Assembly (NCBI RefSeq): GCF_027622855.1 | Contig: NZ_JAPZVR010000002.1 | Span: forward strand, 169,463-229,024 | DNA: 59,562 nt | DNA from: Glycomyces algeriensis | GTDB taxonomy: Bacteria > Actinomycetota > Actinomycetes > Mycobacteriales > Micromonosporaceae | Direction of reading: 5' to 3' | Shown: one piece after another, positions 1 through 59,562 of the stretch | Position numbering within the stretch: the first letter of the stretch is position 1 | How the letters are laid out: every line of letters begins with the position of its first letter | Notes under the pieces: generated by a model | What the model was told of the DNA's origin: nothing | The model's input: only the letters and a program-made list of their open reading frames with translations | Database searches by the model: none | Position numbers and translations under genes: made by a program

Positions 1-80
1 GGGGCCTCCCCCCGCCGGCCCCCCCCCTTTTCAAAGGGCCCCCCCCCGGGGGGCCCCCGCCCCCCCCGGCCCGCGCCCCC
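1..80. other. Low-complexity contig end
   Basis: The first ~80 bases are long C runs broken by short G runs, unlike the rest of the window, and encode nothing recognisable. They look like a low-quality assembly end rather than genuine chromosome. Confidence 0.6.
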
Positions 81-202
81 GTCCGCGCTGCAGCCCCGCG
101 CAAAGGCCTGTCGCCGCGCAGGCGGGACGTGGCAGTATTGCGGTCACGGGGCGGCTTGCCGTCCGACTAGTTGATGAAACCCAATACGCCCCAGGAGTGC
201 AC

Positions 203-1393
203 ATGGACTTTCGGGAAGAGGCCGCCGCGATCGCGCCCGAGCTGATCGCGCTGCGCCGCGAACTGCACCGGATCCCCGAGATCGGGCTCGAACTTCCGAA
301 GACGCAGGCGGCCGTGCTCGCGGCCCTGGAAGGCCTGCCGCTGGAGATCACCCTCGGCCGCACCTCGACCTCGGTCACGGCGGTGCTGCGCGGCGGGAAG
401 CCGGGCCCGGTCGTGCTGCTGCGCGGCGACATGGACGCGCTGCCCGTGACCGAGGAGACGGGCGTGGCTTACACGTCCGAGCACGTGGGCACCATGCACG
501 CGTGCGGCCACGACCTGCACACGGCCGGACTCGTGGGCGCGGCGCGGCTGCTGTCCGCGCACCAGGCCGAGCTGGCCGGTGACGTCGTGTTCATGTTCCA
601 GCCGGGCGAGGAGGGCCATGACGGCGCCGGCCACATGATCGCCGAGGGCGTGCTGGAGGCGGCGGGCCGCAAGGCCGATGCCGCCTACGGGCTGCACGTC
701 ATCTCGGACATGATGCCGCGCGGGGTGTTCACGACGAAGCCGGGGCCGATGATGGCCGCGTCGTCGGGGCTGTTCGTGGACGTGCGCGGCAAGGGCGGGC
801 ACGGCTCGCGCCCGCACGCGACGCTCGACCCGATCCCGGTGGCCGCGGAGATCGTCACGGCGCTGCAGACGCTGGTGACGCGCCGGTTCTCGACGTTCGA
901 GCCGATCGTCATCACCGTGGGCACGTTCCATGCGGGGACGCGGCACAACATCATCCCGGACAACGCGAAGTTCGAGGCGACGATCCGCACGTTCTCGGCC
1001 GAGGCGCTCGACCAGGTCGAGAAGGAGTCGGTGAAGCTCGCCGAGGACATCGCGACCGCGCACGGCCTCACGGCCGACGTGCGGTTCGACCGCGAGTACC
1101 CGGCCACGGTGAACGACGCGGACGAGGCGGCGTTCGTGGAGGCGACCGTCAAGGACTTGTACGGCGAGGCGCGGTACACGGAGATGCCGTTCCCGGTCAT
1201 GGGTTCGGAGGACTTCTCGCGGGTGCTCGAGGCCGTGCCGGGCAGCTACATGTTCTACGGCGCGACCATCCAGGACGACCCGGACGACGGGGCGTCCAAC
1301 CACTCCCCGCGGGCGGCCTTCGACGACAGCGTCCTCGCCGACGGCGCGGCCCTCCTGGCGGAACTCGCCGTGCGGCGCATGGCCCGCGGCTAG
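203..1393 (+). CDS. M20 family metallopeptidase / amidohydrolase (hippurate or N-acyl-amino-acid hydrolase type)
   Basis: Cytosolic zinc amidohydrolase of 396 aa, the usual length for the M20D group (aminoacylase, hippurate hydrolase, IAA-amino-acid hydrolase). Visible motifs are RGDMDALPV (~75-83), HACGHDLH (~99-106) with the metal-binding Cys/His/Asp, PGEEG with the catalytic Glu pair (~135-139), the dimerisation-domain HGSRPHATLDP, and the C-terminal GSEDFSRV and NHSPRAAF. I place the start at ATG 203: AGGAG at 193-197 lies 5 nt upstream, and it overlaps the alternative GTG at 197, which therefore has no room for a ribosome site. The true N-acyl substrate cannot be told from sequence. Its TAG stop falls exactly on the CTAG boundary of the inverted-repeat element that follows. 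Confidence 0.93.
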   Translation: MDFREEAAAIAPELIALRRELHRIPEIGLELPKTQAAVLAALEGLPLEITLGRTSTSVTAVLRGGKPGPVVLLRGDMDALPVTEETGVAYTSEHVGTMHACGHDLHTAGLVGAARLLSAHQAELAGDVVFMFQPGEEGHDGAGHMIAEGVLEAAGRKADAAYGLHVISDMMPRGVFTTKPGPMMAASSGLFVDVRGKGGHGSRPHATLDPIPVAAEIVTALQTLVTRRFSTFEPIVITVGTFHAGTRHNIIPDNAKFEATIRTFSAEALDQVEKESVKLAEDIATAHGLTADVRFDREYPATVNDADEAAFVEATVKDLYGEARYTEMPFPVMGSEDFSRVLEAVPGSYMFYGATIQDDPDDGASNHSPRAAFDDSVLADGAALLAELAVRRMARG

Positions 1394-1589
1394 GGCCTGT
1401 CCTGTGAATCAGACCGGTCGTTATCCGGCCCGTTCACCCGCTCGCTGCGTTGTCGGCCCTCCGAATACAACACCGGTATTCGGAAGGCCTTCCGCGGTCT
1501 CGGCGACGCTTGCGAGCCGTCAATCGGTGGAGCGAGCGAACAAACGGACTCGGATACCGCCGCTCCCTGATTCACAGGACAGGCCCTAG
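1390..1589. mobile_element. MITE-like non-autonomous element, IS5-type ends
   Basis: Perfect 23-bp terminal inverted repeats sit at 1390-1412 and 1567-1589, enclosing ~154 bp with no transposase. Each end starts with CTAG followed by GGGCCTGTCC, which resembles IS5-family termini (GGGCCTGT...), whose groups target CTAG/YTAR/TA. CTAG is present at both edges and, being palindromic, could be the duplicated target. The left CTAG contains the TAG stop codon of the amidohydrolase gene. The interior contains no ORF I would call real. The class assignment is inference; the repeat is directly visible. Confidence 0.75.
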
Positions 1590-2730
1590 CGGGACACGAA
1601 GCGCGAACAACGAAGAGGAGGTGAGGGCGGCCCGCAAAGCGGGCCGCTCTCACACGGTTCCTGTCCGGGGTGTTCCCACTGCACCCGGCGTCGGCCGAAG
1701 CACCCGCCCCTGCACGCCGTTCGCTTCGCGGCCCCCGCCCGACGCGATCCCGATCGGGTGAAACCCAGGCCCCGGACCGCGTTCTCACCGGTGTTCTGTC
1801 GGACCCGGGTGCCACGCTCGAGCCGAGTCCGCGCGTCCCCTCTGGGTGGGTGGGGGTTAGGGACGGTAAGCGGCCTTCAGCTATGCGCACGAGCTCGCCG
1901 ATCTCCAGGGCCGACCAGACCGCGCCGTCCGGGGCGATCGCGATGCCGTGCGGCTCACTGGCTTCGACCGGCAGGTCGTGGCCGGTGAGGTTCCCGTCCG
2001 CGTCCACCCGGCCGATCCGGTTGCCGCCCCATTCGGTGAACCAGCAGCCGCCCTCGGCGTCGGCGACCACCGCGTGCGGCTTCGCGCCTTCGCTCAGCGC
2101 GATCGCCGTGACCGTGCCGTCCGCGTCGAGGTGCCCGATGCGGTCGCCCATGATGTCGGCGAACCACACCCCGCTCGCCCCGGCCGCGATGCCGACCGGC
2201 GCGGCCCCCTGCAGCGCAAGGGGGATCACCGCCACCGCGCCGTCGCCGTCCACCCGCCCGACCGAGGCCGCGGCGTTGAGCGTGAACCACAGGTCGCCGG
2301 TGGGCGCGAGCGCGATGGCGGAGGGGAAGCCGCCTTGGTGCGGGATCGCGAACCGCGAGAGCGCCCCGTCCGGACCGATGCGTCCGATGTGGTCGGTGGC
2401 GCTCTCGGTGAACCACACCGACCCGGTGCGGTCGACCGCGATGCCGTACGGCCCCGCGCCCTCGGCCAGCTGCACCTCGCTCAGTTCGCCGTCGGCGCCG
2501 ACGCGGCCGATCCTGTCGGCCTTGAACTCGCTGAACCAGGCCGCGCCGTCGGGCGCGACGGCGATGACCGTCGGCTGCGACCCCTCATCGAGCTCCCAGT
2601 AGACCGGCTCGCCGCCCTCAGGGCCGATGCGGCCCACCCGGCCGCCCTCGGCCACCGTGAACCAGGTCGTGCCGTCCGCCGCGAACGCGATCCCGTACGC
2701 GCCCTTGGCCACTGCGATGGTCTCCAACAC
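1390..2730 (-). CDS. Vgb/SMP-30-like beta-propeller protein (streptogramin B lyase family), C-terminus probably overextended
   Basis: The first ~290 residues are repeated propeller blades of the form G-AWF(T/S)E--ADRIGRVG-DG, typical of the virginiamycin B lyase (Vgb)/SMP-30 family. Many members are not antibiotic lyases, so the function is open. I choose GTG 2730 because GGGAGA lies 5 nt upstream; an ATG at 2763 has no such site. The propeller ends near 1875, as expected for a ~285-aa protein, but the frame then runs a further ~160 residues (rich in Arg/Pro/Ser) through intergenic DNA and the MITE to a stop made by the left CTAG. A TAA at 1857-1859 lies in the neighbouring frame, so a one-base indel near 1865-1880 probably destroyed the native stop, or is a sequencing error. 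It is separated from gntK by a terminator. Confidence 0.72.
   Translation of the reverse strand: MLETIAVAKGAYGIAFAADGTTWFTVAEGGRVGRIGPEGGEPVYWELDEGSQPTVIAVAPDGAAWFSEFKADRIGRVGADGELSEVQLAEGAGPYGIAVDRTGSVWFTESATDHIGRIGPDGALSRFAIPHQGGFPSAIALAPTGDLWFTLNAAASVGRVDGDGAVAVIPLALQGAAPVGIAAGASGVWFADIMGDRIGHLDADGTVTAIALSEGAKPHAVVADAEGGCWFTEWGGNRIGRVDADGNLTGHDLPVEASEPHGIAIAPDGAVWSALEIGELVRIAEGRLPSLTPTHPEGTRGLGSSVAPGSDRTPVRTRSGAWVSPDRDRVGRGPRSERRAGAGASADAGCSGNTPDRNRVRAARFAGRPHLLFVVRASCPARACPVNQGAAVSESVCSLAPPIDGSQASPRPRKAFRIPVLYSEGRQRSERVNGPDNDRSDSQDRP
1621..1653. terminator. Strong hairpin, likely terminator of the amidohydrolase or opposing lyase gene
   Basis: 15-nt arms at 1621-1635 and 1639-1653 pair at 14 of 15 positions around an AAA loop. 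There is no T tract. If the MITE inserted between the amidohydrolase stop and this hairpin, it has displaced the terminator by ~200 bp. Confidence 0.55.
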
Positions 2731-2761
2731 TCGGTCTCCCTTCGTCGTCGTTACTCCGTAC

Positions 2762-2770
2762 ATTGTACAA
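2762..2770 (-). promoter_or_regulatory. Promoter -10 and TTGTACAA palindrome of the lyase-like gene
   Basis: On the minus strand TACAAT (2767-2762) is a good -10, ~30 nt before GTG 2730, and it overlaps the palindrome TTGTACAA (2763-2770) next to a further GTAC. Palindromes centred on GTAC are common GntR-family operators, but the binding protein is unknown here. Confidence 0.4.
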
Positions 2771-2784
2771 CATTATTTGGCGCG

Positions 2785-2819
2785 AAAAAAGCGGCCGGCG
2801 AGATCACCCCGCCGGCCGC
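2785..2819 (-). terminator. Intrinsic terminator of gntK
   Basis: Perfect 10-bp stem GCGGCCGGCG (2791-2800) / CGCCGGCCGC (2810-2819) with a 9-nt loop, followed on the minus strand by a T6 tract (plus-strand A6 at 2785-2790). Directly downstream of the gluconokinase stop. Confidence 0.85.
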
Positions 2820-2835
2820 CGCAGCGATGCGGGGC

Positions 2836-3339
2836 CTAGTGCTCGAGCTCGGCGACGACGCGGTCGACGATCCGATCAGGAGTCGCGGTCACGTCGACGG
2901 TGGTGCCGTCCTCGTCGGCACCGAGGGGCTCCAAGGCGGCGAACTGGGAGGCGAGCAGGCTGGGCGGCATGAAGTGCCCGCTGCGGGAGGCCAGCCGCTC
3001 GGCGATGACCTCCTGCGTGCCGTGGAGGTGGACGAAGTGGACGCGGGCGCTCGCACCGCGCAGCACGTCCCGGTACTCGCGCTTGAGCGCCGAGCAGGTG
3101 ACGACGGTGCCCTGACCCGCCTTGTCCTGCTTGCTGATCCAGTCCCGGAGCGTCCGCAGCCACGGCCCCCGGTCGGCGTCGGTGAGCGGGATCCCGGCGG
3201 TCATCTTGGCGATGTTCGCCTCCGGGTGGAACTCGTCGGCCTCGGCCATGGGCCAGCCGAGCCGGTCGGCCAGGAGCCGCGCCACCGTGCTCTTGCCCGA
3301 GCCCGAGACCCCCATGACCACCAAGCAGGTAGTCGCCAT
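2836..3339 (-). CDS. gntK: Gluconokinase
   Basis: 167-aa P-loop kinase that phosphorylates gluconate to 6-phosphogluconate for entry to the pentose phosphate/phosphoketolase routes. The Walker A GVSGSGKST is at ~10-18, followed by the family pattern DEFHP-ANIAKM--G-PLTD-DR-PWL, then CSALK-YRD-LR and the Arg-bearing lid ERL--R-GHFMP--LL-SQ. ATG 3339 has GGAGG 5-6 nt upstream; the longer frame to 3486 runs into the divergent regulator's leader and is not coding. Neighbour: a divergent FadR/GntR regulator across a ~160-bp gap, the usual arrangement of gnt genes. Confidence 0.93.
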   Translation of the reverse strand: MATTCLVVMGVSGSGKSTVARLLADRLGWPMAEADEFHPEANIAKMTAGIPLTDADRGPWLRTLRDWISKQDKAGQGTVVTCSALKREYRDVLRGASARVHFVHLHGTQEVIAERLASRSGHFMPPSLLASQFAALEPLGADEDGTTVDVTATPDRIVDRVVAELEH

Positions 3340-3435
3340 GGACCCCTCCTCTTCGAAAGGCGCACCGCCGAAGGGCGGCGCATGATTGAACGGAAAGGTA
3401 ACACCAATTGCACCACCCTGCCAACACGGACCGTA

Positions 3436-3507
3436 TAGGATTCGTGCATGGGCGACAGTCACGGGGATGCAACGCACCCGCACCACCGGTTCCGGGCGGC
3501 CGCGTGA
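3436..3507 (+). promoter_or_regulatory. Candidate leaderless promoter and 19-codon upstream ORF of the GntR gene
   Basis: TAGGAT at 3436-3441 is a -10 hexamer ending 6 nt before ATG 3448. That ATG opens a 19-codon frame ending in TGA 3505-3507, which overlaps the regulator's GTG start (3504-3506) as GTGA. The GTG has no ribosome site of its own, so coupling to a leaderless leader ORF is a plausible way to translate it. No convincing -35 is seen. Confidence 0.4.
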
Positions 3508-4361
3508 TCGAGCGGCGCAACCGGTCCGGTGCCGGCCTCCACGACCCCATCCTCGAGAAGCTCGGGATGGAGATCGCCGCCGGCGAGCTCCCGGCCGGAC
3601 ACGTCCTCACCCTCGACGGGATCCAGGAGCGGTTCAGCGTCTCCCGCACCGTCGCCCGCGAGGCCATGCGCATCCTCGAGTCCATGGGCCTCGTCGAGTC
3701 CCGCCGCCGCGTCGGGATCACCGTGCGCCCCATCGCCGACTGGAACGTCTTCGACCCCAAGGTCATCTGGTGGCGCCTCTCCGGCCCCGACCGCGGCGCC
3801 CAGCTGCGCACCCTCACCGAGCTCCGCATCGCCGTCGAGCCCCTCGCCGCCGGCGCCGCCGCCCGCGCCGCCACCGCCGCCCAGCGGGCGCGCGTGGTCG
3901 AGCTCGCCGCCCTCCTGCGCACCCTCGGCGAAGCGGCCGACCTGGCCGAGTTCATGGAGCGCGACGTCGAGTTCCACGAACTCCTCCTGCAGGCCAGCGG
4001 GAACGAGATGTTCGGCGCGCTCGCCGAAGTGGTCGCCGCGGTCCTGCGCGGGCGCACCCAGCTCGGGCTCATGCCCCACAAGCCGGTCCCCGAGGCCATG
4101 GACCTGCACGACGCGGTCGCCGCGGCGATCGCGGAGGGGCGCTGCGCCGAGGCCGAGACCGCCATGCGGGCCCTCCTGGTCGAGGTCCGCACCGCGATGC
4201 TCCCGGGATTAGTCCCCTGGTCGCCGCGCGACCCGCCGCCATGGTCCACAACGCTATGGCGCCTTATGTCATGTGATCCGCCTTTGTGGGTACCCCGTTG
4301 CTGCGCGCGACGATTCCCTTCGTGCGCATTGCCACACCCGACCGCTTGCAACTTGCTGTAG
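3504..4361 (+). CDS. FadR/GntR-family transcriptional regulator, probable gluconate repressor
   Basis: The N-terminal winged helix reads LHDPILEKLGMEIAAGELP... followed by FSVSRTVAREAMRILESMGLVESRRRVGITV; the C-terminal all-helical FCD ligand domain carries the metal-binding pattern (ERDVEFHELLL--SGN, later DLH--V-AAI). Divergent from gntK, so probably its gluconate- or 6-phosphogluconate-responsive repressor. GTG 3504 gives the usual N-terminus. The FCD domain ends near 4205; the ~50 residues after MLPG are unlike the family, and a stop in another frame lies at 4210-4212, so the native C-terminus is probably ~235 aa and a frameshift or extension may have occurred. Confidence 0.85.
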   Translation: MIERRNRSGAGLHDPILEKLGMEIAAGELPAGHVLTLDGIQERFSVSRTVAREAMRILESMGLVESRRRVGITVRPIADWNVFDPKVIWWRLSGPDRGAQLRTLTELRIAVEPLAAGAAARAATAAQRARVVELAALLRTLGEAADLAEFMERDVEFHELLLQASGNEMFGALAEVVAAVLRGRTQLGLMPHKPVPEAMDLHDAVAAAIAEGRCAEAETAMRALLVEVRTAMLPGLVPWSPRDPPPWSTTLWRLMSCDPPLWVPRCCARRFPSCALPHPTACNLL

Positions 4362-4557
4362 TACATCACGCGTCACATACCCAGAGAGGTATCCACGACA
4401 CCCGGACAGCAAGCAGCACACCGAGACCAACCGCGAACCCTTGTGGGGCATGCACCCCCTGCGCAGGAGACTCGCCCGTCCGACCGAACCGTATTTGGGC
4501 GGCGACACGGCGTTTCTCCTGGTCTGACCAGTGAAGCACGGTCAGTAACCGCATAGC

Positions 4558-5685
4558 ATGTGCCACAACACCGCCCCGGCCCACAAGGCCGCGACACCAC
4601 CGCAGATCGGACCAGCCATGCCCGAGTTCGCACCTGTGCGATTGCCGCACTACGACGGCCTAGGCCCGCATTCGCTCCTCGCCGATGTCGCCGCCTGGAC
4701 CGGCTCCGAGCCGATGCACCGGCTCCTCGCCCTCTTCGGCGGCAGCCTCCCCGGCACCGGCACCGCCGAGGACCTCGCGTACCTCGAGGCCTTCTCGGCC
4801 GACCACTGGGACTTCCGGGCCGGCCGCGAACGGCACGAGACCGCGCCCCAGCCGCTCACCCCCGCGCACGAGCACTTCGCCACCGAAGCGGCCCTCGCAC
4901 TCGGCCTCGGCGCCGCGGCCACCCCGCGCCTCGCGCACTACACGCACGTCCTGGTCCTCGGCGGCCTCGTCGCCTCCTGCCTCTTCCGCACCCGCTTCGC
5001 CGCCGAGCTCCTCGCGAGCGGCACCGGCGCGGACCACGTGACCGGCGTGGGCGGCTTCCGGCCGCTCGGCGGCGCCGACCTGGAGTCCGCGGCCCTCAGC
5101 GGCATCGACTGCGGCGGTTACGAAGTGGACGCCATCGAGGCGAGCCTCAAGCGCGCCTTCAGCCTCGCCGGCGACCCGCTCGTCGACGAGGGCGGCGACC
5201 CGCTCCTGGACCCCGGCCGGGCATGGAAGGTCGCGACGTACACGGCCGGACCGACCACCGTCCGGGCCGTCGCCGCCCCCTCCTCGCAGCCCGGCCGCCG
5301 CCGCGCCGACACCGTGGACACCTGCCGGTTCTGGGCCGACCGCGTCGTCGAACTCACCCCCGGCGACAGCGTCCTCGTCGTCACCTCCGCGCCCTACACC
5401 GCGTTCCAGCACTGCGACGCGATCACCCACATGGGACTCCCCTACGGCTGCACCGTCGACACCGTCGGCGTCGACCCCGCCACCCTCCCCGAGCCGCACT
5501 TCCGCAAGCAGCACACCGCGAGCGGCTACCTCCAGGAGGTCCGCTCGGCCATCCGCTCCATGCGCCGGCTCTACCACACCGCCTACGCCACGGCCCAGAC
5601 CCCGATCCGGCCCGTCGAATCCGCGGCCGGCCGGCGTTTAACCCCCGACCGCCCGGCCAGGCGGACCGACCGGCGCCGTGGCTGA
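4558..5685 (+). CDS. Conserved-looking protein of unknown function
   Basis: I do not recognise this gene. It is soluble, ~355-375 aa, with a Rossmann-like stretch [23 protein letters not shown] (~150-172 of the longest form), then [18 protein letters not shown] and later [19 protein letters not shown] followed by YGCTVDTVG. The alternation of a nucleotide-binding-like Gly motif and a distal Ser-Ala-Pro-Tyr loop is vaguely reminiscent of DUF218 (YdcF/SanA-like) proteins, but that is weak. The start may be ATG 4558 or ATG 4618; neither has a clear ribosome site. The last ~35 residues are Arg/Pro-rich. The 196-bp stretch before it holds only a TGACC-N10-GGTCA inverted repeat at 4525-4544 and a -10-like TAGCAT at 4554-4559. 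Confidence 0.7.
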
Positions 5686-5780
5686 GCCGCGGGACCGGTG
5701 ATTTCACCGATGCGCACGCCCCTGATACCAGGGGATATTTACGTCCATCACTTGATGAGTCACGTCAAGGAGGACGCACA

Positions 5781-6665
5781 ATGGACTCAAGCCTCACCCG
5801 CAGGCGCACTTCGATCGCCGCACTGCTCGCGGCGGTCCTCGCCGCGATCATCGGTCTCGGCGCCACCGCCGCCCCGGCGGCCGCCCAGAACCCGTACCAG
5901 CGCGGCCCCAACCCCACCGAATCGAGCATCGAAGCCCTCCGCGGCTCCTACTCGACGTCGAGCACCAGCGTCTCCTCGCTCGTGGTCGGCTTCGGCGGCG
6001 GCACGATCTACTACCCGACGACCACTTCGGACGGCACCTTCGGCGGGGTCGTCATCGCCCCCGGCTTCACCGCCTACGAGTCGTCGATCGCCTGGCTCGG
6101 CCCCCGCCTCGCCTCGCAGGGCTTCGTGGTCTTCACCATCGACACCAACACCACGCTCGACCAGCCGGGCCAGCGCGCCGACCAGATCCAGGCGGCACTG
6201 GACTACCTCACCGAGAGCAGCACCGTGCGCAGCCGGGTGGACGCCGACCGCCTCGCGGTCATGGGCCACTCGATGGGCGGCGGCGGCTCCCTGGAGGCGG
6301 CCCGCGACAACCCGGACATCAAGGCCAGCATCCCGATGACCCCGTGGCACACCACGAAGAGCTGGTCCACGCTCTCGACGCCGACCCTGATCTTCGGGGC
6401 CGAGTCGGACACCGTGGCGCCGGTCGGCTCGCACTCGGAGCCGTTCTACTCCTCGATCCCCAGCAGCGGGAACGACAAGATGTACGTCGAGCTGAACGGG
6501 GCCTCGCACTTCGCCCCGAACTCCGCGAACACCACGATCGCGAAGTACTCGATCTCCTGGCTCAAGCGCTTCGTCGACGACGACACGCGGTTCGACCAGT
6601 TCCTGTGCCCGCTCCCGAACGAGTCCGCCGTGGAGGAGGCCCGCGGCACCTGCCCGCTCGGCTGA
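5781..6665 (+). CDS. Secreted cutinase / polyester hydrolase (PET-hydrolase-like, type I)
   Basis: 294-aa secreted alpha/beta hydrolase very close in pattern to Thermobifida cutinases. Residues 1-35 are a signal peptide beginning with a twin-Arg-like RRRTS and ending APAAAQ. The mature part starts [19 protein letters not shown]. Catalytic triad: Ser164 in GHSMGGG, Asp210 in AESDTVAP, His243 in ASHFAPN. Oxyanion/aromatic-clamp residues are Phe96 (GFTA) and Met165; the TPWH Trp is Trp189. His218 and Phe222 occupy the positions that are Ser/Ile in the Ideonella enzyme, so this is the type I (TfCut2/LCC) form. One disulfide, Cys276-Cys291. Expected substrates are cutin, short triacylglycerols and possibly polyesters. 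AAGGAGGA lies 7 nt upstream of ATG 5781; a terminator follows, so it is monocistronic. Confidence 0.95.
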
Positions 6666-6680
6666 TCCGAGACAGCGCCT

Positions 6681-6710
6681 CGGGCGGCGGCCTTCACGGG
6701 CCGCCGCCCG
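6681..6710 (+). terminator. Terminator of the cutinase gene
   Basis: Perfect 12-bp stem CGGGCGGCGGCC (6681-6692) with its complement at 6699-6710, 6-nt loop, starting 16 nt after the stop. No T tract, as usual in high-GC hosts. Confidence 0.75.
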
Positions 6711-6743
6711 ATCGGCGTCATCCGATTGGCACCGTCCCGCCCC

Positions 6744-6778
6744 TTTAAACCGACCGGTCGGTTTTGTACGATGAGAGG
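6744..6778 (+). promoter_or_regulatory. Leaderless luxR promoter with an 18-bp palindromic operator
   Basis: AAACCGACCGGTCGGTTT (6747-6764) is a perfect palindrome lying between where a -35 would fall (6744-6749) and the -10 TACGAT (6767-6772). The -10 ends 6 nt before ATG 6779, implying a leaderless transcript. A symmetric site filling the spacer should block RNA polymerase; the form resembles TetR-family operators rather than a lux box. The binding protein is not encoded next to it. Confidence 0.65.
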
Positions 6779-8482
6779 ATGGGACGGAGCGCACTGCGGC
6801 ACCCCGACCGGGCCGCAGCGCCCGCACGGAGGTCCCACCTCGCCGCCACGGTCCGCCGCCTCGACGACGGCAGCCTCGCGCTCATCGTCGCCCCCACCGA
6901 CGCGCACCTGCTCCAGGACGCCGACCGCTCGGGCGCGACCCTCACCGTCCAGGTCGCCCGCGACTCCATCGAGGACGCCGCCCGGGCCGCACTCGCCGCC
7001 GGGTCCCGGACCCTCGCCGCCGGTCCCCTCGGCGACGCGTACGCGACCTTCGTCCAGGCCGCGGCGCTCGCCGCCGAGACCGCGCCCGCCCTCGCGGTCA
7101 CCGCGATCACCGCCGCCGCCGGGGCCGCCTGGTCGGCGGGCGACCGGCGGGCCTGCGCCGGCGCGCTCGCCGCCGCCCGGCGCGCCCTCGAACCCCATGC
7201 GGACAACGCGTTCGCCCGTCTCCTCGAGCCTCACACCGACAAGGCATCCGCTCCGCTCCCGGAACCCCACGCGGGCAGCGCGTTCGCCCCGCTCCTGGAC
7301 TACCTCGCCGGACTCCGCGGCCTCGTCGAAGCGACCCCGGGCGCGGCCCTCTCCCCGCTCGGGCGGGTCCTGGCCCGCGCCGACGAGGACGACGCCCCCG
7401 ACACCCTGCACCGCGCCGCGGTGGCCGCACTGCTGCTCGGCGACGCCCCCGCCTCGGCCCGGATCGGCATGCGCGCCTTGGCCGCCGCACGCAGCCGGGG
7501 CCGCGAGGACCTGATCCCCCAAGCCCTCGAATACCTCGCGTACGCCGAACTGCGCGCCGGCCGCCACGCCCCCGCCAGGGCCCACGCGCTCGAGGGCCTC
7601 ACCGCCGCAATGCAGGGCGGCCGCGTCAACACCGCCGCCCACCACCGGGCGGTCCTCGCCCTCGCCGCCTCGGTCGAAGGCGACTTCACCGAGGTCGAGA
7701 CCCAAGCGGCGCAAGCGCTCGCGGTCGCGCGGAGGCACCGGCTCGCGCAGACCGGCACGCTCGCCGAATGGGCGCTCGCCAGGGCCGACCTGAGCCGCGG
7801 CAGGCCGGAGGCCGCAGCTTCGCGCCTCCAGGCCCTCGTCCGCCCCGGAGGCGGCCATTTCGCGGTCCGGCCGCTGCTCATGCCGTGCTTCATCGAGGCC
7901 GCGGTCCTCGCGGGCCGCCCCGAGGAGGCGCGCCCGGTCGCCGACGAGCTGCGCCTGTGGGCCGGGTTCGGCATCGACCACGGGGCGTTCGCCGCACTGG
8001 CCCGGTGCCAGGCGCTACTGGACGGCGACGGCGCGGACGCGCACTTCCGGCGGTCGCTCCAGCTCCACCCGGTCGACGGCGGCGACTTCGAACGTGCCCG
8101 CACCCTGCTGCTCTACGGCAAGTGGCTCCGGCGGCGCCGCCAACCGGGCAGGGCGCGGGCGGTGCTGCGCGACGCCCTGCACGGCTTCGAGCGCTGCGGC
8201 GCGGCGGGCTGGGTGCTGCAGGCGAACGAGGAGCTGCGGGCCACGGGCGAGCAGCCGAGGGAACCGGCGCGACCGGCCGCTCCGGGCGGCGAAGGACTCG
8301 CGGGGCTCACCCCGCATCAGCGGCGCATCGCCGGCCTCGTCGCGACCGGTGCCACCAACCGCGAAGTGGCGCAGACGCTCTCATTGAGCGTCCGCACGGT
8401 CGACCACCACCTGCGGAACATCTTCGCCGCCTTGGGCGTGCGCTCCCGAGTGGAACTGGCGAGGCTGGTCCCCCGGTCGTAG
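6779..8482 (+). CDS. LuxR-family transcriptional regulator with helical-repeat N-terminus
   Basis: 567 aa. The last ~60 residues are a GerE/LuxR helix-turn-helix (LTPHQRRIAGLVATG... TNREVAQTLSLSVRTVDHH-RNIFAALGV). The rest is Ala-rich alpha-helical, TPR-like, resembling the C-terminal two-thirds of LAL/MalT regulators, but there is no Walker A, so it is not a full ATP-binding LAL protein. Residues ~138-173 hold three tandem 12-residue units (EPHADNAF..., EPHTDKAS..., EPHAGSAF...). Start ATG 6779 is set by the -10 at 6767-6772; ATG 6764 would lie inside the operator. The target genes are unknown. The gene is flanked by the cutinase and by aceB, neither obviously part of its unit. Confidence 0.85.
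   Translation: MGRSALRHPDRAAAPARRSHLAATVRRLDDGSLALIVAPTDAHLLQDADRSGATLTVQVARDSIEDAARAALAAGSRTLAAGPLGDAYATFVQAAALAAETAPALAVTAITAAAGAAWSAGDRRACAGALAAARRALEPHADNAFARLLEPHTDKASAPLPEPHAGSAFAPLLDYLAGLRGLVEATPGAALSPLGRVLARADEDDAPDTLHRAAVAALLLGDAPASARIGMRALAAARSRGREDLIPQALEYLAYAELRAGRHAPARAHALEGLTAAMQGGRVNTAAHHRAVLALAASVEGDFTEVETQAAQALAVARRHRLAQTGTLAEWALARADLSRGRPEAAASRLQALVRPGGGHFAVRPLLMPCFIEAAVLAGRPEEARPVADELRLWAGFGIDHGAFAALARCQALLDGDGADAHFRRSLQLHPVDGGDFERARTLLLYGKWLRRRRQPGRARAVLRDALHGFERCGAAGWVLQANEELRATGEQPREPARPAAPGGEGLAGLTPHQRRIAGLVATGATNREVAQTLSLSVRTVDHHLRNIFAALGVRSRVELARLVPRS
7190..7297 (+). repeat. Three 36-nt tandem repeats inside the luxR gene
   Basis: Three in-frame, imperfect 36-nt units encode EPHADNAFARLL, EPHTDKASAPLP and EPHAGSAFAPLL. 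They insert a variable-looking linker between helical repeats; copy number could vary among strains. Confidence 0.7.
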
Positions 8483-8775
8483 CGGCCCGGAATCGCAGCC
8501 GCCCTCGGCATCCCGGCCGTCCAGGTCGGCCCCGACGACGCCGGCAGGCCCACGCTCCTGGTACTCGCGGCCGGACTCATCCGCTCGAACCGGACGGCCT
8601 CGCCGCGTCGAGCGCATCGCCGCGCGCCAGGGCGAAACTCCCGGAAATGACCGAGCGGCCCAATGCTGGGTTGCCTACCAGCGGCCGCCGGCCGTCGCAT
8701 TCTCGCGCAGGCCTTCAAGCAAAAGCGACTACCTCGAGGTCGATATATCATGAAAAACACCGATGCAAAAGGGAC
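8483..8775. other. Intergenic stretch without a supported gene
   Basis: The region between the luxR stop and the aceB terminator. A short plus-strand frame from ~8490 (AALGIPAVQVGPDDAGRPT...) looks protein-like but has no start or ribosome site and stops near 8650; it may be the tail of a decayed gene. Nothing else stands out. Confidence 0.4.
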
Positions 8776-8814
8776 GGCGGAGCCGGACCGCCTGGGGACG
8801 GTGCCGGCTCCGCC
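8776..8814 (-). terminator. Terminator of aceB
   Basis: Perfect 11-bp stem GGCGGAGCCGG (8776-8786) / CCGGCTCCGCC (8804-8814), extended inward by CCG/CGG pairs. It lies 24 nt past the aceB stop on the minus strand. Confidence 0.75.
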
Positions 8815-8838
8815 GATGGGGACCGCTCAGTGCGGGGC

Positions 8839-10464
8839 TCAGCCGCCGTTGGCGAGGAACCTCGTGTAGGCGGGAATGGTCAGGAACGTCGGGTACGCCT
8901 CCCCCAGCGCGCATTCGGTGAAGACCGCGAGCGCGTCGTCGAAGCGGTCGCCCTCGAAGCGCTCCATGCGCTCGAACTCGTCCTTGAGCAGCCGCTCGAC
9001 CCAGCCGCGCGTCACCGTCCTGCCGTCGTCCGTGGTCGACCCGGCGTTGATCCACTGCCAGATCTGCGAGCGCGAGATCTCGGCGGTCGCGGCGTCCTCC
9101 ATGAGGTTGTTGATCGCCGCCGCGCCGATGCCGCGCAGCCACGACTCGATGTACCGCACGCCGACCTCGAGGTTCTTGCGGATGCCGGCCTCGGTGATCT
9201 CACCGGGAGTTCCGGCGACGTCGAGCAGGGCCGCCGCGTTCGGCACGACGTCCTCGCGCAGCTTGTCGATCTGGTTCGGCAGGCCGCCGAGGGTCTCGTC
9301 GAAGACCGCCATGGCCACGGGCACCAGGTCGGGGTGGGCCACCCAGGAGCCGTCGAAGCCGTCGTCGGCCTCGCGGTTCTTGTCGGCCCGCACCTTCTCC
9401 AGCGCGATCGCGTTCGCCTCGGCGTCCTTGCGGCTGGGGATGAACGCGGCCATGCCGCCGATCGCCGAGGCGCTGCGCCGGTGGCAGGTGCGCACGAGCA
9501 GTTCGGTGTAGGCGCGCATGAACGGCGCGGTCATGGTCACCTGGTCCCGGTCGGGCAGCACGAAGCGCGGTCCGCGCTCGCGGAAGTTCTTGATGACCGA
9601 GAAGATGTAGTCCCAGCGCCCGGCGTTCAGCCCGGAGGAGTGGTGGCGCAGTTCGTACAGGATCTCCTCCATCTCGAACGCGGCGGTGATCGTCTCGATG
9701 AGCACCGTGGCGCGGATCGTCCCCTGCGGCACGCCGAGGAGGTCCTGGGCCATGATGAACACGTCGTTCCACAGCCGCGCCTCGAGGTGCGACTCCAGCT
9801 TCGGCAGGTAGAAGTACGGGCCGCGGCCCAGCTCGATCAGCCGGTGCGCGTTGTGGAAGAAGTACAGCCCGAAGTCCACCAGGGAGCCCGCGACGGGGAC
9901 CCCGTCGACCCGCACGTGCAGCTCGGCGAGGTGCCAGCCGCGCGGGCGCACGATGATCGTGGGCAGGTCGGTGAGCGCCTCCCCCTTGAGCCGGTACTCC
10001 TTGCCCTGGGGGCTGGTGAAGTCGATGCGCCGCTCTATCGCGTCGCGCAGGTTCACCTGGGAGTCGATCACGTTGTGCCAGTTGGGCGTCGAGGAGTCCT
10101 CGAGGTCGGCCATCCAGCATTTCGCGCCCGAGTTGAGGGCGTTGATCGTCATCTTGCGGTCGCAGGGGCCGGTGATCTCGACGCGGCGGTCCTCCAGGCC
10201 CGGGGCGAGGGTGGCGACGCTCCAGGAGAAGTCGTCGCGCACGTCCTGCGTCTCGGGCAGGAAGCCGGGGTCGACGCCGTTGCCGATCTTGATGCGGCGC
10301 GCCTGGCGCAGTTGCAGCAGCTCCTGGCGGCGGGGCGCGAACGCCCGGTGGAGGGCGGCGACGAACGCCAGCGCCTCCGGGGTCAGGATCTCGTCCTGGC
10401 GGTCGACGGCGGGCCCGTTGACCGCGATGCCCGTGTCGTCACGAGTCTCGGTTGTGGTGACCAC
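8839..10464 (-). CDS. aceB: Malate synthase A
   Basis: 541-aa glyoxylate-cycle enzyme that condenses glyoxylate with acetyl-CoA to give malate. Type A by length (~530-540 aa, versus ~720 for type G). Signatures: MADLEDSSTPNW (~118-129), the family signature around LRHHSSGLNAGRWDYIFSVIK (~272-292) with glyoxylate/Mg ligands, and GSWVAHPDLVPVA (~377-389). It follows aceA on the same strand after 72 nt that contain a small hairpin (10491-10510), so the two are probably one operon. Regulation is likely by the RamB-type protein encoded divergently from aceA. ATG 10464 has GGAGAA about 5-8 nt upstream. Confidence 0.96.
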   Translation of the reverse strand: MVTTTETRDDTGIAVNGPAVDRQDEILTPEALAFVAALHRAFAPRRQELLQLRQARRIKIGNGVDPGFLPETQDVRDDFSWSVATLAPGLEDRRVEITGPCDRKMTINALNSGAKCWMADLEDSSTPNWHNVIDSQVNLRDAIERRIDFTSPQGKEYRLKGEALTDLPTIIVRPRGWHLAELHVRVDGVPVAGSLVDFGLYFFHNAHRLIELGRGPYFYLPKLESHLEARLWNDVFIMAQDLLGVPQGTIRATVLIETITAAFEMEEILYELRHHSSGLNAGRWDYIFSVIKNFRERGPRFVLPDRDQVTMTAPFMRAYTELLVRTCHRRSASAIGGMAAFIPSRKDAEANAIALEKVRADKNREADDGFDGSWVAHPDLVPVAMAVFDETLGGLPNQIDKLREDVVPNAAALLDVAGTPGEITEAGIRKNLEVGVRYIESWLRGIGAAAINNLMEDAATAEISRSQIWQWINAGSTTDDGRTVTRGWVERLLKDEFERMERFEGDRFDDALAVFTECALGEAYPTFLTIPAYTRFLANGG

Positions 10465-10490
10465 GTGGTTCTCCTCATGTGGCAGTGCGG

Positions 10491-10510
10491 GAGCCGGCGC
10501 GGGCCGGCTC
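10491..10510 (-). promoter_or_regulatory. Hairpin between aceA and aceB
   Basis: Perfect 8-bp stem GAGCCGGC (10491-10498) / GCCGGCTC (10503-10510) with a 4-nt loop, in the 72-bp spacer. It could protect or attenuate the bicistronic message; no T tract follows, so it is unlikely to be a full terminator. Confidence 0.4.
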
Positions 10511-10536
10511 GCCGCAGCGGACAGGTCGCAGGGCAG

Positions 10537-11853
<1,317 letters not shown>

Positions 11854-11983
11854 CGTCGGCTCCGAGCATTCGGGGCCGCAGTTGCGGCCATTACTTGCAG
11901 GTAACAACAATCTTTCACTCGTGTCCACGCCTGAGTAGCCGTTTGCGGTGGAAAGATCGTCAGTTCTTCGCAATACTGGGAAA
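11854..11983. promoter_or_regulatory. Divergent aceA / ramB control region
   Basis: A 130-bp AT-richer intergenic region. For the rightward gene AATACT (11972-11977) ends 6 nt before ATG 11984, a leaderless configuration. TTTGCGG near 11942-11948 and TTGCAGG near 11893-11899 are TTGC-containing half sites of the kind RamB binds in corynebacteria, but exact sites cannot be assigned by eye. Confidence 0.45.
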
Positions 11984-13612
11984 ATGACGAACCTGCCCGC
12001 GAACCCCTCAGGCCCAGGCGCGGCCCCCGCCCAGAGCAGCGCCGGTGGCAGCGGTAACCAGCCCGCCTCCTCGCGTCTCCAGGGCGCCCGCGCCGCCGCG
12101 AAGAACGGCGTTTCCGCCGATCCGGGCGCCGCCCGCCGCCCCTGGGGGGCGGGCGAGGCCGCCGAACTGGCCGCCGACGACACGCGGGTGGACCTCATCA
12201 GCCTCGGCAAGCAGATCCGCCACCTGCGCAAGCAGCGCGAGATGAGCCTCGACGACCTGGGCTCGGCCGTCGGCTCCGCCGCCTCGCAGCTCTCGCTGAT
12301 CGAGAACGGCAAGAAGGAGCCGAAGCTCTCGATGCTGCGGGCCCTGGCCCGCGCCCTCGGCGTCTCCTCGGACGAACTGCTCGGCGCCGAGCCGCCCAAC
12401 CGCCGCGTCGCGTTGGAGATCGCGCTCGAGCGCGCCCAGCGGAGCGCCCAGTACCGGGCGCTCGGCCTACCGAACGTGAAGCCCTCAGGGCGCACCCCCA
12501 CCGAGATCCTCGAGGCGCTCGTCGGTCTGCACCGTGAAGTCGAACGCCAGGTCAACCTTCACACTGCCACACCGGAGGAGGCCCGGAGGGCCAATACGGA
12601 GCTGCGCCGGCGCATGCGGGACAAGGACAACTACTTCGGCGACATCGAGGCCGAGGCCAGGACCCTCCTCGCGGGCGTCGACTACGCCGGCGGGCCGCTC
12701 TCGCAGCACCAGATCGCCGACCTCGCCGCGTACCTGCGGTTCACGCTGCACCATGTGGACGACCTGCCGCACTCCACCCGCTCGGTCACCGACCTCAAGC
12801 ACCGCCGGATCTACCTGACGCAGGTCGGCACCGGCTCCCACGACCCCCGCACCGTCCTGCTCCAGGCCCTGGCGAGCCATGTGCTGCAGCACGAGGTCCC
12901 GCGCACGTACCTGGAGTTCCTGGGCCAGCGCGTGGCGACGAACTACCTCGCCGCCGCGCTGCTCATCCCCGAGTCGAGCGCCGTGGCGTTCCTGCGACAG
13001 TCGATGACGGGCAAGGAGATCGCGGTCGAGGACCTGCGCGACAACTTCGCGGTGTCCTATGAGGCGGCGGCGCACCGCTTCACCAACCTGGCCACCCACC
13101 ACCTGGGGATCAGGACCCACTTCCAGAAGGTCCACAAGTCCGGGATCATCTTCAAGGCCTACGAGAACGACGACGTGGCGTTCCCGGCCGACCCGACCGG
13201 CGCCATCGAGGGGCAGCCGATCTGCCGCTACTGGACGAGCCGCCAGGTGTTCGACGTGCCCGACAAGTTCAACGCCTTCAACCAGTACACGGACACGGCG
13301 ACGGGCACCTACTGGTGCACCGCCCGCACCGAGCGCAGCGCGGACGGCCTCTTCTCGCTGAGCATCGGCGTCCCGTACGAGTCGGCGAAGTGGTTCCGCG
13401 GCAAGGAGACCAAGGCCCGCTCGGTCTCCAAGTGCCCGGACCCGGACTGCTGCCGCAACCCGCCGCGGTCCCTCGCCGACGCCTGGTCGGGCCAGGCCTG
13501 GCCCACCGCCCGCGCCGCCAGCTCCCAGCTCGCCGCCATGCCCCTGGGCTCCTTCCCCGGCGTCGACGAGACCGAGGTCTACCAGTTCCTGGAACGCCAT
13601 TCGAAGGAGTAA
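11984..13612 (+). CDS. ramB: RamB-type XRE regulator of acetate/glyoxylate genes
   Basis: 542 aa from ATG 11984. After a ~60-residue disordered Ala/Pro/Gly-rich leader, an XRE helix-turn-helix ([42 protein letters not shown] split around 75-115) is followed by a coiled region and an IrrE/DUF955-like domain ([32 protein letters not shown]) that lacks the HExxH protease motif. A C-terminal Cys-rich domain has CxxxxCCxxP ([12 protein letters not shown]), as in the short-chain fatty-acyl regulator DUF2083 family. RamB represses aceA/aceB and acetate genes in Corynebacterium, and mycobacterial Rv0465c sits beside icl1, so position and domains agree. An acyl-CoA-type ligand is inferred. Confidence 0.88.
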
Positions 13613-13668
13613 CCGCGGGTCGGAAAGGGGTTTCCTGCGTTGCCGGGCGTGCTGGCACACTTGCGGGC

Positions 13669-14466
13669 ATGGCCTCCTCCCCTGACCGCGTCGCGCTGCT
13701 CTCGGACATCCACGGCAACCTCACCGCGTTCCAGGCGGTCCTCGACGACCTCGACTCGCGCGGCGTCACGCGGATCTTCAACCTGGGCGACACGATCGGC
13801 AAGGGCCCGCGCGGCGCCGAATGCGTGGACCTCTCCCGCGAGCACTGCGAGGTGCACGTCCAGGGCAACTGGGAGGCCACGATGTGCGCGCCGGACCGCG
13901 TACCCGAGGGCGACCCGTTCGACTGGTGGCACGACCGGCTCGGCGAGGGGCGGCGCAAATGGCTGCGGGACCTGCCGTTCAGCCACGACTTCCTTATGAG
14001 CGGCAAGCGCATCCGGGTCTTTCACGCGTCCGCGAAGAGCGTCTTCCACCGCGTGTTCTGCGACCACGACGAGGCCGAGTTCCTCGGCATGTTCGCCAAC
14101 ACCGAGGCGACAGGAAGCGGACCCGTGCCGGACGTGGTGGCCTACGGCGACATCCACGACCCGTACCTGGAGAACGACCTCGGCCGCACCCTCGTCAACG
14201 TCGGGAGCGTCGGCAACTGCCTCGGCGACCCGACACCGTCCTATGTGGTGCTCGAAGGCGTCTCCGGGAGCGCGGCGCCGGGTCCGTTCTCCGTGCAGTT
14301 CGTGCGCGTCCCCTACGACGTCGAGGCCGAGCTGGCCGTGACCCGCGCGCTCGCGATGCCCTCGGCCGAGTACTGGGAGGGCGAGCTGCGCACCGGGCTG
14401 TACCGGGCGAACCAGCGCGACGGCCGTCCGGCCGCCTACCACCGGCACCGCGGCTGCAACGCCTGA
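13669..14466 (+). CDS. Metallophosphoesterase family protein
   Basis: 265 aa calcineurin-like phosphoesterase. Metal ligands are visible in order: SDIHGN (~12-17), NLGDTIGKGP (~41-50), GNWEATM (~68-74), VFHASA and AYGDIHDPY (~160-168) with NVGSVGN. This is the YfcE/PrpE-like class; substrate unknown. ATG 13669 is supported by a -10-like CACACT (13656-13661) 7 nt upstream, suggesting a leaderless mRNA. The longer frame back to 13315 overlaps the end of ramB and is not coding. It could also be the second gene of a ramB transcript (56-nt gap), but the promoter-like element argues for its own start. Confidence 0.88.
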   Translation: MASSPDRVALLSDIHGNLTAFQAVLDDLDSRGVTRIFNLGDTIGKGPRGAECVDLSREHCEVHVQGNWEATMCAPDRVPEGDPFDWWHDRLGEGRRKWLRDLPFSHDFLMSGKRIRVFHASAKSVFHRVFCDHDEAEFLGMFANTEATGSGPVPDVVAYGDIHDPYLENDLGRTLVNVGSVGNCLGDPTPSYVVLEGVSGSAAPGPFSVQFVRVPYDVEAELAVTRALAMPSAEYWEGELRTGLYRANQRDGRPAAYHRHRGCNA

Positions 14467-14484
14467 GCAGGCGGGCGGCCGCGC

Positions 14485-15048
14485 TCAGCCCTCTTGCAGC
14501 GCCGCGCGCAGACCGGCGGTGGCCATGGTGACGAGCAGTTCGAAGCTCTCGTCGAGGTTCACGGGCAGGCCGAACCCGCCCTCGGATTCGAGCGAGACGA
14601 AGCCGTGGACGGTCGAGCGCAGGCAGCGGGCGACGTGGACGGCGGTCGTCTCGTCCAGGCCCAGGCCGTGCAGGGACGCGTTGATCGCGTCGAGCAGGCG
14701 CGCGCCGGGCTCGGCCGCGCGCGGTTCGGGGCGCTGGATCACCGCCGCGTACCGGTGCGGGTGCTCGCGAACGTAGGCCCGCCACTCGGTGAGGAGCGCC
14801 CGGATCGCGTCGTCGGAGGCGCGGCCCATCACGGCGGCGCTCACCCGGTCGGCGAGTTCGCCGATCACGGCGGCCGACACCAGGGCCTTCACTTCGGCGA
14901 GGTCGCGCACGTGCTTGTAGAGCGAGGGCGTGGAGACCCCGGCCTCGGCGGCGATCGCGGCGAGCGTCAGGGCCGCGGGTCCGCGGTCGTCGACGATGCG
15001 GAGGGCGAGGCCGACGACCGCTCCGGTCGAGAGCGCGGCCTTAGGCAT
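14485..15048 (-). CDS. TetR-family regulator (WHG-type C-terminal domain)
   Basis: 187 aa. N-terminal helix-turn-helix reads LTLAAIAAEAGVSTPSLYKHV; the C-terminal pattern ARCLRSTVHGFVSLESEGGFGLP fits the WHG TetR ligand domain. ATG 15048 overlaps the end of the upstream hydrolase gene by 8 nt, so it is translated from the same mRNA. It probably represses its own operon by binding the inverted repeat at the operon promoter. Confidence 0.9.
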   Translation of the reverse strand: MPKAALSTGAVVGLALRIVDDRGPAALTLAAIAAEAGVSTPSLYKHVRDLAEVKALVSAAVIGELADRVSAAVMGRASDDAIRALLTEWRAYVREHPHRYAAVIQRPEPRAAEPGARLLDAINASLHGLGLDETTAVHVARCLRSTVHGFVSLESEGGFGLPVNLDESFELLVTMATAGLRAALQEG

Positions 15049-15895
15049 GCGTGGTGCTCCGGTCCAGTTCGGTGACGGCCGCGGCGACCGCGGCGGGGGC
15101 CTGGAGGTGCACGTAGTGCCCGGCGCCCTCGACCATCTCCAAGGTGCCGAGTCCGGCGGGCATCGCCGCGACGATCCCGGCGCCCTCGGCGGCCGGATCG
15201 GCCCAGTCGGGGTCGAGGGTGCCCATGAGCACGATTGCGGGGCAGGCGATCTCGCCGAGTTTCGCGCCGGCGTCGGTCGGGTCCGACAGCCCGCACTGCA
15301 CGAGCGCGGCCATGCGGCCGGGTCGGCGCAGGTCGGCTTCGAGGGCGGCCAGGTGCTCGTCGAAACCGGCGGGCTTCGCACCGGGCACCGCGTGGCGCAG
15401 GTACCGCTTCCAGATGCCGAGGCTCCGGAAGATCAAGGTGCCGAACAGCAGGCGGATGCCTTTGCGGTAGCGGGCGTTGGTGAGCAGCGCGCCGAACGCG
15501 ATCGTCTGCGCCCGCGTGAACGGCCCGAGCTCCACGATGCCGCGGACCAGGTCGGGCTCCGTCGCGGCCGCGATGGTCGCCGCGCCCCCGCTGAACGAGT
15601 GGCCCACGACGATCGCCGGGCCGCCGAGGTGCCGAATCAGCGCGAGGAGGTCCTCGGCCACGTCCGTGCGGGTGTAGGAGGCCCAGTCGACGGTCGACTC
15701 GCCGTGGCCGCGCATGTCCATGCGCGCCACGCGGAACCCGGCTTCGAGGAGGAGCGCCGCGGCCTCGCGGTAGGAGTGGCGGTGCTCGCCGATCCCGTGG
15801 ACGAGGACGACGAGCGGGCCGGCTCCGGCGACGTCGTAGGCGACGGTGCCGCCCTGGAGTTCGAGGGACTGGGTGGATCCAAGGTTAATGCTCAT
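15041..15895 (-). CDS. Alpha/beta hydrolase
   Basis: 284 aa. Oxyanion motif VHGIGEH (~33-39), MRGHGES (~61-67), nucleophile elbow GHSFSGGA (Ser ~99), an Asp in MGTLDPDWAD and a C-terminal His in EGAGHYVHLQ make a full triad. The cap domain includes RYLRHAVPG. Substrate unknown; esterase, lipase and haloperoxidase-like roles are all possible. First gene of a two-gene operon with the TetR regulator. The start ATG 15895 coincides with the predicted transcription start of a well-formed promoter, so the mRNA is probably leaderless. Confidence 0.9.
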   Translation of the reverse strand: MSINLGSTQSLELQGGTVAYDVAGAGPLVVLVHGIGEHRHSYREAAALLLEAGFRVARMDMRGHGESTVDWASYTRTDVAEDLLALIRHLGGPAIVVGHSFSGGAATIAAATEPDLVRGIVELGPFTRAQTIAFGALLTNARYRKGIRLLFGTLIFRSLGIWKRYLRHAVPGAKPAGFDEHLAALEADLRRPGRMAALVQCGLSDPTDAGAKLGEIACPAIVLMGTLDPDWADPAAEGAGIVAAMPAGLGTLEMVEGAGHYVHLQAPAAVAAAVTELDRSTTHA

Positions 15896-15932
15896 AACTC
15901 ATAGGCTAATGCCATTAACCAAACGGCGTCAA
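15883..15932 (-). promoter_or_regulatory. Leaderless promoter with operator of the hydrolase-TetR operon
   Basis: Minus strand: -35 TTGACG (15932-15927), 18-bp spacer, -10 TAGCCT (15908-15903), then 7 nt to ATG 15895. An inverted repeat GGTTAATG (15883-15890) / CATTAACC (15913-15920) brackets the -10 and start codon, and CTCATAA/CTCATAG repeat directly between them. It is a likely autoregulatory TetR site. Confidence 0.7.
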
Positions 15933-15999
15933 GCGTCGCCTGCCAACGAATGAGTGATCCAAGACACGGCCAAGCGCCGCGTTCCCCCTGGAGACGGGG

Positions 16000-16425
16000 T
16001 CACGCGCTCTCGTCGTCCTCGAGCCCTACCGCGCGGCGCAGCTCCTTGCGGCGCTCCACCAGGTCGGCCTTCCCGGACTCGTCCGAGAGCTCCTGCATGA
16101 CCTCGGCGAGGCCGCTGGCGATGGCGTTGAGCTTGTGCTGCAGGGCCGCGTCGTTGCGCGACTCGGTGTTCTGCAGCAGCGCGACCATCAGAAACGTGAT
16201 GATGGTGGTCGTGGTGTTGATGATCAACTGCCACGTGCTCATGTCGAGCCAGATGATCGACGGCGCCCAGAGCAGCACCACCAGGATGCACATCGAGAAG
16301 AACGGCGCGCGGGCGGCGAACTCGGACGCCCTCGTGGCGAACCGGTCGAACCAGCTGACGTTGCTGTCGATGTCACGGGGCATGGTCGCGGACGGACGCT
16401 CGGACTCGTGCTCCTTGGCTTTCAT
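16000..16425 (-). CDS. Low-affinity iron permease family membrane protein
   Basis: 141 aa. The conserved block FDRFATRASEFAARAPFF...WQLIINTTTTIITFLMVALLQNTESRNDAALQHKLNAI (~26-108) is characteristic of the PF04120 family, with two membrane helices (~43-60 and ~66-86) and a charged cytoplasmic tail. Despite the family name, transport has not been shown for bacterial members. ATG 16425 gives a 25-residue charged N-terminus; no strong ribosome site is seen, and ATG 16383 is an alternative. The 290-bp stretch up to the next gene holds nothing recognisable. Confidence 0.82.
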   Translation of the reverse strand: MKAKEHESERPSATMPRDIDSNVSWFDRFATRASEFAARAPFFSMCILVVLLWAPSIIWLDMSTWQLIINTTTTIITFLMVALLQNTESRNDAALQHKLNAIASGLAEVMQELSDESGKADLVERRKELRRAVGLEDDESA

Positions 16426-16715
16426 ACAGGTACGTTTCCCCAGTTGGAAACGAATCAAACATGTGTACTGGCGACCGGCCGCTTCGCACCGGTGGTGCCG
16501 CACCGCACAGCCCGATCCGTCAGGTTCGGGGCGGCCGTCCGGTTCGAGCCGTGCCGCGCGGACCGTCCGCGCACCGGACACCGCAGGCCCGAACCGAACT
16601 GGGGCGGGAACCCGGCAGACCTCCATCGACGAAGGCCTCGCGGGCCGATGACGGCGGTGGCCACGGCACCGCGCGCACGTGCCGCCGTGGGCGACGCGTG
16701 CGCGCGGTGTCGTCG

Positions 16716-17126
16716 CTAGCCCTTGGAGGGCCACACCGGTTCGTCGCCGTCCCAGACCACGCCCTTGTTGCGGCACAGGCAGAACGGGTGGCCGATCGGG
16801 TCGGTGTAGACCCGGAAGCCGTACCCCTCGGGACCCACGTGGTCCCGCTGCAGCGTCGCGCCGAGGCCGAGGAGGCGGGCCTGCTCGGCCTCGATGTCGT
16901 CCACCTCGAAGTCGAGGTGGTACTGCTTGGGGTGCTCGGCGCTCGGCCAGGTCGGCGCGCGGTACTCGTCCACGCGCTGGAAGGCCAGTTCGATCTTGCC
17001 GAAACTGATGCCCGCCCAGTCCTCGTCGCTGTCGTCCTTGACGGGACGGCCGGTCACCTCGGCGTAGAAGCCCGCGATCGTCATCGTGTCCGGGCAGTCG
17101 ATGATGAAGTCAGTGAGTCGCAGCAT
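16716..17126 (-). CDS. VOC (glyoxalase/dioxygenase fold) family protein
   Basis: 136 aa, two beta-alpha-beta-beta-beta units: MLRLTDFIIDCPD...FYAEVTGRPV and YHLDFEVDDIEAEQARLLGLGA... followed by GFRVYTDPIGHPFCLC. Similar small actinobacterial proteins bind or modify small molecules, sometimes giving drug resistance; no substrate can be assigned. Divergent from a WYL regulator across 92 bp, so that regulator may control it. Confidence 0.85.
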   Translation of the reverse strand: MLRLTDFIIDCPDTMTIAGFYAEVTGRPVKDDSDEDWAGISFGKIELAFQRVDEYRAPTWPSAEHPKQYHLDFEVDDIEAEQARLLGLGATLQRDHVGPEGYGFRVYTDPIGHPFCLCRNKGVVWDGDEPVWPSKG

Positions 17127-17218
17127 CAGCCGATGATGCCACAGCCCGGCGACGGCCTCGAGTGCTCCGGCCCGCGATGCCCGCACCGGAACTCCTGGAT
17201 CGCGGGGATACTGGGGCG

Positions 17219-18199
17219 ATGCGCGCCGGTCGTCTCGTCTCGATGCTGCTCCTGCTGCAACAGCACGGCGGCATGACCGCCGAGCGCCTGGCGAAGGAGC
17301 TCGGCGTCTCGGTCCGCACCGTCTACCGGGACGCCGAAGCCCTTGCCGCCGCGGGCATTCCGATCTACGGCGAGAGCGGCCACGCGGGCGGGTACCGGCT
17401 CCTCGCCGGGTACCGCACAAAGCTCACCGGCCTCACCGAAGGCGAGGCCGAGGCGCTGGCGCTCTCCGGCGTCCCGGCCGCGGCCACGGACCTGGGGCTC
17501 CAGACCGAGCTCGCCGCACTCGAACTCAAGCTCTCCGCCGCGATGCCGCCGGCCCAGCGCGAGCGCGCCGAGGAGGCCCGGCGGCTGTTCCACCTCGACG
17601 TCGTGGGCTGGTTCCGCCGCGCCGAGCCCGTGCCGTTCCTGGCACTGGTCGCGAACGCCGCCTGGGAGCGGCGGCGCCTGCAGGTCACCTACTCGCGCTG
17701 GGCGGAACCGAAGGAGATCGAACGCGAGCTGTGCCCGCTCGGCCTGGTCCTCAAGAGCGGCCAGTGGTACCTGGTGGCCACGGCCGTGACCGGCACGGCC
17801 GAACCCGGACCGGCCCGCATGTACAAGGTCACGAACCTGCTGGGGGCCAGGAAGACCGGGGAGGCGTTCGAGCGCCCCGAGGGGTTCGACCTCGCCGCGT
17901 GGTGGGCGCGCCAGCTCGAGGACTTCGACGCCCGCCGCTACCGGGGCGAGGCCTTGGTGCGGTGCTCACCGGAGGCGGTCGCGAAGGCCGCGGACAACCT
18001 CGACGCAGACTCGGCCGCGGCCATCGGACAGGGCACTGTGGACGACGACGGGTGGACCGTGGCCACCGTCCCGATCGAGACCCACGCCCACGCCGCCGGC
18101 GAGTTCCTGCGCCTCGGCGGACTCGAAGTGCTCGAACCCGAATCCCTCCGCACCCTCATGCGGCAGCGCGCGCTTGAAGCGGCCGCCCTGCACGCCTGA
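17219..18199 (+). CDS. HTH-WYL transcriptional regulator
   Basis: 326 aa. DeoR-like winged helix (GGMTAERLAKELGVSVRTVYRDAEALAAAGIPI, ~20-52, split here) is followed by a WYL domain (~130-210) with RRLQVTYSRW...PLGLVLKSGQWYLVA and a WCX C-terminal extension. WYL domains sense nucleotides or other ligands. ATG 17219 is fixed by GATACT (17207-17212) 6 nt upstream, which suggests leaderless mRNA. Divergent from the VOC gene. Its last 44 nt overlap the end of the converging MFS gene. Confidence 0.9.
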   Translation: MRAGRLVSMLLLLQQHGGMTAERLAKELGVSVRTVYRDAEALAAAGIPIYGESGHAGGYRLLAGYRTKLTGLTEGEAEALALSGVPAAATDLGLQTELAALELKLSAAMPPAQRERAEEARRLFHLDVVGWFRRAEPVPFLALVANAAWERRRLQVTYSRWAEPKEIERELCPLGLVLKSGQWYLVATAVTGTAEPGPARMYKVTNLLGARKTGEAFERPEGFDLAAWWARQLEDFDARRYRGEALVRCSPEAVAKAADNLDADSAAAIGQGTVDDDGWTVATVPIETHAHAAGEFLRLGGLEVLEPESLRTLMRQRALEAAALHA

Positions 18200-19400
18200 C
18201 CTCGGCGCGCATCGTGAGCGCCGTCGCGGCGAACGCCACCGCGCTGACCACGCCGAGCACGTAGAACCCGTACCGGATGTGGGTCGTGTCGGCCACCCAC
18301 GCCACCACCACGGTCATGCCTGCCGAGAGGCCGAGGCCGACCGCGTTGACCGCGCCGAACACGCGGCCGGCCCGCGCCTCCGGCACCGCCGCCAGCAGCA
18401 GCGACCGCAGCCCCACCCGTGACAGACCGATCAGGAGCGCCGCGGCCGGGATGCAGATCAGCAGCGCCGCCAGGTGGATCGGGAACACGAACGAGAACAG
18501 CGCGCACCCGATCCCGCCGACCACCGCCGTCCGCAACTCCCCGAACCGCCTGCTCGCCTTCGGATACAGGGCCGCCGCGAAGCAGAACCCGAATCCCGCC
18601 AGCGCGTCGACGAGGCCGTAGACGCCCGCGCCGCGCCCGAAGCCCACGTAGACCAGCACGATCAGGGTGGTGTTGCTGACCATCGTCATGACCTGGCAGA
18701 TCGCGTAGAGGAAGCCGAGGCGCAGCAACGGCGCCCCTTGCCTGCCCTTCGGTTCCTCGGCGGTCTCGGCGGCCGCGGGAGCGCGGGGAGCGCGGCGCAG
18801 GGCCCAGAAGACCCCGGCCGAGGCCAGGAATGTCGCCCCGTTGAACACGAACAGCGGTGTGGTGCCCACGAATTGGATGAGGAACCCGCCGATGGAGGCG
18901 GCCAGGAGGGTGCCGATCTGGAGCGCCATCTCGTAGTGCGCACTGAAGCGGGCGACCCGGGCGGGGTGGACGCGTTCTTTGATGAGGGCGTTGCTCGCGG
19001 GCATGAACATGGCCGCGAGGAGGGCGAGGGCGAACGCGGTGCCGTAGGCGACGGAGCCGGGGTCGCCGCCCGCGAGCATCCAGGCCGGCAGGACGAGCGA
19101 GGCGGCGGCGCTGGCGAGGTCCGCGATGAGGCAGAGGGTGCGGCGGTCGAAGCGGTCGGCGATGGTGCCGAACCAGAGGGAGAGCAGTGCGGGCGGGACC
19201 GAGACGGCGATGAAGAGCCAGCCGACGGCCAAGGCGCTCTGGCCGGTCGTGAAGACGAGGACGGCGGCGGCGACGAGCTGAATGCCGTTGCCGAGGCTGG
19301 TGATGAACGTGGCGGGCAGGAGGAGTCGTTCGGCGCGGCCAGGGCGCGGCAGTGCGGTGTCGGGCTGCGGGGCGTGGGCGGTGACGGTCATGGGAAGCAT
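18156..19400 (-). CDS. MFS transporter
   Basis: 414 aa with about 12 hydrophobic segments. The loop 2-3 signature WFGTIADRFDRRTLCLIADL (~76-95) is of the DHA3/MefA-like multidrug type, and a charged central loop (RRAPRAPAAAETAEEPKGRQG) separates two six-helix halves. Substrate unknown; an exporter is likely. ATG 19400 has GGAG ~10 nt upstream; ATG 19391 is an alternative. Preceded by a perfect inverted repeat that may be its operator, and ends 44 nt inside the converging WYL gene. Confidence 0.9.
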   Translation of the reverse strand: MLPMTVTAHAPQPDTALPRPGRAERLLLPATFITSLGNGIQLVAAAVLVFTTGQSALAVGWLFIAVSVPPALLSLWFGTIADRFDRRTLCLIADLASAAASLVLPAWMLAGGDPGSVAYGTAFALALLAAMFMPASNALIKERVHPARVARFSAHYEMALQIGTLLAASIGGFLIQFVGTTPLFVFNGATFLASAGVFWALRRAPRAPAAAETAEEPKGRQGAPLLRLGFLYAICQVMTMVSNTTLIVLVYVGFGRGAGVYGLVDALAGFGFCFAAALYPKASRRFGELRTAVVGGIGCALFSFVFPIHLAALLICIPAAALLIGLSRVGLRSLLLAAVPEARAGRVFGAVNAVGLGLSAGMTVVVAWVADTTHIRYGFYVLGVVSAVAFAATALTMRAEVRRAGRPLQARAAA

Positions 19401-19413
19401 TGTGCGGAGGCTC

Positions 19414-19434
19414 CACTGACATCCTTTGTCAGTG
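19414..19434 (-). promoter_or_regulatory. Perfect inverted repeat upstream of the MFS gene
   Basis: CACTGACA (19414-19421) and TGTCAGTG (19427-19434), 5-bp spacer, 14 bp upstream of ATG 19400. The position suits a repressor operator; as RNA it could also end the upstream gene (stop at 19467). Confidence 0.55.
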
Positions 19435-19466
19435 AAGTGTCGTGGGGTCCGTCACAGCCTCCGGGC

Positions 19467-20171
19467 TCAGTGGAGGCGGCTGCGGAGGCGGGCGCCCGCG
19501 TCGGCGTACGTGTCGGGCAGTTCGGGGAGCAGGGTGAGGGCGGCCTCGACGCGTTCGCGGGTCGGGTTCGGGTCGTGGCGGACCGCTTCGAAGGCCGCGG
19601 TCGCGCTCATGGGGGCGAGCCGGGAGTGCCAGGCGGGGTGCGCGTGCGTGGAGGCGTAGTGCGCGGTCAGGGTCTCGATGGGGGTCAGCGGCGCGCCGGT
19701 GCGGCGCAGGAGGGGCGCGAGGCCGTACTGCGCGACCAGGTCGCAGATCTCCTGGGCGGTGGCCTGGTTGCGGCGGTGGGCGTCGTGGACCTCGTAGACC
19801 ACCGCGTAGACGAGGGAGCGCTCGCGGTCGGTCGCGGGGCCGGGATGCGGCACGTCCCACCAGAGCCCTTCGACGGCGGCGGGGCTGATCGCCGGCCGCT
19901 GCAAAGCGTCCTCGGCCGAGGTGGCGAGGGCCAGGCGGACGGCGCCGAGGGCGACGACGTTCTCCGAGTACCGGCGCAGGTACCGCAGTCCCCGGGCGGC
20001 TTCGGGTTCGGCCGCCTCGGCGTTCCGGCGCACCTGTTCGGCGGTCGGCCCGTCGGTCCACGTGCAGGTCCATGCCCCCGTCCCCGGGTCGTGCCCGATC
20101 TCGACGGGTGCGGCATAGGCGGCGGCGAGCCGGCGGAGACGTGTCTCGCGGTCGGGGGAGGCGGAAGGCAT
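19467..20171 (-). CDS. Hypothetical protein
   Basis: Unrecognised, 234 aa, soluble, mostly helical. Visible features: a basic N-terminus (MPSASPDRETRLRRLAAAYAAPVEIG), WTCTWTDGPTAEQVRR (~35-50), GLWWDVPHPG (~103-112) and a His/Trp-rich segment THAHPAWHSRL (~176-186). No membrane segment. It is the upstream neighbour of the MFS gene on the same strand but separated from it by the inverted repeat. GC and codon use match the surroundings, so it is an authentic gene. Confidence 0.75.
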   Translation of the reverse strand: MPSASPDRETRLRRLAAAYAAPVEIGHDPGTGAWTCTWTDGPTAEQVRRNAEAAEPEAARGLRYLRRYSENVVALGAVRLALATSAEDALQRPAISPAAVEGLWWDVPHPGPATDRERSLVYAVVYEVHDAHRRNQATAQEICDLVAQYGLAPLLRRTGAPLTPIETLTAHYASTHAHPAWHSRLAPMSATAAFEAVRHDPNPTRERVEAALTLLPELPDTYADAGARLRSRLH

Positions 20172-20219
20172 GGTGACATCCCATCACGTTCGGTGGCCGC
20201 CGGACCGGGGGGACGGAGG

Positions 20220-20249
20220 AGCGCCCGGCCGGAGGTCCGGCCGGGCGCT
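20220..20249 (-). terminator. Terminator of the VOC/AraC unit
   Basis: Perfect 13-bp stem AGCGCCCGGCCGG (20220-20232) with its complement at 20237-20249 and an AGGT loop, 11 nt past the VOC stop on the minus strand. Confidence 0.8.
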
Positions 20250-20260
20250 GTCATTCGGTG

Positions 20261-20665
20261 TTACTGCTGCTTGATGCGGACCATGTTGCCCGCCGGGTCG
20301 CGGAAGGCGCAGTCGCGGATGCCGTACGGCTGGTCGGTGGGCTCCTGGACGACCTCGGCGGTCTCCTGGAGCTTCGCGAAGACCTCGTCGAGGTTCTTGG
20401 TGGAGAGGTTGATGGAGGCGTAGGTGCCCTTGGCCATCATCTCGGCGATGGTCGCCCGCTCCTCGTCCGTGATGCCCGGGTCGGCGGCCGGCGGGTGCAG
20501 CACGATGGAGACGTCCGGCTGCCCTTCGGGCCCGACGGTGATCCACCGCATGCCCTCGTAGCCGACGTCGTTGCGGACTTCGAAGCCGAGCACGTCGCGG
20601 TAGAACTCGAGTGCGGCCTCAGGGTCGTTCTGCGGCAGATATGCCTGGTAAATGTTGATGTCCAT
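20261..20665 (-). CDS. VOC family protein (glyoxalase/bleomycin-resistance fold)
   Basis: 134 aa with N-terminal MDINIYQAYLPQNDPEAALEFYRDVLGFEV and C-terminal DCAFRDPAGNMVRIKQ, the classic VOC pattern with a C-terminal metal-ligand region. Downstream of an AraC gene by 10 nt, a common pairing in which the activator controls the enzyme. It also has its own -10-like TAGAGT (20678-20673) 7 nt before ATG 20665, so it may be expressed independently as a leaderless mRNA. Substrate unknown. Confidence 0.88.
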   Translation of the reverse strand: MDINIYQAYLPQNDPEAALEFYRDVLGFEVRNDVGYEGMRWITVGPEGQPDVSIVLHPPAADPGITDEERATIAEMMAKGTYASINLSTKNLDEVFAKLQETAEVVQEPTDQPYGIRDCAFRDPAGNMVRIKQQ

Positions 20666-20675
20666 GCCGGCAACT

Positions 20676-21128
20676 CTATTTCTTGCCGCGCGCGGGTGCT
20701 TCTCGATTCCTGATCGGTCTGCTGATCTGCTTCGAGACGCACGCGGGGATGCCCTCGGTCGCTGCGGCGGCCTTCTCCTTGTAGACGCTCGGCGGCATGC
20801 CCACGAGCTCGGTGAAGCGGGTGCTGAACGTGCCGAGCGAGGACGACCCCACCGCGAAGCACACCTCGGTCACGCTCAGCTCGCCGATGCGCAGCAGCGC
20901 CATCGCGCGTTCGATGCGGCGCGTCATGAGGTACGAGTACACCGATTCGCCGTACGCGGCCTTGAACTCGCGGCTGAGGTGCCCGGCCGACACGTGGACG
21001 CCGTGCGCGAGGGCCTCGACGTTGAGCGGTTCGGTGTACTCGCGGTCGATGCGGTCGCGCACGCGGCGCAGGAGCGCGAGGTCGCGGAGGCGCTGTTCGG
21101 GGATCGGGCGGCTGGTCACCCGCAACAT
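20676..21128 (-). CDS. AraC-family helix-turn-helix regulator (DNA-binding domain only)
   Basis: 150 aa or 147 aa if GTG 21119 is used. Two helix-turn-helix motifs of the AraC domain are seen: LNVEALAHGVHVSAGHLSREF and LSVTEVCFAVGSSSLGTFSTRF, the latter followed by VGMPPSVYK. There is no separate ligand domain; the VOC protein next to it may supply the ligand-related function. CACAAT (21132-21127) ends 7 nt before GTG 21119, which supports that start. Confidence 0.9.
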   Translation of the reverse strand: MLRVTSRPIPEQRLRDLALLRRVRDRIDREYTEPLNVEALAHGVHVSAGHLSREFKAAYGESVYSYLMTRRIERAMALLRIGELSVTEVCFAVGSSSLGTFSTRFTELVGMPPSVYKEKAAAATEGIPACVSKQISRPIRNREAPARGKK

Positions 21129-21211
21129 TGTGCCACCGCGTGCTGACAGCTGCCAGGAACGACGCTCGGCGCGAGCGGCTCCGGGCGCCGCCTGTGAGCT
21201 GCGAGACAGCG

Positions 21212-21240
21212 GAGCGCCCGCGGCGGGACCGCGGGCGCTC
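21212..21240 (-). terminator. Terminator of the UvrA-like gene
   Basis: Perfect 12-bp stem GAGCGCCCGCGG (21212-21223) with its complement at 21229-21240, 22 nt past the stop. Confidence 0.75.
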
Positions 21241-21261
21241 GGGGCGGGCGCATGGGGCCGT

Positions 21262-23637
<2,376 letters not shown>

Positions 23638-23720
23638 GAACGCAACTCTAGAGGCAGGGTCCGACACCCGCTTCTCGAATCCTGACCGGAATGAGACGGC
23701 GGTCGTGACCTGCGGCGACG

Positions 23721-24686
23721 CTAGTCGGCGGTGAGTTTCGCGACCCGCTCGGGAGTCGGCCACTTGACGTCCGTCGCCCATCCGGCGCGCTCGAGGAGCC
23801 AGATGATCCGGGCCGAGGTGTCGATCTGTCCGCGTTTGACGCCGTGGCGGGCCCAGGTCTGGTCGGCGTGGTGGGAGTTGTGCCAGGACTCGCCGCCGGA
23901 GAGCAGCGCGAGCGGCCAGAAGTTCGCGGCCTTGTCGCGGCTCTTGAAGGGCCGCTCGCCGATCATGTGGCAGATCGAGTTCGTCGACCACGTGGCGTGG
24001 TGCAGGGCCGAGACGCGGACCAGGCTCGCCCAGAAGAACGCGGTGGCCGCGCCGAGCCATGACCCGGCGATGAGCCCGCCGAGCACGGCCGGGAGCAGGA
24101 AGGTCGCCACGGTCCACACCCAGAACAGCTTGTCGACCATGACGAGGTCGCGGTCGCGGCGCAGGTCGGGGGCGAACCGCTCCTCGTTGGTGGTGTTGCG
24201 CGGCTGGAACATCCAGCCCATGTGCGCGTGCCAGAAGCCCTTGCTCAGGGCCCAGGCGGAGGTGCCGTAGCGCCACGGCGAGTGCGGGTCGCCCTCTTTG
24301 TCGGAGAACGCGTGGTGGCGGCGGTGGTCGGCGACCCAAGTGATGAGCGGGCCCTGCACGGCCATGCTCCCGAGGATCGCCAGCGCGATCTTCACGGGCC
24401 GGTTCGGCTTGAACGAGCCGTGGGTGAAGAGGCGGTGGTAGCCGACGGTGATGCCGTGGAGGGTGAGGAGGTAGAAGCCGACGCTGAGGGCGATGTCGGT
24501 CCAGCTGAGGAGGCCCGTGGTCCAGGCGAAGGGCACGGCGGCGGCGAGCGCGGCCATCGGCACGAGGAGGAAGAGGTAGATGAGCGACTGGCGTCCGGCG
24601 TCGCGCACCTCGCCGTGGACGGGCCTGGGCCCGGTCTTGAGCGCGGGGGCGTTCGGGGTGGGGGCGGTGTGCGTGAGTGCTGCCAT
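23721..24686 (-). CDS. Acyl-CoA desaturase (delta-9 type, membrane)
   Basis: 321 aa. The three diiron His boxes are HRLFTH (~83-88), HRRHH (~120-124) and HNSHH (~264-268), with four membrane helices between. It introduces a cis double bond in acyl chains, lowering the membrane melting point. It lies on the same strand 148 bp downstream of a response-regulator/histidine-kinase pair, an order like Bacillus desK-desR and des. GAGGAC lies ~4 nt before ATG 24686. It ends 83 nt before the UvrA-like gene's start, and the upstream neighbours are expected to be separate units. Confidence 0.95.
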   Translation of the reverse strand: MAALTHTAPTPNAPALKTGPRPVHGEVRDAGRQSLIYLFLLVPMAALAAAVPFAWTTGLLSWTDIALSVGFYLLTLHGITVGYHRLFTHGSFKPNRPVKIALAILGSMAVQGPLITWVADHRRHHAFSDKEGDPHSPWRYGTSAWALSKGFWHAHMGWMFQPRNTTNEERFAPDLRRDRDLVMVDKLFWVWTVATFLLPAVLGGLIAGSWLGAATAFFWASLVRVSALHHATWSTNSICHMIGERPFKSRDKAANFWPLALLSGGESWHNSHHADQTWARHGVKRGQIDTSARIIWLLERAGWATDVKWPTPERVAKLTAD

Positions 24687-24834
24687 CGCGTCCTCGCTTT
24701 CGATTCGTCCGACGGCTCAATCGTCGTCGCGGACGCTCTCGTGCGCAGTGGGGCGGATGGGTGCTTTTCGGGCCGGTGATGCCCCGCGTCACAGGGGGCG
24801 TAGGCCCCGACGGGGCGCGCGGGCCGGTTCCAGG

Positions 24835-25476
24835 TCAGTTGCCTTCGAGGTAGGCGAGGACGGCGAGGACGCGGCGGTTGTCGTCCTCGGACTGGCCGAG
24901 GCCGAGTTTGCGGAAGACGTTCGCCGAGTGCTTGCCGACGGCCTTCTCGGTGATGAAGAGGCTGGCGGCGATGGCGGCGTTGGTGCGGCCTTCGGCCATG
25001 AGGCCGAGGACCTCGAGTTCGCGCGGGGTGAGGGCGTCGAGCCGGTTCTGCTGTCGGCCGAGGAGGCGGGCGACGACCTCGGGGTCCATGGCGGTGCCGC
25101 CGGCGGCGACGCGGCGCAGGGCCTCGATGAATTCGGCGACGTTGGAGACGCGGTCTTTGAGGAGGTAGCCGACGCCGCCGCGGCGGTCGCCGAGGAGTTC
25201 GCGGGCGTACAGCTGCTCGACGTACTGGGAGAGCACGAGGATCGGCAGGGCCGGGATGTGGCGGCGGGCCTCGATGGCGGCGCGCAGGCCCTCGTCGGTG
25301 AAGGTCGGCGGGAGGCGGATGTCGACGACGGCGACGTCGGGCCGGTGCTTGAGGAGGGCGGCGGTGAGCGCGGGGCCGTTGTCGACCGCCTCGACGACGG
25401 TGAAGTCGTAGGCCTCGAGCATGCGGGTCAGGCCGTCGCGCAGGAGCGAGTGGTCTTCGGCGAGGACGACGTCCAT
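24835..25476 (-). CDS. NarL/LuxR-type response regulator
   Basis: 213 aa. Receiver domain 1-~120: acidic pair ED at ~7-8, phosphoacceptor Asp in AVVDIRLPP (~51), Ser in LVLSQY and Lys in YLLKDR. Linker, then a LuxR helix-turn-helix LTPRELEVLGLMAEGRTNAAIAAS (~147-170) and KHSANVFRKLGL. Cognate kinase is the next gene upstream (134-bp gap). ATG 25476 has AAGGGG upstream. Target unknown; the desaturase directly downstream is the obvious candidate. Confidence 0.95.
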   Translation of the reverse strand: MDVVLAEDHSLLRDGLTRMLEAYDFTVVEAVDNGPALTAALLKHRPDVAVVDIRLPPTFTDEGLRAAIEARRHIPALPILVLSQYVEQLYARELLGDRRGGVGYLLKDRVSNVAEFIEALRRVAAGGTAMDPEVVARLLGRQQNRLDALTPRELEVLGLMAEGRTNAAIAASLFITEKAVGKHSANVFRKLGLGQSEDDNRRVLAVLAYLEGN

Positions 25477-25610
25477 CTTGCACCCCTTGTTGTTCGGATC
25501 GGTCGTGCGCCGTCTCGGTCGGGGTCGGCGTCCCGTTCGCCGCGCCCGGTCGCAGGTGACGGGCCCGGCGATGCACCACTGTGTCCGGTGCGGCGGTGGT
25601 CCTGTTCGAC

Positions 25611-26915
25611 TCAGGACGGGTGTGGCCTGGCCACATTATGGGTGCTGTCGAGCCCGGCCGCGGCGGCGGGGATCGACATGGTGACGACGGTGGGGCCGCC
25701 TTCGGGGCTGTCGACGTCGACGGTGCCGTCGAAGGCGGCGAGGCGACGGCGCACGCCGTCGAGTCCGCCGCCGGCGGAGAAGCTCGCGCCGCCCACGCCG
25801 TCGTCGCGGACCTCGATGACCACTTGGTGGTGGTCGCGGTTGACGACGACATGCACCTGGGTGGCCTGGGCGTGCTTGGTGATGTTGGTGAGGACCTCGT
25901 TCGTCGCGAAGTACGCGGCGGCCTCCAGCGGCGCGGGCAGCTTGCCCACGAGTCGGTCCACTACAGACACCGGGAGCGGGTGGTCGAGCGCCATGGCCTG
26001 CAGCGCGCCGGTGAAGCCCCGGTCGGCGAGCACCGGCGGGTGGATGCCGCGCACCAGCTGCCGGATCTCCTCGAGCGCGTCGGAGCAGGCCTGGCGGGCT
26101 TCGCCGACGAGCGCGGCGGCCTGCTTCGGCCGGTCGTTCGAGAGCAGCTCCTGGGCCATGCCGAGGGTCAGGCTGAGGGCGGCGATGCGGGCCTGCGCGC
26201 CGTCGTGGAGGTCGCGTTCTATGCGCCGCAGCTCGGCGGCGGCGTGATCGGCGGTCTGGTCGCGCGCATGGCGCAGCTCCGAGACGCGCTCGGTGAGCAG
26301 GGCCTTCGCGGTGGGGCCGAGCAGCAGCACCCCGAGGTGCGCGTACCAGCGCAGCAGCAGCTCGCCCCAGCGCCACCAGGCGACGCCGCAGGCGAGCGCG
26401 AACGGCACGAGCATGAGGGTCTTGCCGGGGGTGTCGAAGTCGTAGAAGCCGAAGTCGTTCACGAACGGGCTCGGCGCGGCGTGGAAGACCGTGGCGAGCA
26501 GCAGCGGCTGCACCAGGTAGTAGACGGCGATCCCGAAGACCCCGAGGTAGAGCAGGTTCACGATGAACCCGAGAGTCGCGTCGATGGCGAGCCAGGCGAA
26601 GTCGCGCCAGGTGGCGGCCTCGCGGATGAGCCACAGGGCCTGCTGGTCGAACCGGCCCTTCATGCGCGGCTGGTACGGGACCGGGATGCGGACGCCGAGC
26701 TGCTCGCCTATGACGCGCCGCTGGGTGTTGGCCCAGAAGCGGATGGCGAGGAGGACGAATACGGCGACGGGGATGCCGATCCAGAAGACGACGAGCACCC
26801 CGGTGACGATCGCGGCGGCCAGAAGCGCCCCCGCTACGAGCGTGAGGCTGAATCGCAGAACGGACCAGCCCGGGAGGGCCAGTCGTCGCGTGATCGGATT
26901 GGCCGGTATCGACAT
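25611..26915 (-). CDS. Sensor histidine kinase (HisKA_3, multi-pass sensor)
   Basis: 434 aa. Roughly the first 215 residues hold about five or six membrane segments arranged as in the actinobacterial PF13796-like putative sensor domain, with little extracytoplasmic mass. The H box is ERDLHDGAQARIAAL (~227-241), followed by an N box NEVLTNITKHAQA and G boxes DDGVGG and GGGLDGVRRRL. The partner regulator follows. A sensor buried in the bilayer suits membrane-state sensing, as in DesK, but the membrane domain is not clearly homologous to DesK. Start at ATG 26915; a -10-like TAGGCT lies ~10 nt upstream. Confidence 0.93.
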   Translation of the reverse strand: MSIPANPITRRLALPGWSVLRFSLTLVAGALLAAAIVTGVLVVFWIGIPVAVFVLLAIRFWANTQRRVIGEQLGVRIPVPYQPRMKGRFDQQALWLIREAATWRDFAWLAIDATLGFIVNLLYLGVFGIAVYYLVQPLLLATVFHAAPSPFVNDFGFYDFDTPGKTLMLVPFALACGVAWWRWGELLLRWYAHLGVLLLGPTAKALLTERVSELRHARDQTADHAAAELRRIERDLHDGAQARIAALSLTLGMAQELLSNDRPKQAAALVGEARQACSDALEEIRQLVRGIHPPVLADRGFTGALQAMALDHPLPVSVVDRLVGKLPAPLEAAAYFATNEVLTNITKHAQATQVHVVVNRDHHQVVIEVRDDGVGGASFSAGGGLDGVRRRLAAFDGTVDVDSPEGGPTVVTMSIPAAAAGLDSTHNVARPHPS

Positions 26916-27037
26916 GGTGCGGAAAGCCTACCTGCTGCTTTTCAACCCTCAGCGTCACTGCCTGCGGCGCGACCGCCGCTCGGGCGCCGCTCGCTAGGCT
27001 GGGGCCTGCTTTTCCATTATCGCTGAGGGAGACCGGT

Positions 27038-27841
27038 ATGCGCGAGGGAACGTGGGCCCTGGTCACGGGCGCTTCGGCGGGGATCGGCGCGGCCTTCGCG
27101 CGGCAGCTGGCGGCGCGCGGCCACCACGTGGTCCTCGTGGCGAGGTCGGAGGCGAAGCTCGAGGCGCTGGCGGCCGAGCTGCGCGCGGCACACGGGGTGC
27201 GGACGCGGGTGGCGGTGCAGGACCTGGCGGCGCCGGGCGCGGCCGAGCGGATCGCGGAGGCCGTGGCGGGTGCGGGGATCGCGGTCGAGGTGCTGGTGAA
27301 CAACGCGGGGATCGGCACGTTCGGCCGGGACGCGGAGATCGGCGCCGATTACAACCGCGATGTGGCGATGGTGAACGTGGTGGCGGTCGCGGACCTGGTA
27401 CAGCGGTTCCTGCCGGGGATGGTCGCGCGCGGTTCGGGGGCGGTCGTGAACGTGGCGTCGATGGCGGGCTTCCAGCCGCAGCCGTACATGGCGCTGTACG
27501 CGGCGACGAAGGCGTTCGTCGTGAACTACAGCCTGGGGCTGTGGGCGGAGACGAAGGGCACGGGCGTGCGGGTGCTGGCGGTGTGCCCGGGGCCGGTGGA
27601 CACGGACTTCCCGATCGCCAACGGCATCAAGTACGACGAGGGGCGCCTGGGCTGGCTGCTGGCCGACCCGGAGGCGATCGTGCGGCAGTCGCTGCGCGCG
27701 CTGGACCGCGACAAGGGGTACGTGGTCCCGGACTGGAGGAACTGGCCCGAGGCGCACCTGCTGCCGCGGCGCCCGCGGCGGCTCATGACCCGGCTGATCG
27801 GGCTGGTGCTGCGCCGCTTCGCGGACTACCAGCGCCGCTGA
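27038..27841 (+). CDS. SDR-family oxidoreductase
   Basis: 267 aa classical short-chain dehydrogenase. Cofactor motif TGASAGIG (~10-17) with an Arg after beta-2 (VARSEAKLEAL) suggests NADP(H); NNAG (~88-91), Ser in NVASMAG and YAATK (~154-158) complete the active site. The C-terminal basic tail (LPRRPRRLMTRLIGLVLRRF) resembles membrane-associated DltE/YqjQ-like SDRs. Substrate unknown. GAGGGAG precedes ATG 27038 by ~7 nt. Converges on the O-methyltransferase gene with only 3 bp between the stops. Confidence 0.93.
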   Translation: MREGTWALVTGASAGIGAAFARQLAARGHHVVLVARSEAKLEALAAELRAAHGVRTRVAVQDLAAPGAAERIAEAVAGAGIAVEVLVNNAGIGTFGRDAEIGADYNRDVAMVNVVAVADLVQRFLPGMVARGSGAVVNVASMAGFQPQPYMALYAATKAFVVNYSLGLWAETKGTGVRVLAVCPGPVDTDFPIANGIKYDEGRLGWLLADPEAIVRQSLRALDRDKGYVVPDWRNWPEAHLLPRRPRRLMTRLIGLVLRRFADYQRR

Positions 27842-27844
27842 ACG

Positions 27845-28513
27845 TCAGCCGACGACGCGGGCGATCGAGAGGCCGTCGTAGCCCTTCACGCCCACGGTCT
27901 GCATGACGGTGCCCTCCAGGCGCGGGTCGGCCGCGACCTTCTCCAGATAGGACCGCACGCCCTGCACGTTCGGGTCGCGGCTGAGCCCGTCGGCCACGGC
28001 GCCGCCGCGGACCACGTTGTCGGCCACGATGAGTCCGCCGGGGCGCGTCAGCTGCAGCGACCAGTCGAGGTAGTCGGGGTATCCGCCCTTGTCCGCGTCG
28101 ATGAAGACCATGTCGAACGGCTCGCCGCCCTCGGCGGCCAGCTTCGGCAGGGTGTCGGCGGCCGCGCCCACGCGGATCTCGACGATGCCCACGAGCCCGG
28201 CTCGGGCGATGTTGCCGCTCGCGACCTCGGCGTGCCGCGGGCTGTACTCGAGGCTGACGAGGTGGCCGTCCTTCGGCAGGGCCCGCGCCATCCAGATCGC
28301 GCTGTATCCGCCGAGCGTGCCGATCTCCAGCACGCGCTTCGCGCCGAGCGTCTTCGCCAGCAGGTAGAGCAGCTTGCCCTGGGCGGCCGACACCGAGATC
28401 GGCGGGAGTCCGGCCCGCTGGGCGGCGGTGTGAGCCTCGGCGAGGGCCTCGTCCTCGCCGACGAGCAGCGACGAGAGGAACGCGTCGACTTCGGTCCATT
28501 GGCCCTGGCCCAT
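27845..28513 (-). CDS. Class I SAM-dependent O-methyltransferase (caffeoyl-CoA OMT-like)
   Basis: 222 aa. SAM motif I VLEIGTLGGYSAIWMA (~64-79), acidic LEYSPRHAEVA, and the cation-binding FDMVFIDADKGGYPDYL (~137-153) and VADNVV are those of the Mg-dependent OMT family acting on catechols. ATG 28513 with GGAAGGGG upstream is preferred over the frame to 28561. Substrate unknown. Confidence 0.93.
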   Translation of the reverse strand: MGQGQWTEVDAFLSSLLVGEDEALAEAHTAAQRAGLPPISVSAAQGKLLYLLAKTLGAKRVLEIGTLGGYSAIWMARALPKDGHLVSLEYSPRHAEVASGNIARAGLVGIVEIRVGAAADTLPKLAAEGGEPFDMVFIDADKGGYPDYLDWSLQLTRPGGLIVADNVVRGGAVADGLSRDPNVQGVRSYLEKVAADPRLEGTVMQTVGVKGYDGLSIARVVG

Positions 28514-28913
28514 GGTTCGCCCCTTCCAAGGAGTCCGAGAACGTCGGTCAAACGCTATCACCGCCGCGCCGCCCGATTCACGTCCGTATTTTCAGGGCTT
28601 CGCAACCGAGTCGTAACGCCGATTTGCGACTACGCGGACTGGCGGTCGGGAATAGTACCGCTAAAGAGTGAAGGACGTTGTTGTAATTACGACATAGAAC
28701 GATGATTGACCGTGGTCATTTGTCGGAATTTGCCCCCTTATCAGGGGAACGCGCCGGTCTCGGTCTTGCGGATCATCGTACGACGCAACGGCTTGAATGA
28801 TAGACCTGAATCACGACTTGTTCGCGGCCGAAGTTCCGGACCTCCGGTGCGGCGGCGGATTGGAATGACGACCGGCTTCGGGGGGAGCCGGTCGCACACT
28901 GGGGGGTAACGCT
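28514..28913. other. 400-bp intergenic region before the SsgA-like gene
   Basis: AT-richer than its surroundings, without a supported gene. It contains TGACC-GT-GGTCA at 28707-28718 and CCCCT-TATC-AGGGG near 28735-28748. It probably houses the developmentally controlled promoter of the downstream gene; no -35/-10 pair can be picked reliably. Confidence 0.5.
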
Positions 28914-29348
28914 ATGAGCATGGCACGATCGGCGACAGTCGATATCGGCACCACCATGCGGCTCGTCGCGCCCGATTTCGCGACGGTGAGTGTGCGCGCG
29001 AGCCTGCGCTACGACCCGGACGACCCGTACGCCGTCTGCGTCATGTTCCACCCTGACGGCACCGACGCGGACCAGGTGGCCTGGTCCTTCTCGCGGGAAC
29101 TGCTCGCGAAGGGCCTGGAGGAGCCCACAGGGATCGGCGACGTCCGGGTGTGGCCCTGGACCACCCCGCGGGGCGAATCGGTCGCACTGGCCCTCTCCTC
29201 GCCCGACGGGAACGCGCTCTTCGAGATCAACCGCGGCGTCGTGCAGCGCTTCCTCCGCCGGGCGTACAGCCTGGTGCCGCGCGGCCGCGAATCGGGCTAC
29301 GTCGACATGGACACGACCCTCACCAAGCTCCTGGCCGGCGGCGTCTGA
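28914..29348 (+). CDS. SsgA-like protein (SALP) for sporulation/cell division
   Basis: 144 aa, typical SALP length. The conserved core is VRASLRYDPDDPYAVCVMFH (~28-47), VAWSFSRELLAKGL, P-GIGDVRVWPW and LSSPDGNALFEI. SALPs are found only in morphologically complex actinomycetes, where SsgA/SsgB position FtsZ and steer septation and peptidoglycan remodelling; which paralogue this is cannot be told. It stands alone, with a long non-coding leader. ATG 28914 and ATG 28920 are both possible; a G-rich stretch precedes the first. Confidence 0.93.
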   Translation: MSMARSATVDIGTTMRLVAPDFATVSVRASLRYDPDDPYAVCVMFHPDGTDADQVAWSFSRELLAKGLEEPTGIGDVRVWPWTTPRGESVALALSSPDGNALFEINRGVVQRFLRRAYSLVPRGRESGYVDMDTTLTKLLAGGV

Positions 29349-29368
29349 CCCGCCTGCGACCGTCGAAC

Positions 29369-29404
29369 GGAAGGGCGGACCGAGACTTCCCGGTCCGCCC
29401 TTCC
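29369..29404. terminator. Bidirectional terminator between the SALP and multicopper oxidase genes
   Basis: Perfect 14-bp stem GGAAGGGCGGACCG (29369-29382) with its complement at 29391-29404 and an 8-nt loop, between two converging genes. Confidence 0.85.
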
Positions 29405-29439
29405 GCGTCCCCGTGCGGCTCAGCGCCGAACGCCGCGTC

Positions 29440-30891
29440 TCATTCCGGATGGTTCCCGTGGGGCCCGCCGATGAGGAACGGCGTGCCGACCCCCTCGTAG
29501 TTCAGGTGCGCGACCAGGCCCTCGGCGGCGTGCGGCAGGTTGTGGCAGTGGTCCATCCAGATCCCCGGGTTGTCGGCGACGAACGCGATCTCGAACGTCT
29601 CGCCGTCGCGCACCTCGAGCGAGTCGACCCACCAGGGGCTCCCGGTCGCGGCGACGCCGTCGCGCGCGAGCACCACCGCGTGGTGGCCGTGCAGGTGCAT
29701 CGGATGGGCCTCGCCGCTGTCGTTGGTGATGCGCATCCGCACCACGTCGCCGTACGCGACGGTGAACATCGGCACCTCGGGGGCCATGGCGCCGTTGACG
29801 GTCCACCAGAACCCGGGCTTGCCGTCGAGGAACCCCGGGCGGCGCCCGATGCCGAACGCGAACTCGCGGTCGGCGCTCGCGGGGTCGAACCCGAGCGGCG
29901 CCGGTGATCCATAGTGGAGCAGATCGAGGACGTCGTCCGGGGGTGCGGAGGCTTCGACGCTCCCCTCCCCCACGAGCAGCGCCGCCGACGCGCTGAGGTT
30001 GACGCGGACGGCGCCGCTCTCGGGCATGACGAAGACGAGGTCGCCCCGACCGCCGGCGGCCACTTCGACGCCCTTGCCTTCGATCTCCGGGGGGCCATGC
30101 AGGTCGGTGCCGTCGACGGCGGCGAGGCGGAACGGCGCGCCGTCGACCCAGACGGGCATCACCCCGAAGTCGGTGTTCACCACGCGGACGCGGACCGTGT
30201 CGCCCGCCTCGGCCGCCACCCGGTCCTCGCCGTCGCGCCCGTTCACGGTGCGCCGCCCGCCGTAGAGGTGCGCGAGCGCCAGCGCGTCCACATCGGCGCC
30301 GGTCCCGGCCGCCGGGGTGATGACGAGGGGCCCGAGGAGGCCGCCGAGGACCTGCTCGTGGGAGACCTGGTGCGAGTGGTACCAGAAGGTGCCGGCCTGG
30401 TCGGCGACGAACCGGTAGGTGAACGACTCGCCGACGCCGACGGCGTCCTGGGTGACGCCCGCGGCGCCGTCCATGGCGCCGGGCACGTCGACGCCGTGCC
30501 AGTGGAGGGTGACGCCGTCGGGCACGCTCGCGTTCTCGAGGACCACCTCGACGAGCTGGCCCTGCACGGCGCGGATCTCGGGTCCCGGGGAGGAGCCGTT
30601 CAAGGTGTAGCCGTCGAAGTCCCGGCCGGACGCGAGCGTGACGCGCTCTTGTGCGGCGGTGAGCGTGAGGCGCACGTCCGCTTCGCGGTCGTCGGGGGCG
30701 GTGAGCTCGTCGACCGGGACCGTGGACGCGTCGCCGCCGGGCGCGTGGCCGCCGTGGTCGTGGCGGCCCATGTCCGCGACCGAGTAGGCGTCGGGCACCA
30801 GGCTGGCCTGCCAGAACCAGGCGACGGGCGCGATGACCGCGACGGCGGCGGCCACCGCGACGAGCGTCTTCGCGCGTCTACTGAGGCGCAT
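29440..30891 (-). CDS. Multicopper oxidase
   Basis: 483 aa, exported. Residues 1-~32 form an N-terminal signal/anchor (RLSRRAKTLVAVAAAVAVIAPV begins it), followed by a His-rich HDHGGHAPGG. All four copper motifs are present: HWHG (~137), WYHSH (~178), HPMHLHGH (~396) and HCHNLPHAAEGL (~452) with the Type 1 ligands (Cys and two His, Leu at the axial position). A laccase/CueO-like activity on metal ions or phenols is expected. It overlaps the upstream four-helix membrane gene by 14 nt. Confidence 0.94.
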   Translation of the reverse strand: MRLSRRAKTLVAVAAAVAVIAPVAWFWQASLVPDAYSVADMGRHDHGGHAPGGDASTVPVDELTAPDDREADVRLTLTAAQERVTLASGRDFDGYTLNGSSPGPEIRAVQGQLVEVVLENASVPDGVTLHWHGVDVPGAMDGAAGVTQDAVGVGESFTYRFVADQAGTFWYHSHQVSHEQVLGGLLGPLVITPAAGTGADVDALALAHLYGGRRTVNGRDGEDRVAAEAGDTVRVRVVNTDFGVMPVWVDGAPFRLAAVDGTDLHGPPEIEGKGVEVAAGGRGDLVFVMPESGAVRVNLSASAALLVGEGSVEASAPPDDVLDLLHYGSPAPLGFDPASADREFAFGIGRRPGFLDGKPGFWWTVNGAMAPEVPMFTVAYGDVVRMRITNDSGEAHPMHLHGHHAVVLARDGVAATGSPWWVDSLEVRDGETFEIAFVADNPGIWMDHCHNLPHAAEGLVAHLNYEGVGTPFLIGGPHGNHPE

Positions 30892-31334
30892 TCCCGACCG
30901 CGGGCTCCGTGGCGGGCTTCTTCGCGCGGAAGCCGGCCATGAACGCGGTCCCGTAGACCGCGAACGCGACGAGGCCGTGCAGGAGGCCGAAGATCGCGGC
31001 CTCGTGGCCGAAGAGGCCGAGGAAGATCTGCAGGGCGACCCAGAGGAGGAGGATGACGGCGAAGCGGATGCCGCCCTTGATCTTCGCGAAGAACGAGATG
31101 ATCAGCAGGACCAGGGCGAGGAACGGGACGACCATCATGCCGTTGATGCCGTGGAGCATGAAGCCGACGGACTCGTCGAAGGGGATGTCCTCGCTCTCCA
31201 TGACGGCCGAGTCGAGGACCCCGCCGTCCTGGACCCAGATGTAGAGGCCGGCGATGGCGTAGGCCATGAACGCGGCCTGGAGCGCGACCTCGGCGGCGAT
31301 GACGTAGGCGAGGATGCGGTAGACGACTCTCATG
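30878..31334 (-). CDS. Four-helix membrane protein (DUF6220-like), partner of the multicopper oxidase
   Basis: 151 aa with four hydrophobic helices (~6-28, ~52-80, ~84-105, ~107-128). Conserved-looking His residues in MLHGINGMM and LLHGLVAFAVYGTAFM could bind heme or metal, as in small cytochrome b561-like folds; I recall this as the DUF6220 pattern. CAGGAGGG lies 5-6 nt before ATG 31334. The 14-nt overlap with the oxidase gene argues that they act together, perhaps in electron transfer or copper delivery. Confidence 0.82.
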
Positions 31335-31421
31335 CGGATGCCCTCCTGCGAGCGGGCCCCTTGGCTCGCTACATGAAGTGAAGATAAGCACACCGAGAGT
31401 GTTGTATGTCGGAAAAGCAGG

Positions 31422-31451
31422 GAGCCGCGCCCGGTTTCCCGGGCGCGGCTC
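31422..31451 (-). terminator. Terminator of pta-ackA
   Basis: Perfect 13-bp stem GAGCCGCGCCCGG (31422-31434) with its complement at 31439-31451, TTTC loop, then a short pyrimidine/T-rich run on the minus strand. Confidence 0.8.
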
Positions 31452-31474
31452 TGCCGTCTACGTGTGCGCAGGCG

Positions 31475-32659
31475 TCAGGAGCGCAGCAGCGCCGCCGTCT
31501 GCGAGGCGATCTCGCCTTCTTCGTTGGTCGGGACGACCATGACCGTGATCGGCGACTGCGGCGTCGAGATGACCGGCCCGCCCGCCGCGTTCGCGGCCTC
31601 GTCCAGATGCACGCCGAGCGCCACGAGCGAACCGAGCGCGCCCGCGCGCACCTCGGCGCTGTTCTCCCCCACGCCGGCGGTGAACGCGATCGCATCCGCC
31701 CCGCCGAGCGCGGCGATGTACGAGCCGATGTACTTGCGGATCCGGTAGCAGTAGATCTCCAGGGCGATCTGCGCCGACCGGTCGCCGGCCGCCGCGGCCG
31801 ACTCGACCGCGCGCATGTCGATCTGCCCGCTCAGGGCGAGCATCCCCGACTCCTTGTTCAGCGCCGCGTCGAGGTCCTCGAAGGACGCACCGGTCCGCCG
31901 GTTCATGTGGAAGACGATCGCCGGGTCGATGTCGCCCGAGCGCGTGCCCATGACCAGGCCCTCGAGCGGGGTCAGCCCCATCGAGGTGTCGATCGAGCGC
32001 CCGCGCTCCACGGCGGAGACCGACGCGCCGTTGCCCAGGTGGGCCACGATCACGTTGACCTCCTTGGGGCTCTTGCCGAGCAGCTCGGCGGCCTTGCGGG
32101 AGACGTACGCGTGCGAGGTGCCGTGGAAGCCGTACCGGCGCACCCCGTGCTCCTCGCGCCACGAGCTCGGCACCGCGTACAGGTGCGCCCGCTCGGGCAC
32201 CGTCGCGTGGAACGCCGTGTCGAACACCGCCACCTGGGGCAGCTTCGGGAAGAGCTTGCGCGCCACCTGGATGCCCTCCAGGTTCGCCGGGTTGTGCAGC
32301 GGCGCGAGCGCCGAGAGCTCCTCAATGGCCTGCTCGACCTCGTCGTCCACGACCACCGGCTGCACGAACCGCTCGCCGCCGTGCACCACGCGGTGCGCGA
32401 CCGCGATCAGCCCGGCCTCCGCGAGCGGGGTGCCGTGCTCCTCGAACGCGGCGACCATCGCCTCCAGCCCGGCGGCGTGGTCGGCCAGGTGCGTCGTCGT
32501 CTCGTGCTTCTCGCCCGCGTGCTTGTGGGTGAGGACCGACGCCGACTGCCCGATGCGCTCGATGAGCCCCGAGGTCGAGGCCTCCAGGGTCTCGCCGTCG
32601 ACCAGCTGGTACTTGATCGACGAGGACCCGGAGTTGATCACCAGGACCGGTGCGCTCAT
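31475..32659 (-). CDS. ackA: Acetate kinase
   Basis: 394 aa, normal length. ASKHA-fold motifs: VINSGSSSIKY (~5-15), LAPLHNPANL, FDTAFHATVPE (catalytic Asp/Arg region), GFHGTSHAYVS, AHLGNGASVSAV and the C-terminal AFTAGVGENS. Interconverts acetyl-phosphate and acetate with ATP. 65 nt behind pta on the same strand, so pta-ackA is an operon. With the phosphoketolase at 43.4 kb this gives a full route from pentose phosphates to acetate plus ATP. AAAGGAA precedes ATG 32659. Confidence 0.98.
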   Translation of the reverse strand: MSAPVLVINSGSSSIKYQLVDGETLEASTSGLIERIGQSASVLTHKHAGEKHETTTHLADHAAGLEAMVAAFEEHGTPLAEAGLIAVAHRVVHGGERFVQPVVVDDEVEQAIEELSALAPLHNPANLEGIQVARKLFPKLPQVAVFDTAFHATVPERAHLYAVPSSWREEHGVRRYGFHGTSHAYVSRKAAELLGKSPKEVNVIVAHLGNGASVSAVERGRSIDTSMGLTPLEGLVMGTRSGDIDPAIVFHMNRRTGASFEDLDAALNKESGMLALSGQIDMRAVESAAAAGDRSAQIALEIYCYRIRKYIGSYIAALGGADAIAFTAGVGENSAEVRAGALGSLVALGVHLDEAANAAGGPVISTPQSPITVMVVPTNEEGEIASQTAALLRS

Positions 32660-32724
32660 GGCATTCCTTTCTCGCGCGCGGCCTTCGCGAACGCAGGCCC
32701 GCCAGGGCCCGGGTTCACGAGAGC

Positions 32725-34782
32725 TCAGGCGGGCTGGCTCGCCTGGATGGCGGTCAGCGCGACGGTGTTGACGATGTCGGGGACGGTCGCGCCCCGCGAC
32801 AGGTCGTTCACGGGCTTGCGCAGGCCCTGGAGCACCGGACCCACCGCGATCGCCCCGGCGGAGCGCTGCACGGCCTTGTACAGGTTGTTGCCGGTGTTCA
32901 GGTCGGGGACGATGAAGACCGTGGCCTTCCCCGCCACCTGCGAATCAGGGAGCTTCGTGCCGGCGACGCCGGCGTCGGCGGCGGCGTCGTACTGGATCGG
33001 ACCCTCCACCGGGAGGCCCGGCCTGCGGGACCGGACGATCTCGGTGGCCGCCCGGACCTTGTCCACGGCTTCGCCGTGGCCCGAGGTGCCGGTGGAGTAG
33101 GAGAGCATCGCCACGCGCGGTTCCACGCCGAACTCGATGGCGGTGTCAGCAGAGGATAGCGCGATGTCGGCCAGTTGCTCCGCATTGGGGTTCGGGTTGA
33201 CCGCGCAGTCCCCGTAGACGAGCACGCGGTCTTCCAGGCACATGAAGAACACCGAGGAAACCACGGCCACTTCGGGTTTCGTCTTGATGATCTCGAACGA
33301 GGGCCGGATCGTGTGGGCCGTGGTGTGCACCGCGCCCGAGACCATGCCGTCGGCCATGCCCGTGTGGACCATCATCGTGCCGAAGTAGGAGACGTCCGCG
33401 ACCGTGTCGTAGGCCTGCTCGAACGTGACGCCCTTGTGGGCCCGCAGCTGCGCGTACTCCTTCGCGAAGCGCTCGCGGATCTCGTGGTCGCCGGGGTTCA
33501 TGATCGAGGCCCGGCCCAGGTCGACGCCCAGTTGCGCCGCCTGCGAGCGGATCTCGGACTCCTCGCCGAGGAGCGTCAGGCGGGCGACGTCGCGCCGCAT
33601 GAGGATCTCGGCGGCCTTGAGGATGCGCGGCTCCGCGCCCTCGGGCAGCACGATGTGCTTGTCGAGGGCCTTGGCGCGCCCGATCATGGCGTGCTCGAAC
33701 ATGACCGGCGTGACCACGGTCGGCTTCGCCAGCGCGAGCCGGTCGAGCAGGTCGTCGCCGTCCACACCGGCCGCGAAGTCCTCGAGGGCGCGGGTGATCT
33801 TGCGCTGGCCGCCGGCGGCGAGCGAGCCGGAGACGTCGCCGACGAGGTTGGCCATGTCGTAGGTGTCGTGCTGGACTAGGGCGATCGGCAGGCGGGAGTC
33901 GAGGCCCGCGACGATGTCGAGGATCTGCGGTTCGGGCCGGATGCCGCCGGTGAGGAACACGGCGGAGAGGCTCGGCGTGCCTTCGGCCTGGTGGGCGGCG
34001 AGGAGTCCGAGGAGGACTTCGGAGCGGTCGCCGGGGAGGATGACGGCTTTGTCGTCGGCCAGGCGGGTGAGGAGGTTGGGGAGGGTCATGGCCGCGACGA
34101 CGACGTCGCCGACGGTGCGGGTGAAGACGTCCGGGTCGCCGGAGATGAGGGTCGCGTCGGCGGCCTCGATGAGTTCGCCGACGGTGGGGGCGACGACGAC
34201 CGGGTCTTCGGCAATGACGCCGGTGCCGGGGTGGGCGGCCTTGACGAGGTCGGTGTCGGCGGGGTCGACGCGGTTGGCGATGGTCCCGAGGACCGTCGCG
34301 TGCTCGGCCTCCGCCTGGGCGGTGCCGAAGCGGAGGGCGGCGGCGATGTCGGCGGGGTGCTTGCGGTGCCCGGTGACGAGGAGGAGCATCGGCGCGGCGA
34401 GGTTCACGGCGATGCGGGTGTTGTAGGTGAACTCGACGGGGGCGCCCACATCGGAGTAGTCGGAGCCGACCGCGAGGACGACGTCGTGCGTGTCGGCCAG
34501 CGCGTGGTAGCGCTCGACGATCTGGGTGAGGGCGGCGTCCGCATCGGAGCGGACGTCGGCGTAGGTGACGCCGACCGAGGCCTCGTAAGGGCTCGGGAGG
34601 CGGTACTGGTCGCGGAGGAGGGAGATGATCGGGTCGCCGGCGAGCGTGTGCTCGTCGCGGACGATGGGGCGGAAGACGGCTACGGAGCCGGCCCGCCGGG
34701 TGAGCAGGTCCATGACGCCGACCGCTACGGCGGACTTGCCGCTGCCGGGGTCGAGACTGGCGAGGTAGAGACTTTGAGCCAC
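32725..34782 (-). CDS. pta: Phosphate acetyltransferase (long three-domain form)
   Basis: 685 aa from GTG 34782. Domains in order: N-terminal BioD-like P-loop domain (LDPGSGKSAVAVG), a central DRTGG domain, and the C-terminal catalytic PTA_PTB domain (~350-685) with SYSTGTSGHG and LPDSQVAGKATVFIVPDLNTGNN split across its end. Converts acetyl-CoA and acetyl-phosphate. GTG 34782 follows the -10 TAGCGT by 7 nt, which rules out the upstream ATG 34839 and indicates a leaderless mRNA. Confidence 0.97.
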   Translation of the reverse strand: MAQSLYLASLDPGSGKSAVAVGVMDLLTRRAGSVAVFRPIVRDEHTLAGDPIISLLRDQYRLPSPYEASVGVTYADVRSDADAALTQIVERYHALADTHDVVLAVGSDYSDVGAPVEFTYNTRIAVNLAAPMLLLVTGHRKHPADIAAALRFGTAQAEAEHATVLGTIANRVDPADTDLVKAAHPGTGVIAEDPVVVAPTVGELIEAADATLISGDPDVFTRTVGDVVVAAMTLPNLLTRLADDKAVILPGDRSEVLLGLLAAHQAEGTPSLSAVFLTGGIRPEPQILDIVAGLDSRLPIALVQHDTYDMANLVGDVSGSLAAGGQRKITRALEDFAAGVDGDDLLDRLALAKPTVVTPVMFEHAMIGRAKALDKHIVLPEGAEPRILKAAEILMRRDVARLTLLGEESEIRSQAAQLGVDLGRASIMNPGDHEIRERFAKEYAQLRAHKGVTFEQAYDTVADVSYFGTMMVHTGMADGMVSGAVHTTAHTIRPSFEIIKTKPEVAVVSSVFFMCLEDRVLVYGDCAVNPNPNAEQLADIALSSADTAIEFGVEPRVAMLSYSTGTSGHGEAVDKVRAATEIVRSRRPGLPVEGPIQYDAAADAGVAGTKLPDSQVAGKATVFIVPDLNTGNNLYKAVQRSAGAIAVGPVLQGLRKPVNDLSRGATVPDIVNTVALTAIQASQPA

Positions 34783-34789
34783 GGCTCCA

Positions 34790-34795
34790 ACGCTA
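34790..34795 (-). promoter_or_regulatory. -10 element of pta
   Basis: TAGCGT on the minus strand (34795-34790), exactly 7 nt before GTG 34782. No obvious -35. Confidence 0.5.
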
Positions 34796-35031
34796 TCCAC
34801 CCCGTGCGAGCCGCGCAGCGGATCTGCGCGGCGGCTCACCTGTGAGCTTGGGCCCGTGGATGCCGTCCCGAGCCCCCACCCGCCCGGGGAAAGGTAGTTC
34901 CCACATTGCCGCGCGGGTCCGACAAGAACGCGCCCCCGCAGCGGTCGTGTCGCCCGAAAGCGTGAGCGACCGCGAACGGGACTCGCGGGAGTGCGGTGCT
35001 CACCGCCTGAGGCTCGACCCGGCCGAACGCC

Positions 35032-35098
35032 GCTTTCGAGCCGACCGAGGGCCGGCTTTCAAGCCGCTTTCGAACCGACCGAGTGCCGGTTTCAAGCC
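35032..35098. repeat. Two-copy tandem repeat between citrate synthase and pta
   Basis: Units of 34 nt (35032-35065) and 33 nt (35066-35098), both starting GCTTTCGA and ending TTTCAAGCC, differing at about four positions. They lie in a 358-bp non-coding stretch (34,783-35,140), ~250 bp upstream of pta. They could be regulator-binding direct repeats or a small duplication. Nothing else of note in that stretch apart from the terminator that follows. Confidence 0.65.
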
Positions 35099-35101
35099 CG
35101 T

Positions 35102-35126
35102 CCGGCCGCGGCTGCGCCGCGGCCGG
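35102..35126 (-). terminator. Terminator of the citrate synthase gene
   Basis: Perfect 10-bp stem CCGGCCGCGG (35102-35111) / CCGCGGCCGG (35117-35126) with a 5-nt loop, 15 nt past the stop. Confidence 0.7.
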
Positions 35127-35140
35127 GCGGTCGCGTCGTC

Positions 35141-36286
35141 TCAGTCGGCGAAGCCGTCTTCGGGGACGGGCTGGGGCGGCGGGGTGCCGACGTAGCGGGC
35201 GCGCGGGCGGATGATCTTGGAGTCGCGGGCCTGCTCGAGGATGTTGGCGCTCCAGCCGACGACGCGGCTGGTCGTGAACGTGGGCGTGAACATCGTGCGC
35301 GGCACGCCCGCGAGCTCCATCACGACGCCCGCGTAGAACTCGACGTTCGTGTAGAGCTTGCGTCCCGGTTTGACCTCGGCGAGGATCTCGACGACCCGCC
35401 GTTCGACGGTCTTGGCGAAGTCGACGATGTCGCCGTCGAGTTCGTCGGCGACGTCGCGCAGGTGCAGCGAGCGCGGGTCGTCGGTCTTGTAGACGGCGTG
35501 GCCGAAGCCCATGATGCGCCGCCCGGCCTCGAGTTCGCCGCGGATCCAGTCGTCGATGTTCTCGGGGCCGCCGATGGCGTCGAGGGCGTCGAGCGCGCGG
35601 GCGGGCGCGCCGCCGTGCAGCGGGCCCGAGAGCGCGCCGATCGCGCCGACCAGGGCCGCGCCGAGGTCGGCGCCGGTGGAGGCGATGACGCGGGCGGTGA
35701 AGGTGGAGGCGTTGAAGCCGTGGTCGATGGTGAGGATGAGGTAGTGCTCGACGGCGCGCGCGGCGGCCTCGGAGGGCACTTCACCGGTCATCATGTACAG
35801 GTAGTTCGCGGCGTAGCCGAGGTCCTCGCGCGGGTCGAGCGGGTCGAGGCCCTGGCCCAGGCGGTACATGGCGGTGAGGATGGTCGGGGTGACGGCGCAC
35901 GCGAAGAGCGCGTCGTCGGCGCGGGCGGCCTCGTCGATGTCGAGGACCGGCTGCATGGGACGTGACGCGCACGCGGCGGAGAGCGCGGTGCGCAGGCCGT
36001 CGAGCGGTGAGGAGCCCTTGAGGTGGGGCAGCAGCTCGCGGAGCGCGGGGGTGAGCGTGCGGTAGGGCGCGACCTGGGCCTTGAACTCGTCGAGCTGCGC
36101 GCGGGTGGGCAGCGCGGCGTGGGTCATGAGGTACCAGACCTGCTCGAACGAGCAGCGCTGCGCGAGTTCCACGGCGTTGTACTGGCGGTAGTGGTAGAAG
36201 CCCTCTTCGCCGCGCACGTCGCCGATCTCGGTGTCGGCGACGATGACACGGTCCAGGCCTTTGGGGACTTCGATGAATTCGGTCAT
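35141..36286 (-). CDS. Citrate synthase (CitA/type II-like)
   Basis: 381 aa. Catalytic His residues in DHGFNAS (~191-197) and GFGHAVYK (~265-272); substrate Arg in PGRKLYTNVEFYAG. The third catalytic position, Asp in most citrate synthases (VDFYSG), is Glu here (NVEFYAG), as I recall for actinobacterial CitA-type enzymes. Condenses acetyl-CoA with oxaloacetate; a methylcitrate synthase role is an alternative. GAGGAG precedes ATG 36286. It is transcribed toward, but separately from, pta-ackA. Confidence 0.93.
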   Translation of the reverse strand: MTEFIEVPKGLDRVIVADTEIGDVRGEEGFYHYRQYNAVELAQRCSFEQVWYLMTHAALPTRAQLDEFKAQVAPYRTLTPALRELLPHLKGSSPLDGLRTALSAACASRPMQPVLDIDEAARADDALFACAVTPTILTAMYRLGQGLDPLDPREDLGYAANYLYMMTGEVPSEAAARAVEHYLILTIDHGFNASTFTARVIASTGADLGAALVGAIGALSGPLHGGAPARALDALDAIGGPENIDDWIRGELEAGRRIMGFGHAVYKTDDPRSLHLRDVADELDGDIVDFAKTVERRVVEILAEVKPGRKLYTNVEFYAGVVMELAGVPRTMFTPTFTTSRVVGWSANILEQARDSKIIRPRARYVGTPPPQPVPEDGFAD

Positions 36287-36567
36287 TGGCTACTCCTCGT
36301 CCGGCACGCCTGTGGCCGCCTGGTGACGCTTGCTGTCGCGATCGCCGCTCCGGTTCGCTTGACAGCCTACGGGATTTCGCGCGTCGGGGACCCGAACGGC
36401 CGCCGGGAACCGGGCGTCGCGGCACGGGCGGCGGCAGGCCCCTCGCGCGGGCGTTTTAGAGTAGACCTCCTGCCCGACAGCAGCGCCGACACCGCGAGCC
36501 GCCGGTTTCCGTCCCCCCATGGCCCGCAGGCGATCGCGCGACAGGACCCCCCGAACGAGGATTGCCC

Positions 36568-38097
36568 GTGGACTCCGGAACGCTCATCGCCGGCCGCTAC
36601 CGACTCGACCGCGTCATCGCCTCCGGCGGCATGGGCGCGGTGTGGCGGGCCGAGGACGAGCGGCTCGACCGCACGGTCGCCGTGAAGGTGCTGCACGCGG
36701 GCCTGGACGGCTCGCAGCACCCGCGGGACCGGTTCGAGCGCGAGGCGAAGACCCTGGCGAGCCTGAAGGGCCCGGGGTGCGTGGAGGTCTACGACTTCGG
36801 CGAGGAGCCGGACGGCGACCGCACGATCGTGTACCTGGTGATGGAGCTCGTCGACGGCGTGTCGCTGGCGGAGCTGCTGCACCGGGAGGAGCGCCTGGAC
36901 CCGGCCCGGACGATGCGGATCGTGGCCGAGGCGGCCGAGGCGCTCGCCGCCGCGCACCGGCGCGGGATCGTGCACCGGGACATCAAACCCGGGAACATAC
37001 TCATCGACGCCGACGGCCGGGTGAAGGTGGTGGACTTCGGGATCTCGCTGTTCGCGAACCGGTCCCGGCTCACCCCCAGCGACCAGGTGCTGGGGACAGC
37101 CCCGTACGTCTCGCCGGAGCAGCTGCGGGACAAGGGCGTCACGGGCGCGTCCGACCTGTACTCGCTCGGGGCGGTGGCCTACGAGTGCCTGACGGGGACG
37201 CCGCCGTTCGACGCCGCCGACCCGGCCGCGGTGATCCACGGGCACCTGTACTCGGAGCCGCCGGCGCTGCCCGCCGACGTGCCGGCCGAGGTCGCCGGGA
37301 TCGTCTCCCGCTCGCTGTCGAAATCCCCTGAGGAGCGCTGGGAGTCCGGCGACGTCCTCGCCGCGGCGGCCCGGGCGGCGACGACCGGGGAGCACCCGGT
37401 CGCGAAGGCGATCGGCTCCTCGATCGGGGCCCGCACCGCGGAGGTCCCGCAGGCGCCGTTCACATCGCCGCCGCAGCCCCCGGTGACGCCGCCTCCGGCG
37501 GCGGTCGAGCGCGAGGAGGACCCGCGCAGGCGCCGCCGCATCGCGTTCATCGGCGTCGCGGTCGCATTGGTGCTCACCGCGATCGCGGTCCTGGCGCTGA
37601 ACCCGTTCTCAGGCGACGGGAACGTCGCCGGGGACGAGGACACCACCCCCACGGCATCGGCCTCGGACCCGGGTTCGGCCGCCGCGCAGGAGCCGTCGTC
37701 GACCGTGAGCGCGACGCCCACGGAGTCCGCGGCGCAGACGTCCGCCGCAGCGGACGAGGGCGGCACCGAAGGCGACAGCGGCACGGAGTCGGAAGGCGCC
37801 GAGGGCGGCGGGACCGAGGACGAGGAGACCCCGGACGGGAACGAGCCGGCGCAGGAGGGCAGCGGCCCCGTGCCGGATGTGACCGGCGGGACCACGTTCG
37901 ACGCCCAGGACCAGTTGAACGGCGAGGGGTTCGCGAACGTGACCGCCGAGGTCGGCTACTACTACATCCGGCCCGAGCCCGCGCACTGCACGGTCATCCA
38001 GCAGAGCCCGGCGCCCGGCGAGACCGCCGACTACAGTGCACCGATCACTGTGTACTTCCACGAGCGCACCGCCGAGGGCACCAGCTGCCTGCTGTGA
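36568..38097 (+). CDS. PknB-type Ser/Thr protein kinase with one PASTA domain
   Basis: 509 aa from GTG 36568, which has ACGAGG 7 nt upstream (TTG 36562 is less likely). Kinase domain ~10-270: Gly loop ASGGMGAVWRA, VAIK-type Lys in VAVKVL, HRDIKPGN, DFG in VVDFGIS, APYVSPEQ. A Pro-rich linker leads to a basic stop-transfer sequence and one membrane helix (~321-343), then an acidic Ser/Thr/Glu/Gly-rich extracellular linker (~350-425) and a single C-terminal PASTA-like domain (~428-509) with two Cys. PASTA domains bind peptidoglycan, so it likely senses wall state, but one domain rather than the usual three to five is atypical. Confidence 0.94.
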   Translation: MDSGTLIAGRYRLDRVIASGGMGAVWRAEDERLDRTVAVKVLHAGLDGSQHPRDRFEREAKTLASLKGPGCVEVYDFGEEPDGDRTIVYLVMELVDGVSLAELLHREERLDPARTMRIVAEAAEALAAAHRRGIVHRDIKPGNILIDADGRVKVVDFGISLFANRSRLTPSDQVLGTAPYVSPEQLRDKGVTGASDLYSLGAVAYECLTGTPPFDAADPAAVIHGHLYSEPPALPADVPAEVAGIVSRSLSKSPEERWESGDVLAAAARAATTGEHPVAKAIGSSIGARTAEVPQAPFTSPPQPPVTPPPAAVEREEDPRRRRRIAFIGVAVALVLTAIAVLALNPFSGDGNVAGDEDTTPTASASDPGSAAAQEPSSTVSATPTESAAQTSAAADEGGTEGDSGTESEGAEGGGTEDEETPDGNEPAQEGSGPVPDVTGGTTFDAQDQLNGEGFANVTAEVGYYYIRPEPAHCTVIQQSPAPGETADYSAPITVYFHERTAEGTSCLL

Positions 38098-38231
38098 CCG
38101 GGCGGCGGGTCCGGCGGATCACGCCTCCGGGACGGCGAACGGGTTGACCGGCCGGGCCCCGGCCTGAATGATTGAGTGAGCGACCGGTAGAACAGTCGGG
38201 ACACGGTCGCTCGGACGGGATTGGGATCAAG

Positions 38232-38414
38232 GTGGACGAAGGAATCAGCTCCGCGCCAGGCGTGGTCGTCGGGGTGCTGCTCATCATGGCGGCGGTCATG
38301 TGGTTCTCCCCGGGCGCCCGCCACAAGTTCCGCAAGGCAACCCTGTGGCTGGTGATCGTGGCGGTCGCGATGATCATCATCTTCGGATACCTGAACGCGG
38401 GCCAGCAGGCCTGA
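38232..38414 (+). CDS. Small membrane protein
   Basis: 60 aa from GTG 38232 (a TTG at 38172 would add 20 residues). Two hydrophobic helices, VVVGVLLIMAAVMWF and LWLVIVAVAMIIIFGYL, separated by a basic SPGARHKFRKA turn, so a hairpin with cytoplasmic loop or the reverse. No family recognised. It lies between the kinase and exporter genes on the same strand and may be translated from the kinase read-through. Confidence 0.6.
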   Translation: MDEGISSAPGVVVGVLLIMAAVMWFSPGARHKFRKATLWLVIVAVAMIIIFGYLNAGQQA

Positions 38415-38523
38415 AATCCGCGGGCTTCGCCCGCTCACTCCGCGCCCGGTCGCCCGTCGGCCGGGCGTTTTCGCTGTTCCGGGCCCCTTTCCTGATCGTC
38501 GCGAGAAAGATCCGCCCTCCTAG

Positions 38524-38567
38524 TGGAACAGATCGTTCCGGTCTGTTATAGTGGAATCAAGCGTTCC
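38524..38567 (+). promoter_or_regulatory. Exporter promoter with two TetR-type operators
   Basis: Operator 1 is GGAAC-N5-GTTCC (38525-38539); operator 2 GGAAT-N5-GTTCC (38553-38567). The -10 TATAGT (38547-38552) lies between them and a weak -35 TGGAAC (38524-38529) is embedded in operator 1, 17 bp upstream. A further GTTCC follows at 38568. Repressor bound here would occlude the promoter fully. Confidence 0.7.
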
Positions 38568-38600
38568 GTTCCACCGATTACCGAGAGCCCGGAGGCTTCC

Positions 38601-40103
38601 GTGACCTTCACCGTCGACACCCCGCCCACCGAGACCGCGCCCGCCCGCGACTCCTCCCCCGCGATCACCGAGACCGCTCCGGCCGCGACCGAAGCGCCCG
38701 CCACGCACCCGCGGCGCTGGCTCGGGCTCATCGCGATCCTCGCGACGACCCTCCTCAACCTGCTCGACGCCTCGATCGTCAACGTCGCCGCCCCCGCGAT
38801 CCGCACCGAACTCGGCGGCACCGCCTCCCACATCCAGTGGCTCGCCGCCGGGTACACCCTCGCCCTCGCGATCGGCCTGCTCACCGGCGGCCGCCTCGGC
38901 GACATGTTCGGCCGCAAGAAGGTCCTCATGATCGGCCTGGTCGGCTTCCTCGTCGCCTCGCTCGCCTGCGGCGCGGCCGGCTCGATCGAACTGCTGCTCG
39001 CCGCCCGCCTCGTGCAGGGCGCCTTCGCCGCGGTGATGGTGCCGCAGGGCTTCGGCCTCATCCGCGACCTGTTCGGCCGCGACATGGGCAAGGCCTACGC
39101 GGTCTTCGGTCCCCTCATCGGCCTCGCCTCGATCGCCGGCCCGATCGTGGCCGGACTCCTCGTCGACGCCGACCTCTTCGGCTCCGGCTGGCGCTCGATC
39201 TTCCTCATCAACCTGCCCCTGGGCATCGCCGCGCTCATCCTGGGCACCAAGGTCCTCCCGGCCGGCGCGCCGCAGCAGCGCGGCCTCAAGCTGGACCTCG
39301 GCGGGGCGCTCATCGCCGCCGCCGGCATGAGCCTCCTGCTCGTCCCGCTCGTCGAAGGCCGCGAGCTCGGCTGGCCCGCCTGGTCGATCGCGATGCTCAT
39401 CGCCTCCGTGCCGGTGCTCGCCTACTTCGTGCGCGGCCAGATCAAGCGCGCCCGCTCCGGCAAGACCGCGCTGATCGAGCTGAGCGTGTTCGCCAAGCGC
39501 TCGTACACCTCCGGCATCGCGTTCGTGGTCGTCTTCTTCGGCTCGGTCACCGGCTTCTCCCTCGCGGTCGGCCTGTTCCTCCAGCTCGGCCTGGGCTTCG
39601 GCCCGCTCAAGGCGAGCCTGGCGATGGCCGCCTGGGCGGTCGGCGCCTTCATCGGCTCCGGTGCCAGCGCCGGCCTGGCCCCGAAGCTCGGACGCGGCGT
39701 GCTGCACCTCGGCCTCGCGATGATGACCGCCAGCCTGGTCGTGCTGTGGCTCCAGTTCGGTGCCGACTCGGCGCCGGGCGCCTGGTCGCTCTCCCCGGCG
39801 TTCCTGTTCTACGGGATCGGGATGGGCATGATCTTCGTGCCGCTGTTCGGGATCATCACCGGTGAGCTGGAGGACCACGAGGTCGGTTCGGCTTCGGGGC
39901 TCCTGGAGTCCTTCCAGCAGGGTGCGGCCGCGCTCGGTGTCGCGGTGCTGGGGACGGTGTTCTTCAGCCAGTTCGCGATCGGCGGCGGTGTCGCCGAGGC
40001 GATGGGCGCGGCCCGCTGGGTCACGGGTCTGACCGTGGGCCTGACGGTGGTGGCGTTCCTGGTGGCCTTCGGGCTGCCGAAGCAGGCCAAGGCCGAGCAC
40101 TAA
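38601..40103 (+). CDS. DHA2-family MFS drug exporter (14 helices)
   Basis: 500 aa. After a Pro/Thr/Ala-rich cytoplasmic N-terminus come about 14 hydrophobic segments. Motif A-like GGRLGDMFGRKK follows helix 2 and the DHA2 pattern LDASIVNVAAPAI marks helix 1. Such proton antiporters export antibiotics or dyes. GTG 38601 has GGAGG 5 nt upstream; the frame to 38523 would run through the operator. The TetR regulator 109 bp downstream is its probable repressor, since the promoter has GGAAC/GTTCC sites and a related site precedes tetR. Confidence 0.94.
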   Translation: MTFTVDTPPTETAPARDSSPAITETAPAATEAPATHPRRWLGLIAILATTLLNLLDASIVNVAAPAIRTELGGTASHIQWLAAGYTLALAIGLLTGGRLGDMFGRKKVLMIGLVGFLVASLACGAAGSIELLLAARLVQGAFAAVMVPQGFGLIRDLFGRDMGKAYAVFGPLIGLASIAGPIVAGLLVDADLFGSGWRSIFLINLPLGIAALILGTKVLPAGAPQQRGLKLDLGGALIAAAGMSLLLVPLVEGRELGWPAWSIAMLIASVPVLAYFVRGQIKRARSGKTALIELSVFAKRSYTSGIAFVVVFFGSVTGFSLAVGLFLQLGLGFGPLKASLAMAAWAVGAFIGSGASAGLAPKLGRGVLHLGLAMMTASLVVLWLQFGADSAPGAWSLSPAFLFYGIGMGMIFVPLFGIITGELEDHEVGSASGLLESFQQGAAALGVAVLGTVFFSQFAIGGGVAEAMGAARWVTGLTVGLTVVAFLVAFGLPKQAKAEH

Positions 40104-40182
40104 GCAGCAGTGTCTTCGGACCGGTCGGGCCCTTCGCGGGCACGGCCGGTCGAAGGCGTACTGGAGAAAGGTGCATCAGAAT

Positions 40183-40206
40183 GAACCGCTCTGTTCCGGA
40201 TAGGAT
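40183..40206 (+). promoter_or_regulatory. Leaderless tetR promoter with operator-like half sites
   Basis: GAAC (40183-40186) and GTTCCGG (40193-40199) resemble the exporter operators, with a 6-bp rather than 5-bp spacer. TAGGAT (40201-40206) ends 6 nt before ATG 40213, so the mRNA is probably leaderless and autoregulated. Confidence 0.55.
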
Positions 40207-40212
40207 GCCGAC

Positions 40213-40857
40213 ATGACCGACAAGCCGCTCAGCGGGCGCAAGGCACAGGCCGCCCGCAACGACAAGCTGATCCTCGAAGCCGCCCACGAGGTGTTCGTCG
40301 CGAACCCGGAGGCGCCGATCGCGGAGGTCGCCAAGCGCGCCGGGGTGGGCATCAGCGCGCTGTACCGCCGCTACCCGAGCAAGGAGGACCTGCTGCGCAA
40401 GCTGTGCGGGGACGGCTTGGCCCGGCACATGGAGCTGGTGCAGGAGGCGGTCGACGCCGAGGGGGACCCCTGGGAGGCGTTCTGCCGCTTCATGAGAGAG
40501 GTCGTCGCCGCCGACACGGCGTCGATCACGGTGAAGCTGGCCGGGACGTTCACGCCGACGCCGGACATGTTCGCGGCGGGCGTGGCGGGGGCCGAGCTGA
40601 ACGACGCGCTCATGCGGAAGCTCCGCGACGCGGGCGTGCTCCGCGAGGATGCGGCGATCGGCGACCTCATCATGATCACCGAGTGCCTGGCCTCGATCAG
40701 CATCGGCGACGCGAAGCGGACCCGCGAGGTGCGGCTGCGGAACCTCGAGCTGTATCTCGAAGCGCTACGAGCCCCAGGCCATGGGCCGCTGCCGGGCACT
40801 GCACCGTCCGAGGAGGAAATGGGAGTCCGCTGGATTCCGAAGAACTCGAAGCCATAG
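40213..40857 (+). CDS. TetR-family regulator of the DHA2 exporter
   Basis: 214 aa. Helix-turn-helix PIAEVAKRAGVGISALYRRYPSKEDLLRKL at ~36-65 (split); the remaining helices form a ligand pocket of the SACE_7040/SbtR-like class. Start fixed by the -10 at 40201-40206. Function as repressor is inferred from position and shared half sites. Confidence 0.9.
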   Translation: MTDKPLSGRKAQAARNDKLILEAAHEVFVANPEAPIAEVAKRAGVGISALYRRYPSKEDLLRKLCGDGLARHMELVQEAVDAEGDPWEAFCRFMREVVAADTASITVKLAGTFTPTPDMFAAGVAGAELNDALMRKLRDAGVLREDAAIGDLIMITECLASISIGDAKRTREVRLRNLELYLEALRAPGHGPLPGTAPSEEEMGVRWIPKNSKP

Positions 40858-40859
40858 CG

Positions 40860-40888
40860 AAAGGGCCGCCCGACCCGGGCGGCCCTTT
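40860..40888 (+). terminator. Terminator of tetR
   Basis: Perfect 13-bp stem AAAGGGCCGCCCG (40860-40872) with its complement at 40876-40888, ACC loop, ending in TTTCT. Confidence 0.9.
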
Positions 40889-40924
40889 CTGCACGAATAA
40901 CAGTTGCCCCGTTCCCGGGGCACG

Positions 40925-40948
40925 AAAAAACCCGGCATCACTGCCGGG
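40925..40948 (-). terminator. Terminator of the disrupted tRNA-Gly copy
   Basis: Stem CCCGGCA (40931-40937) / TGCCGGG (40942-40948) followed on the minus strand by T6 (plus A6, 40925-40930). It is nearly identical to the terminator at 41089-41113, showing that the whole tRNA-terminator unit was duplicated. Confidence 0.85.
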
Positions 40949-40958
40949 CTTCCCTATC

Positions 40959-41059
40959 TGGAGCGGACGACCGGGATCGAACCGGCGACCTACACCTTGG
41001 CAAGGTGTCGCACCAGCGCGAAGCGCTGCAATTGGCGCAGCCAACTGCGCTACGTCCGC
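40959..41059 (-). pseudogene. tRNA-Gly(GCC) copy with an expanded D arm
   Basis: Acceptor, anticodon (TTGCCAA loop, GCC) and T arms match the intact tRNA-Gly at 41123-41198 base for base, with encoded CCA at 40959-40961. In the D arm four bases are replaced by 29 (41012-41040 region), making the gene 101 instead of 76 nt. The extra DNA contains AGCGC-TTC-GCGCT and a partial inverted copy of the D arm itself, so it folds as extra hairpins. Probably inactive, unless processed; the terminator downstream is intact. Confidence 0.8.
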
Positions 41060-41088
41060 CCCGAACCCACCCCCGTCCCCGGGGCACG

Positions 41089-41113
41089 AAAAAGCCCGGC
41101 ATCACTGCCGGGC
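41089..41113 (-). terminator. Terminator of the intact tRNA-Gly
   Basis: 8-bp stem GCCCGGCA (41094-41101) / TGCCGGGC (41106-41113) followed on the minus strand by T5. Confidence 0.85.
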
Positions 41114-41122
41114 TTCTCAATC

Positions 41123-41198
41123 TGGAGCGGACGACCGGGATCGAACCGGCGACCTACACCTTGGCAAGGTGTCGCGCTACCAACTGCGCTACGTCCGC
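41123..41198 (-). tRNA. tRNA-Gly (GCC)
   Basis: 76 nt including encoded CCA (41123-41125). Acceptor GCGGACG/CGTCCGC, D arm AGCGCAGTTGGTAGCGC, anticodon stem ACACC/GGTGT around TTGCCAA, and T arm CCGGTTCGATCCCGG form a complete cloverleaf. A second intact copy lacking the encoded CCA is at 56926-56998. Confidence 0.97.
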
Positions 41199-41314
41199 AT
41201 TTCTCCGGTGTTGACCGGGGAACGGTGATTACTTTAGCGCATCGTCCATCGGGGTTCGATAGGGCCTTGGGGCGGATTGGGGCGCGGCTCACGCCTGAGC
41301 CGCGCCCGCCCCGG

Positions 41315-41977
41315 TCACCCCTCGGCCCCGCCCAGGCCGAGCATCGCGAGGGCCTCGGCGTCCAGCCCTTCGATCGCGACCTCGTGCTTGCGGTGCGCCT
41401 CCCAGTCCTCGCGCGAGAGCCGCCAGCGGTTGTCCTGGCGGCGCACGCCGTTGAGGACCTTGTGGTCGATGCCGTCGGCCTTGTAGCCGAGCTTGCGCGA
41501 GACGCCCTCGGAAGGCCCGTTGCCCTCGAACGAGGCGCTCAGCGCGAAGTCGGCGCCGAGCCCGGTGAAGACGAAGTCGAGCACGGCCGCGCGCATCTCC
41601 GTGCCGATGCCCTTGCCGTGGTGGGCGCGGCCGAGCCACGACCCGGTGCTGGCCTCCCGCGTCGCCTTGATGTCGGCGGCGCCGACCTCCTGTATGCCGA
41701 CGATCTCGCCGTCGTGGAGGACGACGAGCGGCAGCATCCACCGCTCGGGCGTGATGCCCGCGATGACGCTCATCTGGTGCAGCAGGGTCCTGCGGCCGCG
41801 CTCGAGCGGCTCGCATTCGGTCCAGGGGACCACGAACGGCATGAAGTCCGGGTCGTGGACGCCGGCGGCGGCCTGGTCGGCGAGCGCGACCAGGTCGTCG
41901 AGGTCGGGCAGGCGCAGTTCGAGCCGTTCCGTCCGCAGGCGGATCCGGTAGACCGGCAGGTAGTCGGTGAGTGTCAC
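41315..41977 (-). CDS. GNAT family N-acetyltransferase (RimJ/RimL type)
   Basis: 220 aa. Acetyl-CoA binding core STGSWLGRAHHGKGIGTEMRAAVL (split at ~105-128) with the R/Q-x-x-G-x-G/A pattern as H-G-K-G-I-G; N-terminal RLRTERLELRLP and C-terminal SLGY-equivalent SRKLGYKADG are RimJ/L-like. GTG 41977 overlaps the upstream paralogue's TGA as GTGA, so the two are translationally coupled. Clear paralogue of the next gene (same length, same motifs, both ending in an E/D-rich LGLG tail). Substrate unknown. Confidence 0.9.
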   Translation of the reverse strand: MTLTDYLPVYRIRLRTERLELRLPDLDDLVALADQAAAGVHDPDFMPFVVPWTECEPLERGRRTLLHQMSVIAGITPERWMLPLVVLHDGEIVGIQEVGAADIKATREASTGSWLGRAHHGKGIGTEMRAAVLDFVFTGLGADFALSASFEGNGPSEGVSRKLGYKADGIDHKVLNGVRRQDNRWRLSREDWEAHRKHEVAIEGLDAEALAMLGLGGAEG

Positions 41978-42636
41978 GAGGGTTCCTTTCCCAGGCCGAG
42001 CATGTCGTTCACGTCGTCGTCGAGGCCTTCGATCGCGACCTCGTGCGTGCGGTGGGCCTCCCAGTCCTCGCGCGAGAGCCGCCAGCGCTGCTCGGTGCGG
42101 CGGACGCCTTGGACGACAGGCAGTTTGATGCCGTCCTCGCGGTAGCCGAGGCTGCGCGAGACGCCCGCCGAGGGCTCGTTGCCGTCGTAGGAGCCGCTGG
42201 TGGCGTAGTCGGCGCCGAGGCCGGCGAACGCGAGGTGGAGGACCGCGGCGCGCATCTCCTTGCCCAGTCCGCGGCCCTGGTAGGCGCGGCCGATCCACGA
42301 GCCGGTGCTGACCTCGCGCGTGGCGGTGAACTCGATCCCCTTGACGTCCTGCACGCCGATCGGTCGGCCGTCGTGGAAGACGTAGAACGGGAGGGTCCAG
42401 CTCTCGGTCTCCCAGCGGCCGATGGCGCGGTGGTACCAGAGGGCGACGCCGCGGGCGACCTGCTTGGGTTCGGCTGCGGTCCACGGGATGCCGAAGGGCA
42501 TGAAGCCGGGGTCGTGGACGCCCGCGACGGCGACTTCGGCCAGTGCCGCGATCTCGTCGAAGGTCGCGGGCAGGCGCAGTTCGAGCCGGTCGGTGCGCAG
42601 GCGCAGCCGGTAGATCGGGAGGTGGTCGGCGAGCAT
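41974..42636 (-). CDS. GNAT family N-acetyltransferase, tandem paralogue
   Basis: 220 aa, first gene of the pair. Same architecture as the downstream copy: RLRTDRLELRLP, STGSWIGRAYQGRGLGKEM, SRSLGYREDGI and WRLSREDWEAHRTHEV are shared almost word for word. Divergence elsewhere suggests an old tandem duplication with possible substrate specialisation. Confidence 0.9.
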   Translation of the reverse strand: MLADHLPIYRLRLRTDRLELRLPATFDEIAALAEVAVAGVHDPGFMPFGIPWTAAEPKQVARGVALWYHRAIGRWETESWTLPFYVFHDGRPIGVQDVKGIEFTATREVSTGSWIGRAYQGRGLGKEMRAAVLHLAFAGLGADYATSGSYDGNEPSAGVSRSLGYREDGIKLPVVQGVRRTEQRWRLSREDWEAHRTHEVAIEGLDDDVNDMLGLGKEPS

Positions 42637-42715
42637 GGTCAGATTCTTCAGGCCCGTGCCGGAGAGGGCAATCGGTTTACCCGGCGGGTCCGGGTCCTCG
42701 CGCGGTGCCGATATG

Positions 42716-42733
42716 TGTCAGACTTTTCTGACA
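42716..42733 (+). promoter_or_regulatory. ArsR operator
   Basis: Perfect 7-bp inverted repeat TGTCAGA (42716-42722) / TCTGACA (42727-42733) with a 4-nt spacer, ~20 bp before the arsR start. The form suits ArsR/SmtB autoregulation. Confidence 0.65.
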
Positions 42734-42752
42734 TACGACAAGGATGGTTGTC

Positions 42753-43091
42753 ATGGAGCCCGAGGAGCTGACCGGCGCGGCCCTGCTCGCGGCCTGCTCG
42801 GCCCTGGCGAACCCGCACCGCCTGCGCATCCTCGGGGCGCTCGCGGACGGGCGGCAGTACGTGAGCCTCCTGGCCCGCCAGCTGGGGATGAGCCGCCCGC
42901 TGCTCCACATGCACCTGCAGAAGCTCCAGTCCGCGGGCCTGGTGAAAGGGTCGCTGGAGCTCTCGGAGGACGGCCGTGCCGTCAAGTACTTCGAGGCGGT
43001 CCCGTTCACGCTGCAGGTCTCCCCGCAGATCGTCAAGGCGGCACTGCCGACCCTGCCCGTACCGGGCGACCACGGAAAGGAAACAGACTGA
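42753..43091 (+). CDS. ArsR-family winged-helix regulator
   Basis: 112 aa. Winged helix ANPHRLRILGALADGRQYVSLLARQLGMSRPLLHMHLQKLQSAGLV covers ~20-65 (segments shown are contiguous in the protein but quoted in parts: ANPHRLRILGAL, YVSLLARQLGMSR). There is no Cys metal site, so it probably senses something other than arsenic. ATG 42753 has AAGGA about 8 nt upstream, better placed than ATG 42744. Its stop overlaps the next start as TGATG, so the small membrane protein is its partner. Confidence 0.87.
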   Translation: MEPEELTGAALLAACSALANPHRLRILGALADGRQYVSLLARQLGMSRPLLHMHLQKLQSAGLVKGSLELSEDGRAVKYFEAVPFTLQVSPQIVKAALPTLPVPGDHGKETD

Positions 43092-43336
43092 TGTCCATGG
43101 GACAAGCCGGAATGCTGTTCGTATTCGGATTCGCCTTCCTGATCGCCGCGATCATGATCGTCTCGATGCTCGTCTGGGCGTCGACGAAGAAGGCGCAGGC
43201 GTCCGCCGCCCGCGAGGCGAACTACCGCGAGCTGGCGGCGAAGGCCGGCGAGGACTCGGCGGAGATCAAGGCCTCCCTCGCGGAGCTCAAGGGCCGCTTG
43301 GCGTCTGTGGAGCGGATGCTCAAAGAGGTCGAGTGA
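43091..43336 (+). CDS. Small membrane-anchored coiled-coil protein
   Basis: 81 aa: one N-terminal membrane helix (~8-30, LFVFGFAFLIAAIMIVSML) then a charged heptad-like helix (~32-80) ending LAELKGRLASVERMLKEVE. No family recognised. Coupled to the ArsR gene by a 1-nt overlap, so probably the regulator's target or anti-regulator; its form resembles small phage-shock/stress membrane proteins. Confidence 0.8.
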   Translation: MSMGQAGMLFVFGFAFLIAAIMIVSMLVWASTKKAQASAAREANYRELAAKAGEDSAEIKASLAELKGRLASVERMLKEVE

Positions 43337-43410
43337 CCGCGGTGTCCGCGCTTGCGAGGAATTCCCGCGAATCACGGTTAAGGCGCGCCTGATACGGCAC
43401 CCTCGGACGC

Positions 43411-45795
43411 ATGGACACGACGCAATCCGGCCTCGCCACCGCGCCGCTCGGCCACGAAGAGCTGGCCCGCATCGACGCCTACTGGCGGGCCGCCAACTAC
43501 CTCACCGTCGGCCAGATCTACCTGCTCGACAACCCCCTGCTCAGGGAGTCCCTGCGCCCCGAGCACATCAAGCCGCGCCTGCTCGGCCACTGGGGCACCA
43601 GCCCCGGCCTGAGCCTGATCTATGCGCACCTGAACCGCTGCATCACCGCCCGCGGCCTCGACATGATCTACGTGACCGGCCCCGGCCACGGCGGCCCCGC
43701 GATCGTCGCCAACACCTGGCTCGAGGGCACCTACCCGGAGCTGCACCCCTCGGTCAACCACTCCGAAGAGGGCATGAAGCAGCTGTTCCGCCAGTTCTCC
43801 TTCCCCGGCGGCATCCCCTCCCACGTCGCCGCCGAGGTCCCCGGCTCGATCCACGAGGGCGGCGAACTCGGCTACGCGCTCTCGCACGCCTACGGCGCCG
43901 CGTTCGACAACCCGGACCTGACCGTGGCCTGCGTCGTGGGCGACGGCGAGGCCGAGACCGGCCCGCTCGCCGGCTCGTGGTTCTCGAACGTGTTCCTCAA
44001 TCCCGTCTCCGACGGCACGGTCCTGCCGATCCTGCACCTCAACGGCTACAAGATCGCCAACCCGACGATCTTCGCGCGCATCTCCGACGAGGACCGCATG
44101 TCGTTCTTCCGCGGCGTCGGCTACGAGCCGTTCCTGGTCGAGGGCGACGACCCCGAAAGCGTCCACCAGCTCATGGCCGCCACATTGGACGCGTGCTTCG
44201 ACCGGATCGCCGAGATCCGCGCCGACGCGCGCCGCAGCGCGAATGGGAAACCGGTCCGCCCGCGCTGGCCGATGGTCATCCTGCGGACCCCGAAGGGCTG
44301 GACCGGTCCGGCCGAAGTGGACGGCGTGCCCGTCGCGGGCACCTGGCGCGCCCACCAGGTGCCGCTCTCAGGGGTGCGCACCAATCCCGAGCACCTGGAG
44401 ATGCTCGAGGCGTGGATGCGCTCGTACCGGCCCGAGGAGCTGTTCGACGCCACCGGCAAGCCCGCTGCCGAGATCCTCGACCTGCATCCCGAAGGCGCGC
44501 AGCGCATGAGCGCCAACCCGCACGCGAACGGCGGCCTCCTCCTGCGCGACCTCGTGCTGCCCGACTACCGCGAGTACGGCCAGGAGACCGAGGGCCACGG
44601 CCGCACCACCGGCGAGGCGACGAAGGTGCTCGGCAAGTGGCTGCGCGACGTCATCAGCGCCAACCCGGACCGGTTCCGGCTCTTCGGGCCCGACGAGGTC
44701 GAGTCGAACCGGCTCGGCGCGGCCTTCGAGACCACCGACAGGCAGTGGCAGGCCGACATCTACCCCACGGACGAGCACCAGGCCCCGCACGGACGGGTCA
44801 TGGAGGCCCTCTCGGAGCACCTGTGCGAAGGCTGGCTCGAGGGCTACCTCCTCACCGGGCGGCACGGCCTGTTCACCAGCTACGAGGCGTTCATCCACAT
44901 CGTCGACTCGATGTTCAACCAGCACGCGAAGTGGCTCGACTCCTCCGCCGCGATCCCGTGGCGCCGGCCGATCGCCTCGCTCAACTACCTGCTGTCGAGC
45001 CACGTGTGGCGCCAGGACCACAACGGCTTCTCGCACCAGGACCCCGGGTTCATCGACCACGTGATGAACAAGAAGGCCGACATCGTGCGCGTCTACCTCC
45101 CTCCGGACGCCAACACCCTCCTGTCCACGATGGACCACTGCCTGCGCAGCCGCCAGTACGTGAACGTCGTGGTCGCCGGGAAGCAGCCCGCGCTCCAGTA
45201 CACGAGCATGGACGAGGCGGTGCGCCATTGCGAACGGGGCCTGGGCATCTGGGAGTGGGCCTCCACCGACGGCGGCCAGTCGCCCGACGTCGTGCTCGCC
45301 TGCGCCGGTGACGCGCCCACATTGGAGGTCCTGGCCGCCGCCGACATCCTGCGCCAGGCCCTGCCGCGGCTGCGGGTGCGCGTGGTCAACGTCGTCGACC
45401 TCATGCGGCTCCAGCCCGAGACCGAGCACCCGCACGGCCTCGGCGACCGCGAGTTCGACACGATATTCACCTCCGACAAGCCGGTCCTGTTCGCCTTCCA
45501 CGGCTACCCGACGCTCATCCACCGGCTCACGTACCGCCGCACCAACCACGACAACATCCACGTGCGCGGCTACAAGGAGGAGGGCACCACGACCACCCCG
45601 TTCGACATGGTCATGCTCAACGACCTCGACCGGTTCCGCCTCGTCATCGACGTCATCGACCGCGTGCCCGGACTCGGCGAGAACGCCGCGGGCCTGCGGC
45701 AGCGGATGGAGGACGCCAGGCACGCCGCCCGCGAGCACACCCGCACCCACGGCGAGGACCTGCCCGACGTCGCCGAGTGGCAGTGGCCGCACTAG
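43411..45795 (+). CDS. xfp: Xylulose-5-P/fructose-6-P phosphoketolase
   Basis: 794 aa, full length. ThDP enzyme motifs: GPGHGGPA (~90-97), the [20 protein letters not shown] stretch (~150-170), [11 protein letters not shown] (~177-187) with NGYKIANPT as the cofactor Mg site, and late [26 protein letters not shown]. Cleaves xylulose-5-P or fructose-6-P with phosphate to acetyl-phosphate plus a C3/C4 sugar phosphate. Acetyl-phosphate feeds Pta or AckA encoded 9 kb away, and gluconokinase supplies pentose phosphates. Single gene; the 74 nt before it hold no clear promoter pair. Confidence 0.97.
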
Positions 45796-45901
45796 AAGCG
45801 AAGCGGCACAGGCAGACCCGTCCAGCGGCTTGACATCAGGTGAACACGCTTCGTTAGTCTCTAAGGGGAGGCATGCTCGCAACCCCTTGGGAGGACTGCA
45901 C

Positions 45902-46390
45902 GTGGCGAAGGTCAGGCCCGGTCGCGTCGTGGTCGACTACGAGGACGACCTCGTGGTCTTCACCGTCGGCATGCGCATCAACAAGTTCTGGAAGTTCCGC
46001 AAGTGGGTGCCGGTGTTCGCGTCGATGCCGAAGATGCTCCGGGAACTCCACGCCGACCCCGAGCTCGGCCTGCTCGACTCGCGGACGATGATCGGCGGCC
46101 GCGTGATCATGGTCGTCCAGTACTGGCGCAGCGAGGAGCACCTGGAGCACTACGCGCACTCGCAGGTGCACGCCCACCGCGGCTTCTGGAAGTGGTTCAA
46201 CCGCAACGTGAAGAGCAACGGCGAGGTCGGCCTGTGGCACGAGCTCTACAAGGTCCGCGCCGGCGAGTACGACACCTCGTACATCAACATGCCGCCGTAC
46301 GGCCTCGCCCGCGCCACGAAGGAGCGGGACGCGACCCGCACCGACCCCGACGACCACGACCACGAGCACTCGGCGGGCGCCGCCCACTGA
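45902..46390 (+). CDS. DUF4188 / monooxygenase-like family protein
   Basis: 162 aa. The family's block VVFTVGMRINKFWKFRKWVPVFASMPKMLREL (quoted in parts around ~20-50), GLLDSRTMIGGR and QYWRSEEHLEHYAHS is a dimeric ferredoxin-like alpha/beta barrel of the monooxygenase-like group. No proven activity. GTG 45902 has GGGAGG 7 nt upstream; the longer frame starting at 45308 lies inside xfp and is not real. It ends 6 bp from the converging kinase gene. The C-terminus is Asp/His-rich. Confidence 0.85.
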   Translation: MAKVRPGRVVVDYEDDLVVFTVGMRINKFWKFRKWVPVFASMPKMLRELHADPELGLLDSRTMIGGRVIMVVQYWRSEEHLEHYAHSQVHAHRGFWKWFNRNVKSNGEVGLWHELYKVRAGEYDTSYINMPPYGLARATKERDATRTDPDDHDHEHSAGAAH

Positions 46391-46396
46391 GGACGC

Positions 46397-47371
46397 TCAG
46401 CCCTCCAGGATCGCGAGGTTCTTGAGGAGGCTCTCGGTCGACCAGCCGCGCTGGTGGGCGGTCAGCTCCTCGTCGAAGCCGCGCACGTCGCACTCGGCGA
46501 TGAGGATGAGCATCAGGTAGATCCGGTAGAGGGCGAGCCGGCGCTCCTCCCCCGCGGTCATCGGCCGGCCCAGGAACCCCTCGACGGACGCCGCCTGCTC
46601 CTCCTCGGAGCCGAACGTGAGCGAGACGATCTCGGCGACCGGGTCGCCGTAGAAGGCCCGCTCGCCGTCGATGAACGCCTCGACCCGCCAACCGGACTCG
46701 CCCTTGACGACGAAGATGTTGCCGTCCCACAGGTCGAAGTGGACGAGCGCGGGCCGGTCCACCTCGTCGAGCAGGTCCTTCTCGGCGGCGACGGCCGCAC
46801 GGATCTCCTCGACCGGGCGCGGCAGCGGCGAGCCGTTCTCGGCGATGTCCGCGAGGACGTCGTCGATCATCGCCAGGAACGACGCGGACCAGGTGTCGGC
46901 GACCGTGCGGCCGCTCTTGCGCGGGTACCCGAACCGCTCCCCGGTGACGGTGGCGAACCGGGCGCTCAAGGCCCCGGCCTCGCGCCGCACGGCCAGGAAC
47001 TCGGCGTCGGACATGTCGGCCCGGGCGTTCGGGAGCGTCACGCCCTCGAGCCGGTTGATGATCATCACGCCGCCCTCGGGATCGCCGTAGTGCAGCGCCG
47101 GCATCGGCACGCCCGCGGCGAGCCCCCGTTCGAAGCACTCGATCTCGGTGGCCATGAGGTCGACCTCGTACCGCAGCAGCTTGTGCGCCTTGTCCGGGGC
47201 GACCTTGACGACCACGTGGCGGCCGTCGGCCAGTTCGAGGGCGTGGGCGGCGTTGAAGAAGCCGTCCTTGAACTCCTCATGGCCGACGAACTCGACGGCA
47301 CCCGGCAGGTGCTTGCTGACGATGGCCTCGACGGCGGCGCGGTCGAGCTTGGGGCGGATGGCGATCTCCAT
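46397..47371 (-). CDS. Aminoglycoside phosphotransferase (APH)-like kinase
   Basis: 324 aa. Protein-kinase-like fold: VVVKVAP Lys (~52), catalytic loop LVHFDLWDGNIFV (~204-216) and metal DxD-type IDGERAFYGDP (~228-238). Family members phosphorylate aminoglycosides, choline, homoserine or sugars; nothing here fixes the substrate. ATG 47371 is preferred; the 26 residues of the longer frame overlap the divergent promoter. Confidence 0.87.
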   Translation of the reverse strand: MEIAIRPKLDRAAVEAIVSKHLPGAVEFVGHEEFKDGFFNAAHALELADGRHVVVKVAPDKAHKLLRYEVDLMATEIECFERGLAAGVPMPALHYGDPEGGVMIINRLEGVTLPNARADMSDAEFLAVRREAGALSARFATVTGERFGYPRKSGRTVADTWSASFLAMIDDVLADIAENGSPLPRPVEEIRAAVAAEKDLLDEVDRPALVHFDLWDGNIFVVKGESGWRVEAFIDGERAFYGDPVAEIVSLTFGSEEEQAASVEGFLGRPMTAGEERRLALYRIYLMLILIAECDVRGFDEELTAHQRGWSTESLLKNLAILEG

Positions 47372-47424
47372 CGCGCCATTCTGGGGCCCGGCGGCGGGCC
47401 GCGCAATCGGGTATTCGTGCGGCT

Positions 47425-47453
47425 CTTGCCTAGTGGGACGAGCGCGCATAGCG
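47425..47453 (+). promoter_or_regulatory. Promoter of the GNAT gene
   Basis: -35 TTGCCT (47425-47430), 17-bp spacer, -10 TAGCGT (47448-47453); the start codon is 38 nt further with AAGGAGG before it. Confidence 0.65.
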
Positions 47454-47490
47454 TGGAAGGCCGCACGCGAAGGGACGAAGGAGGCGCTTC

Positions 47491-47991
47491 ATGGACACAC
47501 CGCGACTGCGCAGGCTGCAGCCGGGCGACCTCGGCTGGATCGTCTACAGCCAGGGCAAGGGGTACTGGCAGCAGCTCGGCTGGAACGAGGAGTACGAGGC
47601 GCTCGTCGCGCGGATCGTCGCCGACTACGCCGAGCGGCACGACCCCGCCCGGGAGGCGGGCTGGATCGCCGAGCTGAACGGCGAGCCGGTCGGGTCGATC
47701 CTGTGCGTGGACGCGGGCGACCAGGTCGCCAAGCTGCGGCTGCTGTGGGTCGAGCCGTCCGCGCGCGGGCACGGCGTCGGCGGGACGCTGGTGCGCCAGT
47801 GCGTCGACTTCGCCCGCGAGGCCGGGTACCTGTCGATGACGCTCTGGACCATGAGCCTCCTCGACGCGGCCCGGCGGCTGTACGAGGAGGCCGGATTCTC
47901 GCTCGTGAGCGAGCAACCGGTGCGGATGTTCGGCAAGGACGACCTGGTCAACCAGGTGTGGGACCTGCCGCTGCGCGACAGCAGCGCGTGA
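47491..47991 (+). CDS. GNAT family N-acetyltransferase
   Basis: 166 aa. Pattern RRLQPGDLGWIVYSQGKGYWQQLGW at the N-terminus, GWIAELNGEPVGSI, and the acetyl-CoA loop LWVEPSARGHGVGGTLV (~87-103), then LYEEAGFSLVSE. It resembles the acetyltransferase half of MarR-GNAT fusions but has no DNA-binding half. AAGGAGG precedes ATG 47491 by ~8 nt. Confidence 0.92.
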   Translation: MDTPRLRRLQPGDLGWIVYSQGKGYWQQLGWNEEYEALVARIVADYAERHDPAREAGWIAELNGEPVGSILCVDAGDQVAKLRLLWVEPSARGHGVGGTLVRQCVDFAREAGYLSMTLWTMSLLDAARRLYEEAGFSLVSEQPVRMFGKDDLVNQVWDLPLRDSSA

Positions 47992-48041
47992 TCCGGACCA
48001 CGGCGGAAATATCCGGATCGGGCCGGGCGTCGTATAGGTCG

Positions 48042-48068
48042 TTAGCACTCTCCACCACCGAGTGCTAA
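48042..48068 (+). promoter_or_regulatory. CIRCE element (HrcA operator)
   Basis: Perfect TTAGCACTC-N9-GAGTGCTAA at 48042-48068, the canonical CIRCE. TATAGG (48033-48038) directly before it can serve as -10. HrcA repression relieved by heat shock is expected for the Hsp20 gene. Confidence 0.95.
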
Positions 48069-48090
48069 TCCTGAGGAAGGAGACAGCACC

Positions 48091-48594
48091 ATGATCGTTC
48101 GCTACCAGCACCCTTACGCGGCCTTCCGGCAGCTCGACCGCGAGTTCGAGCGCCTGGCCCGAGCCGGCTTCGGCCAGCGCTCGGTTCAGTACACGCTTCG
48201 GTCCGACATCTACACCGAAGGCGAGGACCTCGTGGTCACCGCCGCGGTTCCGGGTGTGAGCCCTGAGGACGTCACCGTCGAGCTCGAGGGCCGCCGCCTC
48301 TCCATCACCGCCGAGCGCCGCCAGCGCGAAGCGGCCGAGGGCGACCGCTACCTCGTGCGGGGTCTCGCCGGCGGCACGTTCCGCCGCGAGTTCCAGCTTC
48401 GCGAGGGCGTCACCGCCGACCAGCTCAGCGCTGCGGTCGCCGACGGCATCCTGACGATTCGCATCGCAGGGGCCGTGAAGCCGGCGCCGCAGGCGCAGCG
48501 CATCCCGATCAACGGCGTCGAGCCTGCGATCGAGGGCGAGGCGGTCGAAGGCGAGGCAGCCGAGTCTGAGGCGACGTCCGAGGACGCCGCCTAA
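48091..48594 (+). CDS. Hsp20/alpha-crystallin small heat-shock protein
   Basis: 167 aa. Alpha-crystallin domain ~35-130 (RSDIYTEGEDLVVTAAVPG at its start, ITAERR, GTFRREFQLREGV, ADGILTIRI), then an IPI-like motif QRIPINGVEP, and an acidic repeat-like tail EGEAVEGEAAESEATSEDAA. ATP-independent holdase forming oligomers. AAGGAG precedes ATG 48091. Under a CIRCE element, as for hsp18 of Streptomyces albus-like systems although that one uses RheA. Confidence 0.96.
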   Translation: MIVRYQHPYAAFRQLDREFERLARAGFGQRSVQYTLRSDIYTEGEDLVVTAAVPGVSPEDVTVELEGRRLSITAERRQREAAEGDRYLVRGLAGGTFRREFQLREGVTADQLSAAVADGILTIRIAGAVKPAPQAQRIPINGVEPAIEGEAVEGEAAESEATSEDAA

Positions 48595-48606
48595 GCCGAC
48601 ACGCCG

Positions 48607-48635
48607 ACGGCCCCAGGGGATTCCCTTGGGGCCGT
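48607..48635 (+). terminator. Terminator of hsp20
   Basis: Stem with ACGGCCCCA (48607-48615) and its complement TGGGGCCGT (48627-48635), extended by GGG/CCC, 12 nt past the stop. Confidence 0.75.
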
Positions 48636-48649
48636 TGTCGTCTCCGCGG

Positions 48650-49309
48650 TCAGCGGTGCCCGGCGCCGACGGTCTCGGCGGCCTTGGCGAGGTCGGCGAT
48701 GAACCGGGACAGGGCCTCGTCGCGGTCGTCGCCCGAGAGGCGGATGACCGCCGAAGGGTGGACGGTGGCCAGGAACTCGCACGGCTCGTCGAGCTCGGCG
48801 AGGTCCAGGTCGAACAGCTCGCCGCGCTGGGTGCTGACGCGGAAGCCGGTCCCCATGAGCGACTGCGCCGCGGTCGCGCCGAGAGCGACCACGAGGTCGG
48901 GCTTGACCGCGTTCAGCTCGGCGATCAGCCAGGGCCGGCACGCGACCGCCTCGCCGCGGGTCGGCTTCTTGTGCAGGCGGCGGTTCCCGCGTTCGACGTG
49001 CTCGAACTTGAAGTGCTTGACCGCGTTGGTGAGGTAGATCCGGGACCGCTCGATGCCGGCCTCCTCGAGCGCCTGGTCGAGCAGCCGCCCGGCCGGGCCG
49101 ACGAACGGCTCGCCCTCCTGGTCCTCGACATCGCCCGGCTGCTCCCCCACCAGGAAGAGGCGGGCCTTCGCGGGTCCTTCGCCGAAGACGGTCTGGGTGG
49201 CCTCGCGGTACAGGTCGCAGCCCTCGCAGGACCGGGCCGCCTTGCGCAGCTCGGTGATGCCGCCCGTCTCGGGCACCCACGCCTGGGCGCCGGGATGCCG
49301 TGCCGCCAT
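48650..49309 (-). CDS. udgX: UdgX-type uracil-DNA glycosylase
   Basis: 219 aa Fe-S uracil-DNA glycosylase. Motif I GEQPGDVEDQEGEPFVGPAG (~55-74), Fe-S cysteines Cys28, Cys31, Cys124, Cys177, and motif HPSAV (~184-188). The diagnostic UdgX loop is present: GNRRLHKKP with Arg110, Arg111 and His113, equivalent to the KRRIH loop whose His forms a covalent bond with the abasic site after uracil removal in the mycobacterial protein. GRRLH instead of KRRIH (Leu for Ile) is conservative. It is adjacent to the tRNA locus that carries the integrated element. Confidence 0.93.
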   Translation of the reverse strand: MAARHPGAQAWVPETGGITELRKAARSCEGCDLYREATQTVFGEGPAKARLFLVGEQPGDVEDQEGEPFVGPAGRLLDQALEEAGIERSRIYLTNAVKHFKFEHVERGNRRLHKKPTRGEAVACRPWLIAELNAVKPDLVVALGATAAQSLMGTGFRVSTQRGELFDLDLAELDEPCEFLATVHPSAVIRLSGDDRDEALSRFIADLAKAAETVGAGHR

Positions 49310-49424
49310 GTCGCCACCTGCCGATCGAGTCGAGCGCTCAAGGCGTTCGGATACCCGGGCACTGCGGCCGCGAACCGCTTTCGCGGTCCGGAGAGGATGC
49401 CGCGCCTCTTGCAGCGAATAGCGA

Positions 49425-49449
49425 AAAGGGCCCGGATTCCGGGCCCTTT
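49425..49449 (-). terminator. Terminator of the left tRNA-Cys
   Basis: Perfect 11-bp stem AAAGGGCCCGG (49425-49435) / CCGGGCCCTTT (49439-49449), ATT loop, flanked by GCG/CGC, with T4 on the minus strand. Confidence 0.85.
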
Positions 49450-49462
49450 CGCAAAGATCGAA

Positions 49463-49536
49463 TGGAGGTGGGTACGGGATTCGAACCCGTGTGCACGGCT
49501 TTGCAGGCCGTTACCTAACCACTCGGACAACCCACC
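49463..49536 (-). tRNA. tRNA-Cys (GCA), chromosomal side
   Basis: 74 nt with encoded CCA. Acceptor GGTGGGT/ACCCACC, anticodon loop CTGCAAA (GCA), T arm CGGGTTCGAATCCCG. Identical to the copy at 56743-56816. Confidence 0.96.
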
Positions 49537-49544
49537 ATGATGTG

Positions 49545-49573
49545 AAAAAAGCCCAGGCCTTGCGAACCTGGGC
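49545..49573 (-). terminator. Terminator between the truncated tRNA-Val and tRNA-Cys
   Basis: Stem GCCCAGG (49551-49557) / CCTGGGC (49567-49573) with T6 on the minus strand (plus A6 at 49545-49550). This is the presumed original terminator of tRNA-Val before integration. Confidence 0.8.
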
Positions 49574-49583
49574 CTTTCACTTC

Positions 49584-49628
49584 GGTGGACGATACTGGGA
49601 TTGAACCAGTGACCTCTCCCGTGTCAGG
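49584..49628 (-). repeat. attL: duplicated 3' half of tRNA-Val
   Basis: 45 bp identical to 56829-56873, from within the anticodon loop to the acceptor 3' end of tRNA-Val. The base pair before it differs, so the encoded 3' end here is CCG, versus CCA in the intact gene. Left attachment site of the integrated element. Confidence 0.9.
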
Positions 49629-50323
49629 CAATTATTACCCACCTAGATGTCCGTTTCGGAGAACGTTTCCGCAGCTAGAGACCGGTTAGCGACGGTGGTT
49701 GTCGGTGGTTGTTGGCTGTTGTTTTCCGCTGTTGTCCGCTGGTGTCGGCTCCCTTAACGGCTCCCCAGAACCATCCATAATGCTCTTTGGAGCCGGGCTC
49801 GATCGGACTCGCCACCTTGCCGCAGCCGACGCTTGCGGCGGCAAGTAGCCCTCGTTGATCCTGCGGTGGTGCCGCCGACCGCCACGGTCCGCTGCCACGA
49901 CGGCGGCTGACTACGTTCGTGTCGACCTTGGCTGAGACGGTGAACGGGGCTACGTCGGGCTCGACGCTCGCTGAACAGCCGCCTGCGGGTCGGGCACTCC
50001 ACGGTCTCCTCGTCGCTGCCCTGGCGCCCCTGCGCCCACCCGGCCCGGCGTCCTGCTTCATGCCGGCCGTTCTGCTTCTGGTCCGCCTCGCTGGCGCCGC
50101 CGCCGCCCGCGGAACGGCCGGAGGCCGCACGCCCCGGGCGAGCGGCGCGCGCCAGGCGCGCGAAGCGCGCCCTTGATGATGTATAGAAAGTTTGAACACG
50201 CACGCCAGGGCGCCATCGAGCCAGGACTTCCAGGGAACGAGAGAACTGCAGCTGCCGGAGTCAGGAGCTAGAAGCGTTGAGCAATCCCCATATCGGCATG
50301 AGCAATTGCGGTAAAATCTCCTG
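49629..50323. other. 695-bp left arm of the element without a supported gene
   Basis: Next to attL a GTTG-rich stretch (49690-49748) repeats GGTTGT/GTTGTC/CTGTTGT at ~10-nt spacing, suiting integrase arm sites or iterons. From 50,090 to 50,175 the DNA is a run of overlapping GCGCGC palindromes. Reading frames on either strand (e.g. 49919-50176 plus; 49675-50358 minus) lack ribosome sites and family resemblance; they may be decayed transfer genes. The last ~120 bp are AT-richer and lead into the cargo gene. Confidence 0.5.
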
Positions 50324-51676
50324 ATGGCAAACACTCTTGAACCGTCCGAGGTTCGCACAGGTCATCTAATTGATCCCAAGTCTGGCATTCCATTCCAAAC
50401 CTGCACTCTTAGGCATGAGCCCGGGCAAGGGGTTCTCCTGTCTATTCCATACTTGAACGGTGACCCGCAATTTGCAAAAATTGAGAACTGGTTCTCAAAT
50501 CAGGATCCTCCAAAGTCACTCATTTACCGGGACGACAAGGGATCAGTAACTCTTTCAGGCGTTCGCTGGCGAGGACATGGGCACTTTGGCTACACTTTGG
50601 GGCGATTGGGCGCGGATGTAGCAATATTCGAATATCCACGTCAGCTGAAGAACGAATACAAACTTGCACGAGTTCAGTCACGCATCGACGGCCTCAATGA
50701 ATTCAGTCGGTTTCAATCCATCAACCATGTCGGTTCTTTTGAAGATGGAGTTTACAAGTCTGTAGTAACAGTCAAGGCCGTTGAAAAAATGGTGGTACGA
50801 CATGGCGGGTTCACGTACATATTTCGGGCTGTTGTTCCTGGTGAGAACCGCCATAGCGTCTCTGGATCGAGATTTTCAGCTAAATCAGATACCGTTATTG
50901 AAACCAATAAGAGTCGTGGCGCGACCATGGACGAGCATATCGTGGCGCAATGGCCTATCCGCGCACTCTTGATTCTTGCGCATGGATCCGAGCAGTACTG
51001 GCGTGAGCACAAGATTCTGGATGACCAGTTCCCAGTTTGGATGATCTCAGGAGAAATCAAGGGTCCGATGTACGTCCCAGTTCGATTCCGCCGCACAATC
51101 CGCGATACAGAGCAACCAGAGAGACTCGATGGCGATAACTCATTTCCCGCATTTCAACTCCAGGACCTGGGGACTCGAGGACTCTTGCGGTGGCTAAAAC
51201 TGTATGACGACGAAAACTTCAGAAGAGCGATTGAGCCCGTAGTCGAAGTCATCAATGGGGCATCGAATTTCCTGGAGCCACAAGTGCTAATGACGGTTAT
51301 GGGCCTTGAGGCGATGGGCTACTTTCGGAATCCGAAGAAGGCGTCTTTGGAGGCTCATGTTAAGCGCTGCGTGGAAGCCACTAGAGTCAACTGGAGCGAT
51401 ATCGGCCGTAAATCTGGCATCGCACAGGCAATCGCAAGGGTGAATAATGACTTGAAGCATCCAGATCGACAGGCGCGCCCCAACGGACTAGAACTGAACC
51501 TCATTGCGAGCTTGTCTAAAACAATCATGCGATTGCAAATGATTGAGCTATTGGGTCTTCCGAAATCCCAATATGAGAGAATATCCAATTCAATGGGCGT
51601 GATCCACACCAAAGAACTATTCAGGCTTAACGGTGTCCGAATTACGTCTGGCGGAAACTTCGTAGATACGCCCTAA
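50324..51676 (+). CDS. Candidate ApeA/HEPN-type anti-phage protein (cargo gene)
   Basis: 450 aa, soluble. Roughly 1-200 is beta-rich (repeated W/G and aromatic strands, e.g. VTLSGVRWRGHGHFGYTLG), resembling the ApeA N-terminal domain; ~300-420 is all-helical. In the helical part R372-VNNDLK-H379 gives an Rx6H motif of the kind that forms HEPN RNase active sites, following the helix PQVLMTVMGLEAM. HEPN proteins with such N-domains cause abortive infection. G+C is ~50% in sampled rows versus >70% around, with A/T-ending codons: recent acquisition. TAAAAT (50312-50317) ends 6 nt before ATG 50324, so the mRNA may be leaderless. Assignment to ApeA is my inference; the gene itself is certain. Confidence 0.72.
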   Translation: MANTLEPSEVRTGHLIDPKSGIPFQTCTLRHEPGQGVLLSIPYLNGDPQFAKIENWFSNQDPPKSLIYRDDKGSVTLSGVRWRGHGHFGYTLGRLGADVAIFEYPRQLKNEYKLARVQSRIDGLNEFSRFQSINHVGSFEDGVYKSVVTVKAVEKMVVRHGGFTYIFRAVVPGENRHSVSGSRFSAKSDTVIETNKSRGATMDEHIVAQWPIRALLILAHGSEQYWREHKILDDQFPVWMISGEIKGPMYVPVRFRRTIRDTEQPERLDGDNSFPAFQLQDLGTRGLLRWLKLYDDENFRRAIEPVVEVINGASNFLEPQVLMTVMGLEAMGYFRNPKKASLEAHVKRCVEATRVNWSDIGRKSGIAQAIARVNNDLKHPDRQARPNGLELNLIASLSKTIMRLQMIELLGLPKSQYERISNSMGVIHTKELFRLNGVRITSGGNFVDTP

Positions 51677-51710
51677 AAGGCATACACACAAGGCTTGGGT
51701 ATTCATTTGT

Positions 51711-52052
51711 TCACCGCGGACCAGTTGAGGAAGAATCCTTTGTTTCCGTTAGAACCCATGCGTGGTAGTCGGGGCTGGCTTGATCGATCGCGGTTGCGAG
51801 TACACAAGGAACCTCGTAAGGGTGCTCCTGGTTGACAATCTTGATGATCTCGGAGACCAGTGATCGGCGAGTGTGGAGCATGACGCGGGCTTCGGGCTCG
51901 TCGTGGACTTGGCCGTCCCAGCGGTAGATGGAGCGGATCTCGACGAGGTTGTGTCCGCAAGCGGCTAGGCGCTCCTCGACCAGCTTGCGCGTGAACTCGG
52001 CGAGCCAGGCGGCATCGGGGGCCGTGATCGTCACTTCGCAGATGGGCTGCAC
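51711..52052 (-). CDS. cutA: CutA1-like divalent-cation tolerance protein
   Basis: 113 aa ferredoxin-like trimeric fold. Family features: LVEERLAACGHN-VEIRSIYRWDGQV (~24-48), EPEARVMLHTR, and the C-terminal HPYEVPCVLATAI...YHAWV (~78-100). CutA trimers bind metals or nucleotides and may be signalling proteins. GTG 52052 directly abuts the TAA of the upstream regulator, whose last codons contain the GGAGG-like site, so translation is coupled. A housekeeping-type gene is unexpected in such a small element. Confidence 0.9.
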   Translation of the reverse strand: MQPICEVTITAPDAAWLAEFTRKLVEERLAACGHNLVEIRSIYRWDGQVHDEPEARVMLHTRRSLVSEIIKIVNQEHPYEVPCVLATAIDQASPDYHAWVLTETKDSSSTGPR

Positions 52053-52655
52053 TTAGGACTCCTCCTGATTGAGGTCTGCGATCAGTGCTCGTGCTTCGGC
52101 CTCGCTGCGCGCAATGGCGCCCCAGCCGGTGCGGATGCTGCCGTCGTAGCTCATGCCGACCCAGCGGCCCTTCATGTGGACGCCGTGGGGGTGGACGGTG
52201 AAGTAGAAGGTGCCCTTCGAACGCACCGCTCCGTCATCGGCGGCGTACCAGCCGATGAGGACTTCGTTGTCCCACAGGCGAAGTTCGCCCTTCCAGTGGT
52301 ATCCGCCGTCCTCGACTGCGATGCCGCGGGTCGTGGTCTCGATGCGGAGCTGCTCTCCCTGCTGGCGGATCTCGACTTCCTGGGCCGTGATGACTTCCTC
52401 GAAGTCTTTCGAGGTCTGCCAGCTGGTCCACCAGCTTCCGGAAAGGTCGACGCGGTGGGTGGCGAGTCCGGCGAGTTCATCGACAGAGATGCCGAGGGCC
52501 TTGGCGATCTTCACTGCGACAGGCAGTGTCGGGTGAGATTCGCCCGCCTCGTAGCGCCGGATCTGGCGTGCCTCGACGCCGGCCAGCTTCCCGAGCGCGG
52601 CTTGCGAGAGTCCTCGTTCCTCGCGCTTCTCCTGGATGATTTCGTTCATCTCCAC
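52053..52655 (-). CDS. XRE-family regulator with a Trp-rich beta C-terminal domain
   Basis: 200 aa from GTG 52655 (GGGGGAG 8 nt upstream); the frame to 52790 would cross the promoter. HTH_3 ~3-60: IIQEKREERGLSQAALGKLAGVEARQIRRYE (quoted parts) and IAKALGISVDEL. The C-terminal ~130 residues form an unrecognised beta-rich domain with WWTSWQT, HWKGELRLWDNEVLIGWY, GRWVGMSYDG and GWG, lipocalin-like in aromatic pattern and perhaps ligand-sensing. First gene of a coupled pair with cutA, divergent from the small-rep-int operon. It probably acts as the element's switch through the operators at 52675-52795. Confidence 0.87.
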   Translation of the reverse strand: MEMNEIIQEKREERGLSQAALGKLAGVEARQIRRYEAGESHPTLPVAVKIAKALGISVDELAGLATHRVDLSGSWWTSWQTSKDFEEVITAQEVEIRQQGEQLRIETTTRGIAVEDGGYHWKGELRLWDNEVLIGWYAADDGAVRSKGTFYFTVHPHGVHMKGRWVGMSYDGSIRTGWGAIARSEAEARALIADLNQEES

Positions 52656-52674
52656 GGTTTCAGCTCCCCCCAGA

Positions 52675-52694
52675 AGAGGACCTTCTTGTCCTCT
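52675..52694 (-). promoter_or_regulatory. Operator-like inverted repeat in the XRE leader
   Basis: AGAGGAC (52675-52681) / GTCCTCT (52688-52694), 6-bp spacer, ~20 bp upstream of GTG 52655 and within the 5' UTR. It could be a repressor site or RNA hairpin. Confidence 0.55.
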
Positions 52695-52737
52695 AGCAGG
52701 GACTTTACCGTCTTCTTGAAAGAGGTCATTTCCGTCC

Positions 52738-52795
52738 TTGACGCGGTCGTTCATGTCCCCTAGTATAGGGACATAAACGTCCTCCCGCAAGGACG
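52738..52795. promoter_or_regulatory. Overlapping divergent promoters with two operators
   Basis: Rightward: -35 TTGACG (52738-52743), 17 bp, -10 TAGTAT (52761-52766). Leftward: -35 TTGCGG (52790-52785), 17 bp, -10 TATACT (52767-52762). The two -10 hexamers overlap. ATGTCCC-N8-GGGACAT (52753-52774) covers both; CGTCCT-N6-AGGACG (52778-52795) covers the leftward -35. The promoters are mutually exclusive and share one operator set, a bistable-switch layout. Confidence 0.8.
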
Positions 52796-52859
52796 AGAAA
52801 GCCCCAACGAGCTGTCACTCGTCAGGGCTGGATTCCTCAGATTTTGCCAAGGAGATCAG

Positions 52860-53411
52860 ATGTCCTCCCACGCTATCAAGAACCTGACTCGGAAGTCCAT
52901 GCCTTCCTGCTCACAGGCTTCGGGCTGCTGGTGCGGCTGCGGCGAGTGCTTCACCGCCACCGGCTGCGACTGCTCGAACCTCGCCGATGTCTTCGACCGT
53001 GGCGGGATGACCGCTGCTCTCTACTCCTCGTCGGCTTCGACCCGCGACCTCGAAGCGATGGTCTCGATCTCCGAGATCGAGTCCTACGCCATGGAGTCCA
53101 TCGACGCCTTCGGCATCGACGCGTTCGCGGGCCGGATCTCGGACGTGTCCGAGCAGACCGAGAACCGCTCCCGGTGGGAGGCCGCGCAGATGGCCGGGGA
53201 CACCTGGTGGCACAACGCGGTCCACAACCCGCCCCGGAAGAGGGTCGCTCCGCCCGTCGGGCAGCCCTGCCGCGAAGGCTTCATTGCGGCGGCGCGGGAG
53301 AAGATGGCGCGCGGCGAGATCGATTCGCTCGGGCTCGGTCCGACCACGACTGAGCAGGCGTTCGGGCACCTGCGCGGCTCCGGCCTCAACCTCGACATGA
53401 TCGGGCTGTGA
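52860..53411 (+). CDS. Element protein with an N-terminal Cys cluster
   Basis: 183 aa, unrecognised. The N-terminus has eight Cys within ~25 residues (~17-38: CSQASGCWCGCGECFTATGC and then C-S), a likely zinc- or Fe-S-binding knuckle; the rest is polar and helical with NPPRKRVAPPVGQPCREGF. First gene of the element's rightward operon, 85 bp after the divergent promoter, with AAGGAG 5 nt before ATG 52860. Its end overlaps the next gene as GTGA. A replication, excision or transfer accessory role is inferred only from position. Confidence 0.75.
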   Translation: MSSHAIKNLTRKSMPSCSQASGCWCGCGECFTATGCDCSNLADVFDRGGMTAALYSSSASTRDLEAMVSISEIESYAMESIDAFGIDAFAGRISDVSEQTENRSRWEAAQMAGDTWWHNAVHNPPRKRVAPPVGQPCREGFIAAAREKMARGEIDSLGLGPTTTEQAFGHLRGSGLNLDMIGL

Positions 53412-54022
53412 TCGCCATGAGCATGCTCGAAGCGACCACCCTGCACACCACCGAACCCGTTGCCTCCGAAGCGGACCGCGACCGCGCGGCCATGCCGGAA
53501 CCGGGCTGCCCCGGCTTCGACGCCTGGGTCCAGGCCGAGACCGACCGGATGCGGCAAGCGGCCCTCGACGCCGCCGCTCTCGCTGTCGCGACGGCCCCTC
53601 AGATCACTCATGAAGCGGTCATGACCGGCCGGTTCTCCGGTGAGTACGCGGAGGCCCTGTCGGCCCTGGCGCTCGTCGAGGGCATGACCACTGCGAAGGT
53701 GACCGGCCTGGTCCGTGTCGCGATGATGTCGGCGCTGTATCTGGCTGACTGCAAGGTCGCCGATCTGCGCGCGGCCCGCGAACCCGCCGAGATCACCGCC
53801 CTGGCCGCTCCCGTGGTTGACCGGCTCGGGTACCGGCACCTGATCAACCTGCACTACCGCGAAGCGGGGGATATCCGGCAGGGCAATCCCAGCACCGTGT
53901 TCCCCAAGGAAGGGCGGTACGGCGCGGCCGTGGATGCGGCGTACCGGTGGGACTGGCAGCAGATGCCCGAGGAGTGGATCGCCGAGCAGCGCCGCGCGGT
54001 GGGCGGGAAGGCCCGGGGTTGA
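53408..54022 (+). CDS. Element protein of unknown function
   Basis: 204 aa, unrecognised, soluble and helical with an Ala-rich core (~50-120) and a C-terminal WDWQQMPEEWIAEQRRAVG. GTG 53408 overlaps the preceding stop (GTGA) and its own TGA overlaps rep's ATG (TGATG), so the three are translated together. Position before rep matches the small hypothetical genes of pSAM2-like elements. Confidence 0.72.
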   Translation: MIAMSMLEATTLHTTEPVASEADRDRAAMPEPGCPGFDAWVQAETDRMRQAALDAAALAVATAPQITHEAVMTGRFSGEYAEALSALALVEGMTTAKVTGLVRVAMMSALYLADCKVADLRAAREPAEITALAAPVVDRLGYRHLINLHYREAGDIRQGNPSTVFPKEGRYGAAVDAAYRWDWQQMPEEWIAEQRRAVGGKARG

Positions 54023-55389
54023 TGGGCGCCGCTGTGGCGGCCACCGGCGGGGACCGGGAGCTAGTGCAGTTGATGCGCTCTCCCGGCTTCGCCTTGTGGC
54101 GCAAGAAGGTCAAGTCCGTTCACGGCTGCGCGTCCCCGGTCAAACTGCGCGGCTCCTCCCAGGTCACCCGCCGCTCGGACGGCGCGGTCCTCAAGTCCAC
54201 GGCCGGGTCGGTCTGGATCCCGTGCGGTACCCGCCGCGAGGCACTGTGCGAGTCATGCTCCCGGTGGTACGCCGAGGACGCCTTCCACCTCATCCGGGCC
54301 GGGCTCTGCGGCGACGCCTCCAAGGGCATCACCGCAGACGTGGCCGACCGGCCCCGCTGGTTCGTCACCCTCACCCCGCCGAGCTTCGGCCCGGTCCACT
54401 CCCGGATCGTCGGGGCCGGTGGGCGCATGAAGCGGCCCTGCTCCTGCGGGGAATGGCACCGCGAGGCCGACACCCGCCTCGGGCAAGCCCTGGACATGGG
54501 CGCCTACGACTTCGAGGCGGCGGTGCTGTGGCAGGCCAACGCCGGGGAGCTGTGGCACCGATTCACGATCAGCCTCAAGCGGGAACTCGCGCGGCTCGGC
54601 GGCATCCGCGTTGCCGACCTCCCGAACATGGTGCGGCTGTCGTACTCGAAGGTCGCGGAGTACCAGCGGCGCGGCATGGTCCACTTCCACGCCGCGATCC
54701 GCCTGGACGGCCCCGAGGGCGCTACTGCGGCACCTCCGGCGTGGGCCACCAAGGAGGCTCTGGCGACGGCCGTGCGCGCTGCTGCGGCTTCGGCGACGGT
54801 CACCACGGGACGCCGTGACGGGACGGTCCTGGATCTCGCCTTCGGGCGCCAGCTGGACCTGCGCGATATCACCGACCGCGCCGATGCCGGCCAAACCGAG
54901 GACGAGTCCCGGCAGGTCGCGGCCAGTCGCGTGGCCTCCTACGTCGCGAAGTACGCCACCAAGTCCACCGGCTCGCATGAGGGCCCGGACCGCAAGATCC
55001 GCTCGGCGGACGAGATCGAGGACCTGCCGGTGTCGGCGCACCACAAGGCCATGATGCGCACCGCTTGGGAGCTGGGCGGCCTGGAGGCGTATGCCGATCT
55101 CAACCTGCGCCGCTGGGCGCACATGCTCGGCTTCCGGGGCCACTTCCTCACCAAGTCGCGCGCCTGGTCGGTCACCCTCGGGGAGCTGCGGGCCATCCGT
55201 GCCCGGTTCCGCCTCGCCGAGGTCCTGGCCGAGCTCGAGGTCTCCGAGGACGACGTGCTCGTCGTCAACGACTGGGAGGCCGTCTCCTTCGGGCACGACA
55301 ACGATGCGGAACGCGAAGTAGCGCAAGCGATTGCAGCATCAATGATCCAAACAAGACAGACGAGACAACTGAAGGATGGCGACCGATGA
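54022..55389 (+). CDS. RepSA-like replication initiator (HUH rolling-circle type)
   Basis: 455 aa. Cys-rich N-terminal zinc-type motif (CGTRREALCESCSRW, ~74-88), PRWFVTLTPPSFGPVH (conserved T-T-x-P block, ~110-125), CSCGEWH, and the HUH motif MVHFHAAI (~218-225) as His-Phe-His. A catalytic Tyr probably lies in VASYVAKYATKSTG (~309-322), as Y-x3-Y-x3. Supports autonomous rolling-circle copies of the excised element. ATG 54022 overlaps the preceding stop; its end overlaps int as ATGA. No separate origin was identified. Confidence 0.88.
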   Translation: MGAAVAATGGDRELVQLMRSPGFALWRKKVKSVHGCASPVKLRGSSQVTRRSDGAVLKSTAGSVWIPCGTRREALCESCSRWYAEDAFHLIRAGLCGDASKGITADVADRPRWFVTLTPPSFGPVHSRIVGAGGRMKRPCSCGEWHREADTRLGQALDMGAYDFEAAVLWQANAGELWHRFTISLKRELARLGGIRVADLPNMVRLSYSKVAEYQRRGMVHFHAAIRLDGPEGATAAPPAWATKEALATAVRAAAASATVTTGRRDGTVLDLAFGRQLDLRDITDRADAGQTEDESRQVAASRVASYVAKYATKSTGSHEGPDRKIRSADEIEDLPVSAHHKAMMRTAWELGGLEAYADLNLRRWAHMLGFRGHFLTKSRAWSVTLGELRAIRARFRLAEVLAELEVSEDDVLVVNDWEAVSFGHDNDAEREVAQAIAASMIQTRQTRQLKDGDR

Positions 55390-56603
55390 GCGAGGGGACG
55401 GAGAACCCGAAAAGCCGGGCTCGAAAGCAGGCTCGGCGCGGCGATGGCTCGATCTACTGGGACGAGTCGAAGGAGTGCTACGTCGGCTCGATCTCACTGG
55501 GGACCGACCCGAAAGGGCGTCGCATCCGTCCGAGCGTCCGGGGCGAATCGGTCAAGGAGGTCCGCCGCAAGCTCAAGGAACTCAAGGACGACTACGCCGA
55601 CGGGATCGAGCTCGGCGACAAGTACACGGTGGAAGAGGCGGCTCGGGACTGGCTCAAGAGCGGTGTGCGAGGCCGTGAGGACAGCACCATGGAGAACCTG
55701 CATTCCTACACCGAGGTGCACATTATCCCCGGTCTCGGCAAGGCCAAGCTGAAGCGTCTGACGGCCGATCAGGTGGACACGTTCCTAGAAAGCCTGACAG
55801 ACAGGCTTGCGACCAGCACCATTGAGCGGGTGCTGAATACGTTGCGACGCATCATTCGGTTCGCGGAGTCGAGGAACAAGGTTCGCCGGAATGTGGCGCT
55901 CCTGGTCGACCCGCCCAAGGGCAAGGAGGGACGTCCTTCCAAGTCGATGACGCTGGTCCAGGCGCAAGCCGTCCTGCGGGCAAGTCGTGGGTCCTGGATC
56001 CACCCGTACATTGCGCTCTCCGTGTTCACAGGGGTCCGGACCGAGGAAGCGCGGCCCTTGAAGTGGCAGCACACGCACCTGAACCCGGTCAAAGGCGAGA
56101 TCTGCTCCTGCGGCGGCAAGCACCCGGAGACGGAGACGCCGCATGTGGAGGTCTGGCGCTCGGTCCGCACCACGAAAGACACCAAGACTCCGAAGAGCCG
56201 CCGGACCATCGCACTGCCGGCATATGTGGTGACGATCCTGACGGCCTACCGGATCAAGGACCAAATGGAGCGCGAGGACGCCGGGCGTGGCCGAGAGAAG
56301 GTGGAGTACGTCTTCGGAACGGTCAACAACACGGTGCGAGACGCGGCCAACGTCCGGCGTGATCTCCGGAAGATCGTCACCAAGGCCGAGGTGCCTGGAA
56401 GTTGGACGCCCCGGGAGCTGCGTCACACCTTCGTCTCACTGATGTCGGACCAAGGCGCGGATGAGGAGCTGATCGCCGATCTCGTCGGCCATGCGAGGAC
56501 CTCGACAACGCGAACGATCTACCGTCACCAGCTCCGGCCGGTCATTACCAAGGGCGCGGAGCTGCTGGACAAGGCGTTCAGCGAGGGCCTTCTAGAGAGA
56601 TAG
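55386..56603 (+). CDS. Tyrosine integrase of the element
   Basis: 405 aa site-specific recombinase. N-terminal arm-binding region ~15-75 (GDGSIYWDESKECYV...), SAM-like core-binding domain ~80-175, catalytic domain with Arg in FTGVRTEEARPL (~215-226), Lys turn, LRHTFVSL (HxxR box, ~342-349), GHARTSTT (~364-371) and nucleophile Tyr in IYRHQL (~375). It targets tRNA-Val, the attR of which lies 226 bp downstream. ATG 55386 overlaps rep's TGA. The frame back to 55065 overlaps rep and is not real. Confidence 0.95.
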   Translation: MSEGTENPKSRARKQARRGDGSIYWDESKECYVGSISLGTDPKGRRIRPSVRGESVKEVRRKLKELKDDYADGIELGDKYTVEEAARDWLKSGVRGREDSTMENLHSYTEVHIIPGLGKAKLKRLTADQVDTFLESLTDRLATSTIERVLNTLRRIIRFAESRNKVRRNVALLVDPPKGKEGRPSKSMTLVQAQAVLRASRGSWIHPYIALSVFTGVRTEEARPLKWQHTHLNPVKGEICSCGGKHPETETPHVEVWRSVRTTKDTKTPKSRRTIALPAYVVTILTAYRIKDQMEREDAGRGREKVEYVFGTVNNTVRDAANVRRDLRKIVTKAEVPGSWTPRELRHTFVSLMSDQGADEELIADLVGHARTSTTRTIYRHQLRPVITKGAELLDKAFSEGLLER

Positions 56604-56627
56604 AACGGCTCCCTTTTCGGCTCCTCT

Positions 56628-56660
56628 GGCCCTCGACAGCAATGCTGCCGGGGGCCTTTT
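56628..56660 (+). terminator. Terminator of rep-int
   Basis: Outer GGCCC/GGGCC pairs and an inner CAGC-AAT-GCTG stem between 56628 and 56656, then TTTT (56657-56660), 25 nt after the int stop. Confidence 0.65.
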
Positions 56661-56699
56661 CCATTGACAGAAGTCGATGGAATTCGGCCGGAAACACGT

Positions 56700-56728
56700 C
56701 AGACCACATAGGATTCCTATGTGGTCTG
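56700..56728. repeat. 29-bp perfect palindrome next to attR
   Basis: 14-bp arms (56700-56713 and 56715-56728) around a single T; core CACATAGGATTCCTATGTG. AT-richer than its flanks. It could terminate tRNA-Cys transcription (minus strand), bind Int/Xis, or act as a single-strand origin. As DNA it is a near-perfect dyad with no loop. Confidence 0.7.
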
Positions 56729-56742
56729 TCGATGAGCGTTTG

Positions 56743-56816
56743 TGGAGGTGGGTACGGGATTCGAACCCGTGTGCACGGCTTTGCAGGCCGTTACCTAACC
56801 ACTCGGACAACCCACC
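56743..56816 (-). tRNA. tRNA-Cys (GCA), inside the element boundary
   Basis: Identical over all 74 nt to 49463-49536, with encoded CCA. Only 11 nt separate it from tRNA-Val, versus 47 nt and a terminator at the left copy. It lies between int and attR, so it moves with the element if attL/attR are as drawn. Confidence 0.96.
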
Positions 56817-56827
56817 GCGAAAAACTT

Positions 56828-56901
56828 GGTGGACGATACTGGGATTGAACCAGTGACCTCTCCCGTGTCAGGGGAGTGCTCTCCCGCTGAGCTAATCGTC
56901 C
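56828..56901 (-). tRNA. tRNA-Val (GAC), integration target, intact
   Basis: 74 nt with encoded CCA (56828-56830). Acceptor GGACGAT/ATCGTCC, D arm AGCTCAGCGGGAGAGC, anticodon stem around CTGACAC (GAC), T arm CTGGTTCAATCCCAG. Its 3' half is the attR core (56829-56873) and is supplied by the element, keeping the gene functional. Confidence 0.96.
56829..56873 (-). repeat. attR core
   Basis: 45 bp, identical to 49584-49628. Crossover somewhere within this block; anticodon-loop-proximal end is usual for tyrosine integrases in tRNA genes. Confidence 0.88.
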
Positions 56902-56925
56902 GGGATAGCGCTCTTTCGAGCTCCG

Positions 56926-56998
56926 AGCGGACGACCGGGATCGAACCGGCGACCTACACCTTGGCAAGGTGTCGCGCTACCAACTGCGCTACGTCCGC
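56926..56998 (-). tRNA. tRNA-Gly (GCC)
   Basis: 73 nt without encoded CCA (CGG follows the discriminator position as CCG...). Otherwise identical to 41123-41198. Lies 24 nt upstream of tRNA-Val on the minus strand; Gly-Val(-Cys) is a tRNA operon. Confidence 0.95.
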
Positions 56999-57134
56999 AT
57001 GTCATTTCCAGTGGCTTTTTCGTTCCCCTGGCGACGGGATAGAACTTTACCCAATGCCCGACCGAGCGTCCACCGGGGGGTCGGGCCTTCCGGCTTCGGG
57101 CCATGTTGTCGCAGCGCTCTGGCAGAATCCTCCC

Positions 57135-59474
57135 GTGGCTCAAGCTATCGATCAACGCATCGCCGAAGAACTCTCGGTCGGCACCCATCAAGTCCGCTCG
57201 GCCGTCGCGCTCCTCGACGACGGCTCCACCGTCCCGTTCATCGCCCGGTACCGCAAAGAGGCCACCGGGGGCCTCTCCGACGAGCAGCTGCGCGCCCTCG
57301 AGGAGCGCCTGGGTTACCTGCGCGAGTTGGAGGCCCGCCGCAAGGCGGTGCTCGAATCGATCGGCGAGCAGGGCAAACTCACCGATGCGCTCGCCGCGCA
57401 GATCGACGCCGCCGACACGAAGGCGCGGCTCGAGGACCTCTACGCGCCCTTCAAGGTGAAGCGCCGCACGAAGGCGCAGATCGCCCGCGAGGCCGGGCTC
57501 GAACCCCTCGCGGAACTGCTGCTGAGTGATCCCTCACAGGACCCCGAGAGTGCCGCCGCCGCGTTCGTCGACGCCGCGAAAGAGGTGCCGGACACGGCCG
57601 CGGCGCTGGCCGGGGCGCGCGCGATCCTCACCGAGCGGTTCAGCGAGGACGCCGACCTCATCGGCGACCTGCGCGAACGCATGTGGCGGCGGGGCCGGCT
57701 GGTCTCGAAGGTCCGCGACGGGGCCGAGGAGAAGGGCGCGAAGTTCTCGGACTACTTCGACTTCTCCGAGACGTTCACCACGCTGCCCTCGCACCGGGTG
57801 CTCGCGCTCATGCGCGGCGAGAAGGAGGAGGCGCTCTCACTGGCACTCGAGCCGGGTGGGTCCGAGGTGGACGGTGCCGACTGCGAGGGCGTGATCGCCG
57901 CGAAGTTCGGGATCCGGGACGAAGGGCGGCCCGCCGACGCGTGGCTCGCCAAGACCGTCTCGTGGGCGTGGCGCACGCGCATCCTCGTCAAGCTGGGCGT
58001 GGACCTGCGGATGCGGCTGTGGCAGCTCGCCGAGGACGAGGCCGTGAAGGTCTTCGCCGCGAACCTGAAGGACCTGCTGCTCGCGGCCCCGGCCGGGCCG
58101 AAGACCGTGATGGGGCTCGACCCGGGTTTCCGGACCGGCGTGAAGGTGGCCGTGGTCGACCCCACGGGCAAGGTGCTCGACGCGACCGCGATCATGCCGC
58201 ACCAGCCGCAGAACCGCTGGGACGCTTCACTGGCGACCCTCGGCGCGCTCGTGGAGAAGCACGGCGTGCAGCTCATCGCGATCGGCAACGGCACGGCCTC
58301 CCGCGAGACCGACCGCCTCGCGGCCGACCTCATCAAGGCCGTGAACGGCAAGACCGAGTTGGCGAAGATCGTGGTCTCCGAGGCGGGGGCCTCGATCTAC
58401 TCGGCGTCGGCGTACGCGACGAAGGAGCTCCCGGGCATGGACGTGTCCCTGCGCGGGGCCGTCTCGATCGCGCGGCGGCTCCAGGACCCGCTCGCGGAGC
58501 TGGTGAAGATCGAGCCGAAGCACATCGGCGTCGGCCAGTACCAGCACGACCTGACTGAGTCCAAACTCACCAGATCCCTCGAGGCCGTCGTCGAGGACGC
58601 GGTGAACGCGGTCGGCGTGGACCTGAACACCGCTTCCGTCCCGCTCCTGTCGCAGGTGTCAGGGCTCTCCGAGAGCGTGGCCGCGAACATCGTGGCGTAC
58701 CGCGACGAGCACGGCCGCTTCGCCGACCGGAAGGCGCTCCTGAGCGTGCCCCGCCTGGGCCCCAAGGCCTTCGAGCAGGCCGCCGGGTTCCTCCGGGTCG
58801 CCGGCGGGGCCAACCCGCTCGACGCCTCGGCCGTCCACCCCGAGGCCTACCCGGTGGTCGAGCGCATCCTCGCCGCCACGGGCGCGCCGATCGGCGGGCT
58901 CGTGGGCGACGCGAAGACGCTGCGCAAGCTCAAGCCCGGCGACTTCGCCGACGACCGCTTCGGCGTGCCGACGGTCTCGGACATCCTCGCCGAGCTCGAG
59001 AAGCCCGGCCGGGACCCGCGGCCCGAGTTCAAGGCCGCCACCTTCAAGGAGGGCGTGGAGAAGGTCTCGGATCTCAAGCCCGGGATGCTCCTCGAAGGGG
59101 CCGTGACGAACGTCGCGGCCTTCGGGGCGTTCGTCGACATCGGCGTCCACCAGGACGGCCTGGTGCACATCTCGGCGCTCGCCAACCGGTTCGTGTCGGA
59201 CCCGCGCGAGATCGTCAAGCCCGGCGACGTGGTCAAGGTCAAGGTCGTCTCGGTCGACCTGCAGCGCCAGCGCATCGCGCTCACCATGCGCCTCGACGAC
59301 GAGGTGGAGGCCGGCGGCGCCGAACCGCGCGGCGGCGGCCAGCGCCAGGGCGGCGGGAGCAAGGGCGGCAAGGGCGGCGGACGCCAGCAGCAGCCGCGCC
59401 AGCGCGGCGGCCAGCAGGCGGCCCCGCAGAGCGCGATGGCCGAGGCGCTGCGCCGCGCCGGGCTGACGAAGTAG
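57135..59474 (+). CDS. tex: Tex-family RNA-binding transcription accessory protein
   Basis: 779 aa, usual Tex length. Tex N-terminal helical domain ([22 protein letters not shown] [17 protein letters not shown], ~28-45), YqgF-like domain with [10 protein letters not shown] and [11 protein letters not shown] (~325-405), helix-hairpin-helix region ([36 protein letters not shown]), and C-terminal S1 domain ([26 protein letters not shown], quoted parts, ~655-720). A Gly/Gln/Lys/Arg-rich RGG-like tail (~735-765) follows. Start GTG 57135 lies 6 nt after CAGAAT (57123-57128), suggesting leaderless mRNA. Upstream codons of the longer frame overlap the tRNA genes. Confidence 0.96.
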
Positions 59475-59562
59475 ACCGGAGGACTCCAGGAGCGGCCGGC
59501 CGGGGGGGCGGGGGGGGCTGGTAAGCGTGGGGGCGGGGGGGCCCCGGGCGGGAGGGGCCCGA
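59475..59562. other. Low-complexity contig end
   Basis: The last ~70 bases are G runs with isolated other bases, mirroring the C runs at the other end. Likely assembly artefact; no feature supported. Confidence 0.6.

What the first reader, a model, noticed from the sequence alone, without database searches (positions are those of the whole stretch)
49584..56873. Minimal integrative element with a phage-defence-like cargo in tRNA-Val
A 45-bp direct repeat, tyrosine integrase, overlapping RepSA-like initiator and restored tRNA gene define a 7.3-kb integrated element. It looks like a stripped pSAM2-type AICE: rep and int are kept, but no TraB/FtsK translocase, Xis or Pra is visible, while a low-GC HEPN-like gene, a regulator and cutA occupy the left half. 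This could be a replicating defence satellite that borrows transfer functions.
Basis: partly seen in the sequence, partly recalled or inferred. Interest (0 to 1): 0.8.

Follow-up and report, generated by a model that had tools for sequence, protein, structure and literature searches.

The report
Satellite element rebuilding a tRNA operon
A 7-kb inserted DNA element in an actinobacterium carries integration and replication genes and a likely antiviral gene but no transfer pump, so it would have to hitchhike on a fuller relative such as the one in the same genome, and it brings a spare tRNA-Cys gene that likely keeps the host's tRNA gene cluster whole after insertion.

Summary
The element is real: identical 45-bp repeats of the tRNA-Val(gac) 3' half at 49584-49628 and 56828-56872, with Int and RepSA intact. 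The uninterrupted site was matched in 16 of 22 genomes of the genus (Glycomyces), not in the host. No FtsK/TraB or relaxase was found. (1) The element carries a complete tRNA-Cys (56743-56816), so Gly-Val-Cys is re-formed after insertion while the native tRNA-Cys is stranded beyond attR. (2) The same genome holds a TraB+ AICE sharing a 383-bp non-coding origin-like block (89%). (3) Nine tra-less elements were delimited in seven genomes; three share a Rep clade, with rep under purifying selection (dN/dS 0.20). (4) cutA and the XRE gene are an AICE backbone pair (adjacent at 21 of 21 loci), not cargo. The cargo is an ApeA-family protein; defence was not tested. Best reading: a replication-competent, tra-less AICE derivative likely mobilised by another element's TraB. 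Mobilisation is inferred. Decay is the main rival: four of the nine are broken, and one sister's putative nick site is interrupted. Tra-less remnants or mobilizable elements were already suggested in Frankia, so this is a new variant.

The parts
49463..49536 (-). native host tRNA-Cys(gca), outside the element, now beyond attR
   Evidence: ARAGORN; in 16 of 22 genus genomes tRNA-Cys, a 30-60 bp linker and an uninterrupted tRNA-Val are contiguous
49537..49583 (.). native 47-bp Cys-Val linker with a hairpin (read by eye)
   Evidence: same layout in L012, L013, L015, L026
49584..49628 (.). attR: 45-bp displaced 3' fragment of tRNA-Val
   Evidence: the repeat finder
49815..50197 (+). 383-bp non-coding origin-like block: hairpins followed by CTTGATGATGTATAGAAAGTTTGAAC at 50172-50197; shared with TraB+ AICEs
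50324..51676 (+). cargo: ApeA-family protein (450 aa), predicted HEPN-type C-terminus
   Evidence: PF18862 0.0026, below its cut-off; 16 of 17 aligned members match PF18862 at E up to 0.1; model pLDDT 88.4
51711..52052 (-). cutA (CutA1)
   Evidence: PF03091 5.3e-31; adjacent to xre at 21 of 21 loci
52053..52790 (-). XRE-family regulator (HTH_3)
   Evidence: PF01381 3e-16; 94-95% aa identity to the G017 element
52860..53411 (+). orf183, no family
53408..54022 (+). orf204, orphan family (4 protein-database relatives); 41% relative on another tra-less element (L115)
54022..55389 (+). rep: RepSA rolling-circle initiator
   Evidence: PF20199 5.2e-135; NF041486 1.3e-124, below that model's cut-off
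55386..56603 (+). int: tyrosine integrase (405 aa)
   Evidence: PF00589 1.3e-15
56701..56731. inverted repeat just past the element-borne tRNA-Cys, in terminator-like position (read by eye; the terminator scan did not list it)
   Evidence: a hairpin with a similar CATAG/CTATG core lies at the same place in G014
56743..56816 (-). element-borne complete tRNA-Cys(gca)
56817..56827 (.). 11-bp Val-Cys linker of the element
   Evidence: beside the host only G014 (12-bp linker) matched a short-linker pattern among 354 family genomes
56828..56872 (.). attL: 45-bp copy, part of the restored tRNA-Val
56827..56901 (-). restored tRNA-Val(gac)

Best explanation
This is a 7.24-kb integrated element, a tra-less relative of pSAM2-type AICEs with intact RepSA and tyrosine integrase genes, that is predicted to excise and replicate by itself and likely spreads by borrowing the TraB pump of a fuller AICE, while the tRNA-Cys gene it carries would keep the split tRNA operon whole. 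Shown: the att repeats, uninterrupted sites in relatives, the gene set, no FtsK/TraB domain by profile search, the shared non-coding block, the co-resident TraB+ AICE, the second tRNA-Cys, and a Rep clade of three tra-less elements. Inferred: Int excises the circle; RepSA nicks at the CTTGAT site after the hairpin at the end of the block; the double-stranded circle is pumped by TraB of a co-resident element that carries the same cis block; in the new host Int inserts it into tRNA-Val, its attP supplying the tRNA-Val 3' half plus a whole tRNA-Cys and hairpin, so that Gly-Val-Cys is transcribed as one unit although the native tRNA-Cys is stranded 7.3 kb away; the ApeA-family gene likely pays its way as phage defence.
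For: Repeats, tRNAs and ORFs; no TraB found; uninterrupted sites 16 of 22, four of them read in full; a BLAST of the own genome finds two tRNA-Cys copies, both here, and no third; TraB+ AICE on contig C3 with the 383-bp block at 89% and 27-bp repeats at the RNase P RNA 3' end; FtsK-domain AICE-like locus in 4 of the 7 genomes with tra-less elements; tra-less Rep clade of three species, support 95/97; dN/dS of rep 0.20, xre 0.15, cutA 0.26 between the window and G017 elements; in G033 the tra-less and the full element share one variant hairpin-nick sequence that differs from the Glycomyces forms.
Against: No excision, replication or transfer data. Of nine tra-less elements four are visibly decayed (L079 int split, L066 rep truncated, L080, L070), as expected of remnants; two of these are the window's nearest Rep kin. 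The putative nick motif is not intact everywhere: G017's block has a 5-base insert inside it and G008's a changed base. Three of the seven genomes (G008, G010, G017) show no AICE-type TraB (my reading of the list). The block may serve Rep alone; no array of 8-bp repeats such as TraB binds in clt (PMC4170104, passages) stands out in it (most frequent 8-mers three copies, GC-rich), and block similarity does not track TraB similarity. No Xis was found. Whether the stranded native tRNA-Cys is silent is untested. ApeA assignment of this member alone is weak (17.7 bits, cut-off 25.5).
Confidence: 0.5

Rival explanations
1. A decaying AICE remnant: an ordinary AICE that lost traB, spd and xis and is on its way out, not mobile any more.
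For: Four of nine tra-less elements carry broken rep or int; the putative nick site of the G017 sister is interrupted; AICE decay is common in Streptomyces (PMC9513070, passages and Discussion); tra- or rep-less elements in Frankia were called remnants or mobilizable (PMC3218068, section 10).
Against: Rep and Int are intact here; tra-less Reps of three species group together and rep is under purifying selection between two of them; inside that clade the sites differ (tRNA-Val gac and tac), so the type has moved after losing traB, unless integrase modules were swapped.
Confidence: 0.31
2. A self-mobile element with an unrecognised transfer protein (orf183 or orf204) acting in place of TraB.
For: orf204 has no family, only four database relatives, and a 41% relative on another tra-less element (L115).
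Against: Neither ORF was found in the closest sister element (L079) at tblastn 1e-6; no ATPase or membrane-pore family was found.
Confidence: 0.08
3. The element moves by another route, such as transduction or chromosomal (Hfr-like) transfer by TraB, and the shared block is only a replication origin.
For: The block ends in a hairpin plus CTTGAT motif, as expected of a pC194-type nick site (core recalled; pSAM2 placed in that family by te Poele as cited in PMC3218068, passages); TraB can move chromosomal DNA (same paper, passages).
Against: No packaging gene family among the ORFs; integrase relatives in phage records are all under 60% identity; no IMG/VR hit for Rep or for the attR junction.
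Confidence: 0.11

Closest known systems
pSAM2-type AICE (RepSA, tyrosine Int, TraB); here also the TraB+ element on contig C3 of the same genome (L009)
   Same: rep then int at one end, integration at the 3' end of an RNA gene, origin-like block next to the far att site
   Different: no TraB/FtsK, none of the unassigned protein that sits where spdB usually lies (label recalled), no excisionase-like ORF; half the size (7.2 versus 14.4 kb); XRE-CutA instead of a GntR regulator
Frankia AICE remnants or mobilizable integrating elements Fean1457, Fcci0407, Fcci1144, Feul5809 (Ghinet 2011, PMC3218068)
   Same: AICE-like elements lacking tra or rep, suggested to be remnants or mobilizable (section 10)
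   Different: no helper, shared cis block, Rep clade or tRNA rebuilding described in the section and passages read; their sequences were not compared here
IMEs and SGI1-like islands that hijack a conjugation system
   Same: would depend on another element's transfer machine
   Different: no relaxase family found; the system borrowed would be a double-stranded DNA pump
ApeA (HEPN abortive-infection protein)
   Same: ApeA N-terminal domain 1 in 16 of 17 members scanned; helical C-terminus with a nearly invariant N-N-D-L-K-H stretch
   Different: the R of the usual R-N-x-x-x-H motif (recalled) is not conserved; PADLOC does not call it; no activity test

Membership tests
AICE (pSAM2 type) | site-specific integration at the 3' end of a tRNA gene by its own integrase | tested here: met
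   45-bp repeat, Int gene, uninterrupted sites in relatives; Int activity itself not tested
AICE (pSAM2 type) | replication initiator (RepSA, RepAM or Prim-Pol) | tested here: met
   PF20199 over 2-438/438
AICE (pSAM2 type) | TraB/FtsK-type transfer protein | tested here: not met
   no PF01580 match in the element in the six-frame genome search, none in its ORFs
AICE (pSAM2 type) | excisionase (Xis) | tested here: inconclusive
   none in ORFs of about 70 aa or more; rep and int overlap, leaving no room between them
AICE (pSAM2 type) | excised, replicating circle and conjugal transfer | not testable with these tools
   needs PCR, reads or mating
IME (T4SS-dependent) | relaxase | tested here: not met
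   no relaxase family in 17 ORFs
TraB-dependent satellite | cis site recognised by a helper TraB (clt) | tested here: inconclusive
   383-bp block shared with TraB+ AICEs, but it may be a Rep origin and shows no clear 8-bp repeat array; no clt is described for pSAM2 (PMC9513070)
TraB-dependent satellite | helper present in the same genome | tested here: met
   TraB+ AICE on C3; in 4 of 7 genomes overall
ApeA | ApeA N-terminal domain | tested here: inconclusive
   16 of 17 members incl. this one match PF18862 at E up to 0.1, best 6.6e-10, but this member stays below Pfam's cut-off
ApeA | HEPN fold with catalytic motif | tested here: inconclusive
   HEPN_Apea in 2 of 17, best E 0.025; invariant H379 but R372 not conserved; fold searches inconclusive

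The most novel reading that the evidence does not exclude
Glycomyces hosts a lineage of satellites of AICEs: compact RepSA-Int elements that have given up TraB, keep a shared, exchangeable cis block with the full AICEs, carry defence genes as payment, and in this case transport a whole tRNA-Cys so that insertion into the middle of an essential tRNA operon is silent. It would be a double-stranded-DNA-conjugation counterpart of phage satellites (none turned up in my searches), and the block would hold the clt that PMC9513070 says is not described for pSAM2.
Probability: 0.33. Interest if true: 0.8.

Novelty: new variant of a known kind. Interest (0 to 1): 0.56.

Why it matters
[quoted passage not shown] This locus gives a testable pair: a small tra-less element and a TraB+ AICE in one genome with a shared 383-bp non-coding block. 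The carried tRNA-Cys gives a clear test of how an element can enter the middle of a tRNA operon with a gene that has no other copy found in the genome.

Tried and rejected
Recombination in tRNA-Cys (74-bp repeat) rather than tRNA-Val: considered, rejected. It would leave an unexplained 45-bp tRNA-Val fragment; 16 of 22 genus genomes have the long Cys-Val linker that here lies outside the Val repeat, and sister elements have 43-45 bp tRNA-derived repeats in most cases (L066 43, L078 45, L080 43, L064 45; but L076 66 and L079 two 22-bp runs).

G014 as a second insertion with a tRNA copy: rejected; no match to the window integrase and no flanking repeat was seen there, and the short Cys-Val linker looks native (part of the stretch to its left reads N).

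XRE-cutA as a satellite marker: rejected, it also occurs on TraB+ AICEs (5 of 17 newly fetched loci). Block type tracking Rep or TraB: not found; block groups cut across both.

Fold of the ApeA-like model: Foldseek gave no match at E 0.001; the VIA second look gave only middling Z (top 7.6), nearly all to the N-terminal part; profile search of PDB sequences nothing credible. Rfam shows only tRNAs in 49400-57200. Promoter and terminator scan: no more sites than in shuffles. Plasmid collection: no block match; Rep relatives in 20 records, all under 60%. IMG/VR: nothing. Paper searches without any hit; Glycomyces with integrative and conjugative: two papers, unrelated by title and abstract. Two searches for carried or downstream tRNA genes at integration sites (listings only, 12 of 14 and 12 of 232 papers shown, plus passages of PMC4383910) showed no precedent in what I saw; this is not proof of absence. 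ApeA papers: listing only.

The B_xis query in my scripts was cut in a wrong frame and holds a stop; its hits are not used. On re-reading, the motif at the block end proved not intact in every copy; I lowered the best explanation from 0.55 to 0.50, the novel case from 0.35 to 0.33, and raised the decay rival for that.
Full report
WHERE IT LIES. The window is contig C12:169463-229024 of a 5.59-Mb, 34-contig genome.

OBSERVATION. The 45-bp repeat is exact (49584-49628 and 56828-56872) and covers the 3' half of tRNA-Val(gac). Inside are an ApeA-family gene, cutA, an XRE regulator, two orphan ORFs, repSA and int. Empty site: an exact pattern with tRNA-Cys, 30-60 bp and tRNA-Val running past the repeat matched 16 of 22 genus genomes and not the host. 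A 17th, G014, has an uninterrupted site with a 12-bp linker; the other four without a match (G003, G007, G012, G020) were not followed. Four of the 16 sites were read in full between a uracil-DNA-glycosylase-like and a tex-like gene (names recalled; L012, L013, L015, L026).

A CARRIED tRNA. Two identical tRNA-Cys genes flank the insertion: the native one, 49463-49536, with the 47-bp linker typical of the genus, lies outside; the other, 56743-56816, lies inside, 11 bp from the restored tRNA-Val. A BLAST of the own genome finds no third (two further matches are of 18 and 30 bases). On the minus strand the order after insertion is Gly-Val-Cys-inverted repeat, then 7 kb of element, then the tRNA-Val fragment, the linker and the native Cys. 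Beside the host only G014 of 354 family genomes shows a Cys-Val gap of 2-32 bp under an exact pattern; its Cys is also followed by a hairpin with a similar core. Inference: the attP was captured from a G014-like host by imprecise excision, and the carried gene keeps the operon whole. No promoter evidence supports or excludes this.

THE RESIDENT FULL AICE. Contig C3 carries a 14.4-kb element (L009) with 27-bp repeats at the 3' end of the RNase P RNA gene, with int, RepSA, an FtsK-domain protein and an unassigned protein between rep and it, plus a small ORF before int that I read by eye as a MerR-like excisionase. It shares with the window element rep (78% DNA) and a 383-bp non-coding block at 89%.

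THE BLOCK. Matches with E below 1e-15 come from 13 of the 22 genus genomes, the host included (counted from the rows, which searched 201 genomes; the weaker hits there are mostly short GC-rich matches). Ten blocks from tra-less and full elements align, with invariant hairpin stretches and a terminal motif CTTGAT...GTATAGAAAGTTTG. Eight of the ten have the motif intact; G017's copy has a 5-base insert inside it and G008's a changed base. A script that sought the motif found it in 12 distinct elements and not in L070, L078, L079 or L080. The hairpin sequence before it changes while the motif stays: two forms in Glycomyces and a third in G033, shared there by its tra-less and its full element. 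The 3' part folds strongly (z -2.7 in the window, -5.1 in L009). PMC3218068 cites te Poele for placing pSAM2 with the pC194 family by its nick site, while its own motif analysis relates RepSA of the SAM2 type to the phiX174 group (passages); that CTTGAT is the pC194-type core is recalled. I read the 3' end as the rolling-circle nick site; the remaining about 300 bp could be a clt or part of the origin. No array of 8-bp repeats stands out. Block groups (window, L009, L079, L049 at 84-89%; L066, L051, L053 at 78-87%; 70-80% across) cut across the Rep groups, which suggests that the block has been exchanged between tra-less and full elements.

SISTER ELEMENTS. Nine tra-less elements were delimited by direct repeats: the window; G017:C9 (L079, two 22-bp runs one base apart); G010:C3 (L066, 43 bp); G004:C39 (L078, 45); G033:C1 (L076, 66); G008:C9 (L080, 43); G013:C1 (L064, 45); G013:C24 (L070, 43) and G010:C9 (L115, 24 bp, boundary less sure). 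No FtsK-domain match falls in any of the nine (the seven genomes were chosen because they hold them, so this is no estimate of frequency). Rep and int are uninterrupted in the window, L078, L076 and L064; L115 has a full-length rep and an integrase-like ORF that I did not test; L079, L066, L080 and L070 are broken. Eight block-bearing loci with TraB were seen (L009, L049-L054 and L056; L050 and L052 run to contig ends), and a ninth, L105, in G033. FtsK-bearing AICE-like loci share a genome with tra-less elements in G000, G004, G033 and G013: 4 of 7.

REP HISTORY. In a tree of 16 Reps the window, G017 and G010 tra-less elements form a clade (95/97; the G010 Rep is a 271-residue piece), five full Glycomyces AICEs another (100/100), and the full G003 element lies outside both; the G033 tra-less and full elements are sisters (97/95); G004:C39 sits on a long branch and its place is unsure. 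So there is one tra-less lineage in at least three species, plus at least one separate origin. dN/dS (my own Nei-Gojobori script) between the window and G017 is 0.20 for rep, 0.15 for xre, 0.26 for cutA.

XRE-CUTA. The XRE protein is found in 21 of 354 family genomes, 10 genera, and cutA is adjacent at 21 of 21 (with the window). Five of the 17 newly fetched loci carry a TraB relative. The pair is in 4 of 9 tra-less elements (window, L076, L078, L079) and 0 of 8 Glycomyces full AICE loci at tblastn 1e-6, two of these incomplete. CutA1 is also named in the legend to the Frankia AICE figure of PMC3218068.

CARGO. 86 relatives of the 450-aa protein were found; 16 of 17 aligned members match ApeA_NTD1 and 2 match HEPN_Apea weakly. 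N375, L377, K378, H379, P380, D381 and R382 are invariant. In the family 6 of 354 genomes, the host included, hold a relative, the other five at 25-28%, so it looks like an import. The same slot next to the block holds other defence-like genes: PDC-M36A in L066 (5e-21), PDC-S33 in L056 (1e-111), a DUF4365 protein with a weak Aga_REase match in L009 (1e-9); the ORFs tested in L079, L051, L053 and L049 gave no convincing defence family.

VERDICT. A replication-competent, tra-less AICE derivative, likely mobilised in trans, with a junction that re-forms a tRNA operon. The idea of tra-less mobilizable AICEs is in print (PMC3218068, section 10 read), and PMC9513070 (Discussion read) poses TraB hijack as an open question. 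The lineage, the shared block and the carried tRNA make it a new variant.

Noticed in passing
L009 4700-19109 (host contig C3) and L054 1995-15696: Two full AICEs in two Glycomyces genomes lie between 26-27 bp repeats at the 3' end of the RNase P RNA gene, an unusual target beside tRNA genes.
   Followed up: partly
window 51711-52790 and 20 other loci: XRE regulator and CutA1 are adjacent at 21 of 21 loci in 10 genera; why a CutA1 protein should partner an AICE regulator is unexplained.
   Followed up: partly
host contig C9 around 18502-23204 (L106): A third RepSA-type gene in the host genome (41% to the window Rep), with an FtsK-domain match nearby that contains one stop codon.
   Followed up: no
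L115 (G010:C9) 3476-11143: Another tra-less element with an orf204 relative (41%), rep at about 50%, an integrase-like ORF of another type and a 354-aa ORF that looks like a membrane protein.
   Followed up: partly
L066 10068-10622: A NUDIX gene on a tra-less element; NUDIX exclusion is cited for AICEs in PMC9513070.
   Followed up: no
window 49583 and 56827: The base next to the att core differs between host and element copy, so the restored tRNA-Val ends in an encoded CCA while the displaced host end does not.
   Followed up: no
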